Source of the DNA: Ignavibacteria bacterium
GTDB taxonomy: Bacteria; Bacteroidota; Ignavibacteria; UBA10030
Reading direction: 5' to 3'
Assembly (NCBI GenBank): GCA_016873805.1
Contig: VGVZ01000016.1
Coordinates: forward strand, 1 to 64,000
Length of the DNA: 64,000 nucleotides
The position numbers and the translations under genes were made by a program. Every line of letters begins with the position of its first letter. The first letter of the stretch is position 1. This document shows, piece after piece, positions 1-64,000 of this stretch. The notes below the pieces were generated by a model. That model did no database searches and was not told the DNA's origin. It saw nothing but the letters and a program-made list of their open reading frames with translations.

Positions 1-230
1 CGCGCCAAGAAGCACGAGAGCGTGAGAAGTATCTCAAGAGCGGCGCTGGCCGACGGTTTCTGGACAAGATAGAAGCACCGACTTGGTTGGAGTATCTCAA
101 TCAACGCGCCTGTAGCTCAATTGGATACCTGCCCGACGCTGGGAACCGATGGAGGCAGGCGGGGAGCATCAGCCGGAGTCTATCCCGCCGAACCGTCCGC
201 CGCTGTTTTGGCGGAAGGCGGGAGAGCTGA
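1..230 (+). CDS. 3' part of a second GIY-YIG gene copy (5' end outside window)
   Basis: Bases 1-127 are identical to 499-625, the 3' part of the complete GIY-YIG gene downstream. The frame enters mid-codon, with the first full codon at 3. In the complete copy the frame stops at the TAG inside the tRNA-Arg D-arm. Here the base after position 127 differs because an insert begins, so the frame reads on through the tRNA relic to a TGA at 228-230, giving an unrelated Arg-rich tail. Whether the protein is functional cannot be judged without the upstream sequence. It may be a decaying duplicate. Confidence 0.45.
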   Translation, partial: RQEAREREKYLKSGAGRRFLDKIEAPTWLEYLNQRACSSIGYLPDAGNRWRQAGSISRSLSRRTVRRCFGGRRES

Positions 231-306
231 GGGTTAGGGGTTCCCCGCCCGCCCGACCTTGTTCGGATCAGAACGGGCGGTCGGGCGGGGACTCCCTTCG
301 AGCACA
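106..306 (+). pseudogene. tRNA-Arg relic with hairpin inserts in all three loops
   Basis: The segments 106-127, 164-174, 224-243 and 290-299 match the intact tRNA-Arg at 604-677 in order. Three inserts interrupt it. The first, 128-163, is at the 3' side of the D-loop and has a 6-bp inverted repeat. The second, 175-223, replaces the anticodon and has nested 7-bp and 6-bp inverted repeats at 183-189/217-223 and 196-201/210-215. The third, 244-289, lies in the T-loop and has an 11-bp stem at 248-258/279-289. The acceptor stem keeps only five of seven pairs. The D, anticodon and T stems are preserved. It cannot be a normal tRNA because the anticodon is gone. An assembly error is possible. Confidence 0.6.
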
Positions 307-314
307 CAGTTTAT

Positions 315-626
315 ATGACTGACTCTAAGCGGGAATGCAGAGTCGATGTGTATGTTTTGCGAAGTCTTCGAGACCACGACCGTTATATCGGATTATCGGC
401 GTCTACAAGGGGACGACTCGCACAACACAATGCTGGCAAGGTGAAAGCAACGAAGGGCCGACGGCCGTTTGTTTTGACCTACAAGGAACAGTACGCGACG
501 CGCCAAGAAGCACGAGAGCGTGAGAAGTATCTCAAGAGCGGCGCTGGCCGACGGTTTCTGGACAAGATAGAAGCACCGACTTGGTTGGAGTATCTCAATC
601 AACGCGCCTGTAGCTCAATTGGATAG
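315..626 (+). CDS. Small GIY-YIG nuclease-like protein, overlapping tRNA-Arg
   Basis: This 103-residue single-domain protein has the GIY-YIG hallmarks: a YVL strand near residues 13-15, RYIG near 23-26, a conserved Arg in GRLAQHN, and the EAREREKYLK helix with its Glu. It resembles the UPF0213/YhbQ type of free-standing GIY-YIG protein, whose substrates are mostly undefined. The last eight codons and the stop lie inside the tRNA-Arg gene (604-677), so the C-terminal residues are translated from tRNA sequence. The start ATG has no clear Shine-Dalgarno sequence. The 3' half of the gene plus the tRNA 5' part are duplicated at 1-127. Activity is inferred from the family only. Confidence 0.75.
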   Translation: MTDSKRECRVDVYVLRSLRDHDRYIGLSASTRGRLAQHNAGKVKATKGRRPFVLTYKEQYATRQEAREREKYLKSGAGRRFLDKIEAPTWLEYLNQRACSSIG

Positions 627-677
627 AGCATCAGCCTACGGAGCTGAGGGTTAGGGGTTCGACTCCCTTCAGGCGCA
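604..677 (+). tRNA. tRNA-Arg (anticodon ACG)
   Basis: A complete 74-nt cloverleaf. The acceptor stem GCGCCTG pairs perfectly with CAGGCGC and the discriminator is A677. The D-stem is GCTC/GAGC, the anticodon stem is TCAGC/GCTGA around the loop CTACGGA, and the T-loop is TTCGACT. The anticodon ACG would be edited to ICG in most bacteria and reads CGN arginine codons. Its first 23 bases also encode the end of the GIY-YIG gene. Confidence 0.93.
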
Positions 678-720
678 CGACAAAATTGAGAATTGGCAAT
701 TTGAGATTTTGGATTTGGCC

Positions 721-772
721 GCACCCGTAGCTCAATCCCGATCAACTGCATCGTGGATTTCGCTCCGGGTGC
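721..772 (+). pseudogene. Collapsed tRNA-Arg remnant
   Basis: The first 15 bases match the 5' end of the tRNA-Arg at 777, and the last seven restore a perfect acceptor-stem partner (GCACCCG at 721-727 with CGGGTGC at 766-772). The anticodon arm and T-arm are missing, replaced by about 29 unrelated bases. The remnant ends four bases before the intact tRNA. It looks like a deletion and insertion product of a tandem tRNA duplication. Confidence 0.6.
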
Positions 773-776
773 TTGC

Positions 777-850
777 GCACCCGTAGCTCAACTGGATAGA
801 GCATCAGACTTCGGATCTGAGGGTTGGGGGTTCGACTCCCTCCGGGTGTA
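777..850 (+). tRNA. tRNA-Arg (anticodon TCG)
   Basis: A full cloverleaf. The acceptor GCACCCG pairs with CGGGTGT (one G-T pair at the end), with discriminator A850. The D-arm is GCTC/GAGC, the anticodon stem is TCAGA/TCTGA with loop CTTCGGA, and the T-loop is TTCGACT. The anticodon TCG reads CGA arginine codons. It is about 100 bases downstream of the ACG tRNA, so two arginine isoacceptors are clustered. Confidence 0.93.
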
Positions 851-860
851 CTCACTGAGC

Positions 861-889
861 TCCCGTTCCGATTGTGCATCGGAACGGGA
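861..889 (+). terminator. Probable terminator after tRNA-Arg(TCG)
   Basis: A perfect 12-bp inverted repeat (861-872 with 878-889, loop of five) starts 10 bases after the tRNA and is followed by TTCTCATTT. The stem is strong but the T-tract is poor, so it may act mainly in 3' processing. Confidence 0.55.
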
Positions 890-985
890 TTCTCATTTGC
901 CAAAACGGCCGGCGAATGTTTTGTGTGAGCCGCTGCCGTTTTGCGCATCCCGCTGAGCATCGCGAAGCGGGATCGACATGCAGGC

Positions 986-1243
986 TAGCAGACAACGCTA
1001 ACTTCAGTCGATCGTAGAGTGTCATCGAGCGGGACGAATTCAATCATGCTAGAATTCCTGATCCCGCCTGTTCGGCGGGATTCTCATTTCGACAGTGAAG
1101 TTAGCAGACAACGCTAACTTCAGTCGATCGTAGAGTGTCATCGAGCGGGACGAATTCAATCATGCTAGAATTCCTGGTCCCGCCTGTTCGGCGGGATTCT
1201 CATTTCGACAGTGAAGTTAGCAGACAACGCTAACTTCAGTCGA
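986..1243. repeat. 116-bp tandem repeat, about 2.2 copies
   Basis: Copies at 986-1101 and 1102-1217 differ by one base (A1061 versus G1177). A third copy stops after 26 bases at 1243. Each unit holds a GAATTC-flanked inverted repeat, a 7-bp TCCCGCC/GGCGGGA hairpin (1062-1080 and 1178-1196) followed by TTCTCATTT, and across each unit boundary a long near-perfect palindrome (1090-1126 and 1206-1242, 14 paired bases with a 2-nt bulge). The near identity suggests recent duplication. Only two units and no spacers, so it is not a CRISPR array. Confidence 0.85.
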
Positions 1244-1254
1244 AATGGAAGGAG

Positions 1255-2586
1255 TCAGGGGACCTGGCGTTGGCGCAGGAATGCACAGAAGAATCCATCG
1301 GTACCATGAATATGCGGCAGGAGCTTCACGAAGCGACCTGAAGTACTCCCGTGAAGCTGAACACGTTCGACACGGACCGTGGGATCTTCCAGTTCATAGC
1401 CGGGATGAGCATCCAAAAACCCGTTCACCACATCTTCATTCTCTTCTCTGAATAACGTGCACGTCGCATACACAAGCAACCCACCCTGCTTGACATACCG
1501 TGCGCTGTTCGCAAGTATGCGCCTCTGCTTCTCCGAAATCTCCCGAACCGTCTCCTCCGTCACCGTCCATTTCATGCCGGGATTGCGTCGTATCGTCCCC
1601 ACGCCGCTACAAGGCGCATCAACCAGGACGATGTCAAAGACCGGTTCGATATCGGTCTCATCGACTTCGAGCAGGTCGACGACTTTCGTCCGAATATTGT
1701 GCGCTCCTGCACGACGAGATCGCTTTCGAAGTTCTTCCAAACGACGATCATGGACATCTGCCGCAACGATCTCCCCCCGATTCTTCATCAACATGGCAAA
1801 CTCCAGTGATTTGCCTCCCGCTCCGGCACATGCATCCAACACCTTGGCGGTGGGGGTCGGATCAATGAGCAACGGAAGAATTTGACTCCCTTCGTCCTGA
1901 ACTTCAAAATATCCCTCACGAAACGATTGGAGCTGGAAGAGATTCAGCCTCTTTGGAATCTGCAATCCTAAGGGGGAGTATCGCGTCGGTTCGCAGTTCA
2001 CATGTTCCTTCGAAAGTCTGGAATGGCATTCATCTCTGCTCGCCTTCAGCAGATTCACACGGATCGTGAGCGGAGCCGGTTCGTTCAGCGCCTGACAAAG
2101 TCGCTCGCTCTCAACCGGTCCGTATTCTTCTGTGAATCGATGAACCATCCAGTCGGGAAATGAGAATCGGACTCCTGTCCCGACGGAGCTTTTGTCCGCC
2201 GCGGCACGATGTTCGGACAACCCCTTGAGTACCGTATCGATCACGTTTGCAGGGATGGTATCCTGAAGAAATTCTCTGAGATCGGACTCCGAACGGTCGG
2301 CTCCGCTCGTGACAACTACTGAGTAGGCAACGAGGGCGAGTCGCAGCTGTTTCTCCTCGCCCAGCCCCGCATAGTCGTTGCCAACGATTTGCGCGATGAT
2401 TTCCCTGCTCAGTCGGAGATGACGGAGGACTCCATAGACGGTTTCTGCGATGAATCTGCGATCACGAGCGCCGAGATACTTGTGGGAACGGAAAAACCGA
2501 TCCAAGATGGCGTCGGCTGGTTTGGCAGTGAGAAAGAATTCGTGGAGTGCTTCGTAGGTGTGTCCCAGCAGAGAGGAATATTTCAT
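1255..2586 (-). CDS. rsmB: RsmB/NOP-family rRNA (cytosine-5) methyltransferase
   Basis: A 443-residue protein predicted to transfer a methyl group from SAM to a cytosine C5 in rRNA; RsmB acts on C967 of 16S rRNA. An N-terminal NusB-like RNA-binding region (about 1-140) is followed by the Rossmann methyltransferase with VLDACAGAGGKS (SAM loop), the DAPCSG cysteine motif and the YATCTL cysteine motif that releases the product. The start at 2586 (MKYSS) fits the family. The open frame extends 76 codons further upstream, but that part is translated from dispersed repeats. The NusB-like domain favours RsmB over RsmF or NOP2. It is last in the minus-strand run after clpB. Confidence 0.85.
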   Translation of the reverse strand: MKYSSLLGHTYEALHEFFLTAKPADAILDRFFRSHKYLGARDRRFIAETVYGVLRHLRLSREIIAQIVGNDYAGLGEEKQLRLALVAYSVVVTSGADRSESDLREFLQDTIPANVIDTVLKGLSEHRAAADKSSVGTGVRFSFPDWMVHRFTEEYGPVESERLCQALNEPAPLTIRVNLLKASRDECHSRLSKEHVNCEPTRYSPLGLQIPKRLNLFQLQSFREGYFEVQDEGSQILPLLIDPTPTAKVLDACAGAGGKSLEFAMLMKNRGEIVAADVHDRRLEELRKRSRRAGAHNIRTKVVDLLEVDETDIEPVFDIVLVDAPCSGVGTIRRNPGMKWTVTEETVREISEKQRRILANSARYVKQGGLLVYATCTLFREENEDVVNGFLDAHPGYELEDPTVRVERVQLHGSTSGRFVKLLPHIHGTDGFFCAFLRQRQVP

Positions 2587-3048
2587 ACTGAGCAAGGTAC
2601 GAAGAAATGGATATGAAAACAGCGGGCGCACACCGCATCTCAAACCGTGTTGTGAGCGGATTCCGGATCGAGTCCGGAATGACGATAGGGACGGAGCAGA
2701 TTCCCCGCCTGGCCTCACTGCTTCAGATGGACGGCAGACACGCGGATCCCCGCACACATAACATGCGGTACAGGCAAACCCAGAATGACGAGAGAGTTGC
2801 CGCCACGTCATCACCTCCCCCAGTCATGCCGGACTCGCTTGCCCCGTGACGCTTTCACACGGGGATCCGGCATCTGATTCTCACGCGGAGCAGATTCCGG
2901 ATCAAGTCCGGAATGACGATGAGGACGGAGCGAATTCCCGCACACATAACATGCGGGACGGGCAAACCCGGAATGACGAAAGGATGGCGCGGTTCCATCC
3001 CCAGAGGCCTGCGCGGGGCTTGAGTCAGTCACCACAGGAAGATCGACA
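2587..3048. repeat. Intergenic block of dispersed palindromic repeats
   Basis: No gene is supported. The block holds two copies of a palindromic element with core TTCCGGATC.AGTCCGGAA (about 2659-2686 and 2893-2920) and two copies of CGCACACATAACATGCGG followed by a GGCAAACCC/GAATGACGA segment (2751-2790 and 2939-2979). Between them is an imperfect palindrome built on ATGCCGGACT and GGATCCGGCAT (about 2826-2872). On the minus strand these read as SGLDPES-like peptides, a well-known false translation of such elements. They lie between clpB and rsmB and may weaken read-through. Confidence 0.75.
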
Positions 3049-5700
3049 CTAGGTGACCGCTTCAGGCTGGACTCTGGTCACAAAGTCGATGAGACCACGT
3101 TGATCGAGGACGATTTCGATGTTGTCACCTTCGTGAATCGATCCTTCCAGAATCCGTTGCGAGAGTTCGTTCGTGACATATTTCTGAATCACACGCTTCA
3201 ACGGTCGAGCTCCGAACGAGGGATCATATCCAACCTTGGCGAGCCACTCTTTCGCATCATCGGAGGCGCTCATTGAGATACTCTTCGCGCCCAGGAGCTT
3301 CTGAACTTCCTTCAGTTGAAGGTCGACGATCCTCCGGATTTCCGAAGGGGTCAGGGGCTTGAAAAGCACAATCTCGTCGATCCGGTTGAGAAACTCCGGT
3401 CTGATGGTCTGACGGAGCATCTCAAGCAGGGGCACTCTCATATCTCCGACAACCGAGTCTCGATTCTCCTCTGTGAGCGACTGAATGCGATCCTGGATGA
3501 GGTGGCTTCCCAGGTTGGAGGTCATGATGATGATCGTGTTTCTGAAGTTCACCCTTCGCCCCTTACTGTCGGTTAGTCTCCCCTCGTCCAGCACCTGAAG
3601 AAGCACATTGAAGACCTCCGGATGGGCCTTTTCGATCTCGTCGAGAAGAACAACGGAATACGGTTTGCGACGTACTGCTTCCGTGAGCTGGCCTCCCTCT
3701 TCGTACCCGACATATCCCGGCGGCGCGCCGATCAATCGCGACACCGAAAATTTCTCCATGTACTCGCTCATATCGATGCGCACCATCGCAGTCTCATCAT
3801 TGAACAGAAACTCTGCAAGTGCTCGGGCGAGTTCGGTCTTCCCCACACCGGTGCTCCCTAGGAAGATGAACGATCCGATAGGACGTTTTTCTTCCTGTAA
3901 ACCCGCTCTGCTCCGCCTGATCGCGTCTGCGACAGCCTTCACACCATCTTCCTGGTTGACAAGGCGCTGGTGGATCCGTTCCTCGAGATTGATCAACCGC
4001 GAGCGTTCGCTTTCCAGCATCCGACTCACCGGGATGCCTGTCCACTTGGCCACGATCTCCGCAATGTCCTCAGCATCAACCTCTTCTTTGAGCATCTTCT
4101 GGTTTCGCTGAACCTCCGCGAGGCTTGCCGAGGCGGTTTTCAATTTCTTTTCCAATTCGGACATCGTTCCGTATCGAATCTCTGCAACACGACCGAGATC
4201 CCCCTCCCGCTCCATCTGATCGGCTTCGCTCTTCGCGTGCTCAATCTCCTCCTTCATTTTCCGAATCGCTTGGATGAGTCCTTTCTCGTTTTCCCAGTGA
4301 GCCTTCAGCTCTGTCCGTCTTTGCATGACCTCGGAAAGGTCTTTTTCAATTTCATCCAATCGCGACCCGGAATCGGCATCCTTTTCGCGACGGACGGCTT
4401 CTCGCTCGATTTCAAGCTGCTTGATCTTCCGCTCAACGCTATCCAGCTCTGCCGGCATCGAATCGATTTCGATTCGCAGCTTGGATGCTGCCTCATCAAC
4501 AAGATCTATTGCTTTATCAGGCAGGAATCTGTCGGAGATGTAACGGTGACTCAACTGCGCTGCCGCGACAATGGCTCCATCGGTGATGCGGACGCCGTGA
4601 TGTACCTCGTATCGTTCCTTCAAGCCGCGGAGAATGGATATCGTATCTTCGATGTTCGGCTCGTCAATCAGTACTGGCTGGAATCTTCGTTCTAATGCAG
4701 GATCTTTCTCGACGTGCTTCCGGTATTCATCGATGGTTGTTGCACCAATTGCGCGCAGATCACCACGCGCCAGAGCCGGCTTCAGCATGTTCGCCGCATC
4801 GATCGCCCCCTGCGCGGCACCGGCTCCGACAAGCGTGTGAAGTTCGTCAATGAACAAAATGATCTCACCGTTCGATTCGGTGACTTCTTTCAGCAACGCT
4901 TTGAGGCGTTCCTCAAATTGGCCTCTGAAGCTCGTCCCCGCTACCAGCGAGCCCATATCGAGAGCGACGATTCGCTTCGTTTTCAGATTCTCCGGAACAT
5001 CCCCCTGAATGATCCTGTGGGCCAGTCCCTCCGCGATCGCGGTCTTTCCGACTCCGGGATCGCCGATCAATACCGGATTGTTCTTTGTCCTCCGCGAGAG
5101 GACCTGGAGAACGCGCCGAATCTCTTCTTCTCGTCCGATCACCGGATCGAGTCTCCCTTTCCGGGCGAGATCGTTCAAATCGCGACCAAACCTTTGGAGC
5201 GATTGATATTTTTCCTCCGGTGTTTGGTCGGTCACACGTTGCGATCCGCGAATCTCTTTCAATGCTTTGTAGATTCCTTCTTTGGCGATGCCCTGGTCTT
5301 TCAGCAACGTTGCAACGGCGGAGACTCTTCCCCCTCTCCCCCCTTCATCCAGCAGCGCGAGGAGGAGGTGTTCGGTGCTCACATATTCGTCTCTCAGTGA
5401 TGTCGCTTCCTTTTGAGCCGCCTCAAACACTTTTCCAAGCTGTTGCGAGATGTGTTGACTCCCTAAACCCGCGCCCTGTACTTTCGGAAGAATTGCGATC
5501 GCCTCATTCACTTTAATTTTGATGACGTTCACGTTCGCACCGAGTTTCTGCAGGGCCGGGACCACGACACCTTCGCTATCCTGTACGAGTGCCGCGAACA
5601 GGTGTTCGGGCTCGATCATCTGGTTGCCATAGCTTGAAGCAATCTCCAGAGCATTCTGAACCGCCTCCTGTGCCTTGATTGTAAACTTGTTGAAATTCAT
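3049..5700 (-). CDS. clpB: ATP-dependent disaggregase ClpB
   Basis: An 883-residue Hsp100 chaperone that extracts polypeptides from aggregates together with DnaK. The Clp N domain occupies about 1-145. NBD1 has Walker A GDPGVGKT. The long coiled-coil middle domain (about 410-525) separates ClpB from ClpA/ClpC and couples to DnaK. NBD2 has Walker A GSTGVGKT and the C-terminal D2-small domain. Length is as expected. ATG 5700 is preceded by AGGGAA at good spacing. It lies downstream of dnaK on the same strand, separated by the inverted-repeat element at 5746-5878, so it may have its own promoter. No CIRCE operator is visible. Confidence 0.96.
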
Positions 5701-5745
5701 TCCCTGATTTCCCTATAATCCGTCATATCGACCGGCATTGACAGC

Positions 5746-5878
5746 AAGGGGCTGTCCCATAAGTCCTCCTCAGAGCGAAATCGTCAGGCTGAGCGCAGTC
5801 GAAGCCACGATTTCGCTCCAATGTCAGAGTTCGACTTCGCTCACTGTGACTCTCGGTGATCTTTTGAGACAGCCCCTT
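5746..5878. repeat. Nested inverted-repeat element with AAGGGGCTGTC ends
   Basis: The ends AAGGGGCTGTC and GACAGCCCCTT form an outer inverted repeat (5746-5756 with 5868-5878). Inside, GAGCGAAATCGT (5773-5784) pairs with ACGATTTCGCTC (5807-5818) over 12 bases. A second element with the same ends lies at 24746-24814. It fills most of the dnaK-clpB gap and has no open frame, so it resembles a miniature palindromic element or attenuator. Confidence 0.7.
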
Positions 5879-5915
5879 CTCGGTTTGCTCGCTTCAATTG
5901 AGGAGTCCGCAATCC

Positions 5916-7862
5916 CTAGGATTGTTTATCTTTCTTCTCCTCTTTCTCATCAACGACTTCGAAGTCGGCGTTCTCGACCTTCTTGCCCGCCTCCTCGGTC
6001 TTCTGCTCTCCTCCCGCCGCCTGCTCTTGAGGCCCCTGCTGTTGGGCTGAGGCAGCCTGGTACATATGCGAAGAGGCCTCGTTCCAGACATTGTTCAGAG
6101 CTTCGTTCTTTGCCTTGATATCGCTCTGAATGTTGGACTTGATCGCCTCTTCGAGGGCATTCGCTGCGCCTTCAAGTTTCGATTTCAGTTCAGCGCTCAG
6201 CTTGTCGCCGAATTCCTTGATTTGCTTGCGGGTCTGGAAGACCAGGTTGTCGGCCTGGTTCTTCAGCTCTACTTCCTCTTTGCGCTTCTTGTCATCCGAG
6301 GCATGTGCCTGAGCATCCTTTTTCATCTTTTCGATTTCCTGTTCACTCAGGCCGCTCGAAGATGTGATGCGGATCGATTGCTCTTTGTTCGTCGCTTTGT
6401 CCTTGGCCGAGACATGAAGTATTCCGTTCGCATCGATATCAAAGGTGACCTCGATCTGCGGAACGCCGCGAGGTGCCGGAGGAATTCCATCGAGATGGAA
6501 TCGTCCGAGCGAGCGGTTGTCGATCGCCATCGGACGCTCACCCTGGAGAACATGGATCTCGACCGAGGGTTGACTGTCCGATGCCGTAGAGAAGATCTCA
6601 CTCTTGCGCGTCGGGATCGTCGTGTTGGCCTGGATCATTTGGGTCATCACCCCACCAAGGGTCTCGATGCCGAGTGTCAGCGGAGTGACATCGAGCAACA
6701 GGATATCCGTCACGTCACCGGAAAGGACTCCGCCCTGAATCGCCGCACCGATCGCGACAACCTCGTCAGGATTGACTCCTTTGTGTCCCTCTTTACCGAA
6801 GATCTCTTTCACCAGTTGCTGGATGCGTGGAACGCGGGTCATGCCGCCGACAAGAATCACTTCGTCGATTTGATTCGGATTGACGTCGGCATCCCTCAGT
6901 GCCTTCTCGACCGGACCGATACAGCGCTTGACGAGATCCTCCACAAGCTGTTCGAATTTCGCCCGTGTGAGCGTCACGTTGAGATGCTTCGGACCTTCGG
7001 CGGTGGCAGTAATAAATGGCAGATTGACCTCCGTTTGCAGAAGCTGCGAAAGTTCCATCTTTGCCTTTTCTGCCGCCTCTCGGAGTCTCTGCAGAGCCAT
7101 CGAATCCTTGCGGAGATCGATACCTTCCTGCTTCCTGAACTCGTCGGCGATATGGTCGATGATCCGCTGGTCGAAGTTGTCTCCGCCCAGATGCGTATCG
7201 CCGTTCGTCGACTTCACTTCGAAAACGCCATCCCCCAGCTCGAGAATCGAGATGTCGAATGTTCCGCCACCGAGATCGAACACGGCAACCCTGCTGTCTT
7301 TCCCTTTCTTGTCAAGCCCATAGGCCAGCGCGGCTGCGGTCGGCTCGTTGATAATCCGTCTCACATTCAGCCCGGCAATCTCACCGGCTTCTTTCGTCGC
7401 CTGGCGCTGCGCGTCGTTAAAGTAGGCGGGAACGGTGACTACGGCATCCGTAATTGTGCCGCCCAGATAGTCTTCGGCGGTCTGCTTCATCTTCTGGAGA
7501 ATCATCGCGGAGATCTCGGGGGGAGAATAGACCCGGTCGCCGGCATTGACGCGCGCCGTATTGTTTTCACCCCTGATCACTTCGTACGGGACGAGTTTCA
7601 TCTCCTCGTTCACCTCATTGTAGAAGCGTCCCATGAAGCGCTTGATGGAGTAGACGGTGTTCTTCGGATTTGTCACCGCTTGCCGCTTCGCCGCCGCCCC
7701 GACCAGACGTTCGCCCGACTTCGCAAACGCGACAACCGAAGGTGTTGTTCGATTTCCCTCCGCGTTTGCGATAACGATAGGATCGTTCCCCTCCATCACC
7801 GCAACGACCGAGTTGGTCGTCCCTAAGTCAATGCCGATAATCTTGTTCGATGTTCCTGCCAT
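5916..7862 (-). CDS. dnaK: Chaperone protein DnaK (Hsp70)
   Basis: A 648-residue cytosolic Hsp70. The ATPase domain (1-385) has the phosphate loops [10 protein letters not shown] and DLGGGTFD. The substrate-binding domain follows (about 390-505) and then a helical lid ending in an acidic tail EEKKDKQS. Length is typical. A strong AAAGGAG precedes ATG 7862. Neither grpE nor dnaJ is adjacent, unlike the common grpE-dnaK-dnaJ order; the gene instead sits downstream of three small heat-shock genes and upstream of clpB. Cochaperones must be elsewhere. Confidence 0.98.
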
Positions 7863-7934
7863 GATGTCTTACACTCCTTTGTTATTGGATGATGAGCCGG
7901 CGCGCCCGAACAAACTGTTCTGCCGATTGCAGCA

Positions 7935-7977
7935 AATGGACGGGCCAAGCCCTCGACCGAAGACTTGACCGTCCATT
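7935..7977. promoter_or_regulatory. Inverted repeat upstream of dnaK
   Basis: AATGGACGG (7935-7943) and CCGTCCATT (7969-7977) form a perfect 9-bp inverted repeat around a shorter inner CAAG/CTTG pair. It sits between hsp20 and dnaK, about 70 bases before the dnaK start. It is not the CIRCE consensus. It could be an operator, a leader hairpin or a terminator without a T-tract. Confidence 0.45.
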
Positions 7978-8000
7978 ATATTGTTTTTCAAAATAAGCGT

Positions 8001-8462
8001 TCACTTCACTTTGATCTCGATCGCCCTCGGCTTCGCCTCCTCGGCTTTCGGGAGTGAGATCGTCAGAATTCCGTCTTCGTACACGGCTTCGATCTTCTCT
8101 CCCTTGACGGTGGAAGGAAGTGTGAATGACCGACGGAACGCACCGTAGGTTCGCTCGAACCGATAGTGCTCTTTGTCCTGCAGTTCATTCTCCTGTTTCT
8201 TCTCGCCGCTGACGGTCAAGATGTTGTTTTCGATTGTGATCTTCACCTCGTTCTTCTTCACGCCGGGAAGCTCGAGCTTGACGAGATACGTATCGTCACG
8301 CTCGATGATGTCGGCTGCGGGGGTCCAGACGGCCGGGAAGAGCGGGTCGTCTGTTCCGTAGTCGCCCCGGAGGAAACTGTCAAAGAACCGATCCAGATCC
8401 CTTCGGACATTGAAGAAATCGCTTGTGAGATCACGCATGGGGGTCCATTTTGTCAGTTTCAT
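8001..8462 (-). CDS. Small heat-shock protein Hsp20 (copy 1)
   Basis: A 153-residue ATP-independent holdase. The alpha-crystallin domain (about 45-140) has the PGVKK turn, the FTLP strand and the EDGILTISLP signature with the GIL anchor; the tail ends EIKVK. The ATG at 8462 has an excellent AAGGAGG at correct spacing. A GTG at 8471 overlaps that Shine-Dalgarno sequence and is rejected. It is the last of three tandem hsp20 genes upstream of dnaK, so co-induction on heat stress is likely. Confidence 0.93.
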   Translation of the reverse strand: MKLTKWTPMRDLTSDFFNVRRDLDRFFDSFLRGDYGTDDPLFPAVWTPAADIIERDDTYLVKLELPGVKKNEVKITIENNILTVSGEKKQENELQDKEHYRFERTYGAFRRSFTLPSTVKGEKIEAVYEDGILTISLPKAEEAKPRAIEIKVK

Positions 8463-8493
8463 GATCAACACCTCCTTATATCGATGTTACGAG

Positions 8494-8886
8494 TTACTTG
8501 ACACGGATTTCTTTTGATTGAAGTTTCTCATTTTTCCGCAGCGTGATCGTCAGAACTCCATCCTCAAGAGTTGCTTCGATGTTCTTCGAGTCGATCCCGT
8601 CGGAAAGATTGAAAGCTCTGTAGTAGTTGCGATCGGGGATTTCCTGGAGAATCGGGTTTCCACTGTCCGCCGGCTCCGTCACAACCATTCCTTTGATGCT
8701 CAATCGGTGAGACTCCACGGTGAGCGAGAGCGAGTCCTTCGTGACTCCCGGCATCTCGACGATGACATGAAACGCTTCGTTGTCTTCGTAGATATCGACC
8801 GGTGGACTGATAAACCGGACGGCCGGCGTCGTGGCCAGCGCGCGATTCCCGATCTTCATCATGTCTTTTGATTCATTCTTCTGCAT
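8494..8886 (-). CDS. Small heat-shock protein Hsp20 (copy 2)
   Basis: A 130-residue alpha-crystallin-domain protein with PGVTKDS, a degenerate middle strand (RAFNLSDGI) and EDGVLTITL. It has a GVL instead of GIL anchor and a short N-terminus rich in Met and Lys. GGAGGAG precedes ATG 8886; the frame could begin at TTG 8907, which is unlikely. It lies between two other hsp20 genes with gaps near 31 bases, so an operon is likely. The three copies are clearly diverged and may form mixed oligomers. Confidence 0.92.
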   Translation of the reverse strand: MQKNESKDMMKIGNRALATTPAVRFISPPVDIYEDNEAFHVIVEMPGVTKDSLSLTVESHRLSIKGMVVTEPADSGNPILQEIPDRNYYRAFNLSDGIDSKNIEATLEDGVLTITLRKNEKLQSKEIRVK

Positions 8887-8917
8887 GTGGTACAACTCCT
8901 CCGCCAACGTTCTAACA

Positions 8918-9367
8918 CTATTTCACACTGATTTCCATCGGTTGGGCGACCCTCTTCTTCGGAAGCTCGATTCGAAGGATCCCATCGCTCAACTGTGCGC
9001 CGATCTCCGTCGACTCGACCTCGTCCGGAATTCGGAACGACCGCACGTAGGTCCCGGATCCCCGGAGCTCCTTCCGGACAACCCGTGAGTTCTCCGCGAC
9101 GCTCCACGGCTTTCGCTCTGCGGTGAGGCGCAATTCACCCTTCTCCATCTTCAGCGTGAGATCTTCCTTTTTCACACCCGGAAGCTCCGCCACAATTTCA
9201 AATTTGTCCTTGTGCTCGACGATGTTTACATCCGGACCGAACCCTGTCGAGGCCACTCCGGAATCTTCCACCAGCGATCCCATCACTGCGTTGAGTTCAT
9301 CCGCCACGTTTTTCCAGCTGCTGTTGGCGTGCATTGAAACCGGAAAACCTTGAATCCTGAAATACAT
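8918..9367 (-). CDS. Small heat-shock protein Hsp20 (copy 3)
   Basis: A 149-residue alpha-crystallin-domain protein with PGVKKEDL, the FRIP strand and SDGILRIELP, ending EISVK. AAGGAG is nine bases before ATG 9367; another ATG at 9373 would be too close to it. It is the first gene of the small heat-shock run and so probably carries the promoter. A perfect TTGACA (9476 to 9471, minus strand) lies about 105 bases upstream, but a convincing -10 is not evident. Confidence 0.92.
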   Translation of the reverse strand: MYFRIQGFPVSMHANSSWKNVADELNAVMGSLVEDSGVASTGFGPDVNIVEHKDKFEIVAELPGVKKEDLTLKMEKGELRLTAERKPWSVAENSRVVRKELRGSGTYVRSFRIPDEVESTEIGAQLSDGILRIELPKKRVAQPMEISVK

Positions 9368-9718
9368 TTGCATCTTCTCCTTAAGTATGTTCTTGAATTT
9401 GCGCTGAGCTATTTTGCAAGCTTTGTGCCAGCTCGTCCGACGGGAATCTATGCATCCATAACTATTTGAATGTCAACGAATTAACGTGATGTGATCCAAT
9501 GAGCGCTGTCCATCCCCCCGTTTATGACAGACAATATGGCAGATTGTGATCATCTTATTTGTCAGTTTTTTTGCCGAAAAGTCATGCGTTCTGCAAATAT
9601 TGCAGACCTTCGCGTCGGCCAGCCGCTTGCATCTAACTCCCTTTTTCGGTATGCTCATCCACCTGACGGCCTAGCTGTCGCAAAGGTTGCTTCAGCCGCA
9701 TCAGACGTAGTGCTCAGC

Positions 9719-10498
9719 ATGCTATCAAAGACCGAACTCTCCAGGGGACTCAAGACCGACCTGGTTGGAAAGAAGCTCTTCGTCTTCGAGTCCATCGATT
9801 CCACCAACACTTGTGCCCGAACGCTGGCCGAGGCCGGCACTGAAGAAGGCTCAGTGGTCGTCGCCGATTACCAATCGGAGGGACGGGGCCGGCTCGGCCG
9901 GACCTGGCAAGCCGAACCGGCGAAAAACCTTCTCTTCTCGGTTCTCCTCAGGCCCAAGCTGAGCAAGGAGCAGAGCGGTCTTCTGACCTTCTATGCGGCC
10001 ATTGCCGTATCGCGCGCCATCGAATCGATGACCGGCCAACGTGTCGAATGCAAATGGCCGAATGATATCTTGCTGAACGGCAAGAAGGTATGCGGAATCC
10101 TCATCGAGAACTCATTTGAACAGGAGCATGTGGCGTACTCCGTTCTCGGGATCGGATTGAACGTCAACCAACACACGTTCGCCCAGGAGCTCACGGAACG
10201 CGCCACGTCCATCGCCAACGAGTTGCATGCGGAAATCGATCGCGCCGAGCTGTTCCGTCGCATTCTCCAGGAAATCGACGCACTGTACCAAGACGTTCAG
10301 AAATCGAGGTACGATCTCATCCTTCAGGAATGGAAAGAGCGATGCAAAATGTTTGGCCAACAGATCGACGTCTCGCAGGGATCCCAGACGATCTCCGGTG
10401 TCGCACGTGGGCTAAGCACCACCGGCGGCCTGATCATGGAAACTGCAAAGGGCCTCCAAACCATCCATGCCGGTGATATCACCATCCACAGACGATAG
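9719..10498 (+). CDS. birA: Biotin--[acetyl-CoA carboxylase] ligase BirA
   Basis: It activates biotin with ATP and transfers it to the biotin carboxyl carrier protein. The catalytic domain has ESIDSTN, the GRGRLGRTW biotinyl-AMP loop and KWPNDI; a C-terminal SH3-like domain follows. No N-terminal helix-turn-helix is present, so this is the non-repressor class. The start is uncertain: the frame is open from 9524, but similarity begins near residue FESIDSTN, and ATG 9719 gives a normal 259 residues. No good Shine-Dalgarno sequence was seen. The 350 bases before it hold the divergent hsp20 promoter region and nothing else that I recognise. Confidence 0.9.
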   Translation: MLSKTELSRGLKTDLVGKKLFVFESIDSTNTCARTLAEAGTEEGSVVVADYQSEGRGRLGRTWQAEPAKNLLFSVLLRPKLSKEQSGLLTFYAAIAVSRAIESMTGQRVECKWPNDILLNGKKVCGILIENSFEQEHVAYSVLGIGLNVNQHTFAQELTERATSIANELHAEIDRAELFRRILQEIDALYQDVQKSRYDLILQEWKERCKMFGQQIDVSQGSQTISGVARGLSTTGGLIMETAKGLQTIHAGDITIHRR

Positions 10499-10525
10499 TC
10501 GTCCCTCACCATTTGAAAAACCGTT

Positions 10526-11314
10526 ATGCTTCTCGCAATCGACATCGGTAACACCCACACGGTCTACGGCATTTATGACGGGATTACACTGCGCGCAGAC
10601 TGGCGCGTCACAAGTTTTGTTCACCGCACGGAAGATGAGGTGGGAAGTTGTCTCCGCCAATTCCTTCGTGATGCGGGTCTCGACTTCGCGTCCGTTACCG
10701 AGATCGGAATCTCGTCGGTGGTTCCGAACTTGACCGACACCTACGTGTCGATGGCGCGGAAGTACTTCAAGCTGGTGCCGACCGTCATTGATTCGTCGCT
10801 GGATCTCGGGATCGCCATCCACTACAAGGATCCAACCGCCGTGGGTGCGGACAGAATCTGCAACGCCGTCGCCGGTTTTGCAAAGTACGGCGGTCCGTTG
10901 ATCGTGATCGATTTTGGAACCGCCACCACGTATGACCTCGTGGCGCGCAACGGAGACTATCTCGGCGGCGTCATTGCGCCCGGTGTGGAGACTTCAGCGG
11001 CAGACCTTCATCGCCGCGCGGCTAAGCTTCCCAAAGTCGAGTTTCACTTCCCCGAGGAGATTATCGCGCGGGATACGGTGAGCAGTATGCAGGCGGGGAT
11101 TCTTTACGGAGCGATCGATTCGATGGAAGGGATGATTGCGAGGCTGCAGGAAGAGATGACGCGTCGGGAGGGAACAGTAGCACGAGTTATCGCCACCGGT
11201 GGATTCTCCAGCTTTCTGGCCGAGCATTCGAAGATCATCGACCGGTGTGAGCCTTCGCTGGTCCTCGAAGGGATTCGACTGATCTGCGAGATGCAAAAGC
11301 AGAAGCCCGCCTAG
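10526..11314 (+). CDS. coaX: Type III pantothenate kinase
   Basis: It phosphorylates pantothenate in the first step of CoA synthesis. The 262-residue protein starts with DIGNTHT (phosphate loop) and has GADRICN and DFGTATTYD, the ASKHA-fold motifs of CoaX; type III enzymes are not feedback-inhibited by CoA. It begins 27 bases after birA on the same strand, and birA-coaX pairing is common, so co-transcription is likely. It converges on truA. Confidence 0.96.
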   Translation: MLLAIDIGNTHTVYGIYDGITLRADWRVTSFVHRTEDEVGSCLRQFLRDAGLDFASVTEIGISSVVPNLTDTYVSMARKYFKLVPTVIDSSLDLGIAIHYKDPTAVGADRICNAVAGFAKYGGPLIVIDFGTATTYDLVARNGDYLGGVIAPGVETSAADLHRRAAKLPKVEFHFPEEIIARDTVSSMQAGILYGAIDSMEGMIARLQEEMTRREGTVARVIATGGFSSFLAEHSKIIDRCEPSLVLEGIRLICEMQKQKPA

Positions 11315-11353
11315 CGACTCATCAACGAGTGGCAGATCTTCACGACCATTCCC

Positions 11354-12166
11354 TCATTTCCCCTGCTGTCTATGGCGATGGTCGTGCGAGAGGATGTTCA
11401 GCACGGGAACCATCTCCTCTTCTCTTTTCTCCCCTTTGTAGTAAACTCCTTCGAGAAAGAGCCCCGAGGGGGGAGCTGTGTTCTTTGCCGGTGTGTCCGA
11501 CTCGCCGCGCAGAAACGATCGTACCTCTTCATTCGACACGTTCCCGCGTCCTACCTCCACCAGGATCCCCACGATCTGTCTCACCATCTTCCAGAGAAAA
11601 TGTGAGCCGACGATGCGAATCAGGATGAGGTCGCCGGCTCGCCGCATCTGCATCGACTCGACGAGGACTCTTGTCGACTTCTCCTCCGGATCGTCAGCCG
11701 TGAACGACTGAAAATCCTTCATTCCGGTAAATAGCTCAAGCGCGTCTTCCATCCGAGCATAATCGAGTTCGTCCTTGATCCACCAGACATATTTCTTCCC
11801 GAACGCAGTCCGCCGTGTGGAGATCTGATAGAGGTAACTCCGGGCGACTGCATCGTGACGAGCATGGAATGAACGATCTGCTTTGTCGATTTTCAGAACA
11901 TGGATATCTGGGGGGAGCTCGTCGTTGAGCTTGAGGCGGAGGATCTCTTTTTGCAGGGAGGTGTCAACATCAAGATGGGCAACCTGTCCGAGTGCATGAA
12001 CCCCGGCATCGGTACGCCCCGAGCCGTAGAACTCAAATGAGGCGGTACCCGTCACTTCCCGGATCGCTTCCATGATCCGCCCCTGGATGGTCTTCGCGTT
12101 TTTCTGCACCTGCCAACCGCTGAAGCGGGTACCATCATACTCGATATGGAGCCGGAAGCGAGGCAT
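11354..12166 (-). CDS. truA: tRNA pseudouridine(38-40) synthase TruA
   Basis: A 270-residue enzyme that isomerises uridines 38-40 in the tRNA anticodon arm. GRTDAGVHA contains the catalytic Asp; the N-terminal RLHIEYDGT.F.GWQ strand is the family signature. Length matches. It lies 51 bases downstream of nuoN on the same strand and may be expressed from the nuo operon by read-through. Confidence 0.96.
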   Translation of the reverse strand: MPRFRLHIEYDGTRFSGWQVQKNAKTIQGRIMEAIREVTGTASFEFYGSGRTDAGVHALGQVAHLDVDTSLQKEILRLKLNDELPPDIHVLKIDKADRSFHARHDAVARSYLYQISTRRTAFGKKYVWWIKDELDYARMEDALELFTGMKDFQSFTADDPEEKSTRVLVESMQMRRAGDLILIRIVGSHFLWKMVRQIVGILVEVGRGNVSNEEVRSFLRGESDTPAKNTAPPSGLFLEGVYYKGEKREEEMVPVLNILSHDHRHRQQGK

Positions 12167-12217
12167 AGATCGATCACAACGGGGAATCGAACGTCAAGAA
12201 ATCCAACCGTCGTTCAA

Positions 12218-13714
12218 CTATCGTACACCAAACATGACGATTGATGCGTTGGCAAAGTCGACGAGAGGCGCGAAATAGAGTCCGAAAAGAATGGTGGGAA
12301 TGACCAGCGCGATGAGTACCACGATTTGAGCAGTGGAGAATTCGATCGGGGATTTGTCTTCGGCCGGATCACGAAGGAACATGTTCCGCAACACGCGGAC
12401 ATAGTAATAGAGAGAGACAACGCTGTTGAGCGCGCCCACGACCGCGAGCCAGATCCATTTCGCCTCAAAGAGCGCCGCAAAGAGATACAGCTTGCCGATA
12501 AAACCGGCCGTCGGTGGAAGTCCGGTGAGGGAAATGAGAAAGATGACAAACGAAACCGCAACGATGGGCGAGCGATACCCGAGTCCCTTGTATGAATCGA
12601 TGTCTTCCTTGCCCGTTTTGTTGGCCACGAGCATGACGACATAGAAGGCGCCGAGATTCATAAAGAGGTACACCATGAAATAGATCAGTACGGCCGCGAC
12701 CCCGGCGTTGCTCAGCACAACCACCCCCATCAGCATATACCCCGCATGCGCGATGCTCGAATAGGCAAGGAGTCGTTTCAAGTTATCCTGCCAGACCGCC
12801 ACGAGGTTCCCCAGCGTCATGGTGAGAACCGAAATGATCGCAACGATCTTGTTCCACTCAATCCCCTGAAGCAGAACCCACATCTCATCCGGGAAGCCGC
12901 CCGGTGTTAGATCGATGAACGATACTCTGAAGAATCGAATCATCATCGCGAAGCCGGCAGCTTTCGATGCCACGGAAAGGAACGCGGTGATCGTCACCGG
13001 AGCCCCTTCATACACATCGGGAGTCCAGAAATGAAACGGAACAGCAGAAATCTTGTAGCCGAATCCGACGAGGATCAAGATCACCGCAATCAGAAGCGTC
13101 ACCTCATTGACACCGTTGTACGCGATGGATGCATTGATCCCGTAGATGTCCGTCGCCCCGGTCAATCCATAGAGAATCGAGATGCCGTAGAGCATCAGTC
13201 CCGTCGATAGGGCACCGTAGATCATGTATTTCAACGAGGCCTCGCTCGAGTCGGGAGCTTCACGCGTATAACCGGCGAGGATGTACGAGGTCAGGCTTGT
13301 CAGTTCGATCGCCAACACCATCATCAACAGATTGACAGCCCCGGCCATCAAATACATGCCGAGTGTCAGCGCGAGAATGAGACTGAAGTACTCACCAATC
13401 CTCTTCTGCGTCGATTGGACTTCAGAGGAATAGAACGAAAAGAGAACGATGAGAATCGCCGTCACGCCGATAAGAAACTTGAAGAAGACCGCAAACGGAT
13501 CGACAACGATCATTCCGCTGAAGATCTGCTGGGAAACACCGGCCTGCTCCGTCACATAGTAGAGGGAGAGGAAGAGTCCCCCCAACGCGATGAGCGGTGC
13601 AATGCCTCGATTCTGACGGAACACGAGATCCGAGAGAATCGCCAGACAGAGGGCTCCGACAAGGACAGTCTCGGGAAGGAACCGCGATAAGCTTTCGAGT
13701 ATTTGTTCAACCAT
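12218..13714 (-). CDS. nuoN: NADH-quinone oxidoreductase subunit N
   Basis: A 498-residue antiporter-like membrane subunit of complex I, with about 14 transmembrane helices. Charged residues within helices (for example the Glu in LAIELTSLTSYIL and the Lys in LKRLLAYSSIAHAG) mark the proton path. It is the last nuo gene and follows nuoM after 62 bases. Confidence 0.95.
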   Translation of the reverse strand: MVEQILESLSRFLPETVLVGALCLAILSDLVFRQNRGIAPLIALGGLFLSLYYVTEQAGVSQQIFSGMIVVDPFAVFFKFLIGVTAILIVLFSFYSSEVQSTQKRIGEYFSLILALTLGMYLMAGAVNLLMMVLAIELTSLTSYILAGYTREAPDSSEASLKYMIYGALSTGLMLYGISILYGLTGATDIYGINASIAYNGVNEVTLLIAVILILVGFGYKISAVPFHFWTPDVYEGAPVTITAFLSVASKAAGFAMMIRFFRVSFIDLTPGGFPDEMWVLLQGIEWNKIVAIISVLTMTLGNLVAVWQDNLKRLLAYSSIAHAGYMLMGVVVLSNAGVAAVLIYFMVYLFMNLGAFYVVMLVANKTGKEDIDSYKGLGYRSPIVAVSFVIFLISLTGLPPTAGFIGKLYLFAALFEAKWIWLAVVGALNSVVSLYYYVRVLRNMFLRDPAEDKSPIEFSTAQIVVLIALVIPTILFGLYFAPLVDFANASIVMFGVR

Positions 13715-13776
13715 GAGTCGATCAGTGCATCTTCATAGAGAGTGAATCCTGGTTCAGGGCGATGCGCACAGCATCA

Positions 13777-15381
13777 TCACGGAACAATCGCGACCGCACC
13801 CCCGTTGCTCACAACGATTCCGACCAAATGGTTCAGTGACGACGTCATGAGATCCAGCATAAACGACGGGTAAATCCCGAGGGTAATCACGATGACGGCA
13901 AGGGGGACCAGCGTAAAGAGCTCCCGTCCGTTAATGTCGGGCAAGCCGGCCCACTTTTCGTTCGGCTGACCGAGGAACACCCGTTGGAGCGTCCAGAGCA
14001 TGTAAGCGGCGGTCAGGACGATCCCGAGGGTTGAGGCGATCGTGATATAACGAAACGTCTGAAACGCTCCCAGGAAACTGAACGCCTCGGAAATGAATCC
14101 GCTTAATCCCGGCAATCCCAGGGCGGCAAAGAATCCTACCGACATGATCCCTGTGTATTTGGGCATCGTGATTGCAAGTCCCCCAAACGCATCGAGATCA
14201 CGCGTGTGCGTTCTGTCGTACAATACGCCGACAATCAAAAAGAGCATTGCGGTGATCGTGCCGTGATTGAACATCTGAAACACTGCGCCCATCATTCCCT
14301 GGGTGTTGAGCGCGGCCATCCCGAGCAACACGACTCCCATGTGACTGATACTCGAGTAGGCAATCAGCTTCTTGAAGTCCTTCTGCGCCATCGCGGCAAG
14401 CGCGCCGTAGACGATATTGATGAACGCGAGAATCGCCAGGGGCAGTGCATACCATTGCGCGAGCTCCGGAAACATCGGATAACTGATCCGGAGAATTCCA
14501 TACGTTCCCATCTTCAGAAGAACGCCGGCAAGAATCACACTGATGGCCGTGGGTGCCTCCACGTGCGCATCGGGAAGCCATGTGTGGAACGGGAAGATCG
14601 GCACTTTGATCGCAAATCCGATGAAGAGGGCGATGTAGGCAAGATGTCTCCAGTACGTCCCCAGACCGGCAAGAATCGAGCCCGGCTCAAAATTGGCGGG
14701 ATTCATCATCGCCAGCATGTTGAATGTGTGTATCTTTTCGCCGGTCATCGGATCGGGAATAGTGACGCTGAAGTAGAGCGCGATCATCGCGAGCAGCATC
14801 AGGACGCTGCCGAACAATGTATAGAGGAAGAACTTGATCGCCGCATATTCGCGTCGCGGACCCCCCCAGATACCGATGAGGAAGTACATCGGGAGGAGCA
14901 TTACTTCCCAGAATACGTAAAAGAGGAAGAAATCAAGCGAGACGAACACCCCGATCATTCCTGTATCGAGGAGGAGAAGCATCGCCATATACCCCTTCAT
15001 CGCCTTCTCGATATTCCATGACGCAAAGACGGCAAGGAAACTGATGAGCGCCGTAAGGAGAACCATCGTGACGCTCAAACCGTCGACGCCGAGAAAGTAC
15101 TCAATGAGGATTCGACCGAACCACGGAACGCTCTTGATATCGATCCACGTCGCCTTCTCGACAAATTGCATCCCTTCGAGAGAATTGATGCCGGTCATGC
15201 CCCGATTGAACGCGAAATAGATCACGACCGCCAGCACCACCTGTCCAAAGGTAAACAGCGCGGCCGTCCATTTCATGGCATTCTCATTGGTCTTTGGAAT
15301 CATCAGCAAGAGAACCATTCCGACGATCGGAAGGAATGTGATCCAGCTGAGGATTCCGATACCTAAGAACTGTAATTCCAT
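13777..15381 (-). CDS. nuoM: NADH-quinone oxidoreductase subunit M
   Basis: A 534-residue antiporter-like complex I subunit with about 14 helices. The Glu in YVFWEVMLLPMYFLIG, KVPIFPFHTWLPDAHVEAP, and KKLIAYSSISHMG are typical NuoM signatures. ATG 15381 (MELQFLG) has GGAGG about 11 bases before; a TTG six codons upstream is less likely. Confidence 0.96.
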   Translation of the reverse strand: MELQFLGIGILSWITFLPIVGMVLLLMIPKTNENAMKWTAALFTFGQVVLAVVIYFAFNRGMTGINSLEGMQFVEKATWIDIKSVPWFGRILIEYFLGVDGLSVTMVLLTALISFLAVFASWNIEKAMKGYMAMLLLLDTGMIGVFVSLDFFLFYVFWEVMLLPMYFLIGIWGGPRREYAAIKFFLYTLFGSVLMLLAMIALYFSVTIPDPMTGEKIHTFNMLAMMNPANFEPGSILAGLGTYWRHLAYIALFIGFAIKVPIFPFHTWLPDAHVEAPTAISVILAGVLLKMGTYGILRISYPMFPELAQWYALPLAILAFINIVYGALAAMAQKDFKKLIAYSSISHMGVVLLGMAALNTQGMMGAVFQMFNHGTITAMLFLIVGVLYDRTHTRDLDAFGGLAITMPKYTGIMSVGFFAALGLPGLSGFISEAFSFLGAFQTFRYITIASTLGIVLTAAYMLWTLQRVFLGQPNEKWAGLPDINGRELFTLVPLAVIVITLGIYPSFMLDLMTSSLNHLVGIVVSNGGAVAIVP

Positions 15382-15449
15382 TGTGACGATATCCTCCAAG
15401 AAAACTCAAGTGTCGGTCCCGACAACAGTCGAGACCCCCATCCTGTTCG

Positions 15450-17711
15450 TCATCGGAACCAGAGGAAGAACGCGATGACCCCAACAAGGACAAATGCAAT
15501 GTACGTCTGAACTTTCCCGGTCTGGATTCGACGTGTGATTAGTCCCAGAAAGCCGGCGGCATATGCCGTGAGATTCACCATGCCGTCCACGATTCGATTA
15601 TCGAATCCCCCCACACCTGCATAGAACATGAAGAACGAGAGTCCCGCCGTCGCCAGCCCGAGCAGACCGTACCAGATGTACGACCAGAAAGTGGCTGCTT
15701 CAGGGATCAGCGATGTACTGACCGTCCAACCAGCAAACATCGAAACAGCTGCGCCCACCGCGATGTAGAAGAGCGCACCCAGCTTCCCCTCTGCCCAATT
15801 TCCTTTCGCTCCCAGCGTGATCGCACGCGTCCAACTCGCCGTCCCATTGACGATGCCGTCGACAATCGTATCGTCAAACCAGCGAACGATCCGGGTCACA
15901 AGCAGCGTCCCCCAGACGATCGTGGCGTCGTAGAGTTCGTCGAAGTACCATTTGTTCACGAGGAACTGATGGACTGGGCGAATCGACGCGGCAATCGCAT
16001 CTGCATTGATTTTCTTCCAGTAGTACGTCGCGAACGCAACAAGAATCCCCAATCCCGCCACGGTCAGCGAAAGGGCCATCGCCGTCGAATGCGAATGATG
16101 CAGCGCTTCGCCGAACTCCTCGATGCCCGCGGCAGCGACACCGGCCGGAACAACCGACATTGGTCGTTTCAATGCATCGAAGAACCAACCGTCGGCAGCA
16201 CCAAACGGATTGAAGCTATAGAACGCAAAGAATGACAGAACGGCGAAGATGATGAGCGGCAGGGTCATAACCAACGGCGACTCATGAATCGCGTCCAGCC
16301 GGTGACTATCTTTGTGATCCCCGAGGAACACGATGATGACGAGTCGGAACATATAGAACGCCGTCAGACCGGCGACGAAGAATCCGATAATCGGAATGAT
16401 GTAATGACCGGTCAATTCTCCGTACGCGAGCGTGCCCGCGAGGATTTCATCTTTGCTCAGGAATCCGGAGGTGAGGGGGATACCGGAAATTGCCAGCGTG
16501 TACATCAGGAACGTCCAGAACGTGATCGGCATCTTCCTGCCCAGTCCGCCCATGTTCCGAATGTCCTGCGGATCCGTGTGATGATCGCCCGCATGGTGGA
16601 GTGCATGGTGCACGGCATGGATGACCGATCCGGAACCGAGGAAGAGCCCTGCCTTGAACATCGCATGCGTCACGAGATGGAAGTATCCGGCAGTGTATGC
16701 GCCAACCCCAAGTCCCATCACCATGTAGCCCAGCTGGCTGACTGTCGAGTACGCAAGGACTTTCTTGATATCGTTCTGCGCAATCGCAATCGTCGCGGAC
16801 ACAAATGCGGTAATCGCACCGACGTATGCGATGAACATCAATGCATCCGCGGTCATCATCGGGAACGTGCGCGCAACGAGATACACACCCGCCGCAACCA
16901 TTGTCGCTGCGTGGATCAATGCGCTGACCGGCGTGGGACCCTCCATCGCATCGGGCAACCAGACATGCAGGGGAAATTGCGCCGACTTTCCGACGGCACC
17001 GAGGAAGATCAAAATACCGGCGACGGTGAGCCACGTTTCGCTTCCCATCGGGAGCGTCCCGCTTGCGATGCCGTCAAAAATCTCGGAGAAAGTGAAAGTG
17101 TGGAACGTCGCGAAGATGATCATGATACCGGTAAACATCCCGATATCACCGATCCTGTTCACAATGAATGCTTTTTTCGCGGCATCCGAAGCGGACTTCT
17201 TCTCGAACCAGTGACCGATCAGTAAATACGAGCTCAACCCGACGAGTTCCCAGAAGACATACATCATCCACAGATTGTCGGTCACAACGATCCCGAGCAT
17301 CGAGAACGAGAAGATGCCGAGGTACGCGAAGTATCTTCCGTACCGGACATCTCCGTACATGTACCCGACGGAAAACAGATGCACCAATGCGCTGACGATT
17401 GTCACCGCCACCAGCATCGTCGCAACCAGATTGTCGACCATGATGCCGAGCGTCAGCTTCATCGGTCCCAGAAGCGGAACGTTTCCGAAGTCAACCCATT
17501 CAAACGATGCGCGAATGACCTCGTCGGAATATGCCGTGAGCTTGGCAATCATCACGACGATCGAAAGTCCGAGCGCAACGAAGAGGATACTCGTGCCGAG
17601 CCAATCACCCTGCCTGGGGAGCCGCTTGTTGAAGAAGATCAACACGACGAAGCTCACCAGAGGGAGCAGAAGGATTGCGACCGTCAGTTGGAGTATGAGT
17701 TCGTGCGTCAT
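15450..17711 (-). CDS. nuoL: NADH-quinone oxidoreductase subunit L
   Basis: A 753-residue distal antiporter-like subunit, longer than the roughly 610 residues of Escherichia coli NuoL. The core has WELVGLSSYLLIG, FPLHVWLPDAMEGPTP and KKVLAYSTVSQLGYM. The C-terminal third carries the lateral amphipathic helix region and extra helices, including a His-rich loop near residue 375-385 (HHALHHAGDHH). It starts 37 bases after nuoK. Confidence 0.96.
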   Translation of the reverse strand: MTHELILQLTVAILLLPLVSFVVLIFFNKRLPRQGDWLGTSILFVALGLSIVVMIAKLTAYSDEVIRASFEWVDFGNVPLLGPMKLTLGIMVDNLVATMLVAVTIVSALVHLFSVGYMYGDVRYGRYFAYLGIFSFSMLGIVVTDNLWMMYVFWELVGLSSYLLIGHWFEKKSASDAAKKAFIVNRIGDIGMFTGIMIIFATFHTFTFSEIFDGIASGTLPMGSETWLTVAGILIFLGAVGKSAQFPLHVWLPDAMEGPTPVSALIHAATMVAAGVYLVARTFPMMTADALMFIAYVGAITAFVSATIAIAQNDIKKVLAYSTVSQLGYMVMGLGVGAYTAGYFHLVTHAMFKAGLFLGSGSVIHAVHHALHHAGDHHTDPQDIRNMGGLGRKMPITFWTFLMYTLAISGIPLTSGFLSKDEILAGTLAYGELTGHYIIPIIGFFVAGLTAFYMFRLVIIVFLGDHKDSHRLDAIHESPLVMTLPLIIFAVLSFFAFYSFNPFGAADGWFFDALKRPMSVVPAGVAAAGIEEFGEALHHSHSTAMALSLTVAGLGILVAFATYYWKKINADAIAASIRPVHQFLVNKWYFDELYDATIVWGTLLVTRIVRWFDDTIVDGIVNGTASWTRAITLGAKGNWAEGKLGALFYIAVGAAVSMFAGWTVSTSLIPEAATFWSYIWYGLLGLATAGLSFFMFYAGVGGFDNRIVDGMVNLTAYAAGFLGLITRRIQTGKVQTYIAFVLVGVIAFFLWFR

Positions 17712-17748
17712 TGCGTTTGGAATACTGGATCCGATCAGACAGCTGGAA

Positions 17749-18081
17749 TCAATCCCGCAGCTGGTTGATCTCGTCTACGTTCACCGTGTTGAAATTCTGG
17801 TAGATGTTCAGGACGATGGCCAATGCGATGGCTGCCTCGGCGGCGGCGAGAATGATGACGAAAATCGCGATGACCTGCCCGTCAAATGTTCCGGTCGAGA
17901 ACCGGGAAAAAGCAATGAAATTGATGTTTGCCGAATTGAGAATCAGCTCGATCCCCATGAGCACCATGATGGCGTTCTTGCGAGAAATAACCGCGAAGAC
18001 ACCAAGCGAAAAGAGTATTCCGCTCAGGAGAAGAAAATGATTCAGACCAGGTTGTTGAAGCCACTGCAGAAAGTCTTGCAT
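17749..18081 (-). CDS. nuoK: NADH-quinone oxidoreductase subunit K
   Basis: A 110-residue membrane subunit with three helices. Intramembrane Glu residues occur in MGIELILNSANINF and AAAEAAIALAI, as in NuoK. The start ATG 18081 gives the normal length; the longer frame from a TTG at 18144 would add 21 unlike residues and overlap nuoJ. Confidence 0.95.
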   Translation of the reverse strand: MQDFLQWLQQPGLNHFLLLSGILFSLGVFAVISRKNAIMVLMGIELILNSANINFIAFSRFSTGTFDGQVIAIFVIILAAAEAAIALAIVLNIYQNFNTVNVDEINQLRD

Positions 18082-18118
18082 GCCAGTCACTTTCGATCCT
18101 GCTTCCGTTGCCGTCTGA

Positions 18119-18622
18119 TCACCCCTTCCGTTCTCGCCGCGCAATCATCGCCGCGCCGATCAGGGCGACGAGCAACACAACCGAGGCAATCTCAAACGGA
18201 AGAAGATATGTCGTCAGCAACATGTTCCCGATCTGAGGGGCTGTCTTCGCCACGTCGATCGGATTCTCCGATATGTACCAGTCGGTCGACCAGAAGACTC
18301 CGACAATCGTTCCGGAGAGCAAACCGAGAATCGCGACGGCCGGTACCATCTGGATCGTTTTTGTCTTCATCTGTACATCAAACACTTTTGTTGTCAGCAT
18401 CACGCCGAAGAGAACCAAAACGAGGATTCCTCCCACATAGACGAGGAGTTGCGTGATTGCCAAGAAATCCGCCATGAGGAGAACATACAGACCGGCCACG
18501 CCGAAGAGCGCAAAGAGCAGAGCGAAGGCCGAATAGACGACGTTCTTCGAAAACACGACGATCGTCGCCGAGCCGAGCGTGATCACAGCGAACAGATAGA
18601 ATATGATCGCGTAAAGGTCCAT
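18119..18622 (-). CDS. nuoJ: NADH-quinone oxidoreductase subunit J
   Basis: A membrane subunit of 167 residues (170 if a GTG at 18631 is used) with about five helices. ALLFALFGVAGLYVLLMADFLAITQLLVYVGGILVLVLFGVML is spread over helices 2 and 3 and includes the NuoJ pi-bulge region. The alternative GTG at 18631 overlaps the nuoI stop as GTGA, a pattern for coupled translation, so either start is possible. Confidence 0.93.
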   Translation of the reverse strand: MDLYAIIFYLFAVITLGSATIVVFSKNVVYSAFALLFALFGVAGLYVLLMADFLAITQLLVYVGGILVLVLFGVMLTTKVFDVQMKTKTIQMVPAVAILGLLSGTIVGVFWSTDWYISENPIDVAKTAPQIGNMLLTTYLLPFEIASVVLLVALIGAAMIARRERKG

Positions 18623-18627
18623 AGTAC

Positions 18628-19218
18628 TCACGTCGGTTCAGTTGGAGGCACCGGCGGGGGCGATGCCGGAGGGGCAGGCTTTGGAGCGGCGGCCGCGGCC
18701 GCTTTTTTCGCTGCTGCCTCCTCCTCGGCTTTCTTTGCCTTCACACGCGCCGTTTCCACTTCCGCGGGCGTCATCACGCTGAAATTGTAAATCAGGTTGT
18801 TCCGATCGAATTCCGAGAATTCATAGACATCCGTCATCACGATGCATTCGGTCGGACATGGATAGACGCAAAGGCCGCAGTAGCAGCACTTCGCGATATC
18901 GATATCGAATTTCGGCACGTGAAGCCGTTTCTTATGGCCGGTTGACGTCACCCCAAGATCCTGATCGGGCGTCGACTTGATCGTCTCAATCGTGATACAG
19001 TCGACCGGACAGGCCATTGAGCACTGATCGCATCCGATACAATCGTCGATGTTCACGTACAGTCGGTTACGCGCCCGCTCGGGGAGCTTCAGCTTGACAT
19101 CCGGATACTGTACCGTCACCGAGGGAACAAACAGATGCTTCATCGTGATGCGCATACCGATCGCGATCGACGAAAGGGCCAGCCAGATGTTTCGGAAATA
19201 TGTTCGAACAGGATCCAT
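18628..19218 (-). CDS. nuoI: NADH-quinone oxidoreductase subunit I
   Basis: A 196-residue peripheral subunit carrying two [4Fe-4S] clusters (N6a, N6b): CIGCDQCSMACP and CCYCGLCVYPCP. It passes electrons toward NuoB. The last 45 residues form a Lys/Glu then Ala- and Pro-rich tail (about 157-196), not needed for cluster binding and longer than in most NuoI proteins. The gene is between nuoH (7-base gap) and nuoJ (possible GTGA overlap). Confidence 0.96.
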   Translation of the reverse strand: MDPVRTYFRNIWLALSSIAIGMRITMKHLFVPSVTVQYPDVKLKLPERARNRLYVNIDDCIGCDQCSMACPVDCITIETIKSTPDQDLGVTSTGHKKRLHVPKFDIDIAKCCYCGLCVYPCPTECIVMTDVYEFSEFDRNNLIYNFSVMTPAEVETARVKAKKAEEEAAAKKAAAAAAPKPAPPASPPPVPPTEPT

Positions 19219-19225
19219 GAATTCG

Positions 19226-20272
19226 CTACAGCACCAGAATCAATCCGACGGCAAACACACAGAGAAAGAGAAACGGCGTCAACACTTTCCACGACGTGTA
19301 CATCAGTTGATCGACCCGCAACCGGGGGAGCGTCCATCGGATCCAGATTTGAACGAACACGAGGAACATTCCTTTCGCGACGAACCAGAAAAGATCCCAG
19401 AGGGGTCCGGAAAGCGCCTCGCCGAACGGGCTTGACCAGCCGCCGAGGAAGAGGGAGACTGCGACGGCGGATACGAGAAACATGTTCGCATACTCCGCGA
19501 GGTAGAACATCGCGAAACGCATGCCGCTGTATTCCGTGTTGAAGCCCTGCACAAGCTCCGATTCCGCTTCGGGAAGATCGAAGGGGGTGCGATTGACTTC
19601 GGCAATTGATGCAATGAAAAGGATGAAGAACGTCAGCAGCGTGAAGGGAAGAATTAGAAGTTTCTGGGTCAGCGGGAGCGAACCTCCAAACACCACCCAG
19701 TTCTGAATTCCGCCCGACTGATACTGTGTAACCTCCTGAAGGTTCAGAGAACCCGTGATCATCACGGCAATCAGAATTGCGAGGGCGGTCGGAATTTCAT
19801 AACTCACCATCTGGGCCGCCGAACGGATCGCCCCGAAAATCGACCACTTGTTGTTCGAAGCCCACCCTCCCATCAAGATCCCGATCACCACCAAAGACGA
19901 AGCGGCGATGATAAAGAAGACGCCGAGATTGATGTTGCTTCCGATATACGCGCTGCTGAACGGAATCGCCGCGAAACCTGCATACGTTCCGGCAAACACT
20001 ACGAAAGGAGCAAGCTTGAAGAGAAATCGGTCGGCAGCGGCCGGGACTGTGTCTTCCTTCTGGAGAAGTTTCAGAATGTCGGCAAACGGTTGAAGCACAC
20101 CGTGCCAGCCGGTCCGCATATACGCGAGCCGATCCTGAATGTGCGCCGACACTTTCATCTCAAGATAGAGTGTGACCAGCGCGTAGAGGAGGATGAACAC
20201 GAGGGGCAGTGCGCTGACAAGCACGATCGTCAGTAGGTTTTGCTCGAGTCCGATATGTTGCAAAAGTTCCAT
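19226..20272 (-). CDS. nuoH: NADH-quinone oxidoreductase subunit H
   Basis: A 348-residue membrane subunit that forms much of the quinone chamber, with eight helices. EVNRTPFDLPEAESELV with its charged residues and FNTEYSGMRF are NuoH signatures. ILKLLQKEDTVP lies in the first cytoplasmic loop. Confidence 0.96.
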   Translation of the reverse strand: MELLQHIGLEQNLLTIVLVSALPLVFILLYALVTLYLEMKVSAHIQDRLAYMRTGWHGVLQPFADILKLLQKEDTVPAAADRFLFKLAPFVVFAGTYAGFAAIPFSSAYIGSNINLGVFFIIAASSLVVIGILMGGWASNNKWSIFGAIRSAAQMVSYEIPTALAILIAVMITGSLNLQEVTQYQSGGIQNWVVFGGSLPLTQKLLILPFTLLTFFILFIASIAEVNRTPFDLPEAESELVQGFNTEYSGMRFAMFYLAEYANMFLVSAVAVSLFLGGWSSPFGEALSGPLWDLFWFVAKGMFLVFVQIWIRWTLPRLRVDQLMYTSWKVLTPFLFLCVFAVGLILVL

Positions 20273-20299
20273 AGTTTTTTGTCTGGCGTTTGAGCAGAC

Positions 20300-21487
20300 C
20301 TACCGGTCCACCTCGCCAAGAACGATATCGACACTCCCTACGATGAGGGTAAGATCGGCGATCATCGCGCCGCGGGAGATTTCCGGAAGGACGCTCAGAT
20401 TCACGAATGCCGGTCCGCGTGCTTTCACGCGGTAAAACGATCCCGATCCGTCGCTGATGACATAAAACCCAAGTTCTCCGCGCGGCGTTTCGGTTCGAAC
20501 GTAGATATCGCCCGGCTCAGGCCGAATCCGCTTCGGAATTGCCGATTGCACGTTGCCTTCCGGAATCGACGCCAGCGCCTGTTCGATAATCTTCACACTC
20601 TGTTCCATCTCACGAACACGGACGATGTGACGATCCCAGCAGTCCCCCACCGTACCCACCTCCCCTTTCCCTGTCTGTACTTCCCACTCAAACTTATGAT
20701 AGACGGAATACGGATCGTCTCGTCGGAGATCCCAATGCACCCCCGAGCCGCGGAGCATTGGACCGCTGCACGCGTAGTTGATTGCGACATCCCGGGGCAA
20801 CACGCCCACGTGGGCGGTCCGCTTGATGAATATCTCGTTGTACGTCAGGAGATCGTTGAATTCCTTGATCTTCGGCTTGAAGTACGTGCAGAACTCCTTT
20901 GCCTGCTCAATGAATCCTTGAGGGAGATCGTGCGAGACCCCTCCCACCCAGATATAATTGTAGAGGAGGCGCGCCCCGCAAGTCATTTCGAAGAGATCAA
21001 GAATCTCTTCGCGGTCGCGGAAGCAGTAGAGGAACGGGGTGAAGGCCCCTGCGTCGATGCCGTACGTTCCCAACGCCACCAGATGGCTGGCGATCCTTTG
21101 CAGTTCCGCCATGATGACCCGGATGTACTCGACGCGCTCCGGAACTTCGATCTTCATCATGCGCTCGATCGCCAGGGCGAACGCCCAGTCGTTGTTCATC
21201 GACGCGACATAGTCCATCCGATCGGCATATGGAATCACCTGCTGGTAATTCGTCATATGCTCGGCATGTTTTTCGAAACAACGATGGAGGTATCCGATGT
21301 GCGGAATCGCATCAACAATGATCTCCCCGTCCACAATGATCTCAAGGCGCAGCACGCCGTGCGTGGAGGGATGCTGCGGACCCATGTTGATGATCATCTC
21401 CTCCGTACGAACGGTCTTCCCCTTCGACGTGGCGATCTTGTCGGGCTGCGTAACGTAGTTTGTGGGGAGTGCTTTCGGTTGATCCAT
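20300..21487 (-). CDS. nuoD: NADH-quinone oxidoreductase subunit D
   Basis: The 395-residue 49-kDa-type subunit that forms the quinone-binding site with Nuo[15 protein letters not shown] contains the conserved quinone-site His, and the C-terminus ends DIVLGEVDR. It is not fused to NuoC here; the two are separate genes 17 bases apart. Confidence 0.97.
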
Positions 21488-21504
21488 CGGGTGCAGTGCG
21501 CGTA

Positions 21505-21981
21505 CTAGTACGGGACTCTAATCCCGCGGTAGAATTCCTGAACTTTATAATCTTTCCGGAGCGGATGTCCTTCCCAGTCGTCCGGGAGGAGGATCCGACG
21601 GAGATCGGGATGTCCATCAAAGATGATTCCGAACATATCGAAGGCCTCCCGCTCGTGCCAATTGGCCGTTCCCCAGACTGCACTGACCGATTGGCAATGG
21701 GGATTGTCCTTCGAACAGATCGCCTTTAAGACGATCTTATGCTTATGCTCCATCGATGAGCAATGGTACACGACGCCAAGAGTACCGTCGTTGTAATCGA
21801 CACCGCTCAGGCACATCAGGTAGTCGAACCTGGTTGACGGTTCGTTGCGAAGGAAGAGGCAAATCTCCCGCGCTCGGTTGCCGTCGATCTTGATCCATGG
21901 TTGATTGACATCGAGCTTCGATTCAAGGATCGCGCTGCCGAACCGCGAGGATAACGTGTCGAGTAATTCTTGAGCCGTCAT
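21505..21981 (-). CDS. nuoC: NADH-quinone oxidoreductase subunit C
   Basis: A 158-residue 30-kDa-type subunit of the hydrophilic arm. [13 protein letters not shown] and [22 protein letters not shown] form the family signature. No cofactor is bound. Nine bases separate it from nuoB. Confidence 0.96.
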
Positions 21982-21990
21982 GGGATGATG

Positions 21991-22482
21991 TTATGCCGAT
22001 TTCTTTGCGATACTTTCCTGACGCACTTTCTCCTGCAGCTTCATAATCCCTTCAAGAAGCGCTTCCGGACGCGGAGGACATCCGGGGATATAGACATCGA
22101 CGGGGATCACCCGATCGACACCTTTGAGGACATGGTAGCCATGTTCCCAGTACGGACCGCCGCAGTTCGAGCAGCTTCCCATGGAGAGGACGTAGCGGGG
22201 CTCCGCCATCTGATCGTAAAGTCGTTTGATGCGGGACGCCATCTTGATGGTCACCGTGCCGGCAACAATCATCACGTCGGTCTGTCTCGGCGTGGCGCGC
22301 GGAATGACGCCGAAGCGCATGATATCAAAATTCGATGCGGACGCTGCCATCATTTCGATCGCACAACACGCGAGACCGAACTGCATCTGCCAGAGTGATG
22401 AGAGGCGAGCCCAGTTGAGGAGATTATCGAGTGAGGTGACAACAACGTTGCTTTTTTCGAGGCGAAGATCCAGTATTCCCAT
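21991..22482 (-). CDS. nuoB: NADH-quinone oxidoreductase subunit B
   Basis: A 163-residue subunit that binds the terminal [4Fe-4S] cluster N2. The tandem cysteines in [16 protein letters not shown] and the PGCPPRPE motif are all present. It starts four bases after nuoA. Confidence 0.97.
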
Positions 22483-22486
22483 TCAG

Positions 22487-22939
22487 CTAGTTTGCTCCTT
22501 GAGTCAGGCCCGTCCCCGCCTGCGTCGCACGGGAAGGTTCCACCGGTGTTGCGCGCGGGACGGTCGGAATCTCCGGACGCGGCTTATCCCAATCAAGGTC
22601 TCCCTTCGCCCACACATAGGCAAACCCGACGAGGAGAATGATGAGGAAAATTGCCATCTCGATGAACGCGAAGAGACCTAACTCTCGGTACACCAACGCC
22701 CACGGGAAGAGAAAGACGATTTCGACTTCGAAGATCAGAAAGATGAGAGCGATCACGTAGAATCGGACGTTGAATCGAACCCAGGCATTCCCGATCGGTT
22801 CCTCACCGCACTCGTATGTCTTGAGTTTTTCCGGATAGGGACGATGGGGTCGGAGAATCCACGCCGTGATCAGGCCTGCGGCCACGAAGACGATTCCGAG
22901 AAGGATAAAGATGAAGAGACGTCCGAATTCAGTCAGCAT
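22487..22939 (-). CDS. nuoA: NADH-quinone oxidoreductase subunit A
   Basis: A 150-residue membrane subunit with three helices. KTYECGEEPIG (the loop with the conserved Cys) and FEVEIVFLFPWA are diagnostic. It is the first gene of the operon nuoA-B-C-D-H-I-J-K-L-M-N. About 15 C-terminal residues are Pro/Thr-rich and variable. nuoE, nuoF and nuoG are absent, so this is the 11-subunit form. Confidence 0.96.
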   Translation of the reverse strand: MLTEFGRLFIFILLGIVFVAAGLITAWILRPHRPYPEKLKTYECGEEPIGNAWVRFNVRFYVIALIFLIFEVEIVFLFPWALVYRELGLFAFIEMAIFLIILLVGFAYVWAKGDLDWDKPRPEIPTVPRATPVEPSRATQAGTGLTQGAN

Positions 22940-22986
22940 GAAGCACGCCGTTCACGATGATCGCCGTTGTGCAAACAAACGGCAAA

Positions 22987-23015
22987 AATATAGCCAGAAC
23001 TCTCGCGAGAGTCAA
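22987..23015 (-). promoter_or_regulatory. nuo operon promoter with palindrome in the spacer
   Basis: On the minus strand TTGACT (23015-23010) and TATATT (22992-22987) are 17 bases apart, and TATTTTTG matches the Bacteroidota -7 element TAnnTTTG. A perfect 14-bp palindrome ACTCTCGCGAGAGT (22999-23012) occupies the spacer and overlaps the -35, a good position for a repressor. The promoter is about 50 bases from the nuoA start. Confidence 0.65.
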
Positions 23016-23137
23016 GAATTAGTTGGATTCGGACGGTTGAGGTTCGCAGAATTGAAAATCGCTCGCGCGTTCGATCATCTCCGACTCCTCGCCCGCGCCC
23101 TCCGGTCCGACTCTAAACTCGTACCTTCGAGCACTTC

Positions 23138-23686
23138 TCAATCAGCCGAGGGCCATCGTGTTTCTGGCATCGAGGTCAGTCGATTGGCGAAACGCGAGAG
23201 GACAAACAAGAGGTCGGAGAGACGATTCAAATACACAAGAGGATGCGGACCGAGAGACACATCCTTTGAGAGTCGGACCACGCGACATTCGGCGCGGCGA
23301 CAGATCGTTCGTGCGATGTGGAGGTGTGATGCGAGGGTTGATCCACCGGGGAGAATGAACCAGGCGAGGGGTTCGAGTTTTTCCTCAATGCTGTCGATCT
23401 CTTGTTCGAGTTTTTGGATATGGTGCGGCTCAATCCGCGTTACCCCTGCCTTCTTGATGTCCAGGGGCGTCGCCAGATCTGCCCCCAGGACAAAGAGATC
23501 GTTTTGAATCGAAGCCAGCACGCTGTCGATTGTCCGTTCCGGATTGTGCGAACGGACGAGGCCGATCCAACTGTTGAGTTCGTCCACATGACCGTAGGCA
23601 TCGATCCGCAGATCGTCTTTGGGGACCCGGCGGCCGCCATGGAGCGAAGTCTCGCCTTTGTCGCCGGTTCTCGTGTAGATTTTCAT
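23138..23686 (-). CDS. PduO-type cob(I)alamin adenosyltransferase
   Basis: A 182-residue enzyme that transfers the adenosyl group from ATP to cob(I)alamin to make coenzyme B12. The N-terminal TRTGDKGETSLHGG binds ATP, and the helical bundle has LPGGSTLASHLHIARTICRRAE, which contains the family signature. No other B12 gene is nearby, so the cofactor is probably salvaged or made from another locus. It lies upstream of the nuo operon on the same strand, but the nuo promoter separates them. Confidence 0.93.
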   Translation of the reverse strand: MKIYTRTGDKGETSLHGGRRVPKDDLRIDAYGHVDELNSWIGLVRSHNPERTIDSVLASIQNDLFVLGADLATPLDIKKAGVTRIEPHHIQKLEQEIDSIEEKLEPLAWFILPGGSTLASHLHIARTICRRAECRVVRLSKDVSLGPHPLVYLNRLSDLLFVLSRFANRLTSMPETRWPSAD

Positions 23687-23798
23687 GATCGCCTCTCGGA
23701 TCGGATGAAATCGACTTTTCGTTTTCCCATCGAACCTGGAGGGACGGGGAATCGTGATGTATGGAGCCGTCGGATTCTTTCAACGGCAACGATCGACG

Positions 23799-24689
23799 TT
23801 ACGAACGCTCGGAGAATTGGCTGGAAAGCGACTGGATTTGGTCCTGAAGTCGTTTCAGATCCTCGGAGACCGCCTTGTGGATATCGCGTAGTTCTTGCGA
23901 TCGAAGTTCGTCAAACTTGATGTGGAGATTCTGGAGCAGCAATTCGGACTTGAGATTGACCTGATAATCGAGTTCCGCTTTGAGACGGTCCTTCTTCTGC
24001 GCACGGTTCTGGCTCATCATGATGATGGGTGCCTGGATCGCGGCAAGGCAGGAGAGCATAAGATTCAGAAAAATATAGGGAAAAGGATCAAACGGCTCGA
24101 ACCAAAATTGCACCGTATTCAGAACGAACCAGATGGCGACCAGGACGGAAAAACTGATGATGAACCCCCAACTTCCGCCGAACGATGCAATCTTGTCCGA
24201 AAGTCGCTCTCCAAGGTTGAGTTTCTCCTCGAGCTCTTCATTCACATTCTTTGAAGCAAGCGATTGAACAAGCTCGTTCGTACTCCGGAGACGGCGTCCG
24301 ATTTCGCTCATCATCAGAATGGCGACCGAGGGTCTGTTCACCAGAAACGAGAGAAAATCTTCCCTTTTCATCTCGTAGATCCGGCACGGCTCGATTGCTG
24401 TTGCCGTTGCCGTTCGTGGCAAGCCGTCGATGAGCGCGAGCTCTCCAAGGAAATTGCCCGCATGGAGAAGAGAGATTTCCATCTCCTTGTTCGCACGCAG
24501 AATCGGCACGCTGATCCGGATGGTGCCCGATTCGATGAAGACCATCGACGTACCGATTTCCCCCTTGCGATAGAGAATCTCACCCGTTTCCAGTCTTCGA
24601 GGAAACCAGAGTTCTGAGAGGACATCAAGATCTTTGGGATCGAGTTTCTGAAAGACTGGGATTTTCGAGAGGAATTCTTTGCTGATCAT
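23799..24689 (-). CDS. cNMP-binding domain / DUF1003 membrane protein
   Basis: A cyclic-nucleotide-binding domain (about 5-125) is present, with GEILYRKGE, the phosphate-binding FLGELALIDGLPRTATATA and a helix after it. Then come two transmembrane helices in a DUF1003-like region (about 165-230, GGSWGFIISF ... LNLMLSCLAAIQAPIIMMSQNR) and a coiled-coil tail. It could sense cAMP or a related ligand at the membrane; the output is unknown. The start is uncertain: ATG 24689 fits the domain, but the frame is open to a TTG at 24746 with a hydrophobic extension. Confidence 0.85.
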   Translation of the reverse strand: MISKEFLSKIPVFQKLDPKDLDVLSELWFPRRLETGEILYRKGEIGTSMVFIESGTIRISVPILRANKEMEISLLHAGNFLGELALIDGLPRTATATAIEPCRIYEMKREDFLSFLVNRPSVAILMMSEIGRRLRSTNELVQSLASKNVNEELEEKLNLGERLSDKIASFGGSWGFIISFSVLVAIWFVLNTVQFWFEPFDPFPYIFLNLMLSCLAAIQAPIIMMSQNRAQKKDRLKAELDYQVNLKSELLLQNLHIKFDELRSQELRDIHKAVSEDLKRLQDQIQSLSSQFSERS

Positions 24690-24745
24690 CGCCGAGCGGC
24701 CGCAGAGTGTGATGACAAATAATACAAAACCTCCAATCAAGAACA

Positions 24746-24814
24746 AAGGGGCTGTCCCACAAGAGCAGAGGTCATTCTGAGCGGAGCGAAGAATGACAAA
24801 GGGGACAGCCCCTT
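24746..24814. repeat. Second AAGGGGCTGTC inverted-repeat element
   Basis: AAGGGGCTGTCCC (24746-24758) pairs with GGGACAGCCCCTT (24802-24814). Inside, GTCATTCT (24771-24778) pairs with AGAATGAC (24790-24797). The ends are the same as in the element at 5746-5878 but the core is shorter. It follows the M20 peptidase gene and could end its transcript. Confidence 0.7.
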
Positions 24815-24842
24815 GTCTCAGATCACATCACGGAAAACGGCA

Positions 24843-26225
24843 CTATTTCTTTCCCTTCCAGAATCTCGGAAGCTCGTTGAAGAAATGAATCGAGGTGCGA
24901 ATCCCGCCGAAGAAGTTGTCGATGTTCAAGTGTTCATCGGGAGCATGCGCGTTCTCATCGGGAAGTCCAAAACCGAGAAGTACCGTGTCCAGGCCGAGGA
25001 TTTTCTTGAACTGGACGACGATGGGGATCGAGCCACCCTCTCGCTGATACAATGGTTTCTTGCCGAAGCCCTTCTCGAGGGCCGCGATCGCCGCCTGAAC
25101 CCCCGGACTGTCCAACGGCGTCACGACCGGCTCGCCGCCGTGATGCGTGCTGACCTTCACCTCAACTGTTTTGGGAGCAATCTTCTTGATGTGCTTCTCA
25201 AAGAGCTTGGCGATCTTCGCTGAGCTCTGGTTGGGGACCAGTCGCATCGAAATCTTGGCGAAGGCTTTCGAAGGGAGTACGGTCTTTGCTCCCTCTCCGG
25301 TGTACCCTCCCCAGATCCCGTTGCATTCGAGGGTCGGGCGCGCCCACAGCCGTTCGAGCGTCGAAAAACCTTTCTCCCCGTAGAGTTCCTTCACGCCTAG
25401 CTCTTTCGCGTAGCGCTTGTCGTTATGCGGCAATTTCTTGAACGCCGTGCGCTCGGCCTTCGTCAAGGCAAGAACATCATGATAGAAGCCCGGGATTGTG
25501 ATCTTGCCGTTCTTGTCGTGGAGAGAAGAAATGATCTCGGTCAATGCCTGGATCGGATTATGGACAGATCCTCCGAACGAACCGGAATGAAGATCACGGT
25601 TCGGCCCTGTCAATTCAATCTCCATATAGGCGAGTCCGCGCAGTCCGTATTTCATCGAAGGAACTCCTTTTGCAAACATGGATGAATCGGAGATGAGGAC
25701 GAGATCCGATTTCAAGAGCTCTTTGTGATCGGCCACGAACGTTGCGAGGTTCGGGCTTCCGACTTCTTCTTCGCCTTCAATGATCATCTTCACATTGACG
25801 GGCAGGCGTCCGCCGTTGCGCACATACGCCTCGATCGCCTTGAAATGGATAAAGATCTGTCCCTTGTCGTCCGCGGTTCCCCGAGCGTACATGTTCTCCC
25901 CACGCAGTGACAACTCAAACGGCGGTGAGGACCAGAGATTAACCGGATCGACCGGCTGCACATCGTAGTGACCGTACAGCAGCACCGTGGGCTTTCCCGG
26001 AGCGCCCAGCCATTCGCTGTAGACGATCGGATGTCCCGGTGTCTCGAAGACCTGCGCTTTCTGCATGCCAATGGCGATCATATGATTGGCCACCCACTCG
26101 GCACACCGGCGAATATCGGTATCGTGATTCTTCTGCGAGCTGACGCTTGGGATTGCGATAAGATCTCGAAGTTCATTGATGTAGCGTTCTTTGTTCTGAT
26201 CGACGAGTGAGAGCATCTGTTCCAT
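24843..26225 (-). CDS. M20-family metallodipeptidase
   Basis: A 460-residue cytosolic zinc peptidase. The metal ligands are visible in LLYGHYDVQP (His, Asp), TADDKG, EGEEEVGS (catalytic Glu and ligand Glu), ISDSSM and DEHLN. A dimerisation domain is inserted at about 195-350. It is close to the dipeptidase branch (CNDP-like/PepV-like) of M20. It probably cleaves dipeptides for amino-acid recycling; the exact substrate is unknown. AAGGAAG precedes the start. Confidence 0.92.
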   Translation of the reverse strand: MEQMLSLVDQNKERYINELRDLIAIPSVSSQKNHDTDIRRCAEWVANHMIAIGMQKAQVFETPGHPIVYSEWLGAPGKPTVLLYGHYDVQPVDPVNLWSSPPFELSLRGENMYARGTADDKGQIFIHFKAIEAYVRNGGRLPVNVKMIIEGEEEVGSPNLATFVADHKELLKSDLVLISDSSMFAKGVPSMKYGLRGLAYMEIELTGPNRDLHSGSFGGSVHNPIQALTEIISSLHDKNGKITIPGFYHDVLALTKAERTAFKKLPHNDKRYAKELGVKELYGEKGFSTLERLWARPTLECNGIWGGYTGEGAKTVLPSKAFAKISMRLVPNQSSAKIAKLFEKHIKKIAPKTVEVKVSTHHGGEPVVTPLDSPGVQAAIAALEKGFGKKPLYQREGGSIPIVVQFKKILGLDTVLLGFGLPDENAHAPDEHLNIDNFFGGIRTSIHFFNELPRFWKGKK

Positions 26226-26357
26226 GCGTGATCTTCCTTTATATCGTGCGCGAACGTGTGAGAGTCAGGCGTAATATACCCATCACCTCGTGCAAACGCA
26301 ATAAACGTAACTATCCGGCCCTCGCACCGGCCCGATCGAACAGTATCCACAGACTTC

Positions 26358-26388
26358 TTGATCCGGCACGAACATTTCGCTAAATTTG
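26358..26388 (+). promoter_or_regulatory. Promoter of the haem-biosynthesis block
   Basis: TTGATC (26358-26363), 17 bases, then TAAATT, with TAAATTTG (26381-26388) an exact match to the Bacteroidota -7 element TAnnTTTG. Transcription would begin around 26395, which excludes the TTG start at 26386 for the first gene and favours GTG 26413. Confidence 0.65.
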
Positions 26389-26412
26389 AAAAAATCTCCT
26401 GAAAGAAGTACA

Positions 26413-27243
26413 GTGAGTCCCATTTCCCCCATCGACATTCTCAACGTGCTCCTGCCAATCCTCTACGCGGGGACGGTTCTCGTGTACGGAAGGGCCTTCT
26501 TCAGCGATGTTCCGTGGGCCAAGCGAATCAAGACCCGGTTCTTTCTGGGCACCGTCACGCTCCATTTTGTCTACCTCGTCCTCCGAACGATTGAATTTCG
26601 TCATCCTCCGGTTACCTCGATCTTTGAATTGTTGACGGTGGTCGCGTTTTCGATCGCCGTCGCGTACCTCTTCATTGAATTTCGGACGAAGGCGAAGGGG
26701 ACCGGCTACTTCATCGCGAACATTGCCTTTCTCTTTCAGCTGGTTTCGTCTCTCTTCATTCGCGATCTCATCGAAGTCCCCGAAGTCCTGCGCAGTAATC
26801 TTTTCGGCCTCCATATTTCGTCGGCGATGCTGGGATATGCGGCCATTACGATTTCCGCGGTTTTCGGATTTCTGTATCTGATGTTATATCATGAAATCAA
26901 GTCCAGTCGGTTTGGCATCGTCTACCAGAAACTCCCGAACCTCGAAACGCTTGAACGGATGGGATTTACGGCATTCAAGATGGGATTTCTTCTCCTTGGA
27001 ATCGCCATCGTCGTCGGCTTCGTGTGGCTTCCCTCCTCGGGTCTCGATTTCTCCTACCTCGATCCAAAACTTGTCGGCACAGTCCTCATCTGGTTGATGT
27101 ACGGCATCGGCATTCTGGCGAAGAGGAGAGGCGGTTGGAAGGGGCGCAGAGTCATGATGCTTTCGGTGTGGGGATTCGGCATTACGGTGGTATCGATGAT
27201 GGTCATCAACTTATTCCTCAGCGGATTTCACAAGTTTGACTGA
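26413..27243 (+). CDS. CcsA/HemX-like cytochrome c assembly membrane protein
   Basis: An integral membrane protein of 276 residues with about eight helices, in the cytochrome c assembly (CcsA/HemX) family. Conserved His residues in VTLHFVYL and GLHISSAM may handle haem. The tryptophan-rich WWD motif of true CcsA is not seen, so HemX, which modulates HemA levels in other bacteria, is as likely as a System II synthetase part. It sits directly before hemA (25-base gap), the usual hemX position. GTG 26413 is chosen because the better promoter overlaps the earlier TTG. Confidence 0.8.
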   Translation: MSPISPIDILNVLLPILYAGTVLVYGRAFFSDVPWAKRIKTRFFLGTVTLHFVYLVLRTIEFRHPPVTSIFELLTVVAFSIAVAYLFIEFRTKAKGTGYFIANIAFLFQLVSSLFIRDLIEVPEVLRSNLFGLHISSAMLGYAAITISAVFGFLYLMLYHEIKSSRFGIVYQKLPNLETLERMGFTAFKMGFLLLGIAIVVGFVWLPSSGLDFSYLDPKLVGTVLIWLMYGIGILAKRRGGWKGRRVMMLSVWGFGITVVSMMVINLFLSGFHKFD

Positions 27244-27268
27244 CGTACGTGAGGCACTTTTCGAATTC

Positions 27269-28555
27269 ATGAACCTGGTCTGTATCGGCATATCCCATCA
27301 CACCGCACCCCTCGAAATGAGGGAGCGGCTCTGGTTTTCGGAGCAGGAGATCAAGGACGCGCTGTCACGCTTCCGCCGAGAAGGGATTGGAGAAGCAGTT
27401 CTCTTTTCCACCTGCAATCGCACCGAGCTGTACGTGTACGACAGCCGGCCGGACCTGCGCGTGAAGACGCTTCAGGATCTCTTGCTCTCGCAGAAGGGGA
27501 CGACAGCGCGCGTTTCACCCGACCTATTATTCACCTACTTCGCCAGTGGCGCCGCCGACCATCTGTTTCGTGTGGCATCCGGGATCGATTCGATGATCGT
27601 CGGTGATGTGCAGATCCTCTCCCAGATCAAAGAGGGATTCCAGCTCTCTCAGGAGAACAACGCCTCCGGTTTCTTCATGAACAAGCTCTTCCAGGCGGCG
27701 TTTCACGTGGGAAAGCGCGCCCGAACCGAAACTGCGATTTCCGAAGGAGCAGTCTCAGTCAGTTATGCGGCGGTCGAACTGGCGGAACGAATCTTCGAGA
27801 ACCTCGGCAAGAAGAGCGCCCTGGTAATCGGAGCCGGAGAAACGGCTCAGCTCACAGCCAAACATTTGAAATCTCATGGGATCGGGCGATTGCTCATTAC
27901 GAATCGAACATCTGAAAGAGCCGAGATACTCGCGCGGGAGGTGGGAGGATCGACGATCCCCTTCGATGATTTCTGCAACCATCTCACGGATGTCGACATT
28001 ATCATCACGTCGGTGCTGAGCGATACATTTGTCCTCTCCGTCGATGATATCCGCGGCATCGTCAAGAGGCGAAAAGCGTCGACTCTCTTTGTGATCGACA
28101 TCGGCGTTCCCCGAAATATCGATCCTGCGTCGAAAGAGATCGAGGGAATCTTCCTCTACGACATCGACGCGCTGCAGGGTATGATTGATGAAAATCTCCA
28201 GAAACGTCAGAGCGAAATCCCGAAGATCGAGGCGATAGTCGGCCATCAGGTTTCTGAACTCTCCCAATGGTACACCTCTCTTCATGTGACCCCCACCATC
28301 GCCGCGTTGAGAGAGCACTTCGAAACCGTCCGCGGTGAAGAAGTCGCCAAGAACATCAACAGATTCACGCCACACGAACGTGAGCTCGTGGAGATTCTCA
28401 CGAAGAGGATCCTCAACAAGATACTTCACCGGCCGACGATCAATCTCAAGAACGGTCAATCCGGGGCTTCCAGCGAGAGTCTCCTCAAAATCAGCGTGTT
28501 GAGAGATCTTTTCGGTCTGGGGTCGGATCGACGCGATGAAGGAATTGATGACTAA
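27269..28555 (+). CDS. hemA: Glutamyl-tRNA reductase
   Basis: A 428-residue first committed enzyme of C5 haem synthesis; it reduces Glu-tRNA to glutamate-1-semialdehyde with NADPH. The catalytic Cys49 lies in FSTCNRTE. The NADPH domain has GAGETA and GVPRNIDP, and a C-terminal dimerisation helix follows. ATG 27269 (MNLVCIGISH) matches family starts. hemL and hemB are not in the window. Confidence 0.97.
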   Translation: MNLVCIGISHHTAPLEMRERLWFSEQEIKDALSRFRREGIGEAVLFSTCNRTELYVYDSRPDLRVKTLQDLLLSQKGTTARVSPDLLFTYFASGAADHLFRVASGIDSMIVGDVQILSQIKEGFQLSQENNASGFFMNKLFQAAFHVGKRARTETAISEGAVSVSYAAVELAERIFENLGKKSALVIGAGETAQLTAKHLKSHGIGRLLITNRTSERAEILAREVGGSTIPFDDFCNHLTDVDIIITSVLSDTFVLSVDDIRGIVKRRKASTLFVIDIGVPRNIDPASKEIEGIFLYDIDALQGMIDENLQKRQSEIPKIEAIVGHQVSELSQWYTSLHVTPTIAALREHFETVRGEEVAKNINRFTPHERELVEILTKRILNKILHRPTINLKNGQSGASSESLLKISVLRDLFGLGSDRRDEGIDD

Positions 28556-29492
28556 GCCCCTTCGCATCGGGACCCGCGGGAGCGACCTTGCTCTCTGGCA
28601 GAGCAATCACATCAAAGCTCGGCTCTCGCAGGCATTTCCGGATCTGGCCATCGAGCTCCTGATCATCAAGACAACAGGAGACAGGATCCTCGATTCTCCC
28701 CTTTCGAAAATCGGCGACAAGGGTTTGTTCACAAAAGAAATCGAACACGCCCTCCTCTCGCACGAGATCGACCTTGCCGTTCACAGCCTCAAGGATCTGC
28801 CCACCAAGCTTCCCGAAGGTCTCGTGATCGGTGCGATCACCGAGCGCGAAGACGTCCGAGACGTATTCATCGCTCACCCATCAAAGCCGGTTCAATCGAT
28901 CAAGGAACTCCCCCAGGGGGCTAAGGTGGCCACCGGAAGTCTCCGACGTCGTTGTCAACTCCTCCATGTTCGACCGGATCTCGAGATTGTTGATCTTCGC
29001 GGCAACCTCAACACACGGCTGCACAAACTCGAACAGTCCGATTGGAACGGCATCGTCCTCGCGGGGGCGGGCGTGCGTCGATTAGGGTGGACCGATCGCA
29101 TTGCCGAAGAAATCCCTCTCGACGTCATGCTGCCGGCGGTCGGACAGGGTGCGCTCGCTGTGGAGATTCGTGACGCTGATGCACCGTTGCGCGATCTTCT
29201 CAAGGTCGTCCACCACGATGCGACGGCTGCAGCAACGCGCGGAGAACGGGCTTTTCTCCGACACCTTGAAGGGGGATGCCAAATCCCCATCGGAACGTAC
29301 GGGAGAATCGAAGAATCAAGGTTCAAGATGGATGGCCTCATTGGAAGTCTCGATGGGCATCGCGTTGTCCGCGGCTCGGTCTCCGGAGTTCCCGCAGAGG
29401 CCGAGGCCCTCGGGACAGGTCTTGCCAAGGAATTGTTGGAACGCGGCGGTCGAGAGATTCTGGAGGAGATACGCAAGGGAGACGAGGAATAG
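28536..29492 (+). CDS. hemC: Hydroxymethylbilane synthase (porphobilinogen deaminase)
   Basis: A 318-residue enzyme that polymerises four porphobilinogens. RIGTRGSDLAL, GDKGLFTKE, LRRRCQL and the dipyrromethane-binding Cys248 in EGGCQIP are present. ATG 28536 overlaps the hemA end by 20 bases; an ATG at 28548 with AAGGA just before is also possible. Confidence 0.97.
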   Translation: MKELMTKPLRIGTRGSDLALWQSNHIKARLSQAFPDLAIELLIIKTTGDRILDSPLSKIGDKGLFTKEIEHALLSHEIDLAVHSLKDLPTKLPEGLVIGAITEREDVRDVFIAHPSKPVQSIKELPQGAKVATGSLRRRCQLLHVRPDLEIVDLRGNLNTRLHKLEQSDWNGIVLAGAGVRRLGWTDRIAEEIPLDVMLPAVGQGALAVEIRDADAPLRDLLKVVHHDATAAATRGERAFLRHLEGGCQIPIGTYGRIEESRFKMDGLIGSLDGHRVVRGSVSGVPAEAEALGTGLAKELLERGGREILEEIRKGDEE

Positions 29493-29523
29493 TCGATGAA
29501 TACTCACAGAGCAATGGGTTGCG

Positions 29524-30078
29524 ATGACATATCATAGTGTCGAGGAAATCCTTTCGGAGAAGAAGAATGTTCTCGCACGATTGGACGATCGACTCCGCAC
29601 GGTTGACGAATCACTCCTTCGGCTTCGGGTGCAGACTGACGCCTGGTCGATTGCGGATATTCTTGAACACCTTGTCCTCGCAGAGCGCGCGATGCTCCTC
29701 CTGATCGAGAGTCTCCTCAGAAAGGCCAGGACGATTTCGGAACAGGAGAATCCGTCACCGACCTTTGAAGTGGCGCTCGATGACGTGATTGAACGGAGTC
29801 GGACCGCAAAGTTTTCGACGCCGGAACGATTTCGGCCAACCGACCAGGCGCCGATCGAAGATTCGCTCAAGGAACTTCGCGAGCTCCAGGCACAACTTGT
29901 CGGTTTGCGTCCGCGACTGGAAGCCGCAGACCTCACCAGCGCGAGCTTCCGACATTGGACCTTTGGCCCGCTCAATCTCGGACAATGGCTTGCCTTCGTC
30001 AGCCACCATGAGCGGCGGCACCTCGCACAGATAGAGGCAATACTGGAATCTTCTGGTGTTCGAGGTGTTCAGTCGTGA
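29524..30078 (+). CDS. DinB-like protein between hemC and hemD
   Basis: A 184-residue four-helix-bundle protein of the DinB/YfiT superfamily. The expected metal triad is His49 (in EHLVL) and His162 and His166 (in HHERRH). WSIADILEHL is the usual superfamily motif. It overlaps hemD by four bases (GTGA), so translation is coupled. No link between DinB-like proteins and haem synthesis is known to me; it might be a thiol- or metal-dependent accessory. Function unassigned. Confidence 0.85.
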   Translation: MTYHSVEEILSEKKNVLARLDDRLRTVDESLLRLRVQTDAWSIADILEHLVLAERAMLLLIESLLRKARTISEQENPSPTFEVALDDVIERSRTAKFSTPERFRPTDQAPIEDSLKELRELQAQLVGLRPRLEAADLTSASFRHWTFGPLNLGQWLAFVSHHERRHLAQIEAILESSGVRGVQS

Positions 30079-30875
30079 AGCGCGAACGAACCATCCTCTT
30101 GACCCGCTCGGCCGAGGCCAACGAGAGTGTGCTTCCACTCTTCGCACAGCACGGTTTCACAGTACTCTCCTTCCCGACCATCGAGATTCTTGATCCGGAA
30201 TCGTGGAATGAGTGCGATACCGCCATCGAGAATCTGCAGTCATACGACGGAGTAGTCTTTACGAGCGCAAACAGTGTGGAACGGTTCTTCCTCAGGATCG
30301 ACGATGTCGCCCCCGGGAAGATCAGCGTTTTAGAATCGATGCCGATCTACTCTGTCGGCGAAAAGACATCTGCTCGTCTCCGTGATCTTGGAATGCGGGT
30401 TGCCCTGACGCCGGATAGCTACAATGCAGACGACCTCGTTGAATCCATTTTGTCCGGTGACATCGCGGGCAAAGTGTTTCTCTTTCCGAAGGGCGATCGT
30501 GGAATGGAGACAGTGCCGCAGAAAATCCGTGCGCACGGCGCCCGGGTCGATGAGGTTGTCGTCTACCGGAATGTCATGCCCCCGCCCGTCCAGCTTGAGC
30601 TCATCCGTCGATCGCTCCGGAATGGCGGAATCGATGTCGTAACGTTTTTCAGTCCGTCGAGCATCCAAAACTTTCTGCATCTGGTCGAGCTTCCGGAAAC
30701 CATTCGTTTTCGGATCGCGGTCATCGGTCCGACGACGGCGAAAGCTGCACTGGATGCCGGATTGCGAGTGGACATCATGCCCGAACAATCGACGGCCGAA
30801 TCCCTCGCGGAAGCAATCGCGCGACATTTTAAACAGCACACTAATCACACTAACCGTCCTCGTACCCATGAATGA
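30075..30875 (+). CDS. hemD: Uroporphyrinogen-III synthase
   Basis: A 266-residue enzyme that cyclises hydroxymethylbilane with inversion of ring D. ILLTRSAEANES opens domain 1 and VVFTSANSVERFF is the family signature; TFFSPSSIQNFL and AVIGPTTAKAA lie in domain 2. It begins with GTG inside the stop of the DinB-like gene and overlaps hemE by eight bases. Confidence 0.93.
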   Translation: MKRERTILLTRSAEANESVLPLFAQHGFTVLSFPTIEILDPESWNECDTAIENLQSYDGVVFTSANSVERFFLRIDDVAPGKISVLESMPIYSVGEKTSARLRDLGMRVALTPDSYNADDLVESILSGDIAGKVFLFPKGDRGMETVPQKIRAHGARVDEVVVYRNVMPPPVQLELIRRSLRNGGIDVVTFFSPSSIQNFLHLVELPETIRFRIAVIGPTTAKAALDAGLRVDIMPEQSTAESLAEAIARHFKQHTNHTNRPRTHE

Positions 30876-31908
30876 TCTTTTTCTTCGAGCCTGCAAACGT
30901 CTCCCTGTCGAACGCACACCGGTCTGGATGATGCGGCAAGCCGGACGATATTTGCCCGAGTACCGTGCTATCCGTGCCAAAACGGACTTCCTCACTCTGT
31001 GTAAGACTCCCGAGCTCGCCGCCGAAGTCTCCATTCAACCGGTCGACCTTGTTGGTGTCGATGCTTGTATCATCTTTTCCGACATCCTTGTCGTCCCGGA
31101 GGCCATGGGGATGGAATTGATCGTTGAGGAGGGAAAGGGAGGTCCGAGATTTCCAAACCCCATTCGCAATCGTGCTCAGATTGAAGTATTGCATCGGCCG
31201 GATCCGAACAGCGACTTGAAGTACGTAATGGAAGCCGTGTCGCTCACTCGAAGAAATCTCCAAAACCGCGTCCCACTCATCGGTTTTTCGGGATCGCCCT
31301 GGACGTTGGCGACGTACATGGTTGAAGGTCGCGGATCCAAGAATTTCCGACACGTCAAGGAGCTGATCTATTCTCATCCTTCCGAAGCCCACCTCCTGTT
31401 GAGCAAGCTCGCCGCCGCCGTCGGCGATTACCTCAATGCGAAAATCAGCGCCGGAGTGCAAACGGTACAGATTTTCGATACGTGGGGCGGAATTCTCCCG
31501 CCGGACGCGTTCCTCGAATTTTCCCTCCGATATATTCGTGAGGTCGTTGAGCGTGTCAGGCCGAGCGGGGTTCCGATCATCGTCTTCTGCAAGGACTGTG
31601 ATCACTCACTTGAGGAGATCGCCCAATCCGGAGCCGACACGGTCGGATTGGACTGGACAATCGACATCGGGGTCGCGCGAAGTCTCATCGGCAAAAAGGT
31701 TTCGCTGCAAGGCAATCTCGATCCGTCGCTCCTCTACGCGTCGCCCGAGCGCATTCGGGAAGCCGTCGTAAGCATCCTCGAGAAGTATGGCCGTGGACCT
31801 GGACACATCTTCAATCTGGGCCACGGAATTCTCCCGGACATTCCGCCCGACCACGCGCGGGCTTTCGTCCAAGCTGTCAAAGAGGAAAGCCCACGGTTCC
31901 ATCGTTGA
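30868..31908 (+). CDS. hemE: Uroporphyrinogen decarboxylase
   Basis: A 346-residue enzyme that removes four carboxyls to give coproporphyrinogen III. MMRQAGRYLPEYR (substrate Arg), FSDILV with its Asp, GFSGSPWTLATYM and FNLGHGI are diagnostic. ATG 30868 (MNDLFLRA) is the family start; the longer frame is out of hemD. Confidence 0.97.
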   Translation: MNDLFLRACKRLPVERTPVWMMRQAGRYLPEYRAIRAKTDFLTLCKTPELAAEVSIQPVDLVGVDACIIFSDILVVPEAMGMELIVEEGKGGPRFPNPIRNRAQIEVLHRPDPNSDLKYVMEAVSLTRRNLQNRVPLIGFSGSPWTLATYMVEGRGSKNFRHVKELIYSHPSEAHLLLSKLAAAVGDYLNAKISAGVQTVQIFDTWGGILPPDAFLEFSLRYIREVVERVRPSGVPIIVFCKDCDHSLEEIAQSGADTVGLDWTIDIGVARSLIGKKVSLQGNLDPSLLYASPERIREAVVSILEKYGRGPGHIFNLGHGILPDIPPDHARAFVQAVKEESPRFHR

Positions 31909-31914
31909 GACACC

Positions 31915-31963
31915 GTTCCCCATCCCCGGGACGGCCCCACCCGGCGATCGGGGGAACCTTTTT
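31915..31963 (+). terminator. Possible terminator after hemE
   Basis: GTTCCCC (31915-31921) pairs with GGGGAAC (31951-31957), with further inner G/C pairing, and is followed by CTTTTT. It would split the haem block into hemX-hemE and a second unit beginning at the S9 peptidase. Confidence 0.5.
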
Positions 31964-32065
31964 CGCTGGCATTCGTTCGTGCTCGGTGGTACATTCGTTG
32001 AGTGCTTCAGTACTTCATGCCGCAATTCACATCATTCATCCCTCACAATATCCTGGGTCGATCCG

Positions 32066-34360
32066 ATGAACTCTTCCCGCATTCTCGCTCTCGCCACGCT
32101 GACTGCTGTGTTGGTCCTCGCATCAGTGGTTGCCGGCCGCTCCATCGCCCAGCAGTCTCCTCCGTCGCTCCGTCCAATGAAGTTTATGGACATCATCGAG
32201 ATGGAATCGATCTCCAACCCGGCCGTGAGTCCGAACGGCACGTGGGTTCTGTATACTCGCTCGACCACCGATTGGAAAGCCGCGAAACGATTCAGCAACA
32301 TATTTCTGGTATCCACCGAACGGGGTATTCTGTCAACCCGGCAGATGACCTTTACCAAAGACAAGAACGAAACATCCCCGGCGTGGTCTCCGGACGGCGG
32401 GTTCTTTGTCTTTCTCTCGAACCGGGAAGCTCCCGAAAGCCGATCAACACAAAATCAGTTGTATTTGATGAGGCCGGACGGCGGCGAAGCACGAAAGATT
32501 GTGGATGCAAAAGACGGAGTGGGCACGGTTGAATTTTCCAAGGACGGGAAATGGCTTGTCTACTCGGCGGGCAAAGAAGACGAACGTCAACTGTATGCTC
32601 TGTCCGTGGCGAAGATCGAATCCGACAAGCCGATTCAGCTCACGAAAAGATCTGCCCCCGTGACCTGGTGGACAATTTCACCCGATTCCCGACAGATCTT
32701 TTTTCTCTCCGCCGATTCCGTTGACAAAGTGAATAAGGAACGGAAGGAAAAGAAGTTCGACGCCAGGCTGAGAAACGAGGACTCCCCCGTGGTTCATCTC
32801 TGGTCCGTGGAAATTGAATCAAAGAAAGAAGCCAAGCTCGTCGACGCGAAAGGGTACACGATCAACGGTGTCACCGTGTCCAGAGACGGAAAGTGGATCG
32901 GCTATCGCGGGATTTCTGACGATCGATATAAGAAAACGGTCACAGAGTCAAATACGTACGGTGATCTCTACCTCTTTGAGCTCGCAAGCAAGCAGATTGA
33001 GCGCCTCACCGAGAATGCCGACATCGGCGAAAGCTCGCTTCAATTTTCTCCCGACAGCAAATTGATCGCGTTCACCGCGGACAATGACTTTACCTTTTTC
33101 CGCGACGAAAAGATCTATCTGCGGCGAATCGACGATCGGGGCGGCAATTGGAAGAAACTGGGTGACGGCCACGACCAGATCATGTCGATTTCGTTCTGGT
33201 CGGAAGACGGCAAAGAAATCTATTTCAACGGCGGATGGAGGGCAACGATTCAGCTCTTCGGAGTCTCCACAGAATCCGGAAAAGTGCGCCAGATGACCAA
33301 CATCCAGGGCGTCGCATTCACTTCCTATGACGAAGATTCAAAAGTCTATTTGACAAACTATTCCGATCCAACAACTCCGCAGAACATCTATCTCGTTCCC
33401 TCACTGAAGCAGATCGCCAACCGCTCCCAGTGGAAGCAGCTTACCGATTCGAATCCGCAGGTCCGCGAGATGGCACTGGGCAAGACCGAGGCCGTGCAAT
33501 GGAAATCGTCTGATGGAACGATGGTAGAGGGAGTGCTTGTCTATCCCGTCGGATATGAAAAAGAAAAACGCTATCCCCTGGTTATTCAGATTCATGGCGG
33601 GCCTGCAGCGGCCTCGCTTCTGAACTTCAGCGCCTTCCACGGAACCTATGTGCATGTGTATGCCGCTGCCGGGTATTTCTGCTTGTTGCCGAACTACCGG
33701 GGTTCGACCAACTACGGTGAAAGATTCAAGATGGAGATCGGCGGCGACTACTTCCGTCAGGCGTATGACGACATGATGTTCGGCGCGGATCACCTGATCA
33801 ACAGCGGCCTTGTCGATGCAAACCGCATGGGAGTGATGGGATGGAGCGCAGGCGGCCATTGGTCGAATTGGATTCTCACACACACCGATCGCTTCAGAGC
33901 CGTCTCCTCCGGCGCGGGAGCCGTCAACTGGACCTCGATGTATGCGCAGAGTGACATCCAGCGCGCCCGTGAATTCTACTTCGGTGGCAAGCCATACGAC
34001 AACTTCGAGCACTACTGGGATGTCTCGCCCCTGAAGTACATCAAGAAGGCCAAAACTCCGACGCTGATCCATGTGGTGGACGGAGATCCCCGCGTGCCAC
34101 GTCCTCAGAGCGACGAGCTCCACATGGCGCTCGTGAATCTCGGGATTCCTACGGAATACTTTGTCTATCCGGGGAACACGCACGGGATCACCGACATGCG
34201 GAACCAGCTCGTCAAGATGATCTCGGAGTTCAACTGGATGGAGAAGTGGATCAACGGAAAAGATCGATGGCTCGATTGGAATGAGCTCCTCGCGACGTTC
34301 AAAGACGAGAGCGAGGAAGGAAAGAAATCATCCACCGGGAAGGTGGAGGAAACAAAGTAA
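32066..34360 (+). CDS. Secreted S9-family prolyl oligopeptidase-like peptidase
   Basis: A 764-residue protein with a signal peptide (about 1-28, ending SIAQQ), a beta-propeller (about 45-480) and a C-terminal alpha/beta hydrolase. The predicted triad is Ser594 in GWSAGG, Asp674 in DGDPRVP and His706 in NTHGI. It resembles dipeptidyl-aminopeptidase/acylaminoacyl-peptidase members and probably acts on short peptides in the periplasm. ATG 32066 is chosen because the signal peptide starts there. It splits the hem genes but is followed at 40 bases by hemF. Confidence 0.92.
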   Translation: MNSSRILALATLTAVLVLASVVAGRSIAQQSPPSLRPMKFMDIIEMESISNPAVSPNGTWVLYTRSTTDWKAAKRFSNIFLVSTERGILSTRQMTFTKDKNETSPAWSPDGGFFVFLSNREAPESRSTQNQLYLMRPDGGEARKIVDAKDGVGTVEFSKDGKWLVYSAGKEDERQLYALSVAKIESDKPIQLTKRSAPVTWWTISPDSRQIFFLSADSVDKVNKERKEKKFDARLRNEDSPVVHLWSVEIESKKEAKLVDAKGYTINGVTVSRDGKWIGYRGISDDRYKKTVTESNTYGDLYLFELASKQIERLTENADIGESSLQFSPDSKLIAFTADNDFTFFRDEKIYLRRIDDRGGNWKKLGDGHDQIMSISFWSEDGKEIYFNGGWRATIQLFGVSTESGKVRQMTNIQGVAFTSYDEDSKVYLTNYSDPTTPQNIYLVPSLKQIANRSQWKQLTDSNPQVREMALGKTEAVQWKSSDGTMVEGVLVYPVGYEKEKRYPLVIQIHGGPAAASLLNFSAFHGTYVHVYAAAGYFCLLPNYRGSTNYGERFKMEIGGDYFRQAYDDMMFGADHLINSGLVDANRMGVMGWSAGGHWSNWILTHTDRFRAVSSGAGAVNWTSMYAQSDIQRAREFYFGGKPYDNFEHYWDVSPLKYIKKAKTPTLIHVVDGDPRVPRPQSDELHMALVNLGIPTEYFVYPGNTHGITDMRNQLVKMISEFNWMEKWINGKDRWLDWNELLATFKDESEEGKKSSTGKVEETK

Positions 34361-34400
34361 GTTTTTCAGTCAGTCAGATTGCACAATAGCAGGGGTAGAT

Positions 34401-35285
34401 ATGAGCGACCGACGGCGGCTGGTTGAAGAATTTGTTGTCGATCTTCAGGCGGACTTATGTGGGGAGCTCGAGAAACTCGATGGAAAAGGAACCTTCATCT
34501 CCGATCCCTGGAAACATCCCGTCGGCGGAGGCGGCCTCACGAGAGTGCTACAGAACGGGGAGATCTTTGAAAAAGGAGGAGTCAACTCGTCGGCGATCCG
34601 GAGTTCTCTCTCGGAGCGTCTGGCACGGCGGCTCAACACTGCGCAACAGGGTGTAGCTGCCGTTGGGCTCTCGCTCGTCCTGCATCCCTGGAGTCCGATG
34701 ATTCCGACCGTGCACGCTAATCTCCGATACATCGAACTGGAGCATGGAGAATGGTGGTTCGGCGGCGGTGCTGACCTGACGCCATACTACCTGTTTGAAG
34801 ATGATGCGCGCGAATTTCATTCGGTATGGAAGAAGATATGTGACAAACACAATCGCACCTATTACCGGCAATTCAAGCAACTGTGCGATGAGTACTTTTA
34901 CTTGAATCATCGACGGGAAGCGAGAGGAGTAGGGGGGATTTGCTTTGACTACATGAGTGGGGAGTTTGAGCGATTGTTTGCCTTCGTCAGGGATTGCGGA
35001 GAAGCATTCCTGTCTTCCTATGTTCCGCTCGTTGAACGACGACGCGAGGAGTCCTGGGGAGAACACGAAAAACGCTGGCAATGGATCCGCCGGGGCAGGT
35101 ACGTTGAGTTCAATCTTCTGTACGACCGGGGGACGCTGTTCGGATTGGAAACGGATGGAAGAACGGAATCGATCTTCATGTCTCTCCCCCCACTTGTACG
35201 ATGGGAATACAATCCACCGGAAGCTCCCGGCCCGCGCGAAGCGGCGCTGCTGAAGGTTCTTCGGAAACCACGGGAATGGGTTTGA
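34401..35285 (+). CDS. hemF: Oxygen-dependent coproporphyrinogen III oxidase
   Basis: A 294-residue aerobic enzyme that converts two propionates to vinyls using O2. The signature is EHGEWWFGGGADLTPYY, with QGVAAVGLSLVLHP, GVGGICFDY and YVEFNLLYDRGT; all are strongly conserved in HemF. AGGGGTAGAT precedes ATG 34401. The anaerobic HemN is not in the window. Confidence 0.97.
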   Translation: MSDRRRLVEEFVVDLQADLCGELEKLDGKGTFISDPWKHPVGGGGLTRVLQNGEIFEKGGVNSSAIRSSLSERLARRLNTAQQGVAAVGLSLVLHPWSPMIPTVHANLRYIELEHGEWWFGGGADLTPYYLFEDDAREFHSVWKKICDKHNRTYYRQFKQLCDEYFYLNHRREARGVGGICFDYMSGEFERLFAFVRDCGEAFLSSYVPLVERRREESWGEHEKRWQWIRRGRYVEFNLLYDRGTLFGLETDGRTESIFMSLPPLVRWEYNPPEAPGPREAALLKVLRKPREWV

Positions 35286-35288
35286 ACG

Positions 35289-37280
35289 ATGGGTGAAATG
35301 AAATTCCTTGGAGAATTCGTCATCCTGCTTGCCGCCGCAGTGCTGATCGTTTCGGCAAGCAAGCGACTCCGCATTCCAAGCGTCGTCGGCTTCCTCATCA
35401 CCGGAATGCTCATCGGCCCCTCCGGATTCCACTTCATCGGGGACAAAGACGTGATCGAGATCCTTGCCGATCTTGGGGTGGTGATGCTCCTGTTCTTCAT
35501 CGGCATCGAATTTTCGCTTGCCCAACTCCGCGCGATCCGCCGGCAGTTCTTTCTCGGCGGCGGCGCCCAGGTGCTTGCAACCATCCTGATCGTCATCGGG
35601 ATCGCCAGTCTGGGCAGCTTCACTGCGAGCGAAAAGGTCTTTTTTGGATTCCTGGTTGCTCTCAGCAGCACGGCCATCCTGCTCAAAGTCCTTAGCGATC
35701 GCGGAGAATTGGATTCTCCGCACGGACGATTGTCGATAGCGGTCACGCTCTTCCAGGATCTTTGCATCGTACCGATGATCGTCCTCACACCGATTCTGGC
35801 CGGGGGATCCGAGTTCTCGTTTCTCGATCTTGCGGGAAGATTTTCGCTCGGTGTGTTCGCGGTGGCTGTGATCTTCTTCGCCGCGCGCTACGTGATGCCG
35901 AAGATCCTGCACCAGATCGCCCGAGTTCAGGTTCGCGAGGTGTTTCTGATGGGGGCGTTGTTCTTCTGCCTGTTGATGTCGTACGTGACGGCATCATTTG
36001 GCTTCTCCTATGCGCTCGGGGCCTTTATTGCCGGACTGATCATATCTGAGTCCGAATACAGCCATGAGGTGGTCGCGGAAATCGTCGGCTTTCGGGATCT
36101 CTTTTCGAGCCTCTTCTTCATTTCCGTCGGAATGCTGCTTGACCTTACATTTGTTGCCGACCAACCGTTGACCATCCTCGGAATCAGCGTCGGAATCTTC
36201 CTCATCAAAGCGATGATCGTCGTCCTCGTCGGCTTGCTGCTACGCTCCTCTCCCCGTACCGCGATCATCACGGCGTTCAGTCTCGCACAGGTGGGAGAGT
36301 TTTCGTTCGTGCTTGCGAAGGTGGGTCAGACCCACGGACTATTGGACGGGGATCTCTATCAGTATTTCCTCAGCGCCTCGGTCTTCACGATGATCGTCAC
36401 ACCGCCCTTGATTGCCTTTGCGCCCCGCATCGCCGAGCGAACACAGCACCTGATTCCCATGAGAAAAATCAAAACTGAGGGTGTTCCGGCGAACCAGCCG
36501 GTCCTGACCAATCACGTCATCATCGCCGGGTACGGTGTGAACGGACAGAATCTTGCCCGCGTGCTGCGCGAAACCGGAATCCCCTATGTGATCGTCGAGA
36601 CGAAGAGCGACGTCGTCGAGCGGCTGATGAGGGAAGGACACCCCGTCGTCTTCGGTGACATCACGCGGAAGGACATTCTGCAGAACATCGGAATCGGCGA
36701 GGCCCGGCTCATCGTCTTTGCCATTTCGGATCCGCAGGCAACGCGCACCGGCGTCCATCTCGCACGGGCACAGAACGCGAATCTCTACATTATCGTGCGC
36801 ACCCGCCTTGTATCGGAAATCGATGAGCTTTCGCGGCTCGGGGCCGACGAAGTAATCCCCGAGGAATTCGAGACGTCGATTGAAATCTTCACACGCGTGC
36901 TCACACAATATCATATCCCCCGAAATGTGATCAACGCGCAAATCAAAGTCATTCGAAACGAAAACTACGGCATGCTGCGGGGACTGCCGCAATCGACCAA
37001 GGGATTGGATCGTGTTGCGCAGCTGCTTGCCGCAGGGACATCAGATACGTATCTTATCACGGACGAATGTTTTGCCATCGGAAAGACTCTCGGGGAGCTC
37101 GATTTTCGGGGAAAAACCGGGACAACGATCATCGCTGTCGTCCGGGGAGAAACACCCCATATTTCCCCCGCCCGTGATTTCACGATCGAGTCCGGCGATA
37201 CCCTGGTGCTTGTGGGGACTCACGCCAGTATGGACAAAGCGTTCGAGTACCTCGACTGCGGATTCGAGCCCAGCAAGTGA
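35289..37280 (+). CDS. CPA2-family cation/proton antiporter with RCK domains
   Basis: A 663-residue protein with about 12 helices (1-385), followed by RCK_N (about 405-525, with IAGYGVNGQNLARVL) and RCK_C (about 575-655, GDTLVLVG). This is KefB/KefC-type architecture for potassium or sodium exchange controlled by NAD(H) or other nucleotides. It starts three bases after hemF and ends 30 before hemH, so it is expressed with haem synthesis; a direct role there is unknown. Confidence 0.93.
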   Translation: MGEMKFLGEFVILLAAAVLIVSASKRLRIPSVVGFLITGMLIGPSGFHFIGDKDVIEILADLGVVMLLFFIGIEFSLAQLRAIRRQFFLGGGAQVLATILIVIGIASLGSFTASEKVFFGFLVALSSTAILLKVLSDRGELDSPHGRLSIAVTLFQDLCIVPMIVLTPILAGGSEFSFLDLAGRFSLGVFAVAVIFFAARYVMPKILHQIARVQVREVFLMGALFFCLLMSYVTASFGFSYALGAFIAGLIISESEYSHEVVAEIVGFRDLFSSLFFISVGMLLDLTFVADQPLTILGISVGIFLIKAMIVVLVGLLLRSSPRTAIITAFSLAQVGEFSFVLAKVGQTHGLLDGDLYQYFLSASVFTMIVTPPLIAFAPRIAERTQHLIPMRKIKTEGVPANQPVLTNHVIIAGYGVNGQNLARVLRETGIPYVIVETKSDVVERLMREGHPVVFGDITRKDILQNIGIGEARLIVFAISDPQATRTGVHLARAQNANLYIIVRTRLVSEIDELSRLGADEVIPEEFETSIEIFTRVLTQYHIPRNVINAQIKVIRNENYGMLRGLPQSTKGLDRVAQLLAAGTSDTYLITDECFAIGKTLGELDFRGKTGTTIIAVVRGETPHISPARDFTIESGDTLVLVGTHASMDKAFEYLDCGFEPSK

Positions 37281-37310
37281 TTCCTGCAATTCTGGATTGT
37301 ATTGAGAGGG

Positions 37311-38405
37311 ATGATGGAGAATCAGAAAGTCGCCGTAGTTCTTTTCCAGCTTGGTGGTCCCGATTCGCGTGACGCCGTTGAACCCTTCCTCTACAATCTC
37401 TTTTGCGATGAAGATATCATCGATTTCCCCGGAGCGTTTCTTGCTCGCAAACTCCTCGCCAAGATGATCTCTTCCCGCCGATCGAAACCGATCGCGAGTC
37501 ACTATGCGGAAATCGGGGGAAGTTCCCCTATCAATCCGCTGACGGCACTGCAGGCGCGTGCGCTGGAATTCAACTTGCGTCAGGAGGGACTGCCGGCAAC
37601 CGTATTCACGGCCATGCGTTACTGGCATCCCTTCACGCGTGAGGTTGCGGAATCCATTCGCGACGGATCCTTCTCGCAGATCGTCCTTCTCCCGCTCTAT
37701 CCGCAGTTCTCCCGCGCCACAACATTCTCGAGTGTGAACGAATGGAATCGGCAGGCAAAGCGGTTGGGACTGACCGCGATCGACACACGGCTCATCTGCT
37801 GCTATCCGAACCACCCACTGCTGATTGAGGCGTTTGTCGATCGGATCGACACGGCGCTTCGGCGGTTCGAAGGCATCGATCCGTCGGATATTACGTTGAT
37901 CTTCAGCGCGCATGGAGTGCCGTTGAGTTTCATTCGGAAGGGTGATCCATACAAGCTCCAAGTCGAGGAAACCGTCCGACGCGTGATGGATCGGGGAAGA
38001 TGGTCGTCGCTGCACACCCTCTGCTATCAAAGCAAAGTCGGTCCGCAGAAATGGCTTGCCCCATCGCTCGTCAGCACTATCCGCGAATTTGCCCATGCCG
38101 GCAAGAAGAATGCCGTTGTCGTTCCGATTGCATTCGTCACGGAGCACATTGAGACGCTTCACGAAATCAACATTGAGGTCCGGGAAGAAGCGCACCATCT
38201 GGGAATCAAACGGTTCGAGCTGATGCCCGCGCTGAACGACCATCCTGCATTCATTCAATGTCTGGCCGATCTGGTTCTGTCGACGATCCGGGGCAGCGAA
38301 CGGACGACATCAAAGTGCCGCCAGCTCCATGCTGCGACCGCCGGCGATCCACCTCCGACGCTTTGCCCGTGGTATCATCACCAGAAAACTGGAAGGCCTC
38401 GATAA
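37311..38405 (+). CDS. hemH: Ferrochelatase
   Basis: A 364-residue enzyme that inserts Fe2+ into the porphyrin. VVLFQLGGPDS opens the domain, the catalytic His is in FSAHGVP, and CYQSKVGPQKWL and the Glu in TEHIETLHE match the family. With HemF and HemY present, it should use protoporphyrin IX. The frame is open three codons upstream from a TTG; ATG 37311, next to GAGAGGG, is more likely. Confidence 0.95.
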   Translation: MMENQKVAVVLFQLGGPDSRDAVEPFLYNLFCDEDIIDFPGAFLARKLLAKMISSRRSKPIASHYAEIGGSSPINPLTALQARALEFNLRQEGLPATVFTAMRYWHPFTREVAESIRDGSFSQIVLLPLYPQFSRATTFSSVNEWNRQAKRLGLTAIDTRLICCYPNHPLLIEAFVDRIDTALRRFEGIDPSDITLIFSAHGVPLSFIRKGDPYKLQVEETVRRVMDRGRWSSLHTLCYQSKVGPQKWLAPSLVSTIREFAHAGKKNAVVVPIAFVTEHIETLHEINIEVREEAHHLGIKRFELMPALNDHPAFIQCLADLVLSTIRGSERTTSKCRQLHAATAGDPPPTLCPWYHHQKTGRPR

Positions 38406-38418
38406 GGAGCGGCGGGAC

Positions 38419-39834
38419 ATGGGACCTGAAAAGGTTGATGTCGTGATCGTTGGTGGTGGCATTTCTGGTCTTGCGACTGCGTTCTGGTTGGTCGAACAAG
38501 GACTCACTGTTCGACTGCTCGAGAAAGAATTCGCGGTCGGGGGGACAATGAAGACATTGTCCGAGCGCGGCTTTCTGATCGAGACAGGACCGAACTCGGC
38601 ACTCGAAACCACGCCGCATATCCGGGAGATCGTCCATCTGTGCGGACTGACCGGCGAATTCATCTACGCGAATCCGGTCGGTCGAAACCGCTACATCCTC
38701 AGGAACGGAACCCTTCACCCGCTCCCGCTTTCTCCCCTTGCGTTCCTCAAGACCGCGCTTTTTTCCACCTCAGCCAAACTCCGACTCCTTCGTGAACCGT
38801 TCATCAATCGATCGCTTCGGGAAGAAAGCGTTGCAGAATTCGTGACACGTCGACTGGGAGAAGAATTCCTCGACTACGCCGTCGATCCGTTTGTCGCCGG
38901 GATTTATGCCGCCCGACCGGAAGAGCTGAGTCTTCGCGCGGCCTTCCCAAAACTCCATGCACTGGAGGAGCGATACGGCGGATTGATCAAAGGTATGGTT
39001 CAAGGACGACGGGAGCGAGCGGAGAGGAAGGAAACAGGAAAGGATCGTGCCGAGAGTTTCTCATTTGTCGCCGGACTGCAGACGTTCCCCCTCGCAATCG
39101 CGAACAAGCTGGGCGAGGTCGTCGTCACCGGTGCAAAGGTGACGCACATCCGGGACATCACTCTCGGCGACCAGGTTCCCCCGGATGAGCCCGATGCGCG
39201 TCGGTACTGCATCGAGTATCTGCAGAATGATCAGGGACGGGAGATCGAGTCGGAGTGTGTTGTCCTCTCGGTACCCTCGTACGCAGCCGCTCCGCTCATC
39301 CACACGCTCTCCCCGAAGACATCCAAGGCATTGAGTGATATCCGCTATCCCCCCGTCGTCTCGGTCTTCCTCGGATACCACGGGTCCCAGATTCGGCGGC
39401 CGCTCGACGGATTCGGATTTCTCGTCCCCTTGAAAGAGCGGCGCAATATCTTGGGCTGTCTATGGTCGTCAAGTCTTTTCCCGGTTCGGGCCCCATCCGG
39501 TCATGTGGCATTGACCGCGTTCGTCGGCGGATCTCGGAATCCGGAGCTTTGTGCGCATGATGACGATCACATTCTCGGGCTCGTGATGGAAGACCTCAAT
39601 TCGATTATGCATATTGACGGAAAACCCATATATTTGAAGGTGACGCGTTGGGCGAAGGCAATTCCCCAATATGTTCTCGGATATCATGCAACGCTGGATA
39701 TTCTCTCCGCGTTTGAAGATGCGCACCCCGGTCTTTATTTTTGCAGCAACTATCGCGGCGGGATTTCAATCGGCGATTGTGTCCAGAGTGCGCGGGGCAT
39801 CGCCGATCGAGTACGTGACCATGTTTCCCGGTGA
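38419..39834 (+). CDS. hemY: Protoporphyrinogen/coproporphyrinogen oxidase, HemY type
   Basis: A 471-residue FAD enzyme that aromatises the porphyrinogen with O2. The dinucleotide motif VIVGGGISGLATAFWL opens the protein and the C-terminal FAD motif is NYRGGISIGDCVQSA. AAGGAG precedes ATG 38419. It is last of the hem genes here, 13 bases after hemH. Confidence 0.93.
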   Translation: MGPEKVDVVIVGGGISGLATAFWLVEQGLTVRLLEKEFAVGGTMKTLSERGFLIETGPNSALETTPHIREIVHLCGLTGEFIYANPVGRNRYILRNGTLHPLPLSPLAFLKTALFSTSAKLRLLREPFINRSLREESVAEFVTRRLGEEFLDYAVDPFVAGIYAARPEELSLRAAFPKLHALEERYGGLIKGMVQGRRERAERKETGKDRAESFSFVAGLQTFPLAIANKLGEVVVTGAKVTHIRDITLGDQVPPDEPDARRYCIEYLQNDQGREIESECVVLSVPSYAAAPLIHTLSPKTSKALSDIRYPPVVSVFLGYHGSQIRRPLDGFGFLVPLKERRNILGCLWSSSLFPVRAPSGHVALTAFVGGSRNPELCAHDDDHILGLVMEDLNSIMHIDGKPIYLKVTRWAKAIPQYVLGYHATLDILSAFEDAHPGLYFCSNYRGGISIGDCVQSARGIADRVRDHVSR

Positions 39835-39867
39835 ACTTTTGACTCATCCAATCCGTGAGGATCATTT

Positions 39868-40587
39868 ATGAATGCACGACCCATCATTCGTCTGCTTATC
39901 TTCATTCTTGCCATCACGATCAGTGCTCCGGTAGTTGCTCAGCAACCGGGTGAGAAGCCAGCGGCCGATCCTGGCACAGAAGAAATCATGCCCGAAAATT
40001 TCACGCTGCTCCTGAAACAGGCCTGGTCGTTCCTGAAAAGCGAGTCTGAGAAATACGTGAGTCAATCAGAGAGCAAATCGGAGTTCGAGACAAAAGCCGA
40101 TTTCGACGAGCGGCTCGCATCATTCCGACGGCAATACCATACCAATGTGGCGAAGTATGTGAAAGACCAGAAATTGGATCAACGGACGTTTGTGCTCCGC
40201 TTCAAGGCGCAGTTGGACAAGTATACGGTCGAAACGGAGACATATACCATTCGCGCGAGCGAAACGCTGGAGGCACCGTACAATATCCCGACCGTCCAGT
40301 GTTCTGTGTCGCCGAATCCCTTCGTGGCACTCGCCGATTCGGTGAGACAAGGATACAGGATATCGAGTCTGCACTTGAACTTCCGACCTGCACTGACCCT
40401 GCGTATGTCAAAAGATGTGGCCGCTTCGGCCAAATCCGATCAGGATGGAGTGTTCTTCCGGATTCACCTCCAAGTAAGTCTTGATTCCTCCAAGGATCCT
40501 GCTCAATCGCGTCTGGTGCTAGTGCCCAAACGCATCCTGCTCATCAACACCAAAGCCGCGAAGACATATTGGGAGCAGGCGTTGTAG
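39868..40587 (+). CDS. Secreted protein of unknown function
   Basis: A 239-residue protein with a signal peptide (about 1-24, ending VVAQQ). The remainder has a helical Lys/Glu-rich region (about 50-110) and a likely beta-rich second half. No family is recognised. It has no lipobox Cys and no Cys at all in the first 100 residues. GAGGATC lies before the start. It is the last gene before the strong terminator at 40618 and may be co-transcribed with hemY. Confidence 0.8.
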   Translation: MNARPIIRLLIFILAITISAPVVAQQPGEKPAADPGTEEIMPENFTLLLKQAWSFLKSESEKYVSQSESKSEFETKADFDERLASFRRQYHTNVAKYVKDQKLDQRTFVLRFKAQLDKYTVETETYTIRASETLEAPYNIPTVQCSVSPNPFVALADSVRQGYRISSLHLNFRPALTLRMSKDVAASAKSDQDGVFFRIHLQVSLDSSKDPAQSRLVLVPKRILLINTKAAKTYWEQAL

Positions 40588-40617
40588 TAACTTCCTGAGG
40601 GACCCGTGCAGGACTGA

Positions 40618-40645
40618 GAGCGATCGAACGATCGCTCTTTTTTTT
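40618..40645 (+). terminator. Intrinsic terminator, plus strand
   Basis: A 9-bp perfect stem (40618-40626 with 40629-40637) with a two-base centre, followed by eight T. It ends the haem block. Confidence 0.9.
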
Positions 40646-40666
40646 GGGGGGCATCGTCGTGGGTTG

Positions 40667-40703
40667 AAAAAAAGTCCGGCAGGGGGCCGAAACCCTGCCG
40701 GAC
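40667..40703 (-). terminator. Intrinsic terminator, minus strand
   Basis: An 11-bp perfect stem (40674-40684 with 40693-40703) next to seven A on the plus strand, which is seven T after the stem on the minus strand. It ends the CoA-transferase transcript; the hairpin at 40710-40736 lies just before it. Confidence 0.9.
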
Positions 40704-40819
40704 GAGGTAGGGAGTGAAGGAGGCAAAACCACTCCCTTTGTGGGGGGGATCCTTACTTGCAGTCGCCCTGTTCCTACGCGCTTCTCTTGCGCTCGCGGAG
40801 CGGTCTATCGTACATGTAT

Positions 40820-42136
40820 CTACACAGAAACGGATTTTTTCGGAGTCACATACTTACGTCGCAGCGAGTCCTCCAGCTCCGACCGAAAACCCGGGTGCGT
40901 GATCTCAATGAGCGCCTCCGCTCGCTGCTTGAGATTTCTTCCGTGAAGCGACGCGATGCCATATTCAGTGACCACGTAGTGGACATCTGCCCGTGAGGTA
41001 ACGACGCCCGCGCCCGGTTTGAGTTGTGGGACGATACGCGAGAGGGTCCCTCGTGCCGCCGTTGACGGAAGCGCGATAATGGGCTTTCCATGCTTGGAGT
41101 ATGCCGCGCCGCGAATGAAATCGATTTGTCCGCCGAAGCCGCTGTAGATCTTCGAGCCGATCGAATCCGAACACACCTGGCCGGTGAGATCGACTTCGAT
41201 CGCCGAATTGATGGCGACCATCCGCTCGTTTTGCGCAATGACAAAAGGATCATTGGTGTAGTCGCAGGGGTGCAACTCAAAAATCGGGTTGTTGTCGACG
41301 TACTCGTAGAGACTTTGAGAGCCAAAGACGAAAGTCGCGATGACCTTTCCCGGGTGTAGAGTTTTCTTTCTATTGGTAATGACTCCCCGGTCGATGGCTT
41401 CGACCACGCCGTCGGAGACCATTTCGGTATGGATTCCCAGATGCTGCTGGCTACTCAGCGCGGTGATGACCGCGTCGGGAATTCCCCCGATGCCGAGTTG
41501 AAGGGTATCGCCGTCTTCGATCAGCGAAGCGATATATCCCGCGATTTTCTTCTCGACGGTCGTCGATCCCTTGCGCTCCAGTGCGATCAGCGGCTCAGAG
41601 CATTCGACAATCTTGTGAACGTGGGAAACGTGAATGAAGACATCTCCCAGGGTCCGGGGCATCGTTTCGTTGACCTGAGCCACCACGACTTTCGCACTTT
41701 CGGCGGCCGCCTTGGATGCCACGCATTCGACGCCGAAGCTCATAAACCCATGTTCGTCCGGTGGGGAGACCTGGATCAGCGCTACGTCGAGCGGGATAAT
41801 GCCGCGGCGAAAGAGATCGGGAATCTCCGAGAGATGCACCGGCACGTAGTCTGAACGCCCTTCAGCAATCGCTTCCCGATCGGCCGGTCCGACAAAGAGA
41901 GAGTTATGCCGAAAATGGTTTTCCATCCCCGGTTTCGACAGCGGATCATCGCCGAGGAGGAGAACATGATTGACCTCGACATTTTGAAGCGCGTCTTTTC
42001 GCTTCGCCAGGGCATTCGTCAACAACAGGGGAGTTGCCGCATTGCCGCTGATGAAGATCCGATTGCTCGATTCGACAGCGCCAACCGCCTCCTCGAGTGA
42101 AACAGACTTCGACCTGTAATGCTCAAGCCACTTCAT
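40820..42136 (-). CDS. Acetyl-CoA hydrolase/CoA-transferase family protein
   Basis: A 438-residue class I CoA-transferase. The catalytic Glu is in HTEMVSDG, after LQLGIGGIPDAV; YSGFGGQIDFIRGA is the C-terminal signature. The family covers 4-hydroxybutyrate CoA-transferase, acetate:succinate CoA-transferase and acetyl-CoA hydrolase; the sequence alone does not decide. It starts 29 bases after ald and may share its transcript. Confidence 0.9.
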   Translation of the reverse strand: MKWLEHYRSKSVSLEEAVGAVESSNRIFISGNAATPLLLTNALAKRKDALQNVEVNHVLLLGDDPLSKPGMENHFRHNSLFVGPADREAIAEGRSDYVPVHLSEIPDLFRRGIIPLDVALIQVSPPDEHGFMSFGVECVASKAAAESAKVVVAQVNETMPRTLGDVFIHVSHVHKIVECSEPLIALERKGSTTVEKKIAGYIASLIEDGDTLQLGIGGIPDAVITALSSQQHLGIHTEMVSDGVVEAIDRGVITNRKKTLHPGKVIATFVFGSQSLYEYVDNNPIFELHPCDYTNDPFVIAQNERMVAINSAIEVDLTGQVCSDSIGSKIYSGFGGQIDFIRGAAYSKHGKPIIALPSTAARGTLSRIVPQLKPGAGVVTSRADVHYVVTEYGIASLHGRNLKQRAEALIEITHPGFRSELEDSLRRKYVTPKKSVSV

Positions 42137-42165
42137 TTAGTTTCCACAGATTGATTCTTCTGCAC

Positions 42166-43287
42166 TCAATCACCTAACAACACATTCATGTCTTTCGGTT
42201 TCAGGCTGAACGCCCTGGCGATTGCGGGATTCGTGCAGTATCCCCCGTACGTGCAGACTCCGCGTGCAAGCCCCGCGTCCATGCGGAGCGCTCCCTCGAG
42301 TCCCCGTTCGCCGATGTTCTGTAAGTACGGGAGGAGGGCATTTGTCAGTCCGCTCGTCGCGGTTCTCGGAATTGCCGCCGTCATGTTCGGTACGCAGTAG
42401 TGCACCACTCCATGACGAATGAAGATCGGGTCGTTCAGCGTCGTGGGCCGGCTGGTCTCGACGCATCCTCCCTGGTCAATTGACAGATCAACAATAACCG
42501 AACCGACCTTCATCTGTTTCACCATTTCTTCCGAAACAAGGTGAGGGGTCTTCTCTCCTTTCAACAGGACTGCGCCGATGACTACATCAGCGTATTTGAT
42601 GACACGGGAAATATTGTAGCTCGTCGCGATTGCGGTGTGAATCTTGACCGGAAGAGCGGTATGCAATTCCCGCAGCCGTCGCAAGTCCTTGTCAAGAACC
42701 GTCACCTCCGCCCCGAGCCCGACGGCCACTCTTGCCGCGGTTCGCCCCGCGGTGCCGGCTCCAAGAATGGCGACGGAGGTAGGCGTCAGCCCCGGGATGT
42801 TCCCAAGGAGAATTCCGCGTCCTCCCTCGCGCGCCTGAAGATAGTGAGCCGCAACCTGGATCGAGAGCTGACCAGCGATTTCGCTCATGATGAGAAGCAC
42901 CGCGAGATCCCCCTGCTCGTTCTCAATAAGTTCGTACGCGATAGCCGTGACTTTTCGTTCAAGGAGCGCTTCAATAGTCTTTCGCTGGGAAACGGCGAGA
43001 TGGTGAAACGAAAAGAGGGCCTGCCCCTCTTCAAGAACGGCCAATTCATCCGAAGTCGGCGGCGAGACCTTCAGCGTGATCTCACAACGATTGAGAACTT
43101 CTTCCGCATTGTAGCTGATGTTCGCTCCCGCGTCTCGGTATTCTTCATCCGTAAAGAGCGTTTGAGACCCGGCATGGCGTTGGACGTACACCGTTGTTCC
43201 CGATGCAACGAGAGCCTGAACACCGGCGGGGGAAAGCGCCACGCGCCTGTCCAGCGCAGAATTCTCCTTCAGTACTCCGATATTCAT
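42166..43287 (-). CDS. ald: Alanine dehydrogenase
   Basis: A 373-residue NAD enzyme for reversible alanine deamination to pyruvate and ammonia. The N-terminal domain has RRVALSP; the Rossmann motif is ILGAGTAGRTAARVA; VVHYCVPNMTAAIPRTAT and the C-terminal GVCTYGGYCTNPAIA match Ald. Related to transhydrogenase PntA, but the length and single chain favour Ald. GAGG is eight bases before ATG 43287. Confidence 0.93.
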   Translation of the reverse strand: MNIGVLKENSALDRRVALSPAGVQALVASGTTVYVQRHAGSQTLFTDEEYRDAGANISYNAEEVLNRCEITLKVSPPTSDELAVLEEGQALFSFHHLAVSQRKTIEALLERKVTAIAYELIENEQGDLAVLLIMSEIAGQLSIQVAAHYLQAREGGRGILLGNIPGLTPTSVAILGAGTAGRTAARVAVGLGAEVTVLDKDLRRLRELHTALPVKIHTAIATSYNISRVIKYADVVIGAVLLKGEKTPHLVSEEMVKQMKVGSVIVDLSIDQGGCVETSRPTTLNDPIFIRHGVVHYCVPNMTAAIPRTATSGLTNALLPYLQNIGERGLEGALRMDAGLARGVCTYGGYCTNPAIARAFSLKPKDMNVLLGD

Positions 43288-43326
43288 TGCATGCACCTCG
43301 GTATGATGGTGGATAGGATCGAAATT

Positions 43327-43677
43327 CTAGGAACGTGGCGGGACAATCTCCCGACGAATACCTTGTTGATGACAACGTTCATAGGCCTCTTCACACTGAT
43401 AGAGCTCCTCCCACGATTCGGGCTGCTTCGTCACGTGAAATCGATCCGTCCCGGGAAGGCGGGCAAAGTTGCTGACGGCCAGAAACTCGCAGAGCTGACA
43501 GCCGTTGCACGCCCCCGTGATGGCGTAACGATATCCCATGACCTCTGTGCCGCTCGCTGAAATCCGAATCATCACATCCTCTGATAAATCCCAAGGTTGG
43601 AACGCAACGTTTGCGACAACAAACATGCCATCCCGGTCACGTTGCGGTTGGCGACTTTCATTCGAATTTTGGGACAT
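43327..43677 (-). CDS. Small Cys-motif protein, possible Fe-S carrier
   Basis: A 116-residue protein with CNGCQLCE (Cys-x2-Cys-x2-Cys) near the middle and two later Cys (YQCEEAYERC). This could hold an iron-sulfur cluster, but the usual ferredoxin Cys-Pro is missing, and I recognise no family. The frame is convincing because of the motif and its place 39 bases before ald. The Shine-Dalgarno sequence is weak, so the start may differ. Confidence 0.55.
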   Translation of the reverse strand: MSQNSNESRQPQRDRDGMFVVANVAFQPWDLSEDVMIRISASGTEVMGYRYAITGACNGCQLCEFLAVSNFARLPGTDRFHVTKQPESWEELYQCEEAYERCHQQGIRREIVPPRS

Positions 43678-43760
43678 TTTTGGAAGGGATTTCTCAAATG
43701 CAGGAAGTCATGAATGTGTTTCCCAAGATCAAAAACCCCGGCGGATACGCGCCGAGCACA

Positions 43761-43797
43761 AAAAAGAAACCCCGCATCATTCGCACGATGCGGGGTT
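43761..43797 (-). terminator. Intrinsic terminator after ccmF
   Basis: An 11-bp stem AACCCCGCATC/GATGCGGGGTT (43768-43778 with 43787-43797) preceded on the plus strand by an A-rich tract, so on the minus strand it is followed by TTCTTTTTT. It closes the ccmF operon. Confidence 0.85.
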
Positions 43798-43900
43798 CAT
43801 GTGTCTGTTCGGACAATCACACTCGAACCACGGTGGGCTCCGACATCCCCTCCTCTGCATCCTCTCCGATCTCCCTGAAGAGGATTCGTCTGCCGCAGGA

Positions 43901-46159
43901 CTAAGTTCTCATCTCACGATTGCGGTGAATCATCGCGATGAATAATCCTCCTGAAGCAAGGAGGGCTGCAATCCAAATGAAGATCATGAACGGTTTCAGA
44001 CTCGCCTCCACGACGAGCGTTTCCGGTCTCGCTTCCTCTTCGTGGTCATGGTCTCCCGTGTCAAAGCCAGCGATCTTGATCCGAACGGCCGATGGCCTTC
44101 CTTCCATCCCGACTGTGATTTCCTGAACCTGAAACTCGTATGGGGATCCTTTGAGTTTTACACCCCGAATTTCACGTTCATCATCTTGCTTGTAGATGGT
44201 AACAGGCGTCAGCACCTCCTTCTTCTTTCCCCTCACCACCTCGAGGACAGCACCGACCGGGAATGTACTTCCACCCATCGCACCAGCTTCAGTCCCATGC
44301 GGAGTCATGTCGAACCGAACAAACGTGACCTGCATGTCGCCAATTGTCACCGGTTCTCCCTTCGTGAGATCGAACACGTCATGCACATGCGCCCCTCCGG
44401 TTCCCTCCTCGACGGAGACCGGTTCAAGGTAGAAATCACGCGTGAGAAACGACGTGTAGTCCGGAATTCTCATCGTGCTGTTGTTAAATGTGCTGTGGTA
44501 CATCACGGGCGCGAGCGTGAATGTATTCGTTCCCTGTTCGGCTTCGACCACAAACCTCCACTTCTCATCCTTATCCCGTTGAGCACCCTTGTACGTGAGT
44601 CGGTAATTCAAGACCTCCTTTGACTCGTTCTGCGGCAGGGATACCGTGAGCTTCTTTCCATAGAACCCGGAGCCGATAATTGCAAGGAAGAGGATGGCCA
44701 CACCGATATGCGAGAGAGCCCCGCCCACCAACATCGGCTGTTCCTTCGCCAATCGGTATCCGTGACGAACGCAGACATAGAAGGCAAACAGCGAGGTGAA
44801 GGCCAGACCGGCCATCGCGGGATCGTGCAAGCCGATGACGATCAGGCCCGCAAGGGAAACCGCCGAGAGTACTGCGGCGAGCAACGCGCGACGCAGGAGT
44901 CCCTGCCATGATTCCATCCGGTACTGCACAAGGAGACTTAAGCCGATGAGCAACCCCATCAGGATTGCGATCGGAAGATTCGTTGAATCGTAGAAGGATG
45001 GTTCGACGGTCAATTTGGAAACGATGGGCAGGCTAGTTCCAAAGAGGATGATCAGTGCGCTTGCTGCAAGCGCAAGAACTCCAACCGTGATGAGCGACTC
45101 GCGGGTGATGGTTCCTACTCCCTCGCCCAGTTTCTTCAAATCACTCCATCGACGGGCGAGCATCACAAATCCTAAACCGATGATCGAGAGGATCCACACG
45201 ACGAGCAGCGTATACGCAACAGCACCGGGATCGGTGAAGGAATGCACAGACGCTTCCCCGAGGATTCCACTCCGTGTGAGGAATGTGCTGTACACGACAA
45301 ACACAAACGCGAGAATCGCCAGAGCAAAATTCATGCGCGCCAGCTTGCCGGTCTTCTTCTGAACAATCATCGTGTGGAGAAGCGCAACACCCACGATCCA
45401 GGGAATCAACGAAGAATTCTCTACAGGATCCCATCCCCACCATCCTCCCCAGCCAAGAACACCATAGGCCCAATATCCGCCGAACATCAATCCCGCGCCC
45501 AATGACAGGGCACCGAACAGAACCCACGGGAGTGCATGAGATATCCACTCACGGTACGCCTTCTTCCAGAGCGCACCGACGGCCAGCGCAAACGGAACAC
45601 CCATCGCGGCGAAGCCGACGAACAGAACGGGCGGATGAATGATCATCCAGAAATTCTGGAGCAAGGGATTCAATCCCCGTCCATCGGCCGGTACGTTGCC
45701 GACTGCCACCTCCTTGGGAAATGCGTTCCAGACATACTCAAACGGAGATTTCACCACCATAAGCAGGAGGAGAAACGCCTGCAGGAACGCATAGACCGCC
45801 ATCGTTTCCCCTTCGATTCCCCGCTTTCGCGAGAAATGCTGTAAGAACAATCCGATCAGCGCGGTGCAGAGCGCCCAGAAGAGGAAGCTCCCCTCTTGAC
45901 CCGCCCAGAACGTCGTAATGAGAAGTTCGAGCGGAAGATCGCGCGAACTGTAGCTCCAGATGTATTCGTATTCAAACTGGTGACGGAGGATATACAGCAT
46001 CAGTAACACAGATGCGGCAACGATCCCCGCGACGGAAATCACATAGGACTTCCGGGCACGATTCAGATCGCTTGTGTTTCCGTTCGTCCCTCGATAGTAG
46101 GAGAACACGCCAAATGCCGCTCCCAGAAACGAAACCCACACAATGATGACACCCAACAT
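43901..46159 (-). CDS. ccmF: Cytochrome c haem lyase subunit CcmF
   Basis: A 752-residue integral membrane protein of System I cytochrome c maturation. The WWD motif WGGWWGWDPVENSSLIPW (about 245-262) and flanking His residues bind haem for attachment to apocytochrome CxxCH sites. About 15 helices and a periplasmic domain are seen (560-700). AAGGAGAA lies before ATG. It is 87 bases after the 9-haem lipoprotein gene, so maturation is placed beside its substrates. The other ccm genes are not here. Confidence 0.95.
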   Translation of the reverse strand: MLGVIIVWVSFLGAAFGVFSYYRGTNGNTSDLNRARKSYVISVAGIVAASVLLMLYILRHQFEYEYIWSYSSRDLPLELLITTFWAGQEGSFLFWALCTALIGLFLQHFSRKRGIEGETMAVYAFLQAFLLLLMVVKSPFEYVWNAFPKEVAVGNVPADGRGLNPLLQNFWMIIHPPVLFVGFAAMGVPFALAVGALWKKAYREWISHALPWVLFGALSLGAGLMFGGYWAYGVLGWGGWWGWDPVENSSLIPWIVGVALLHTMIVQKKTGKLARMNFALAILAFVFVVYSTFLTRSGILGEASVHSFTDPGAVAYTLLVVWILSIIGLGFVMLARRWSDLKKLGEGVGTITRESLITVGVLALAASALIILFGTSLPIVSKLTVEPSFYDSTNLPIAILMGLLIGLSLLVQYRMESWQGLLRRALLAAVLSAVSLAGLIVIGLHDPAMAGLAFTSLFAFYVCVRHGYRLAKEQPMLVGGALSHIGVAILFLAIIGSGFYGKKLTVSLPQNESKEVLNYRLTYKGAQRDKDEKWRFVVEAEQGTNTFTLAPVMYHSTFNNSTMRIPDYTSFLTRDFYLEPVSVEEGTGGAHVHDVFDLTKGEPVTIGDMQVTFVRFDMTPHGTEAGAMGGSTFPVGAVLEVVRGKKKEVLTPVTIYKQDDEREIRGVKLKGSPYEFQVQEITVGMEGRPSAVRIKIAGFDTGDHDHEEEARPETLVVEASLKPFMIFIWIAALLASGGLFIAMIHRNREMRT

Positions 46160-46246
46160 CTCATTCTCCTTTCATATGCGCTGTCGCGGTATGGCAATGT
46201 TCGACGCCGCCTACTGCGAGTCAGAGCCGTGATGTGATTTCTGGAA

Positions 46247-47329
46247 TCAGAAACTGCGTTCCAATCCAAAAATATTGATTTTGCCGTTGATATGCTTCGT
46301 TTTGTCGATGATCTTCCCGCTCTGATCCATCACCGCAGGGTGACACGTCCAACAGCTTGTCAATCCTGCCGCGATATGGCCGGTCGGCGGCAGCCCGTGA
46401 CACGTGCCGCACGCGGCATCAGCGGCGCCACCGGTCCAGACCACCGACTTGTTCGCCCCCATCATCACACTGTCTGTGTAGACCAGCTGATACGGCGAGG
46501 ATGACCTTCGGAGACGCCAATTCCCATGACAGAACGTGTTGCTGCATGCGAGGGTCTGACTATTGAATGCGGGATTCGGCGTGACTGCGCTCGGCACTCT
46601 CGAGAGCGATCCGAACACAACTTCAGCGGGAAGATTTGAATCGATGTGACCTGTCGCGAGGAGTGTTGACGGGACCCTGTGGCATTCGGTGCAGAGGGTG
46701 ACTCCGCTGAAGGTCCCGCCGGTGAGATGCTTCTGATGCGCCCCCACTCCCCGATAGGAAGTGAGTGTCTCGCCCCGAACGCCTTTCGGAGGAGCAGCAG
46801 AAACGAGATCGTTGGCCGGAGCCGAAAAATCACCGTGGCATGTGTTACACGCCTCGGGAGATTTTGCCGCACCGTTGCGATCGACGTGACAACCTGATCC
46901 CATGCAGGAAACATCCACCCGACTTCCACCGGCATAGGTGGCACCATGACACGAACGACAATCTCCATACGGATATCCCTTGCTAGCGAGATATCCGGCA
47001 TGTCCCTTCGCAAACGGAGGAGTCACTTCGGCGAAGATTTCGTGGGGATATGAGAGATGGCAGGAATAGCACGAGACGTTGCTCACTCCCCCTTTGAAAG
47101 TCTTGGCATGACAGGGTGTGCAGTCGGCAAGCGTCCAGCTCTTCTTCTTCAAAAAGGTTCCATGGAAATCGGCAGAGCTTGAGGATTTCCAACCCGACGG
47201 GTGAATCTGAGTTGTCCCCTCAGTCGCCGTGGGGAGTTCTTGCTTGAGTTCACTGCACCCCGAAAGCAGGCTCAGAATCACGGTTCCTACGAGAACGGTT
47301 ATTCCAATATTCATTCTATGATTCTTCAT
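46247..47329 (-). CDS. Multihaem c-type cytochrome lipoprotein, about 9 haems
   Basis: A 360-residue protein with a lipoprotein signal (lipobox LSGC, Cys25). It has seven CxxCH sites and two CxxxxCH sites (CMGSGCH, CSNTFCH), each of the latter followed by a CxxCH; this CxxxxCH...CxxCH pairing is known from Geobacter cytochromes. Likely on the outer membrane. GAGG is six bases before ATG 47329. It is third in the barrel operon (13-base gap). Confidence 0.9.
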   Translation of the reverse strand: MKNHRMNIGITVLVGTVILSLLSGCSELKQELPTATEGTTQIHPSGWKSSSSADFHGTFLKKKSWTLADCTPCHAKTFKGGVSNVSCYSCHLSYPHEIFAEVTPPFAKGHAGYLASKGYPYGDCRSCHGATYAGGSRVDVSCMGSGCHVDRNGAAKSPEACNTCHGDFSAPANDLVSAAPPKGVRGETLTSYRGVGAHQKHLTGGTFSGVTLCTECHRVPSTLLATGHIDSNLPAEVVFGSLSRVPSAVTPNPAFNSQTLACSNTFCHGNWRLRRSSSPYQLVYTDSVMMGANKSVVWTGGAADAACGTCHGLPPTGHIAAGLTSCWTCHPAVMDQSGKIIDKTKHINGKINIFGLERSF

Positions 47330-47342
47330 GGAAGTCCTCACC

Positions 47343-48572
47343 TTACTTATGACAATAGCTGCAGAAACCGATTCCCTTGATCCCCTGAGGTCTGGCATTG
47401 GCATCGGTGTGGCAGATGTAACATGACGCACCCGGATCCGAATGCCATTCTCCCCGAACGGAGGACATGAATCCGCGCGCGTGAGTCTTCGCGTCGGTTC
47501 TCCTGATACCGTCGGCATCGGTGTGACAAGTCACGCAGGTGGGATCCGCTCCTTGTGCATCGTGGCATGCCGCGCATGTCTCGATGTCACGCCGCGCCAA
47601 CTCCGCGTGCAACCCGCCTCCCGATCCAGCACCGATCGTCTTGAAGCGGGGTTGCTGATGCGAATCCGGCTTGAACTTCAATTGATTGACATGACCCCCT
47701 GCTGCATGACACTCCGAGCAGAACTCGCGGGTACTGTGGCACGTTGCGCAGTTTGAGGCCTTTGCCTTCACCGCAATGCCGTGTGTGAAGCGGAAATTCA
47801 AATCGTGAACTTTTGTCAGCGCTGAGGTCTGACCCCTGTCGATGCCGAACAGGCGCGGGGAGATAGGTGTCGACAGGTCGCGCCCGGAGGCCACAGTGGC
47901 AAGCAATCCGGCTGCTGCGTGGCAATCCTGACAGGCGTCGTGCGTGTGGCACCCTGCACAACTCCGATCATCGAGCCGGACGATCCGCTTGTGTTCCCGA
48001 AGAAAGTTGGTACGATTATGGGCCACCGGTCGAAGAGCCGCAAGATCCGTATGGCAGGACTCGCACTGATTCGATGCCTTTGCCGCATCATGACAAGTGT
48101 TACACGTTTCCATCGGTGGAAGAGTAGATGGACCAGCATAGTCCATCTTGTCGAGTCCTTTGTGGCAACTTTCGCACGAAACGTCCTGCTCTTTGAGGTG
48201 CTGTTCATGCGAAAAGATAATTGTGCGAGGAGCTGTCGTGAGTGCAAGGTAGTCGGAAGGATCTTCGCTCGTGTGACAATACGTGCAGTTCGAATCAAGC
48301 TGTTCTTCATGGCACGACTGGCAGTTCGCTTTCTTGCTCAGCAGATTGTCGGACGATAGTCGGCTGGTCGCCGCCGCATCGTGACAATCGGCACATCCCA
48401 CACCGACCGTGTTGATATGGAACTGATGGGAGAACTTGATGATCTTGTTCCGCTCCCACTCCCCGACCGTCTCACGGGAGGTCAGCAGGACCGAAGAACC
48501 CACGATGAGCATTGGCAAGAGGGCGATCAGGAGATATGAGTATCGGGCAGTCAATCGAGTGATAGTGTGCAT
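47343..48572 (-). CDS. 14-haem c-type cytochrome
   Basis: A 409-residue protein with 14 CxxCH motifs over its whole length and an N-terminal hydrophobic segment (about 11-30) that is either a signal peptide or a membrane anchor. Axial His are plentiful (FSHQFH, FSHEQH, FTHG). It starts seven bases after the barrel gene. The arrangement suggests it transfers electrons to or through the barrel. Confidence 0.9.
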   Translation of the reverse strand: MHTITRLTARYSYLLIALLPMLIVGSSVLLTSRETVGEWERNKIIKFSHQFHINTVGVGCADCHDAAATSRLSSDNLLSKKANCQSCHEEQLDSNCTYCHTSEDPSDYLALTTAPRTIIFSHEQHLKEQDVSCESCHKGLDKMDYAGPSTLPPMETCNTCHDAAKASNQCESCHTDLAALRPVAHNRTNFLREHKRIVRLDDRSCAGCHTHDACQDCHAAAGLLATVASGRDLSTPISPRLFGIDRGQTSALTKVHDLNFRFTHGIAVKAKASNCATCHSTREFCSECHAAGGHVNQLKFKPDSHQQPRFKTIGAGSGGGLHAELARRDIETCAACHDAQGADPTCVTCHTDADGIRRTDAKTHARGFMSSVRGEWHSDPGASCYICHTDANARPQGIKGIGFCSYCHK

Positions 48573-48579
48573 GACAATC

Positions 48580-49869
48580 TCAAAAGATGGTGAGATGTTC
48601 GCTGATGAAGAAGCTTCCCCTCAGCATAAGCCGCATGTCGTCCTGATAGATCTTGTTGTTGACCCATTGAATCTGACCGTCGAACGAGAGTGATTGCATC
48701 GGGCGAAACACAATTCCTCCCCCGATCGCAAGCGTCCCGTCCAGGTCTTTTGCGAACTCGCTGAGTTTGTACTCCGCATAGCTGGCCATGATGGTGGGAG
48801 TGAGCATTCCCGAGCAGAATGGGTACGAGGCATGAAGCGACGCCGCGCTCAACTCTCCGCCGTAGGTCGCATTCCGCGTCATGCTCACGCCGACATAGGA
48901 TCCTTGAATTCCCGCAGTGATTCGCTGAGTCGTTTCGCCGCCGTACGACACCGTGCCGAATCTTGCGAACGTGTGCCAGCCGCGGAAGGGTTCATACTCC
49001 AATCCGGCTTCCAGTTCTGTGAGCGTGTTGTAGGCAAAAACCGAAAAGAATGAATTGTAGGATAACCGCGGCTCCCGTCGCAGATATTCTCCCGTCACAG
49101 CAAACCGGTCCATGAGTTGGAAACGCGCGAAGACTTCACCCCGCGCCATCCGCTCGAAGTCAAGATCATAGTCGTAGCGTCCATAGATCGTCGTCCTGCC
49201 ATCGACCACCAGATTGACATCGACACCCAGATACTGTTCGGAGGAGGCGCCTGGTTTGATTTCGACGAGGTAGGGATTGAACAGCGAGTCGCGACGGAAC
49301 GCTTTGTACGCCGACGGCTTGATGGTCCGATTCAGATAGCTGACCGCGATCTGAGCGTTTTCGGCGGGGAGAAATTGTATCTGTCCGCCGTACATCATGT
49401 TGTCCGACGCTTCCTTGATCAGTTCGAGTTTGTATCCCGCTGGAACGAGAGAACCTCCGTAGGCGTTGAGCCGGATTCTCGAATCGAACAGCTTGACTCC
49501 GGTCTTCACTCCGTCAATCGCTCCGACTCCCACGCCGGCGTAGACTGCCTGACGACCGACATGCAAATCACCAACCCCTCCGATATTCTTCCACTGCAGG
49601 TTGAGATGACAGAACTTCAGTTGCGGGTCGTTCTTGAACGGTCCGTCAAAATCATTGAACGCTTGCATGTACGAGTTGAAGGCAAGCGACGAACCTGCAA
49701 GTGAAAGCTGGACGGTTTGGAAACCGTAGAGGTGGCTCGAGGAGGTTCCAATCGTATCCTGCCGCTCCCACGCATAGGCTGAAGTCACAAATCGCGCTTG
49801 GAGCCGCTGTGCGATTGCCGCCTCCGAGCAGAGAGCGAGCAACGCAAGGAGAAGGAATGCTTGTCTCAT
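48580..49869 (-). CDS. Outer-membrane beta-barrel protein, porin-cytochrome type
   Basis: A 429-residue protein with signal peptide (1-20, ending AIAQ) and many alternating amphipathic strands (for example TTIYGRYDYDL, FARFQLMDRFAVTG) and a terminal Phe (HLTIF), as in barrels that insert by the BAM complex. No known porin family is obvious. Its operon with two multihaem cytochromes points to the OmbB/MtrB role of sheathing an outer-membrane cytochrome. ATG 49869 is chosen for the signal peptide. Confidence 0.8.
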   Translation of the reverse strand: MRQAFLLLALLALCSEAAIAQRLQARFVTSAYAWERQDTIGTSSSHLYGFQTVQLSLAGSSLAFNSYMQAFNDFDGPFKNDPQLKFCHLNLQWKNIGGVGDLHVGRQAVYAGVGVGAIDGVKTGVKLFDSRIRLNAYGGSLVPAGYKLELIKEASDNMMYGGQIQFLPAENAQIAVSYLNRTIKPSAYKAFRRDSLFNPYLVEIKPGASSEQYLGVDVNLVVDGRTTIYGRYDYDLDFERMARGEVFARFQLMDRFAVTGEYLRREPRLSYNSFFSVFAYNTLTELEAGLEYEPFRGWHTFARFGTVSYGGETTQRITAGIQGSYVGVSMTRNATYGGELSAASLHASYPFCSGMLTPTIMASYAEYKLSEFAKDLDGTLAIGGGIVFRPMQSLSFDGQIQWVNNKIYQDDMRLMLRGSFFISEHLTIF

Positions 49870-50045
49870 GGTTGTCCATTCATAGTGACAGATTGCCCGC
49901 CGATGGGTCAAGTTTCGTACCACAAACCGCTATCGATCGGGCCGCCGAAATTGGTCCATTTCAACATCGGAAGCAATGCCCACGCGGCCGTTTATCACAC
50001 GTGGGAACCGCATCCGAGGGCGTTTGCACAAGTGAGAATGCAAGG

Positions 50046-52622
50046 TCATGCCTCTGTCCGTTGCGGCCAAAGAATCAATCCTTCCTTTCGCGGCTCATCG
50101 AGGTCGGCATGTCGTGGGAGTACACGAACGCTGAATCCGTGTCTTCCGCTGGTCGTCATTGGGAGCGTGCACGTGAATTCACCCATCTCCCCCTGCGGAG
50201 ATCCGCTGAAGGTCAACGGCGTAATCTCTTGATTCACGATGTCCCCTTTTGCGTCAAGGATACCGTGCACGAGTTCAACGGCAAGGTCATCGGCGCCGAG
50301 TTGACCCATTCGAAGTTTCACCCGCACGACAAGGTCTTCACCGACCCGGAGTCCGTCCTTTGTTTCCGTTTTGACATCAACGATCCTGAGATCTCCCCAC
50401 TTCTGGTGAATGCGCTTCTTCCATTCCGCCAGTTGTTTGGCTCGCTTCATTTGATCCGAAGACATCAGGCCGAAACGCTCGGCCGACGGCAAGTAGAACG
50501 CTTCCGTATATTCTCTCACCATTCTGTTGGTGTTGAAGACCGGGCAGATCGATCTCATCGATGTTTTCATCTTGGAAATCCAACCGCGCGGCAATCCGTC
50601 AGCGCCTCGGTCGTAGAACAACGGAACGACATCTTTCTCGAGAAGATCATAGAACGCATTGGCCTCAACCTCATCTTGGTACGCTTCTTCGTCGTATTCT
50701 TCTCCCTTTCCGATCGCCCAGCCGGTGTGCACGTTATACGCCTCCACCCACCATCCATCGAGGATACTCAGGTTCAGCGCTCCGTTGAAGGCCGCCTTCA
50801 TGCCGCTCGTCCCGCTCGCCTCCAGTGGCCTTCGCGGTGTGTTGAGCCAGACATCAACGCCCTGGACCATGTACCTCGCCACAACCATGTCGTAGTCTTC
50901 CAGAAAGACCATGCGTCGCCGGATTTCCGGATTCCGTTCGAAGTGAACAATCTGACGGATCAGTTCTTTGCCTGCGTTGTCGCGAGGATGCGCCTTGCCG
51001 GCAAAAATGATCTGTACGGGACGATCCTTGTTGGTGAGAATCCTGAGCAGTCGTTCCGGATCCCGGAGCATCAATGTCGCCCGTTTGTACGTCGCAAATC
51101 GCCTCCCGAACCCGATCGTGAGTGCTTCGGAATCGAGAATCTCTCTCGCCTGTTTGACCTCTGAGGGGGGTGCACCGCGCGCCACCAATTGCTCATGGAG
51201 ACGATGTCGGGCGTACGCCACCAGTCGCTCTCTCCGTCGCTCATGCGTCCGCCACAATTCCTCGTCGGGAATATGATGCACTCTTCCCCACGTGGCGTAG
51301 TCTCCCGGGTCTTCAATCCATCGCGGCCCAAGGTATCGGTCGAACAAGCCAACCATATCCCGACTGATCCACGACGGTCCGTGCGTTCCATTCGTAATCG
51401 AGGTGATGGGGACTTCATTGGTCGGGATCCCGGGCCAGACATCCCTCCACATGCCTCTCGACACTGTCGCGTGGAGTTTACTCACGCCGTTGCTGTGTCC
51501 GGACATTTTCAGCGCCAGGATCGTCATGCAGAAGTGCTCGGTTTCGTCCTCCGGATTTCTCCGGCCGAGACCGAGGAAATCTTTCCGGGAAAGTCCGAGC
51601 AGTTTGTAAAGCGAACTGAAGTATTTCTCCATCAGCTCGGGGGGAAAATAGTCGTTCCCCGCAGGCACCGGTGTATGCGTGGTGAACACCGTACCCGCCG
51701 AAATGATCTCCCGTGCTTCGGCAAACGAAAGCTTGTGCTGGCTCATGAGATCACGGGCACGCTCCAGGACGAGGAACGCCGAGTGACCTTCATTCAGATG
51801 ATACACGGGGGGCGAAATCCCCAGCGCCTTCAACGCTCTGTATCCGCCGATTCCGAGGAGAGTCTCCTGCATAATCCGCATCTCTCCATCGCCGCCATAG
51901 AGCTGATCGGTGATGTTCTGATCATCTTTCGAGTTCTCCGGGATATTCGTATCGAGGAGGAAAAGGCGGATGCGGCCGACGCGAACTCCCCACACTTGGG
52001 CCGTCACTTTTCTTCCAGGGAGGTCGACCTGTATCTTGACCGGAGCTCCTTTGTGATCCCGTTCGAGTGTCAGGGGCATCACAAAGAAATCATTCTCGGG
52101 ATATCGTTCCTGCTGCCAACCGTCGGCATTCAGATACTGCCGGAAGTACCCTTGTTGATACAAGAGTCCGACTCCTACGAGGGGGATCCCCAGGTCGCTC
52201 GCCGACTTCAAATGATCGCCGGAGAGCACTCCCAAACCGCCTGAGTAGTTGGGGATGCACTCGGTCAGCCCAAACTCTGCCGAGCAATATGCAACGAGGG
52301 GTGATGCTTCGATCGAATGGTTCTTGGCGTACCACGTTTTCGCGTTGTCGACATAGTCCTTGAATCGTTCCCATGCCCGCTCCAGTTGAGCGAGGAAGGC
52401 ATCGTCACGTGCCAACGTATTCAGGCGTTCCTGCTTGATCATGCCGAGCATCCGAACCGGATTGTGACGGGTTTCCTCCCAGAGGTCCAGATCGAGCCGC
52501 ATGAAGAGAGCAATCAGTTCAACATCCCATACCCATACGAGGTTGTATGCAATTTCCCGGAGTCGTTCGAGCTCGGGGGGAAGGGCGGGGTCGACTTTGA
52601 AGGTGAAAATGGGGCGTGTCAT
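50046..52622 (-). CDS. glgP: Alpha-glucan (glycogen) phosphorylase
   Basis: An 858-residue GT35 enzyme that releases glucose-1-phosphate from alpha-1,4-glucan. The bacterial N-terminal extension (about 12-130, with YNLVWVWD) precedes the catalytic domain; the PLP-binding Lys is in EASGTSGMKAAFNG. Several motifs such as HLNEGHSAF and FTTHTPVPAGND are conserved. A C-terminal beta domain follows (about 770-855). Regulatory phosphorylation sites of eukaryotic enzymes are not expected. Confidence 0.95.
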   Translation of the reverse strand: MTRPIFTFKVDPALPPELERLREIAYNLVWVWDVELIALFMRLDLDLWEETRHNPVRMLGMIKQERLNTLARDDAFLAQLERAWERFKDYVDNAKTWYAKNHSIEASPLVAYCSAEFGLTECIPNYSGGLGVLSGDHLKSASDLGIPLVGVGLLYQQGYFRQYLNADGWQQERYPENDFFVMPLTLERDHKGAPVKIQVDLPGRKVTAQVWGVRVGRIRLFLLDTNIPENSKDDQNITDQLYGGDGEMRIMQETLLGIGGYRALKALGISPPVYHLNEGHSAFLVLERARDLMSQHKLSFAEAREIISAGTVFTTHTPVPAGNDYFPPELMEKYFSSLYKLLGLSRKDFLGLGRRNPEDETEHFCMTILALKMSGHSNGVSKLHATVSRGMWRDVWPGIPTNEVPITSITNGTHGPSWISRDMVGLFDRYLGPRWIEDPGDYATWGRVHHIPDEELWRTHERRRERLVAYARHRLHEQLVARGAPPSEVKQAREILDSEALTIGFGRRFATYKRATLMLRDPERLLRILTNKDRPVQIIFAGKAHPRDNAGKELIRQIVHFERNPEIRRRMVFLEDYDMVVARYMVQGVDVWLNTPRRPLEASGTSGMKAAFNGALNLSILDGWWVEAYNVHTGWAIGKGEEYDEEAYQDEVEANAFYDLLEKDVVPLFYDRGADGLPRGWISKMKTSMRSICPVFNTNRMVREYTEAFYLPSAERFGLMSSDQMKRAKQLAEWKKRIHQKWGDLRIVDVKTETKDGLRVGEDLVVRVKLRMGQLGADDLAVELVHGILDAKGDIVNQEITPLTFSGSPQGEMGEFTCTLPMTTSGRHGFSVRVLPRHADLDEPRKEGLILWPQRTEA

Positions 52623-52700
52623 AATGGCTCCCGATCTCCTCTCCGCTGTTCTGCGCGGGTGAGGAGGATGTGTAGATAATCCTGATTAAGATCTCAGACA

Positions 52701-52742
52701 AAAAGAAAAGTGACAGAGGATTGCTGCATCCTCTGTCACTTC
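52701..52742 (-). terminator. Intrinsic terminator after citrate synthase
   Basis: A 13-bp perfect stem (52709-52721 with 52730-52742) with an A-rich flank on the plus strand, that is TTTTCTTTTT after the stem on the minus strand. It lies about 70 bases beyond the gltA stop. Confidence 0.88.
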
Positions 52743-52810
52743 GCTATTGTTCATGTCGCACGATGTGGCTCGTGATCGACATCCGTTCTCTCCGGTCTTC
52801 GCTCACCGGT

Positions 52811-54103
52811 CTATTTCGGCACGTCCCGCTTGCTGTAACCGAGGAAGATCTGGCGAGGACGGGCGATCTTTTGTTCCTGATCCGTAAGCATCTCCTGCCA
52901 CTGGGCCAGCCACCCCGACATACGGGGGATTGCGAAGAGGACAGGGAACATATCGGTCGGGAAATTCATCGCCTTGTAGATGAGGCCCGAATAGAAGTCG
53001 ACGTTCGGATAGAGCTTCCGTTTGACGAAATAGTCATCCTCGAGCGCAATCCGTTCGAGTTCCAGTGCGATTTCCAGTTTCGGATCCTTTTTGGTCACGG
53101 AAAACACCTCGTCGGCCATCTTCTTAATGATTTTGGCGCGCGGGTCATAGTTCTTGTAGACCCGGTGGCCGAATCCCATCAAGCGACCGTGTCCCTCCTT
53201 GCAGGACTTGACAAACTCAGGCACTTTGTCCTTCGTCCCGATTTCATCGAGCATGCGAAGCACCTGTTCGTTTGCGCCCCCATGCAACGGTCCATAGAGA
53301 GCGGCCGCCGCACCGGCAGAGGAACAGTACGGATCCGAATGTGAACTGCCGATGGAACGCATGGTGTTCGCGCTGCAGTTTTGCTCATGGTCGGCGTGCA
53401 GAGTGAACAGGACGTCCAGCGCCCGGGAGAGAATTGGATTCGGCTTGTACTGTTTCTCCCCCACTTTGAACATCATGCTGAGGAAATTCTCGGTGTAGTT
53501 CAGATCATTGTCCGGGTAGATATACGGCATTCCCAAACTGTGTCGGTACGCGAATGCGGCAATGGTCGGTACCTTCCCGATCAGTCGCCAGATCTGTCGC
53601 TGCCGCATTTCCGGATCAAGAACTTTCTTGGAATCGGGATAGAACGTGGAGAGCGCGGCGAGCGTGCTCACGAAGATGCCCATGGGGTGAGCATCGTAGC
53701 GGAATCCTTCCATGAGCTGCTTGACGTTCTCATGGACAAACGTGTGGTTCTTGATGTTGAGCGTCCAGTCTTCCAGTTCTTTCTTGGTGGGAAGCTCTCC
53801 ATTGAGAACCAGATACGCCACTTCAAGGTACGTTCTTGTCTCTGCGAGTTGTTCGATGGGATACCCGCGATAGTGCAGGATTCCCCTCTCCCCATCGATG
53901 AACGTGATCCTGCTGATGCATGATGCGGTATTCATGAATGCAGGATCGTACGACATCATACCGAAATCGTCTTCCTTCACCTTAATCTGTCTCAGATCGC
54001 TTGCGCGGATGGTGTCGTGTTGGATGGGGATCTGGTATTCCTTGTTCGTACGGGTGTCGGTAATCTTCAGCATGCCTTCGACATCCGGAGTCGTCTTCTC
54101 CAT
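52811..54103 (-). CDS. gltA: Citrate synthase
   Basis: A 430-residue TCA-cycle enzyme. The catalytic residues are in LHADHEQNCS (His), GPLHGGANEQVL (His) and VDFYSGLIYKAM (Asp). The N-terminal beta strand domain (about 1-60) is typical of the hexameric, Gram-negative type. A strong AAGGAGGTG precedes the start. Confidence 0.96.
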   Translation of the reverse strand: MEKTTPDVEGMLKITDTRTNKEYQIPIQHDTIRASDLRQIKVKEDDFGMMSYDPAFMNTASCISRITFIDGERGILHYRGYPIEQLAETRTYLEVAYLVLNGELPTKKELEDWTLNIKNHTFVHENVKQLMEGFRYDAHPMGIFVSTLAALSTFYPDSKKVLDPEMRQRQIWRLIGKVPTIAAFAYRHSLGMPYIYPDNDLNYTENFLSMMFKVGEKQYKPNPILSRALDVLFTLHADHEQNCSANTMRSIGSSHSDPYCSSAGAAAALYGPLHGGANEQVLRMLDEIGTKDKVPEFVKSCKEGHGRLMGFGHRVYKNYDPRAKIIKKMADEVFSVTKKDPKLEIALELERIALEDDYFVKRKLYPNVDFYSGLIYKAMNFPTDMFPVLFAIPRMSGWLAQWQEMLTDQEQKIARPRQIFLGYSKRDVPK

Positions 54104-54264
54104 TGCACACCTCCTTGGATTTCGCTGATTAAGAGTTAGTGTTCACAGCGTGATGTGCACTACGGTTGACTCATCGGCATTCGAGTGGTGGGAGCAGCAC
54201 GTGGAACGACATCTTCATCACTTTCGCCCCGTGATCGTTCCGAATGATTCGGCCGCGAGGTCAG

Positions 54265-54290
54265 CAGCGGCGCCGTAGAACTACGACGCC
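54265..54290. terminator. Hairpin between the tetrahaem gene and citrate synthase
   Basis: GCGGCG...CGCCGC with an inner CGTAG/CTACG, one mismatch; no T-tract follows on either strand. It lies 32 bases beyond the tetrahaem gene stop and may stabilise that 3' end. Confidence 0.4.
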
Positions 54291-54321
54291 GCGATTGAGT
54301 CTACACTCAGCCTTGTCCGAT

Positions 54322-54870
54322 TTATCCTTTGGGTACGGGGTGTCTGATCTTCCCTAGTGCCTCTTCAAAATTGAATCCTTTGTACGTCGGGCTCTTCTCA
54401 TTGTGGCAGGTTACACAAGATGCCTTGACCGCCGCCGCATCTTTGAACTCCCGCATTCCGGCCGCAACTGCCTTTGCCTTGTCCTTCATGATGAGAATTG
54501 TCTTGTAGGCAGATCCCGCATTGTGACAGTCTTCGCACTGCACGCCATCCTTGAGATCGAAGGATTTGTCGAGAAGCTTCGCGTCTACCTTGTAGGCTGG
54601 CGCATGACAATCGAGACACTCCGCCGCTTCGACAGCCGGCTTTGTCAACCCCTTCGCCTTCGCGATCTCTGCGGCTTTCGGTGTGTTCAGTGTCTTGTAC
54701 GCTTTCGCATGATCGCTTTTTTGCCAGATGTCGAGCTGCTTCCCTTGCTTGTCAGTCTTGTGACACATCGAACACATCTTGACGCCAATATATTTGTTTT
54801 GCGCCTGAACAGTAAACGCCGCGATGAGCAGAACAACAATAAGAACCAAGAATAGTCTCATGTTTCGCAT
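54322..54870 (-). CDS. Tetrahaem periplasmic cytochrome c (c554-like)
   Basis: A 182-residue protein with signal peptide (about 1-24, ending VQAQ) and four CxxCH sites (CSMCH, CLDCH, CEDCH, CVTCH). The C-terminal half KASCVTCHNEKSPTYKGFNFE and the haem spacing resemble the cytochrome c554 family. Probably a soluble carrier between the membrane cluster and other acceptors. AAGGAGG precedes the start. The 295 bases upstream, to the 11-haem gene, contain no recognised gene, so it may have its own promoter. Confidence 0.9.
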   Translation of the reverse strand: MRNMRLFLVLIVVLLIAAFTVQAQNKYIGVKMCSMCHKTDKQGKQLDIWQKSDHAKAYKTLNTPKAAEIAKAKGLTKPAVEAAECLDCHAPAYKVDAKLLDKSFDLKDGVQCEDCHNAGSAYKTILIMKDKAKAVAAGMREFKDAAAVKASCVTCHNEKSPTYKGFNFEEALGKIRHPVPKG

Positions 54871-55165
54871 TCGGATCCTCCTTGATTGGCGAGGTTGAAC
54901 GGTGGCTGTGGTTTGGTGAGCGGACATTCATGAAGCGACGGTCGGAGAGCGTTTGTCTGTTCATGTTTGACTCGGCAGGCATCGCGCGTTGTCAACCGTG
55001 AGAGTGACCGTGCAGTAACCGCTTCTCTCGATGAGCATACTCATAAAATCGGAAATATCCAAGTCCGTTACGCTTGGAGTCCCGAACGGTTAAAGTCTTC
55101 TCCAACAGCATTCCAATTCTTGGGAATGACCCTCATGAAAGCAGTCGAGCAATCCCATTCGATGG

Positions 55166-56635
55166 TCAGCCGGTACTCTGATGCTTTTCGATCCTTCGAA
55201 TCGCGAAATACAGGGCGATAGCGAGTACGGTAATGATGAGGGTCGAGATCCCCAATCCCCATCGTCTGAAATAGTATTCCTCAATGGCGTTCTGGGCTTC
55301 TCTCTGAACTTCCTCCGTTACAGACATTCCACGTTTGACGGTTTCTGCGAACTTGGCTTCATCAAATGAATGCACGAGCGTCTTCGCTTGCAGGCGTGCC
55401 TGACGCACATCACGAAATCTGAATTTGGCCTCTGAAATCTCCATCCCTTTTTGCTCTGCCTCCGCAACAAGCTCGGCCGTTTGCCGTTCCCCCAGATCAA
55501 GACTGTCGATCAGGGCTCGCATGGTCCGCGCGACTTCATATCCCTTGGGCGACACCTCGGTTGTGTGGCACGTTCGGCACACGGCTCCCTCGGATACACC
55601 GAGCAACCGATCGGTAGCCGCAATAATTTCGTGGCTCCCGTGGCACGTCTCACATTCGGGCAGTTTCTTTGCGTCAAACGCTTTCTTGTGCGGACTGGCC
55701 GCGAACAAATCGGCATTCATCACATGGCATGTTCCACACACTTTTGAGATCGACGACACCCCGGGGGGCATGGCCCCGTGGTTCCCGTGGCAGCTGTTGC
55801 AGGCCGGCGCCGCCAAATCCCCCTTCACCAGGAGAGACTTCCCGTGCACGCTGGAGGCGTACTTGTCGAACTGATCGGTGGGAATCCGATACCCCTTCAT
55901 GTAGTCCTTGTTGCTGTGACACTTCGCGCACGTTTGAGCAATGTTCGTCGGATAGACGAGTGATTTCACGTCCTTGGCGGCACGAATTTCATGGCTTCCG
56001 TGACAACTCACGCATTCGGCAACCTTTGCATCACCCTTCGCGTTCCGCATCCCATGCTCGCTGGTCCGGTACTTTTCCATCTGGTCGACCGGAAGACTCG
56101 GGTTGTAGTTGCGCATGTAGGATGCACCGCTGTGGCACTTGGAACAGAGAGCGGTGACTTTGAGAGGATGAACCGGCGAAGCCGGATTCTTTGCGCTCAG
56201 GATTCCATGAGCGCCGTGACAAGTCGTACATTGCACGAGACGTTCACGACCCGATAACGCACTCTTTCCATGAATGCTCGAGGCGATCTCTTCCGCCTGC
56301 TGAACGGGAATCGATGATCGATACTTCGCCATCTCTTCGGAATTCGAGTGACACTTCGCACACGCGGCGGTCACGGCATCCCCCTTCGGAACGCCGATAT
56401 ACCCGGCGCGAGGATCCATCGCGTGTTCCATCTCCTCTTGTGACGCGTTTCCACCGTGACATCCGGCGCATGTGACTCCTCGCTGGTAGTGCACATCGCT
56501 GCGATAGAGCGCCGCGTTCCTGTCGCTGATGGCCTCATGACACGTGAGGCATTGGTCAGTCCTCGGGCCACGTTGGGCGAACAGACCCGTCACGAACATC
56601 ACCAATCCGAAGATCGCCGCGAGCAATTTGATCAT
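55166..56635 (-). CDS. 11-haem cytochrome c with C-terminal membrane anchor
   Basis: A 489-residue protein with signal peptide (1-20), eleven CxxCH sites (Cys29 to Cys353) and one C-terminal helix (about 461-481). Haems 3 to 8 repeat every 72 residues (Cys92/164/236 and 136/208/279), with CxxCHG.H motifs. A helical, haem-free region (about 362-455) links to the anchor. Its ATG overlaps the cytochrome b stop (ATGA). No cytochrome c1 gene is seen, so it probably accepts electrons from the Rieske/cytochrome b unit. Confidence 0.9.
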   Translation of the reverse strand: MIKLLAAIFGLVMFVTGLFAQRGPRTDQCLTCHEAISDRNAALYRSDVHYQRGVTCAGCHGGNASQEEMEHAMDPRAGYIGVPKGDAVTAACAKCHSNSEEMAKYRSSIPVQQAEEIASSIHGKSALSGRERLVQCTTCHGAHGILSAKNPASPVHPLKVTALCSKCHSGASYMRNYNPSLPVDQMEKYRTSEHGMRNAKGDAKVAECVSCHGSHEIRAAKDVKSLVYPTNIAQTCAKCHSNKDYMKGYRIPTDQFDKYASSVHGKSLLVKGDLAAPACNSCHGNHGAMPPGVSSISKVCGTCHVMNADLFAASPHKKAFDAKKLPECETCHGSHEIIAATDRLLGVSEGAVCRTCHTTEVSPKGYEVARTMRALIDSLDLGERQTAELVAEAEQKGMEISEAKFRFRDVRQARLQAKTLVHSFDEAKFAETVKRGMSVTEEVQREAQNAIEEYYFRRWGLGISTLIITVLAIALYFAIRRIEKHQSTG

Positions 56636-57702
56636 GATAGATATCCGAGGATTGTGAAGAGAATAACATAGGCAACCAGAAAGATTCCCAGGTAGGTGAT
56701 GAAGCGGCTCCGCTCACCCCGTTTCGTCCGTTGATCCCAGAAGGGTACCAGCATCCAGAGCACACCCCCCACAGAAAACATCAAGACACCAAATGTGTCT
56801 CCGTCGATGAACAGGACGTGGGATGGAATGTACTTGAGCGTTTGAAACATGAACATGAAGTACCACTCCGGTTTGATGCCCGCAAACGCCGGCGCGAATG
56901 GATCGGCTTTTTCTCCGAGCTCCCACGGGAAGAAGACCGCCAGAATCGCGAGCACGTTGAGGACGATAAGCCAGAGGAGAAGATCACGAAGAAGAAAGTT
57001 GGGAAAGAACGGCATCGTTCTCTTCGTCGATGGCGCGGCCGATTCCAGCTCCATGGGCTCACTCATTCCCTGTCGCTGAACGAGAATCAAGTGGATCGCG
57101 AGAAACACCGTGAAGATTCCCGGCAAGACGGCAACGTGAAATCCGAAAAACCTCGACAGAGTGGCTCCCGTTACTTCCTCACCCGCCCTCAGAAATGTCA
57201 GGAGCGGCTCTCCCACCACCGGCACTGATCTGACGATATCGGTACCGACTTTTGTCGCGAAAAACGCCAGCTGATTCCAGGGCAGAAGGTATCCGCTGAA
57301 TCCAAATGCGAGAGCGAGCAAGAAGAGAATCATCCCCGTCAGCCACGTGATCTCCCTTGGCTTGCGGTAGGCACGCGTGAAGTACACACTAAACATGTGG
57401 ATCATCGCGGCAAGGACAAACAGATTCGCGGCCCAGCTGTGAATGGAACGAATGAGCCATCCAAATTCCACTTTTGACATGATGTAATGGATACTCTCAA
57501 ACGCCAAATCCTCGGTTCCCTTGTAGTACAAGAGGAGCAAGATCCCCGTTACCACCTGGATAATGAAGAGGAAGAGGGATACGCCGCCAAAATAGTACCA
57601 CACAGAATGGCTGTGAACGGGAACGTATTTCTTCCCGAGAAAGTCTACGACATCTTCAAGATGAACACGTTCGTCAATCCACTGATAGATTCTTTTCCAC
57701 AT
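56632..57702 (-). CDS. Cytochrome b of a bc-type quinol oxidase complex
   Basis: A 356-residue membrane protein with about eight helices in the cytochrome b/b6 family. The two bis-His haem pairs are in IRSIHSWAANLF with MIHMFSVY and GFHVAVLPG with AIHLILV. The PEWY quinol-oxidation motif is present (IKPEWYFMF). Full-length cytochrome b, not the split b6/IV form. It starts five bases after the Rieske gene. Confidence 0.95.
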   Translation of the reverse strand: MWKRIYQWIDERVHLEDVVDFLGKKYVPVHSHSVWYYFGGVSLFLFIIQVVTGILLLLYYKGTEDLAFESIHYIMSKVEFGWLIRSIHSWAANLFVLAAMIHMFSVYFTRAYRKPREITWLTGMILFLLALAFGFSGYLLPWNQLAFFATKVGTDIVRSVPVVGEPLLTFLRAGEEVTGATLSRFFGFHVAVLPGIFTVFLAIHLILVQRQGMSEPMELESAAPSTKRTMPFFPNFLLRDLLLWLIVLNVLAILAVFFPWELGEKADPFAPAFAGIKPEWYFMFMFQTLKYIPSHVLFIDGDTFGVLMFSVGGVLWMLVPFWDQRTKRGERSRFITYLGIFLVAYVILFTILGYLS

Positions 57703-57707
57703 AGGCG

Positions 57708-58163
57708 CTACCCTTTTTTCGAGACGAGAACGTCTTCCCCTTGAACGAGTACGTTGAACTCATCGAGGGGACGTGGAGGAGGTCCTGCGATCACTCTTCC
57801 GGTGAGATCGAATTTGCCGTTGTGACACGCGCACCAGATCACTCCCATGTCGGGTCGAAACTGCACGGTGCAGTCGAGATGTGTACATGTTGCGCTGAAC
57901 GCCTTGAGATCCCCGGCCGCGGTCCTCACGAGCAGCACCGGCTTCGTGCCAAACCGGATGATCACGCCGCTGTCCGTCGCGATTTCACTCAGCTTGCCCA
58001 CTTTGACGCTCGTGACTTCCACTCCCGCCTGCTTCGGAGGAATAAGGTAAGCCAGGACCGGATAGATAACGGAAACGGCCCACGCCACGAGACCACCCCC
58101 AAGGAGATAGGAGAGAAAATCTCTCCGATTCGACCGTCTTTCGCCTCCCTGATTCGCTTCCAA
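57708..58163 (-). CDS. Rieske iron-sulfur protein
   Basis: A 151-residue protein with a twin-Arg-like start (RRDFLSYLLGGG), one membrane helix and the [2Fe-2S] motifs CTHLDC and CACHNGKF. The proline-rich loop GPPPRPLDEF follows. The start is uncertain: TTG 58163 has GAGAGAGG at good spacing and gives a normal length; ATG 58256 would add 31 residues. It forms an operon with cytochrome b and the 11-haem gene. Confidence 0.92.
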   Translation of the reverse strand: MEANQGGERRSNRRDFLSYLLGGGLVAWAVSVIYPVLAYLIPPKQAGVEVTSVKVGKLSEIATDSGVIIRFGTKPVLLVRTAAGDLKAFSATCTHLDCTVQFRPDMGVIWCACHNGKFDLTGRVIAGPPPRPLDEFNVLVQGEDVLVSKKG

Positions 58164-58336
58164 TCGCGCACCTCTCTCAAATGTGTTCGTTGTTGTCCAA
58201 GAGTTTCCGAAACTCCACACATAGTACTCAGCGCTCGATTCATTTTCAACCTTCATCGACCGCGGAACAATGCGCAGAACGGAGGCGGCGGACGTCAGCC
58301 CAGCCCTCCTCCCAGTGCCTCCCATCGACAGCCGTT

Positions 58337-59830
58337 TCAATTTGTGGTGTGACAATCGCTGCAGTGCATCGACTTCCAGGCATCGCCGATATCGACCGGG
58401 TGAACGTACTCGAGCCCCTCGAGCGCGAGACGAATCGGTCGTTTGCCGATTTGCTGAGCGAGAATCGTATGACAGGTATTGCAGTCGCGAGAGAGCACCG
58501 TTCCATCGTCGCTCACGTGCTTTCCGTCGTGGCATCGAAAACACCCGGGCGTGTACATATGTCCGATGTGATCCGGGTATTGTCGCCAATCGTGTTTCAT
58601 CTCGGGAAAGTAGTTGCGTGTGTAGATGGTCCGAATTTCCTGGACCGCGCGATCGATTTGGGCTCTCTGTGTCTGATAGATCGAAGGATACAGCGATTTA
58701 TAGTATTCCTCGACAACGACGCCGATGCTGTCGAGGGCCTGTTTCTTAGAGGAGTATGGATGTTCGAGTGCGTGGACCGCGACACTCTTGATGAACGGAA
58801 GCGAGCGGTCGATCCACTTCAGATCCATAACATGATTGACCGATCGTTGAGGCGGGTGATAGATATGAGTCGGACGATTATGACAATCCACGCAGTCCAT
58901 TCGCCGCGTCGGTCTGGCAGAAAGCATTTCGTCCGTGACTTCAACTTCTGTGCTCCGATACGTCCGAATCTTCCCGTCCGAAGTCTTGACTCGCACCCAT
59001 GGAATCACGATCCGCTGCGAATCGAGCGGGACATAGGTGACTTCGTTGGCGATATTCATGTGCCAGTGGATGCCCGACGTGGGTCCGGCCTCCACATTTC
59101 CGCCGCCGATCTTCATGAGCAGTGTGAGATTCCATGGAGTATTCTCTTTGTCGGTCAGATAGTAGGTGAACGACCTCTGCTTCTCATGGAAAAAGTGCTT
59201 GGGCCAATGACACTGCTCGCACGTCTCCTGAGCCGGACGAAGGTGCTGAATAGGAGTTGGAATCGGACGCGGGTACTTGTCGAAGAGCGTGGCATACACC
59301 TGATACGCGCCGGAGAGTTTCGAGCGAACGAACCAGTCTGCGCCGGGTCCGATGTGACACTTCACGCATCCGACTCGTGCATGGGGAGAATACTGGTACG
59401 CGGCGTATTCCGGCTCCATCACTTTGTGACACACCTGTCCACAGAATTCATCCGAGTCGGTATACTCGTACGCTTTGAAACTCCCGAACGCCGAGAACAC
59501 GAGAAGTAGTATCGTGCCGATGGAAAAAATCGTGAACGCCATTCGGTGTTGAGGGATGTTGAGATCCACACGAGGGAGATGAGTGTGAAATTCTGTCCCT
59601 TTCCGTTCCCGGAAGTACTCCCGAATCCATCCGGCGGCAATCAGCACGAGACCGATAATCAGGAATCCCGGCAGAACGACGAACGCGAGGATCCCCATGT
59701 AGGGCTTCTGTTCCTCAGCCAGCAATTCGAGCACGACGAGAAAAACGATCAACCCAAAACTCACGGCGGCGATGGCGGAACCGAGGAGCGACACCGGGTT
59801 GTAGAACTTATCGGGAAGGACTCTGCTCAT
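58337..59830 (-). CDS. NapC/NirT-type membrane heptahaem cytochrome c
   Basis: A 497-residue protein with three N-terminal helices (about 16-36, 46-68, 98-118) and then seven haem sites: CGQVCH (Cys130, a CxxxCH) and six CxxCH (155, 204, 313, 430, 450, 490). CHKVMEPEYAAYQYSPH resembles the first-haem region of NapC/NrfH-like quinol dehydrogenases. It would oxidise menaquinol and pass electrons outward. The long haem-free 205-312 region has no clear match. Confidence 0.88.
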   Translation of the reverse strand: MSRVLPDKFYNPVSLLGSAIAAVSFGLIVFLVVLELLAEEQKPYMGILAFVVLPGFLIIGLVLIAAGWIREYFRERKGTEFHTHLPRVDLNIPQHRMAFTIFSIGTILLLVFSAFGSFKAYEYTDSDEFCGQVCHKVMEPEYAAYQYSPHARVGCVKCHIGPGADWFVRSKLSGAYQVYATLFDKYPRPIPTPIQHLRPAQETCEQCHWPKHFFHEKQRSFTYYLTDKENTPWNLTLLMKIGGGNVEAGPTSGIHWHMNIANEVTYVPLDSQRIVIPWVRVKTSDGKIRTYRSTEVEVTDEMLSARPTRRMDCVDCHNRPTHIYHPPQRSVNHVMDLKWIDRSLPFIKSVAVHALEHPYSSKKQALDSIGVVVEEYYKSLYPSIYQTQRAQIDRAVQEIRTIYTRNYFPEMKHDWRQYPDHIGHMYTPGCFRCHDGKHVSDDGTVLSRDCNTCHTILAQQIGKRPIRLALEGLEYVHPVDIGDAWKSMHCSDCHTTN

Positions 59831-59852
59831 AAAGTACCCTGGCCAGTTGTGA

Positions 59853-60734
59853 TCAGCGATACGCGAAGATCATCGCATAGATGATCCAGACTACCATGAA
59901 GAATCCAAGTGCAAGTGCAGACCACGCAAATAGTCGAATCGTCTTGATGACGATGGGAGGATAAGGATCGACAAGGTGTTTTTCAAGCTCACCATTCTTC
60001 ACGACTGCCTCGTATTCCGCCGGTTTGTCGTGTTTGAACTCCTCCAGCGGCATATACCCTGTGAATACCACCAGGTCCATCGGAAATTTTTCGGGACGCA
60101 AGTGGGTATTGAAGAAATGGACGGTGAAAATGAATCCTGTTGCCAAAAGTGCTTCGTCACTGTGAATAATGGTCGCAACATTGATGAACCATCCGGGCAC
60201 GATCAGCGTGAAGAACTCTGGGAACCACAACATGAATCCCGTCGAGCCGATCACTGCGATGCCCCAGAACACGGCAAAGTAGTCGAACTTTTCCCAATAC
60301 GTCCACCTGCCGTACTGAGGCCTCTCGCTCAACCCAAGGAACCACTTGAGGGAATCCACGAAATCTTTCAGATCATTGCGCGTCGGGAGCATCGTGTTGG
60401 GACCCGTGATCATCGCCTTCCACGTCCCAAATTCTTTTCGCTTCAATCGGACCAGGTCGATGATGTGCGTGATGAATACCCCAATCATGATGACCGCGGC
60501 AACGCGATGGATAAAACCGGCAGACTCAAAACCGCCAAGGAGCCGGGAGAGTGTGGCTGCCCATCCGGTATACGAGAACTTCAAGGTCATGCCGGTGAGC
60601 GCCAAGCTCATGAAGCTCACGATCATCAGTACATGGAGAACCCTGTTCAATCGGGAAAATCGGACAAACTGTTTCCCCTCGGCATATTCTTCGTGTCTGA
60701 CAACCGCTTCGCTAGCGATCTCTGTGTTGCTCAT
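59853..60734 (-). CDS. Di-haem b-type cytochrome (b561/FdhI-like)
   Basis: A 293-residue membrane protein with about four to five helices and paired His (NRVLHVLM, FIHRVAAV, IHSDEALLATGFIFTVHFF). It is clearly similar to the C-terminal half of the 62741 gene: both share MLP.R.D.., LGLSE.P, GR..Y.EK and TGF/I.LWF blocks. It overlaps the 19-haem gene by four bases (ATGA), so the two probably form one complex. Confidence 0.88.
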   Translation of the reverse strand: MSNTEIASEAVVRHEEYAEGKQFVRFSRLNRVLHVLMIVSFMSLALTGMTLKFSYTGWAATLSRLLGGFESAGFIHRVAAVIMIGVFITHIIDLVRLKRKEFGTWKAMITGPNTMLPTRNDLKDFVDSLKWFLGLSERPQYGRWTYWEKFDYFAVFWGIAVIGSTGFMLWFPEFFTLIVPGWFINVATIIHSDEALLATGFIFTVHFFNTHLRPEKFPMDLVVFTGYMPLEEFKHDKPAEYEAVVKNGELEKHLVDPYPPIVIKTIRLFAWSALALGFFMVVWIIYAMIFAYR

Positions 60735-62728
60735 TCGTCCGTTCCCTGCTCTTGCTTCGTTTTTGGCTGTTTCCCTTGCTTGAGTTGACGCTTCCACTGA
60801 AGCGACCTCGGCAGCCAGAGAAGCGTGTGCAAACCTCCGACGACAAACGTTCCGATCAGTAATCCCGTCATCCCCCAAAACACCCAGAAGAGAATCGGAT
60901 ATTTCTCCGGATCATGGTGAGTCGCGTGCGTCAGGTATCCGGCAAACCTTCTCGTCGCACCGGGATGACACTTCTGACACGTGGCAACAACGTTGTCCCT
61001 GCTCAAATGCGACTCAGGATTCGAAACCGGAAGGATGTCGTGGGCTCCATGACAGTCGTAGCACTTTGCTGTCTTTGTATATCCCAGCTGGGATACCTTG
61101 CCGTGATACGTGTCGAAGTACGTCGTGGCAATCTTCCGGTGACAGCGACCGCATTGTTGCATGATTTCGAGCTGGAATCCAGAGACATCGGTCCGGCGGA
61201 TGGTATGCGCGCTGTGGCATTCGCTGCACGCGGGAAGCTCTTTGTCGGTCTTCGTCACGAGGGGCGAGTGGACGCTCTTCTCGAACTTCTCTTCGATACC
61301 ATGATGGCACTTCCCGCACGTGTGCGCAACGTTGTCCCGGTGGACGGATGAATTAGGATTCTTGCTCGGCAATTCACTGTGGGCCCCGTGGCAGTCTGTA
61401 CACATCGCCGTCACGACGAGTCCGCTCTTGAGCAATCCTTTGCCGTGGATACTCTCGGTATAGTGGTTGACGATGTCGTGTTCCTTTCCCGTATACCGAA
61501 CAGCGGCCTTCTCCCCTTCCCGGTGACACTTGCCGCACAGCTCCGGAACCCGCGTCGGAAATGTGTTCGATTTCGGATCTCTCTTCCCGCGTGCTTGGTG
61601 CGTTCCATGACACTCGAGACACGTTGGGGCGTTTGGATCGTTTTCCGCAAAAAGCTTCCCGTGGGTGCTGTTCTGGTATTCCGCGGCGACCTCGGCGTGA
61701 CATGAACCGCAGTCCACGTTCTGCACCACCGTCTCACACGGACGGATTCTCGAGGGACTGACTCCTGTATGACATTGACTGCAGGCGGTTTTTGCATGCA
61801 TCGATTGGCCAAGATGCTCCGTGCTCACGAAGAGCGATCGTCCCGCGCTCGATTTGATTCCCTCCTTCTCATGACACCGCAGACAATCCCTGTCCGCCAT
61901 GCCCTGGTCGTAGAAGACCTTCCGGGCTTTGTGGGGCTGGTGACAATCAACGCAGGCAGGAAGAATGTGCAGTTCTTTCTCCCACAACTCTCCCTTGATG
62001 ACCTTGCGGTGCACTTCTTCGATTTGAGAGTGACAGGTCGCACAGGTCTTGGCAATGTTCCGGCGGGCAATGGTCGACCGTGTGTCTGTATGAGGAAGGA
62101 TTTGATGCGCGGTATGGCAGGAGGTGCAGGTCGCGCTGACGATCAGTCCCTTGCGGAGGAGGCCCTCGCCGTGGATACTTTCCGAGTAGTTCTCAAGGAT
62201 GTTCGCCTGATGAATTGTCCGCTGAAGCTGAACCGGCGCACCTTCGCGATGACACTTCCCGCAGAGATATGGCACCCTCAACGGATTGATGGCCGAGCGA
62301 ACATCGCGAGCCGGAAGAATGTCGTGGGTTCCGTGACAGCTTTGACAATTCGGCGCCAGAGCATCACCCCGCTTCGACGATTTTCCATGCAGGCATTCCT
62401 CATACATTGCCTGCTGAACTCCGTGACACGGTCCGCATTCGACTTTCTGGAGTTGCGGCTCGTGCGGCAATTCCTTCCCGTCCAAATCCACATGGCACAT
62501 CGTGCACGAGAGCGAGCCGTGACTGGAGGACGCGAACGTCTTCTCAGCGACGTAAAGGGAAACGGTCGTGCGGCCGATCTTCTTCGTCAAGGATTTGTCG
62601 GAATGGCACATGAAACAATCGCTGTTCTCCTGTGCCATCACTCCGAACGTACAAACGATCAGGAAGATCGTCGTGACTCCAACAAGAATTCCGGGCCTTT
62701 TCATCGCTTTCTCATTACGCGCGTTCAT
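60731..62728 (-). CDS. 19-haem c-type cytochrome with C-terminal helix
   Basis: A 665-residue protein with an N-terminal hydrophobic signal (about 11-32), 19 CxxCH sites and a C-terminal helix (about 612-636). Haem sites 3-8 (Cys98 to 259) recur at exactly +242 as sites 11-16 (Cys340 to 501), and sites 17-19 (526, 556, 584) are at exactly +428 from 3-5, so the protein grew by internal duplication. The end CHPGA..RFA then helix matches the junction of the fusion gene at 62741. Start ATG 62728; ATG 62704 is possible. Confidence 0.9.
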   Translation of the reverse strand: MNARNEKAMKRPGILVGVTTIFLIVCTFGVMAQENSDCFMCHSDKSLTKKIGRTTVSLYVAEKTFASSSHGSLSCTMCHVDLDGKELPHEPQLQKVECGPCHGVQQAMYEECLHGKSSKRGDALAPNCQSCHGTHDILPARDVRSAINPLRVPYLCGKCHREGAPVQLQRTIHQANILENYSESIHGEGLLRKGLIVSATCTSCHTAHQILPHTDTRSTIARRNIAKTCATCHSQIEEVHRKVIKGELWEKELHILPACVDCHQPHKARKVFYDQGMADRDCLRCHEKEGIKSSAGRSLFVSTEHLGQSMHAKTACSQCHTGVSPSRIRPCETVVQNVDCGSCHAEVAAEYQNSTHGKLFAENDPNAPTCLECHGTHQARGKRDPKSNTFPTRVPELCGKCHREGEKAAVRYTGKEHDIVNHYTESIHGKGLLKSGLVVTAMCTDCHGAHSELPSKNPNSSVHRDNVAHTCGKCHHGIEEKFEKSVHSPLVTKTDKELPACSECHSAHTIRRTDVSGFQLEIMQQCGRCHRKIATTYFDTYHGKVSQLGYTKTAKCYDCHGAHDILPVSNPESHLSRDNVVATCQKCHPGATRRFAGYLTHATHHDPEKYPILFWVFWGMTGLLIGTFVVGGLHTLLWLPRSLQWKRQLKQGKQPKTKQEQGTDE

Positions 62729-62740
62729 TCGCCGTTCTCA

Positions 62741-64000
62741 TCAGTGCTTCGATCCGACGTCTTCAATCTCGATCGTCGCCTCTGCCCTCCCCTCACTCCT
62801 GTCGATTTCCGCCAGCTCCCGGGGATGTTCTTCCATCATCTCTTCCCTCGTCAAGGTGCCTTTCAGCCAGGCGAGGTTCATTGGATAGGAATCGGGATTG
62901 AAGATAACAAAATAGAAATGCCAAACGATGATCGCAAGCATCGCCAGCCATGCTTCGTAGAAATGGATGGTCCGGGCTACGTCCCACCCGAGCTTCGTAA
63001 GCAATCCCATGAAGGTATTGTCAAACCATAAAATGATGCCCGTCACGCACATGACGATCGTTCCCCACACCAGGGCCCAGTATTCTGCCTTCTCGATGTA
63101 GCTGAACCGACCGAGCAACGGTTTCTCCTCCGAAAGACCGAAATTGAACTTGATCATGCCGATCGTTTCGCCGATATCTTCTCGGCGTGGGAGCATATCA
63201 AATACAAGCCGACGACCACGCGGCGTGAACATCACATAGTAGACATGGTACAGACTGACAAGTACCATCGCGACGCCCGCGATCCGGTGCAGTAAGCTCC
63301 TGATTTCAAAAACGTACGAGCTCACATCCCGGATGCTCACCACCCACCACGCCTCCGGATATCTCAGCATGAATCCGGTAATCGTGAGAATGATGAAGCT
63401 CAGCGCCATTACTCCGTGTTGCAGTCGTTCGTTGAACGTCATCCTCAGGTAGAGACCGTGTCCGACATGATGATGTTCAATCGAGCCGCGTCGAATTCGA
63501 AGCTTCCGCTTTGCTTTTTTTACGAAATCGGCCGCGTTGTGGACGAACATTCCTCCTATCGTCAGGACGATGATGATCACGTAGGCCGTCGATATCCAAT
63601 AGAGCAGAGGTTCCTCCTCTTTTGTTGCCCGTACATGAACCGATCCGATCGCAAAACGCTCGTTCGCACCGGGATGACACGATCCACACGTCTTCGCGAG
63701 ATTGGATTTGTGAATCGTCGATGTCGGGTCACTCGATCGCTTAATGTTGTGCGAACCGTGACAGCTGGCACAATTGGCGACCTCGACCGACCCCGCCTTG
63801 ATTGCCAGACCGTGATAGCTATCCTCAAACGTCCGATACTTATCCGTGCGAATGCCGTACTTTTCCGAAAGTCGAAGCGAGGTGTGACACGGTGAGCAGG
63901 TTTGACCCGATACGTTGAGCGGAGCGACCGGCGATCGCGGATCTTGAGGAGACAAGATATTGTGTTCACCGTGACAATCGGTGCAGCCGGGCGAACCCTT
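62741..64000 (-). CDS. Multihaem cytochrome c fused to cytochrome b (5' end outside window)
   Basis: The frame is open to the window edge; the visible part has 419 residues. The N-terminal part carries four CxxCH sites (CTDCH, CSPCH, CASCH, CGSCH), the last in GSCHPGANERFA. Then follow a helix and a cytochrome b domain with His in LQHGVMAL, LLHRIAGV and HFYEAW...IVWHFYF. The layout resembles CbcL-like c-b fusions of Geobacter, which oxidise menaquinol for metal reduction. The rest of the haem region lies beyond the window, so the total number is unknown. Confidence 0.85.
   Translation of the reverse strand, partial: KGSPGCTDCHGEHNILSPQDPRSPVAPLNVSGQTCSPCHTSLRLSEKYGIRTDKYRTFEDSYHGLAIKAGSVEVANCASCHGSHNIKRSSDPTSTIHKSNLAKTCGSCHPGANERFAIGSVHVRATKEEEPLLYWISTAYVIIIVLTIGGMFVHNAADFVKKAKRKLRIRRGSIEHHHVGHGLYLRMTFNERLQHGVMALSFIILTITGFMLRYPEAWWVVSIRDVSSYVFEIRSLLHRIAGVAMVLVSLYHVYYVMFTPRGRRLVFDMLPRREDIGETIGMIKFNFGLSEEKPLLGRFSYIEKAEYWALVWGTIVMCVTGIILWFDNTFMGLLTKLGWDVARTIHFYEAWLAMLAIIVWHFYFVIFNPDSYPMNLAWLKGTLTREEMMEEHPRELAEIDRSEGRAEATIEIEDVGSKH

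Follow-up and report, generated by a model that had tools for sequence, protein, structure and literature searches.

The window is a stretch of 64,000 nucleotides from an Ignavibacteria bacterium (assembly GCA_016873805.1, contig VGVZ01000016.1), and its base 1 is the first base of the contig (C16). Its first part holds a broken copy of a tRNA-Arg gene, a small nuclease gene of the GIY-YIG type, two intact tRNA-Arg genes and a palindrome-rich stretch (Table 1).

Table 1. Features at the start of the window, in window positions.
Positions	Strand	Feature	Remarks
1..105	+	3' end of another GIY-YIG copy	truncated by the contig start; 1-127 = 499-625 exactly
106..127	+	tRNA-Arg(ACG) relic, positions 1-22	acceptor 5' strand, D stem, D loop to GGATA
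128..163	+	D-loop palindromic insert, 36 nt	CCTGCC...GGCAGGCGGG, between positions 22 and 23
164..174	+	Arg-ACG relic, positions 23-33	
175..223	+	anticodon-loop palindromic insert, 49 nt	in place of positions 34-37
224..243	+	Arg-ACG relic, positions 38-57	
244..289	+	T-loop palindromic insert, 46 nt	CCCGCC...GGCGGG, at TTC^GA
290..308	+	Arg-ACG relic, positions 58-67	followed by the decayed acceptor 3' strand
315..626	+	GIY-YIG nuclease gene, 103 aa	PF01541, E 3.1e-12
604..678	+	intact tRNA-Arg(ACG)	
721..776	+	5' relic of tRNA-Arg(TCG), positions 1-15, then a hairpin	directly upstream of the intact gene
777..851	+	intact tRNA-Arg(TCG)	
861..1243	+	palindrome-rich stretch	two 116-nt tandem copies and a linker, CGGGATTCTCA, that recurs at tRNA loci

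Positions 106-299 are a copy of the intact tRNA-Arg(ACG), split into four segments. The original prediction had described four tRNA segments with inserts in the D, anticodon and T loops, and a jump-tolerant alignment reproduced their limits and lengths exactly. The inserts are palindromic. Their self-complementarity, also part of that prediction, can be read from the letters, and the 205-nt relic stretch folds better than 200 of 200 shuffles (z -3.0). The anticodon is replaced, as had been stated: tRNA positions 34-37 are lost at the 49-nt insert. The D-loop insert lies at GGATA^GAGC, and neither this insertion nor the one in the T loop doubles or removes tRNA bases. The D, anticodon and T stems are still present, as had been claimed for the three stems. 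The acceptor stem is not. Read from the letters, positions 67-73 against 1-7 give two mismatches and one G-U pair. The minimum-free-energy fold of the 205-nt stretch is not a cloverleaf, and its D insert forms pairs with the 5' strand of the acceptor stem. With a decayed acceptor stem and no predicted cloverleaf, this copy is a relic and not a tRNA. It lacks both the closed acceptor stem and the cloverleaf that a functional long-armed tRNA would have, which argues against the stable tRNA-shaped RNA that had been suggested as a product.

The original finding did not include the nuclease gene, the 5' relic at 721-776, the mirror architecture or the tandem arrays. The 3' end of the nuclease gene overlaps the first 23 nt of the intact tRNA-Arg(ACG). 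Its protein matches PF01541 with 47 bits (cut-off 22.6), and three other copies in the same genome also match. Residues Y13, Y24, R34, H38 and E70 are invariant across the four copies. We take them to be the spaced Tyr, Tyr, Arg, His and Glu of the GIY-YIG catalytic site. With about 100 aa the protein is essentially the catalytic domain alone; PF01541 was the sole domain found, and no separate DNA-binding domain is recognisable on its 103 aa. The phage enzyme SegB, compared below, is presumably larger. The nearest solved structures are UPF0213 proteins, named hypothetical, and an NCBIfam search gave no useful name. A tblastn search of 50,697 phage records returned no match to this protein, and one IMG/VR scan returned no relatives.

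An Rfam scan of window positions 1-3000 placed only the two intact tRNAs above the gathering score. The stretch 720-775, with the 5' relic of tRNA-Arg(TCG) and its hairpin, has a folding z of -5.9. The segment 861-1243 is a composite double hairpin with TCCC...GGGA ends and a GAGGATCCCG-type linker, and it recurs at tRNA loci. The linker CGGGATYCTCA has 30 sites in the source genome (G000), against 0 for the reversed pattern. Thirteen of these 30 lie at tRNA loci; the other 17 lie away from them, many without hairpin context. Dispersed repeats of 52-53 nt, of the CCGGAATGACG type, occur between genes at 2650-2990. Elsewhere in the genome (L116, G000 C25), a Y1 transposase-like gene has near-identical palindromic repeat arrays on both sides, typical of RAYT/REP.

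The direct repeat of 1-127 at 499-625 is exactly 127 nt long, and a similar contig start in a relative (G013) repeats 119 nt. We read both repeats as probable assembler k-mer overlaps, left where a tandem array was cut. In addition, window positions 158-198, in the region of the anticodon insert, are repeated exactly (41 nt) at the end of contig C1. That contig end looks like part of another array unit, so the array at this locus probably has at least three units.

Relics of the same kind are found across the source genome. We compared each of its 46 distinct tRNA genes with 1 kb on either side, using an alignment that allows long insertions. Relics lie within 1 kb of 15 of these genes. There were 27 relic matches (the Arg-ACG relic entered twice, the second time with Arg-TCG), and the reversed and opposite-strand controls gave 0. 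The claim that such palindromes are more than chance is borne out by these counts and by the folding of the inserts given below. Several tRNAs carry arrays. Ser-GGA has two tandem units, each with a 5' part bearing a D-loop palindrome and a GIY-YIG gene, and Pro-GGG has two of the same kind. Val-TAC has three units of 136 bp, and Gly-CCC, Glu-CTC and Glu-TTC have tandem 3' relics. The Asn, Met-CAT (L051) and Gly relics carry inserts at two or more places. Twelve GIY-YIG matches were found in this genome, one of them UvrC-sized (640 aa), and 8 of the 12 lie inside tRNA-relic arrays. Several relics, those of Asn, Gly, Gln, Glu, Val, Ile, Arg-CCT and Met, have no adjoining GIY-YIG gene. A pattern search of the genome for one insert type found three places, one being the T-loop insert itself. 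Two tRNA-Glu relic units with a T-loop insert, L138 (G000 C1:165.9 kb) and L139 (C1:197.8 kb), are separated by tens of kb from the tRNA-Glu gene (C1:129.4 kb), as if such units could move or be copied.

A search of the source genome and of related genomes for the inserts had been suggested as a check; palindromic insertions into tRNA copies recur in both. With the tRNA relic as query, 24 of 41 genomes have a match (E up to 0.01), in many cases through intact tRNA genes alone. Part of the 20 stretches fetched from relatives show tRNA-Arg, Met or Ser relics with palindromes in the D, anticodon or T loop. The GIY-YIG protein as sole query matches 71 of 98 genomes of the order. An intact tRNA is present in 27 of the 30 order loci (the window included) that were returned by this protein similarity alone. 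The arrangement has two mirror forms. In one, a 5' half with a palindrome is followed by the GIY-YIG gene and the intact tRNA, and the hairpin is in the D arm. The other form starts with the intact tRNA, and its GIY-YIG gene is followed by a 3' half whose hairpins are mainly in the T loop. As a rule, the nuclease gene separates the relic from the intact tRNA and has the same orientation as that tRNA.

The order loci, those of the source genome and the loci from named genomes together gave 37 GIY-YIG genes beside a tRNA, 21 of the 5'-half form and 16 of the 3'-half form. A relic on the far side accompanies 32 of the 37, with an insert in 29 of these 32 and none in the other 3; controls gave 2/74. 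In the phylum sample, 99 genomes were searched and 35 match. We analysed 26 of the 30 returned loci, the four from genomes already used being dropped. These hold 34 GIY-YIG genes. Nineteen have a tRNA within 150 bp, all 19 in the same orientation as the tRNA; 17 of the 19 have a relic, and 15 have an insert, so that two relics are insert-free (controls 2/38). The remaining 15 of the 34 have no tRNA within 150 bp, some being outer array units and some lying in loci without any tRNA.

The scan of named genomes covered 5 loci, reached through short exact peptides. In the Bacteroidetes genome SZAS LIN-48 and two WOR-3 MAGs, a 5' half with a 20-nt D-loop palindrome precedes a GIY-YIG gene and an intact tRNA-Leu or tRNA-Arg. 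Two other named loci gave no relic at threshold (L135) and no tRNA (L136). The arrangement is widespread in bacteria: it recurs across the phylum and in WOR-3, and one genome that shows it is a single contig. Arrays also occur elsewhere, such as three Leu units in G170. At least eight tandem GIY-YIG copies lie in G148:C34:6997-9754 with a spacing of about 361 bp. In the part of this array that was read, tRNA 3' parts with palindromes stand between the GIY-YIG copies, and an ARAGORN run on the 4.8 kb fetched detected no intact tRNA. L159 and L169, from two congeneric species, share one T-loop palindrome, although the relics that carry it derive from different tRNA-Arg genes. The T-loop pattern matched 8 of 395 phylum genomes and its reverse 3; judged by the letters, G000, G004 and G012 alone were taken as genuine.

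We then reduced 65 distinct relics to 40 clean insertions. We dropped breaks at which tRNA bases are lost, flanking segments shorter than 7 nt and inserts whose sequence is a repeat of another; L021 and L109 are outside the set. Since several of the 40 belong to related loci, they are not independent. They fall in the T loop (13), D loop (12), stems (11), spacers (2), anticodon loop (1) and variable loop (1). The original prediction held that the inserts may target single-stranded loops. Of the 40 insertions, 29 touch an unpaired base, where 25.2 were expected (sd 3.0), and 11 lie within stems. Without an enrichment for unpaired bases, loops are not the rule, and a general targeting of loops was rejected. 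Instead, insertions recur at two sites, one at TTC^R in the T loop and one at the 3' end of the D loop: 11 insertions are at position 57, 2 at 56 and 8 at 21-22. At TTC^R and GGATA^GAGC the insertions neither duplicate nor delete target bases. A folding z below -2 was obtained for 33 of 40 inserts and for 2 of 40 control stretches; a perfect stem of at least 6 bp is present in 31 and 5, respectively. The insert sequences differ among loci, although a CCCGCCCGACC...CGGGCGGG type recurs. The tRNA segments of the relics are otherwise nearly unmutated.

A tree of 33 GIY-YIG domains, in which 10 of 30 inner branches are well supported, was compared with the tRNAs at which the genes lie. For the amino acid of the tRNA, with 8 states, the tree requires 8 changes (shuffled mean 15.9, minimum 12). 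The nuclease lineages thus go with their tRNA across bacterial families, which is what target-specific nucleases would show. Vertical descent at one locus would also contribute to this match. The side, 5' or 3', needs 7 changes (shuffled mean 11.5, minimum 7) and is tied to nuclease lineage only loosely.

In the congeners G030 and G040, one tRNA-Arg has the same gene end upstream and the same flank downstream. At this site G040 has two relics and a GIY-YIG gene and G030 has neither, in the one pair compared; the comparison is imperfect, because the G030 locus lies on two contigs and seems to have been split by another integrated element. This apparent integrative element splits the tRNA-Arg locus at G030:C134:3592 (L086) and G030:C113:2993 (L087). 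At one end of the split locus, a truncated tRNA copy is followed by a putative integrase-like ORF.

The layout of fungal mORFs and the published features of phage SegB, both discussed below, lead us to propose homing with restoration of the tRNA. We think it fairly probable that the window shows one unit of a tandem array of small mobile homing-type elements in tRNA genes, which restore the tRNA and have palindromes in the displaced half. A unit would consist of a displaced tRNA piece with one or more palindromes, the GIY-YIG gene, and a tRNA piece that restores a complete tRNA. The nuclease would cut the tRNA gene, and repair from an element-bearing copy would insert the element. The element would bring the 5' part when its gene is upstream of the intact tRNA, as in the window, or the 3' part when its gene is downstream. 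Since one part is supplied in this way, the tRNA would stay functional, and the host's own half would be pushed to the far side as a relic. The intact tRNA would then be a hybrid gene. Palindromes would afterwards occupy the displaced half, mostly at TTC^R of the T loop or the 3' end of the D loop, and their position suggests that they break the nuclease target. Repeated cutting or unequal recombination could then give tandem units. The counts of relics and inserts, the nuclease tree, the arrays and the difference between G030 and G040 speak for this reading. Against homing, the intact tRNA keeps the sites that the palindromes would break. The small protein with no recognisable DNA-binding domain, whose nearest structures are hypothetical proteins, also counts against it, as do the relics that lack an adjoining GIY-YIG gene or an insert, the GIY-YIG genes with no tRNA within 150 bp and the loose tie of side to lineage.

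A broader proposal is tentative, and we doubt it slightly more than we believe it. An undescribed class of selfish elements, present in the phylum and in WOR-3, may home into tRNA genes and restore either half. The palindromes at TTC^R and GGATA^GAGC would serve as boundary or self-immunity, each lineage would be adapted to one tRNA family, and the arrays would expand as accordion loci.

Other readings account for part of these data. REP-like hairpins could have been moved by Y1 transposases of the RAYT/IS200 type into spare tRNA copies without target duplication, with the GIY-YIG gene as a bystander. We consider this unlikely. The target bases left neither duplicated nor deleted at both recurrent sites would agree with it, as would the seven Y1_Tnp matches in the source genome. 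An insert-like palindrome also lies about 400 bp before a RAYT gene on C24, and another about 1.1 kb from a Y1 match on C23. Nevertheless, the inserts differ between loci, and most of the four Y1 loci read, of seven, have other kinds of palindrome. The place of the GIY-YIG gene between relic and tRNA, always oriented with the tRNA, would be left unexplained. The nuclease could also be structure-specific. Single-domain GIY-YIG enzymes may act structure-selectively, and such an enzyme could cut hairpins or cruciforms formed in DNA by the tRNA stems, palindromes being captured at the cut loops. The single-domain protein, the two recurrent cut-like sites in loops and the palindromic inserts speak for this reading; the 11 of 40 insertions within stems speak against it, and we hold it to be rather improbable.

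The palindromes might also be kept because they prevent misfolding between the displaced half and the essential tRNA. One insert or more is present in nearly all relics, and at L133 the predicted acceptor pairing of the intact tRNA falls from 0.89 to 0.05 without it. However, predicted pairing is hardly altered without the insert in 13 of 14 transcripts, although equilibrium folding of long RNAs is a weak test, and we judge this reading quite improbable. Plain tandem duplication with decay needs no element. Slippage would make the tRNA copies, and common palindromes of the genome would gather by chance in the spares. Homology in some relics of the source genome (Asp, Glu) continues past the tRNA end through the terminator, which argues for duplication at the DNA level, and the CGGGATYCTCA linker is also frequent away from tRNA loci. 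On the other hand, the segments are nearly unmutated, yet 29 of 32 relics have inserts. The recurrent sites, the nuclease between the copies and the same layout in WOR-3 make chance gathering a very improbable account. Finally, the window is at a contig start, and its 127-nt repeat resembles a k-mer overlap, so an assembly artefact had to be considered. The layout is also found within long contigs and in the single-contig genome G124. The arrangement of relic, nuclease and tRNA is therefore not an artefact, and there is hardly any chance that the contig end explains the phenomenon.

Returning to the proposed homing elements, their parts can be compared with known systems. Double-hairpin and repetitive hairpin elements of mitochondrial DNA are palindromic inserts in RNA genes or spacers; we know of no tie between them and a nuclease gene or displaced tRNA halves. 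Rickettsia palindromic elements form conserved families, also insert in RNA genes and leave the host genes functional. The original prediction had likened the inserts to them. Unlike the Rickettsia elements, the palindromes described here are variable and sit in spare copies beside an intact tRNA, so the likeness did not hold. The Arg-ACG copy has lost its anticodon, its acceptor stem is broken, and an intact copy lies next door; apart from the recurring type named above, the insert sequences differ between loci. For REP/RAYT systems we know of no tRNA-half context and no GIY-YIG gene. The likeness lies in the short palindromes (available sections of PMC3733652) and in the Y1 transposases of the source genome.

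The closest phage case is SegB. According to the available sections of PMC13096335, SegB of phage T6 is a GIY-YIG homing endonuclease encoded beside tRNAs; it cuts in tRNA genes at the motif RAWTSGAAC and drives tandem amplification of units of tRNA and nuclease gene. In our reading, the complement of this motif, GTTCSAWTY, fits the T-loop box. As with the free-standing SegB of the T4/T6 tRNA cluster, the GIY-YIG genes of the window type adjoin tRNA genes and form tandem units. However, SegB belongs to phages, and displaced palindrome-bearing halves are a feature of the window-type elements, none being described for SegB in those sections (PMC13096335).

The layout itself is that of the mORFs in Glomus and Allomyces mitochondria. 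As described in the available part of PMC3630166, an endonuclease ORF brings an in-phase replacement gene end, and the native part is displaced beyond the ORF; in the atp9 case the endonuclease is of the GIY-YIG type. An ORF between the complete gene and the displaced part is likewise present at 32 of 37 of our loci and in 17 of 19 of the phylum sample. The fungal mORFs concern mitochondrial protein genes, on the C-terminal side only, and that part of the source describes no palindromes in the displaced part (PMC3630166). In contrast, the bacterial layout is on tRNA genes and is built from both sides.

In a literature search that covered few subscription journals, elements of tRNA, GIY-YIG gene and palindrome were not found described in bacterial chromosomes. 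The kind is already known, as endonuclease elements that restore a gene part. The marking with palindromes is the newest part. If the proposed reading is true, it would explain the palindromes, tRNA scraps, nuclease genes and assembly breaks at the tRNA loci of these bacteria. It would also connect single-domain GIY-YIG proteins with palindromic DNA and the turnover of tRNA genes in a way that can be tested. The elements would then be a chromosomal counterpart of phage SegB and of the fungal mORFs, acting on essential RNA genes.

What the first reader, a model, noticed from the sequence alone, without database searches (positions are those of the whole stretch)
46247..49869. Candidate porin-cytochrome conduit for extracellular electron transfer
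Barrel (48580-49869), 14-haem protein (47343-48572) and 9-haem lipoprotein (46247-47329) are an operon with gaps of 7 and 13 bases. This is the gene content of Geobacter porin-cytochrome sets (barrel, periplasmic cytochrome, outer-surface lipoprotein cytochrome), but the barrel and haem numbers are different, so it may be a distinct class.
Basis: partly seen in the sequence, partly recalled or inferred. Interest (0 to 1): 0.7.

Follow-up and report, generated by a model that had tools for sequence, protein, structure and literature searches.

The report
Porin-cytochrome operon for exporting electrons
Three neighbouring genes very probably build an outer-membrane barrel with a string of haems threaded through it that carries electrons out of the cell; the arrangement is real and widespread among this bacterium's relatives, and essentially the same gene set was published in 2014 from Ignavibacterium, so it is a new member of a known kind.

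Summary
Three minus-strand genes, with gaps of 7 and 13 bases, encode a 429-aa beta-barrel protein, a 409-aa cytochrome with 14 CXXCH motifs, and a 360-aa lipoprotein with 7 CXXCH plus 2 CX4CH motifs.

The interpretation, a porin-cytochrome (Pcc) conduit, is well supported by comparative evidence. The trio is conserved in order. Of 150 relatives' genomes 108 have the barrel, and all 104 with the full 14-haem-type protein also have it. All 14 haem-binding histidines and 12 distal histidines are invariant among the 14-haem members. CbcL-like, cytochrome b/Rieske and NapC-type inner-membrane cytochromes lie upstream.

'A distinct class' is correct at sequence level but not new. Shi et al. 2014 described the Ignavibacterium album locus IALB_1840-1837, whose periplasmic cytochrome has 400 residues and 14 haem motifs, and noted it as distantly related to other Pcc.

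Not shown: structure (AlphaFold without an alignment failed), location of the 14-haem protein, direction of electron flow, and direct homology to OmbB (no Geobacter sequence was reachable).

The most interesting neighbour is outside the finding: two multihaem cytochromes with type IX secretion tails.

The parts
48580..49869 (-). outer-membrane beta-barrel protein (Pcc porin-like subunit), 429 aa, signal peptide ending ...AIA-QR, C-terminal phenylalanine
   Evidence: ORF; single-copy family in the class; weak porin/OMP/LptD Pfam hits in relatives; about 22-24 strands by a home-made count calibrated on six E. coli barrels
47343..48572 (-). 14-haem c-type cytochrome, 409 aa, presumed periplasmic wire inserted in the barrel
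   Evidence: 14 CXXCH; 14 proximal and 12 distal His conserved in all 28 14-haem members; profile similarity to the Geobacter c7-polymer structure 3ov0, E 1.5e-29
46247..47329 (-). outer-membrane lipoprotein cytochrome, 360 aa, 7 CXXCH + 2 CX4CH
   Evidence: LLSGC lipobox; TIGR01904 / PF09698 domain
43901..46159 (-). CcmF/NrfE-type haem lyase directly downstream (cytochrome c maturation), associated gene
   Evidence: PF01578, PF16327, TIGR00353; next to the trio in many relatives
54322..54927 (-). tetrahaem periplasmic cytochrome (c554 type), the gene directly upstream of the barrel in most relatives; in the window 4.4 kb away
   Evidence: PF13435 E 4.5e-19; synteny
55166..56635 (-). 11-haem membrane-anchored cytochrome of the associated quinol-oxidase block
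56632..57702 (-). cytochrome b (b6/ExtP-like) of the associated quinol-oxidase block
   Evidence: PF00033, NF040969 below cut-off
57708..58589 (-). Rieske iron-sulphur protein (the real start is probably internal; relatives are about 150 aa)
   Evidence: PF00355, relatives
58337..59830 (-). NapC/NrfH-type multihaem membrane cytochrome
   Evidence: PF03264
59853..60878 (-). cytochrome b561-like membrane protein
   Evidence: PF01292 below cut-off, TIGR01583
60731..62728 (-). 19-haem membrane-anchored cytochrome
62742..64000 (-). CbcL-like fusion of a 13-haem c-type domain and a di-haem b-type membrane domain (continues beyond the window, to contig position 65009)
   Evidence: PF01292 E 2.5e-18, TIGR01583, haem count

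Best explanation
A porin-cytochrome (Pcc) electron conduit of the Ignavibacterium type. The barrel (48580-49869) sits in the outer membrane and sheathes the elongated 14-haem cytochrome (47343-48572), which collects electrons on the periplasmic side (probably through the tetrahaem c554-type protein at 54322-54927) and passes them haem to haem across the membrane to the surface lipoprotein cytochrome (46247-47329). From there electrons go to an extracellular acceptor, or possibly to further exported cytochromes. Electrons would enter from menaquinol through the inner-membrane cytochrome b/Rieske/NapC and CbcL-like proteins encoded upstream. Shown: genes, motifs, conservation, linkage. Inferred: complex formation, membrane placement, direction (outward, by analogy), acceptor (Fe(III)/Mn(IV) minerals, electrodes, humics or partner cells).
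For: Tight operon. 108 of 150 relatives' genomes have the barrel and all 104 with the full 14-haem-type protein also have it; of the 4 exceptions, two lie at contig ends and two are fragments. The order barrel -> multihaem cytochrome -> lipoprotein holds in the relatives' loci inspected and in a divergent set in another class. All 14 haem-binding His and 12 distal His are invariant in 14-haem members. The lipobox is conserved. Barrel character rests on weak porin/LptD/OMP hits in relatives, a Viterbi barrel score above shuffled sequence, 24.6 against 11.3 +/- 5.2, and about 22-24 strands, as many as BtuB in the same test. The conduit is next to the tetrahaem protein and a quinol-oxidase block in relatives, and CbcL-like, b561 and NapC-type proteins lie upstream. 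Published match in gene content, order and haem number: IALB_1840-1837 of I. album (PMC4245776). Ignavibacteria with OmbB-like Pcc (PMC7399161; PMC6137239). The related Fe(III) reducer M. roseus carries one.
Against: No confident structure: AlphaFold2 on single sequences gave pLDDT 30 (barrel) and 36 (14-haem). The 14-haem protein lacks a clear signal-peptidase site in the window copy, so an uncleaved membrane anchor cannot be excluded. I. album carries the set but is reported not to reduce solid Fe(III)/Mn(IV) (PMC4245776). Homology of this barrel to Geobacter OmbB was not tested directly.
Confidence: 0.86

Rival explanations
1. Same conduit, but run inward or towards a non-mineral substrate: extracellular electron uptake (Fe(II), partner cells, cathode) or a specific soluble oxidant, rather than metal-oxide respiration.
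For: I. album has the set but does not reduce solid Fe(III)/Mn(IV) (PMC4245776); CbcL/MtrH/MtoC homologues occur in both oxidisers and reducers (PMC6295460); ExtI-type conduits act on selenite/tellurite (PMC6148476).
Against: Quinol-oxidase-type partners upstream and a related Fe(III) reducer, Melioribacter, that carries a Pcc make outward flow more likely; nothing in the sequence fixes direction.
Confidence: 0.1
2. Not a trans-outer-membrane wire: the 14-haem protein stays anchored in the inner membrane by its N-terminal helix (like QrcA or ActA) as a periplasmic redox hub, and the barrel is an ordinary porin or assembly factor co-transcribed with it.
For: Best curated sub-threshold hit is QrcA (NF041781, 45.5 bits against a cut-off of 180); the N-terminal hydrophobic stretch lacks a clear cleavage site in several members; ACIII subunit A (6btm_A) and c7 polymers are the nearest structures.
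Against: Complete co-occurrence and fixed adjacency of barrel, cytochrome and lipoprotein cytochrome; one relative (L038) has a clear cleavable signal peptide; barrel and cytochrome divergence are correlated (r = 0.86), though shared ancestry alone also gives such values.
Confidence: 0.04

Closest known systems
Ignavibacterium album Pcc locus IALB_1840-1839-1838-1837 (Shi et al. 2014, PMC4245776)
   Same: Order periplasmic cytochrome - porin - 14-haem cytochrome (400 aa there, 409 here) - outer-membrane cytochrome with atypical haem motifs; one set per genome; isolated from other Pcc families in their trees.
   Different: In the window the periplasmic tetrahaem gene is separated from the barrel by glgP and a citrate synthase gene; the lipoprotein has 7+2 motifs. 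Identity to the I. album proteins themselves was not computed because no named I. album sequence was reachable; unnamed relatives with this layout are 27-54% identical to the window barrel.
Geobacter sulfurreducens OmbB-OmaB-OmcB / ExtABCD / ExtEFG conduits
   Same: Same three-part architecture (barrel, periplasmic multihaem cytochrome, outer-surface lipoprotein cytochrome); barrels of comparable predicted size (18-22 strands reported for Pcc).
   Different: 8-haem OmaB and 12-haem OmcB against 14 haems and 9 motifs here; no direct sequence comparison was possible.
Shewanella MtrCAB
   Same: Works alike: barrel with inserted multihaem wire and surface cytochrome.
   Different: MtrB/PioB family PF11854 is absent from the whole genome; MtrA has 10 haems; a 6r2q match to the 14-haem profile is weak (E 6e-4), as expected from shared CXXCH motifs.
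Geobacter dodecahaem c7 polymer (PDB 3ov0) and octahaem/hexahaem c7-type proteins
   Same: N-terminal half of the 14-haem protein matches these (E 1.5e-29 with the profile), including a conserved Met (M154) that may ligate one haem (inference).
   Different: Those are free periplasmic or extracellular proteins without a barrel gene next to them (own knowledge).

Membership tests
Porin-cytochrome (Pcc) conduit, general | barrel outer-membrane protein gene adjacent to a multihaem cytochrome gene and an outer-membrane cytochrome gene | tested here: met
Porin-cytochrome (Pcc) conduit, general | porin-like protein with about 18-22 predicted transmembrane strands | tested here: inconclusive
   own method gives 22-24 for the window (20-24 for most relatives, 18-26 over all tested); controls OmpT, FadL, OmpF, LamB, BtuB and LptD are recovered within 0-4 strands
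Porin-cytochrome (Pcc) conduit, general | outer-membrane cytochrome is a lipoprotein | tested here: met
   LLSGC lipobox, conserved in nearly all of 39 relatives
Porin-cytochrome (Pcc) conduit, general | periplasmic/outer-membrane localisation of the inner cytochrome | tested here: inconclusive
   hydrophobic N-terminus, no clear cleavage site in the window copy, clear one in L038
Geobacter OmbB/OmbC family | sequence homology of the barrel to OmbB | not tested
   no Geobacter sequence was reachable with the tools; published HMM/BLAST work reports OmbB-like porins in Ignavibacteria
Ignavibacterium-type Pcc (IALB_1840-1837) | about 400-residue periplasmic cytochrome with 14 CXXCH next to the porin, and an outer-membrane cytochrome with atypical motifs | tested here: met
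MtrAB/PioAB/MtoAB | barrel belongs to MtrB_PioB (PF11854) | tested here: not met
   no PF11854 match for the barrel nor in the genome
MtrAB/PioAB/MtoAB | decahaem periplasmic cytochrome | tested here: not met
   14 CXXCH
[quoted passage not shown]
   needs electrode, mineral or proteoliposome assay

The most novel reading that the evidence does not exclude
The operon is the outer-membrane step of a complete, class-specific electron-export module of about 30 kb. It joins several alternative quinol oxidases (cytochrome b/Rieske/NapC, b561 plus 19-haem, CbcL-like), a barrel family with no relative among solved or catalogued proteins, a 14-haem wire, and extracellular multihaem cytochromes carrying type IX secretion tails, so that the terminal reductases are exported as folded haem proteins through T9SS.
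Probability: 0.35. Interest if true: 0.5.

Novelty: new member of a known kind. Interest (0 to 1): 0.27.

Why it matters
It indicates that a single-copy Pcc conduit is a near-core trait of a whole bacterial class (108 of 150 related genomes; 57 of the 58 genomes with a hit in a phylum-wide sample of 395 belong to this class), which widens the set of bacteria expected to breathe minerals or electrodes. It also gives a 41-member alignment of a barrel family that no Pfam, NCBIfam or PDB entry covers.

Tried and rejected
The genome-contig scan returned one locus (L034, Aegiribacteria) that is a chance 19-residue match inside an unrelated gene. Plasmid searches found only general cytochrome c3 proteins matching the N-terminal half and no barrel. 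MtrB/PioB membership was tested and rejected. A first strand-count model without a hairpin penalty over-segmented and was replaced by a calibrated one. The correlation of divergence between barrel and cytochrome (r = 0.86) was not used as evidence of interaction because ccmF correlates equally well (0.89-0.90).

Full report
WHAT IS THERE. Three genes on the minus strand are read in the order barrel (49869-48580), 14-haem cytochrome (48572-47343), lipoprotein cytochrome (47329-46247), with 7 and 13 bases between them; a CcmF-type haem lyase follows at 46159-43901. The middle protein has exactly 14 CXXCH motifs and no atypical ones. The lipoprotein has 7 CXXCH and 2 CX4CH motifs, so 'nine haems' is right only if the CX4CH sites bind haem; the CX4CH...CXXCH pair is the curated GSu_C4xC__C2xCH domain (TIGR01904 E 6e-12, PF09698). 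Its start at 47329 is preceded by AGGTGAGG and gives a clean LLSGC lipobox.

CONSERVATION. With the barrel as query, 108 of 150 related genomes have a match, one copy each apart from fragments split at contig ends. With a profile of the 14-haem protein at E <= 1e-60, 104 of the same 150 match; every one of the 104 also has the barrel. Of the four barrel-only genomes, two have the barrel near a contig end and two have only fragments. I fetched the surroundings of 40 of them: the order barrel -> multihaem cytochrome -> lipoprotein cytochrome holds wherever the contig is long enough. The cytochrome has 14 haems in 28, 12 in 9, 11 in 3 and 13 in 1 of 41 (the 13 is cut by a contig end); the shorter ones lack the last C-terminal haems. 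All 14 haem-binding histidines and 12 further histidines are invariant among the 28 14-haem members, enough for bis-histidine ligation of 12 haems; a nearly invariant methionine (M154) could serve another (inference). In a sample of 395 genomes of the phylum the barrel profile finds 58 genomes, 57 of them in the same class and one outside it. That outlier, L124, carries the whole set: barrel (hhalign probability 99.4% over 381 columns), a shorter multihaem cytochrome (32% identity), a lipoprotein (31% identity) and a c554-type tetrahaem protein upstream, next to CbcL-like, b561 and multihaem genes.

IS IT A BARREL AND HOW WIDE? No Pfam, NCBIfam or PDB family matches the window protein. Relatives give weak hits to Porin_4, OMP_b-brl, LptD and BBP2_2, the proteins start with a signal peptide ending in xxAQ, and the window protein ends in phenylalanine. 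I wrote a small segment model of barrel topology and calibrated it on E. coli OmpT, FadL, OmpF, LamB, BtuB and LptD; at the penalties that recover these within 0-4 strands the window protein scores 22-24 strands and most relatives 20-24. The shuffled window sequence scores 11.3 +/- 5.2 against 24.6. The emission values are my own approximations, so the count is an estimate. A barrel of that size is in the range published for Pcc porins (18-22, PMC4245776) or slightly above it, and close to BtuB-type barrels, which hold a folded plug; it is not too narrow on this evidence. AlphaFold2 without an alignment failed on both proteins.

SURROUNDINGS. Upstream in the window come glgP and a citrate synthase gene, then a tetrahaem c554-type protein, an 11-haem membrane cytochrome, cytochrome b, Rieske, a NapC/NrfH-type cytochrome, a b561-like protein, a 19-haem membrane cytochrome and a CbcL-like 13-haem/b-type fusion that runs past the window end. 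In most close relatives the quinol-oxidase block and tetrahaem gene sit directly before the barrel, without glgP and citrate synthase, so these two genes look like a later insertion or rearrangement. CbcL and NapC/CymA-type proteins are the known or proposed quinol oxidases feeding outer-membrane conduits (PMC6295460). Two further multihaem cytochromes (8 and 9 haems) just beyond the window carry T9SS type A sorting domains, and the genome has PorU and SprA.

COMPARISON WITH WHAT IS KNOWN. Shi et al. 2014 (PMC4245776; [quoted passage not shown] The layout seen in several relatives here (c554 - barrel - 14-haem - lipoprotein, e.g. L070) is the same set. OmbB-like Pcc were later reported from Ignavibacteria at electrodes and in an iron-rich hot spring (PMC7399161; PMC6137239), and Melioribacter roseus, an Fe(III) reducer, has one. 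MtrB/PioB is absent from the genome. Direct homology to Geobacter OmbB could not be tested.

MECHANISM AND CERTAINTY. Most likely: menaquinol -> inner-membrane cytochrome complexes -> tetrahaem c554-type protein -> 14-haem wire inside the barrel -> surface lipoprotein cytochrome -> extracellular acceptor, perhaps via T9SS-exported cytochromes. Shown: gene content, motifs, ligand conservation, linkage. Inferred: placement, complex formation, outward direction, acceptor. The main weak point is the N-terminus of the 14-haem protein, which has no clear cleavage site in the window copy and whose N-terminal half resembles QrcA/ActA-type and c7 proteins; fractionation would settle it.

VERDICT. Modest interest on its own, somewhat more as part of the surrounding module.

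Noticed in passing
just beyond the window: G000:C16 65215-66786 and 67671-69770 (L095 9215-10786 and 11671-13770, minus strand): Two multihaem c-type cytochromes (8 and 9 CXXCH) with C-terminal T9SS type A sorting domains (TIGR04183, E 1.8e-10 and 2.5e-11); the genome has PorU and SprA. They suggest export of haem proteins by type IX secretion; two searches of the paper library combining T9SS with multihaem cytochromes found nothing.
   Followed up: partly
window 50046-54103: Glycogen-phosphorylase-like gene and citrate synthase gene sit between the tetrahaem cytochrome and the conduit; most close relatives lack them there.
   Followed up: partly
window 54322-64000 and onward to contig position 65009: Chain of tetrahaem, 11-haem, cytochrome b, Rieske, NapC-like, b561-like, 19-haem and CbcL-like 13-haem/b-type genes: several alternative quinol oxidases in one cluster.
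   Followed up: partly
relatives L035, L036, L037, L039, L040, L041 between lipoprotein and ccmF: A second cytochrome gene of about 390-430 aa (5-6 CXXCH, often one CX4CH) follows the lipoprotein; in the window it is missing and the lipoprotein has more motifs.
   Followed up: no
L042 4439-7066: The lipoprotein homologue is enlarged to 875 aa with 18 CXXCH and 3 CX4CH, showing how variable the outer-surface part is.
   Followed up: no
L095 15057-17837: A histidine kinase and NtrC-type response regulator pair lie upstream of the cytochrome cluster on the same strand, possible regulators.
   Followed up: no
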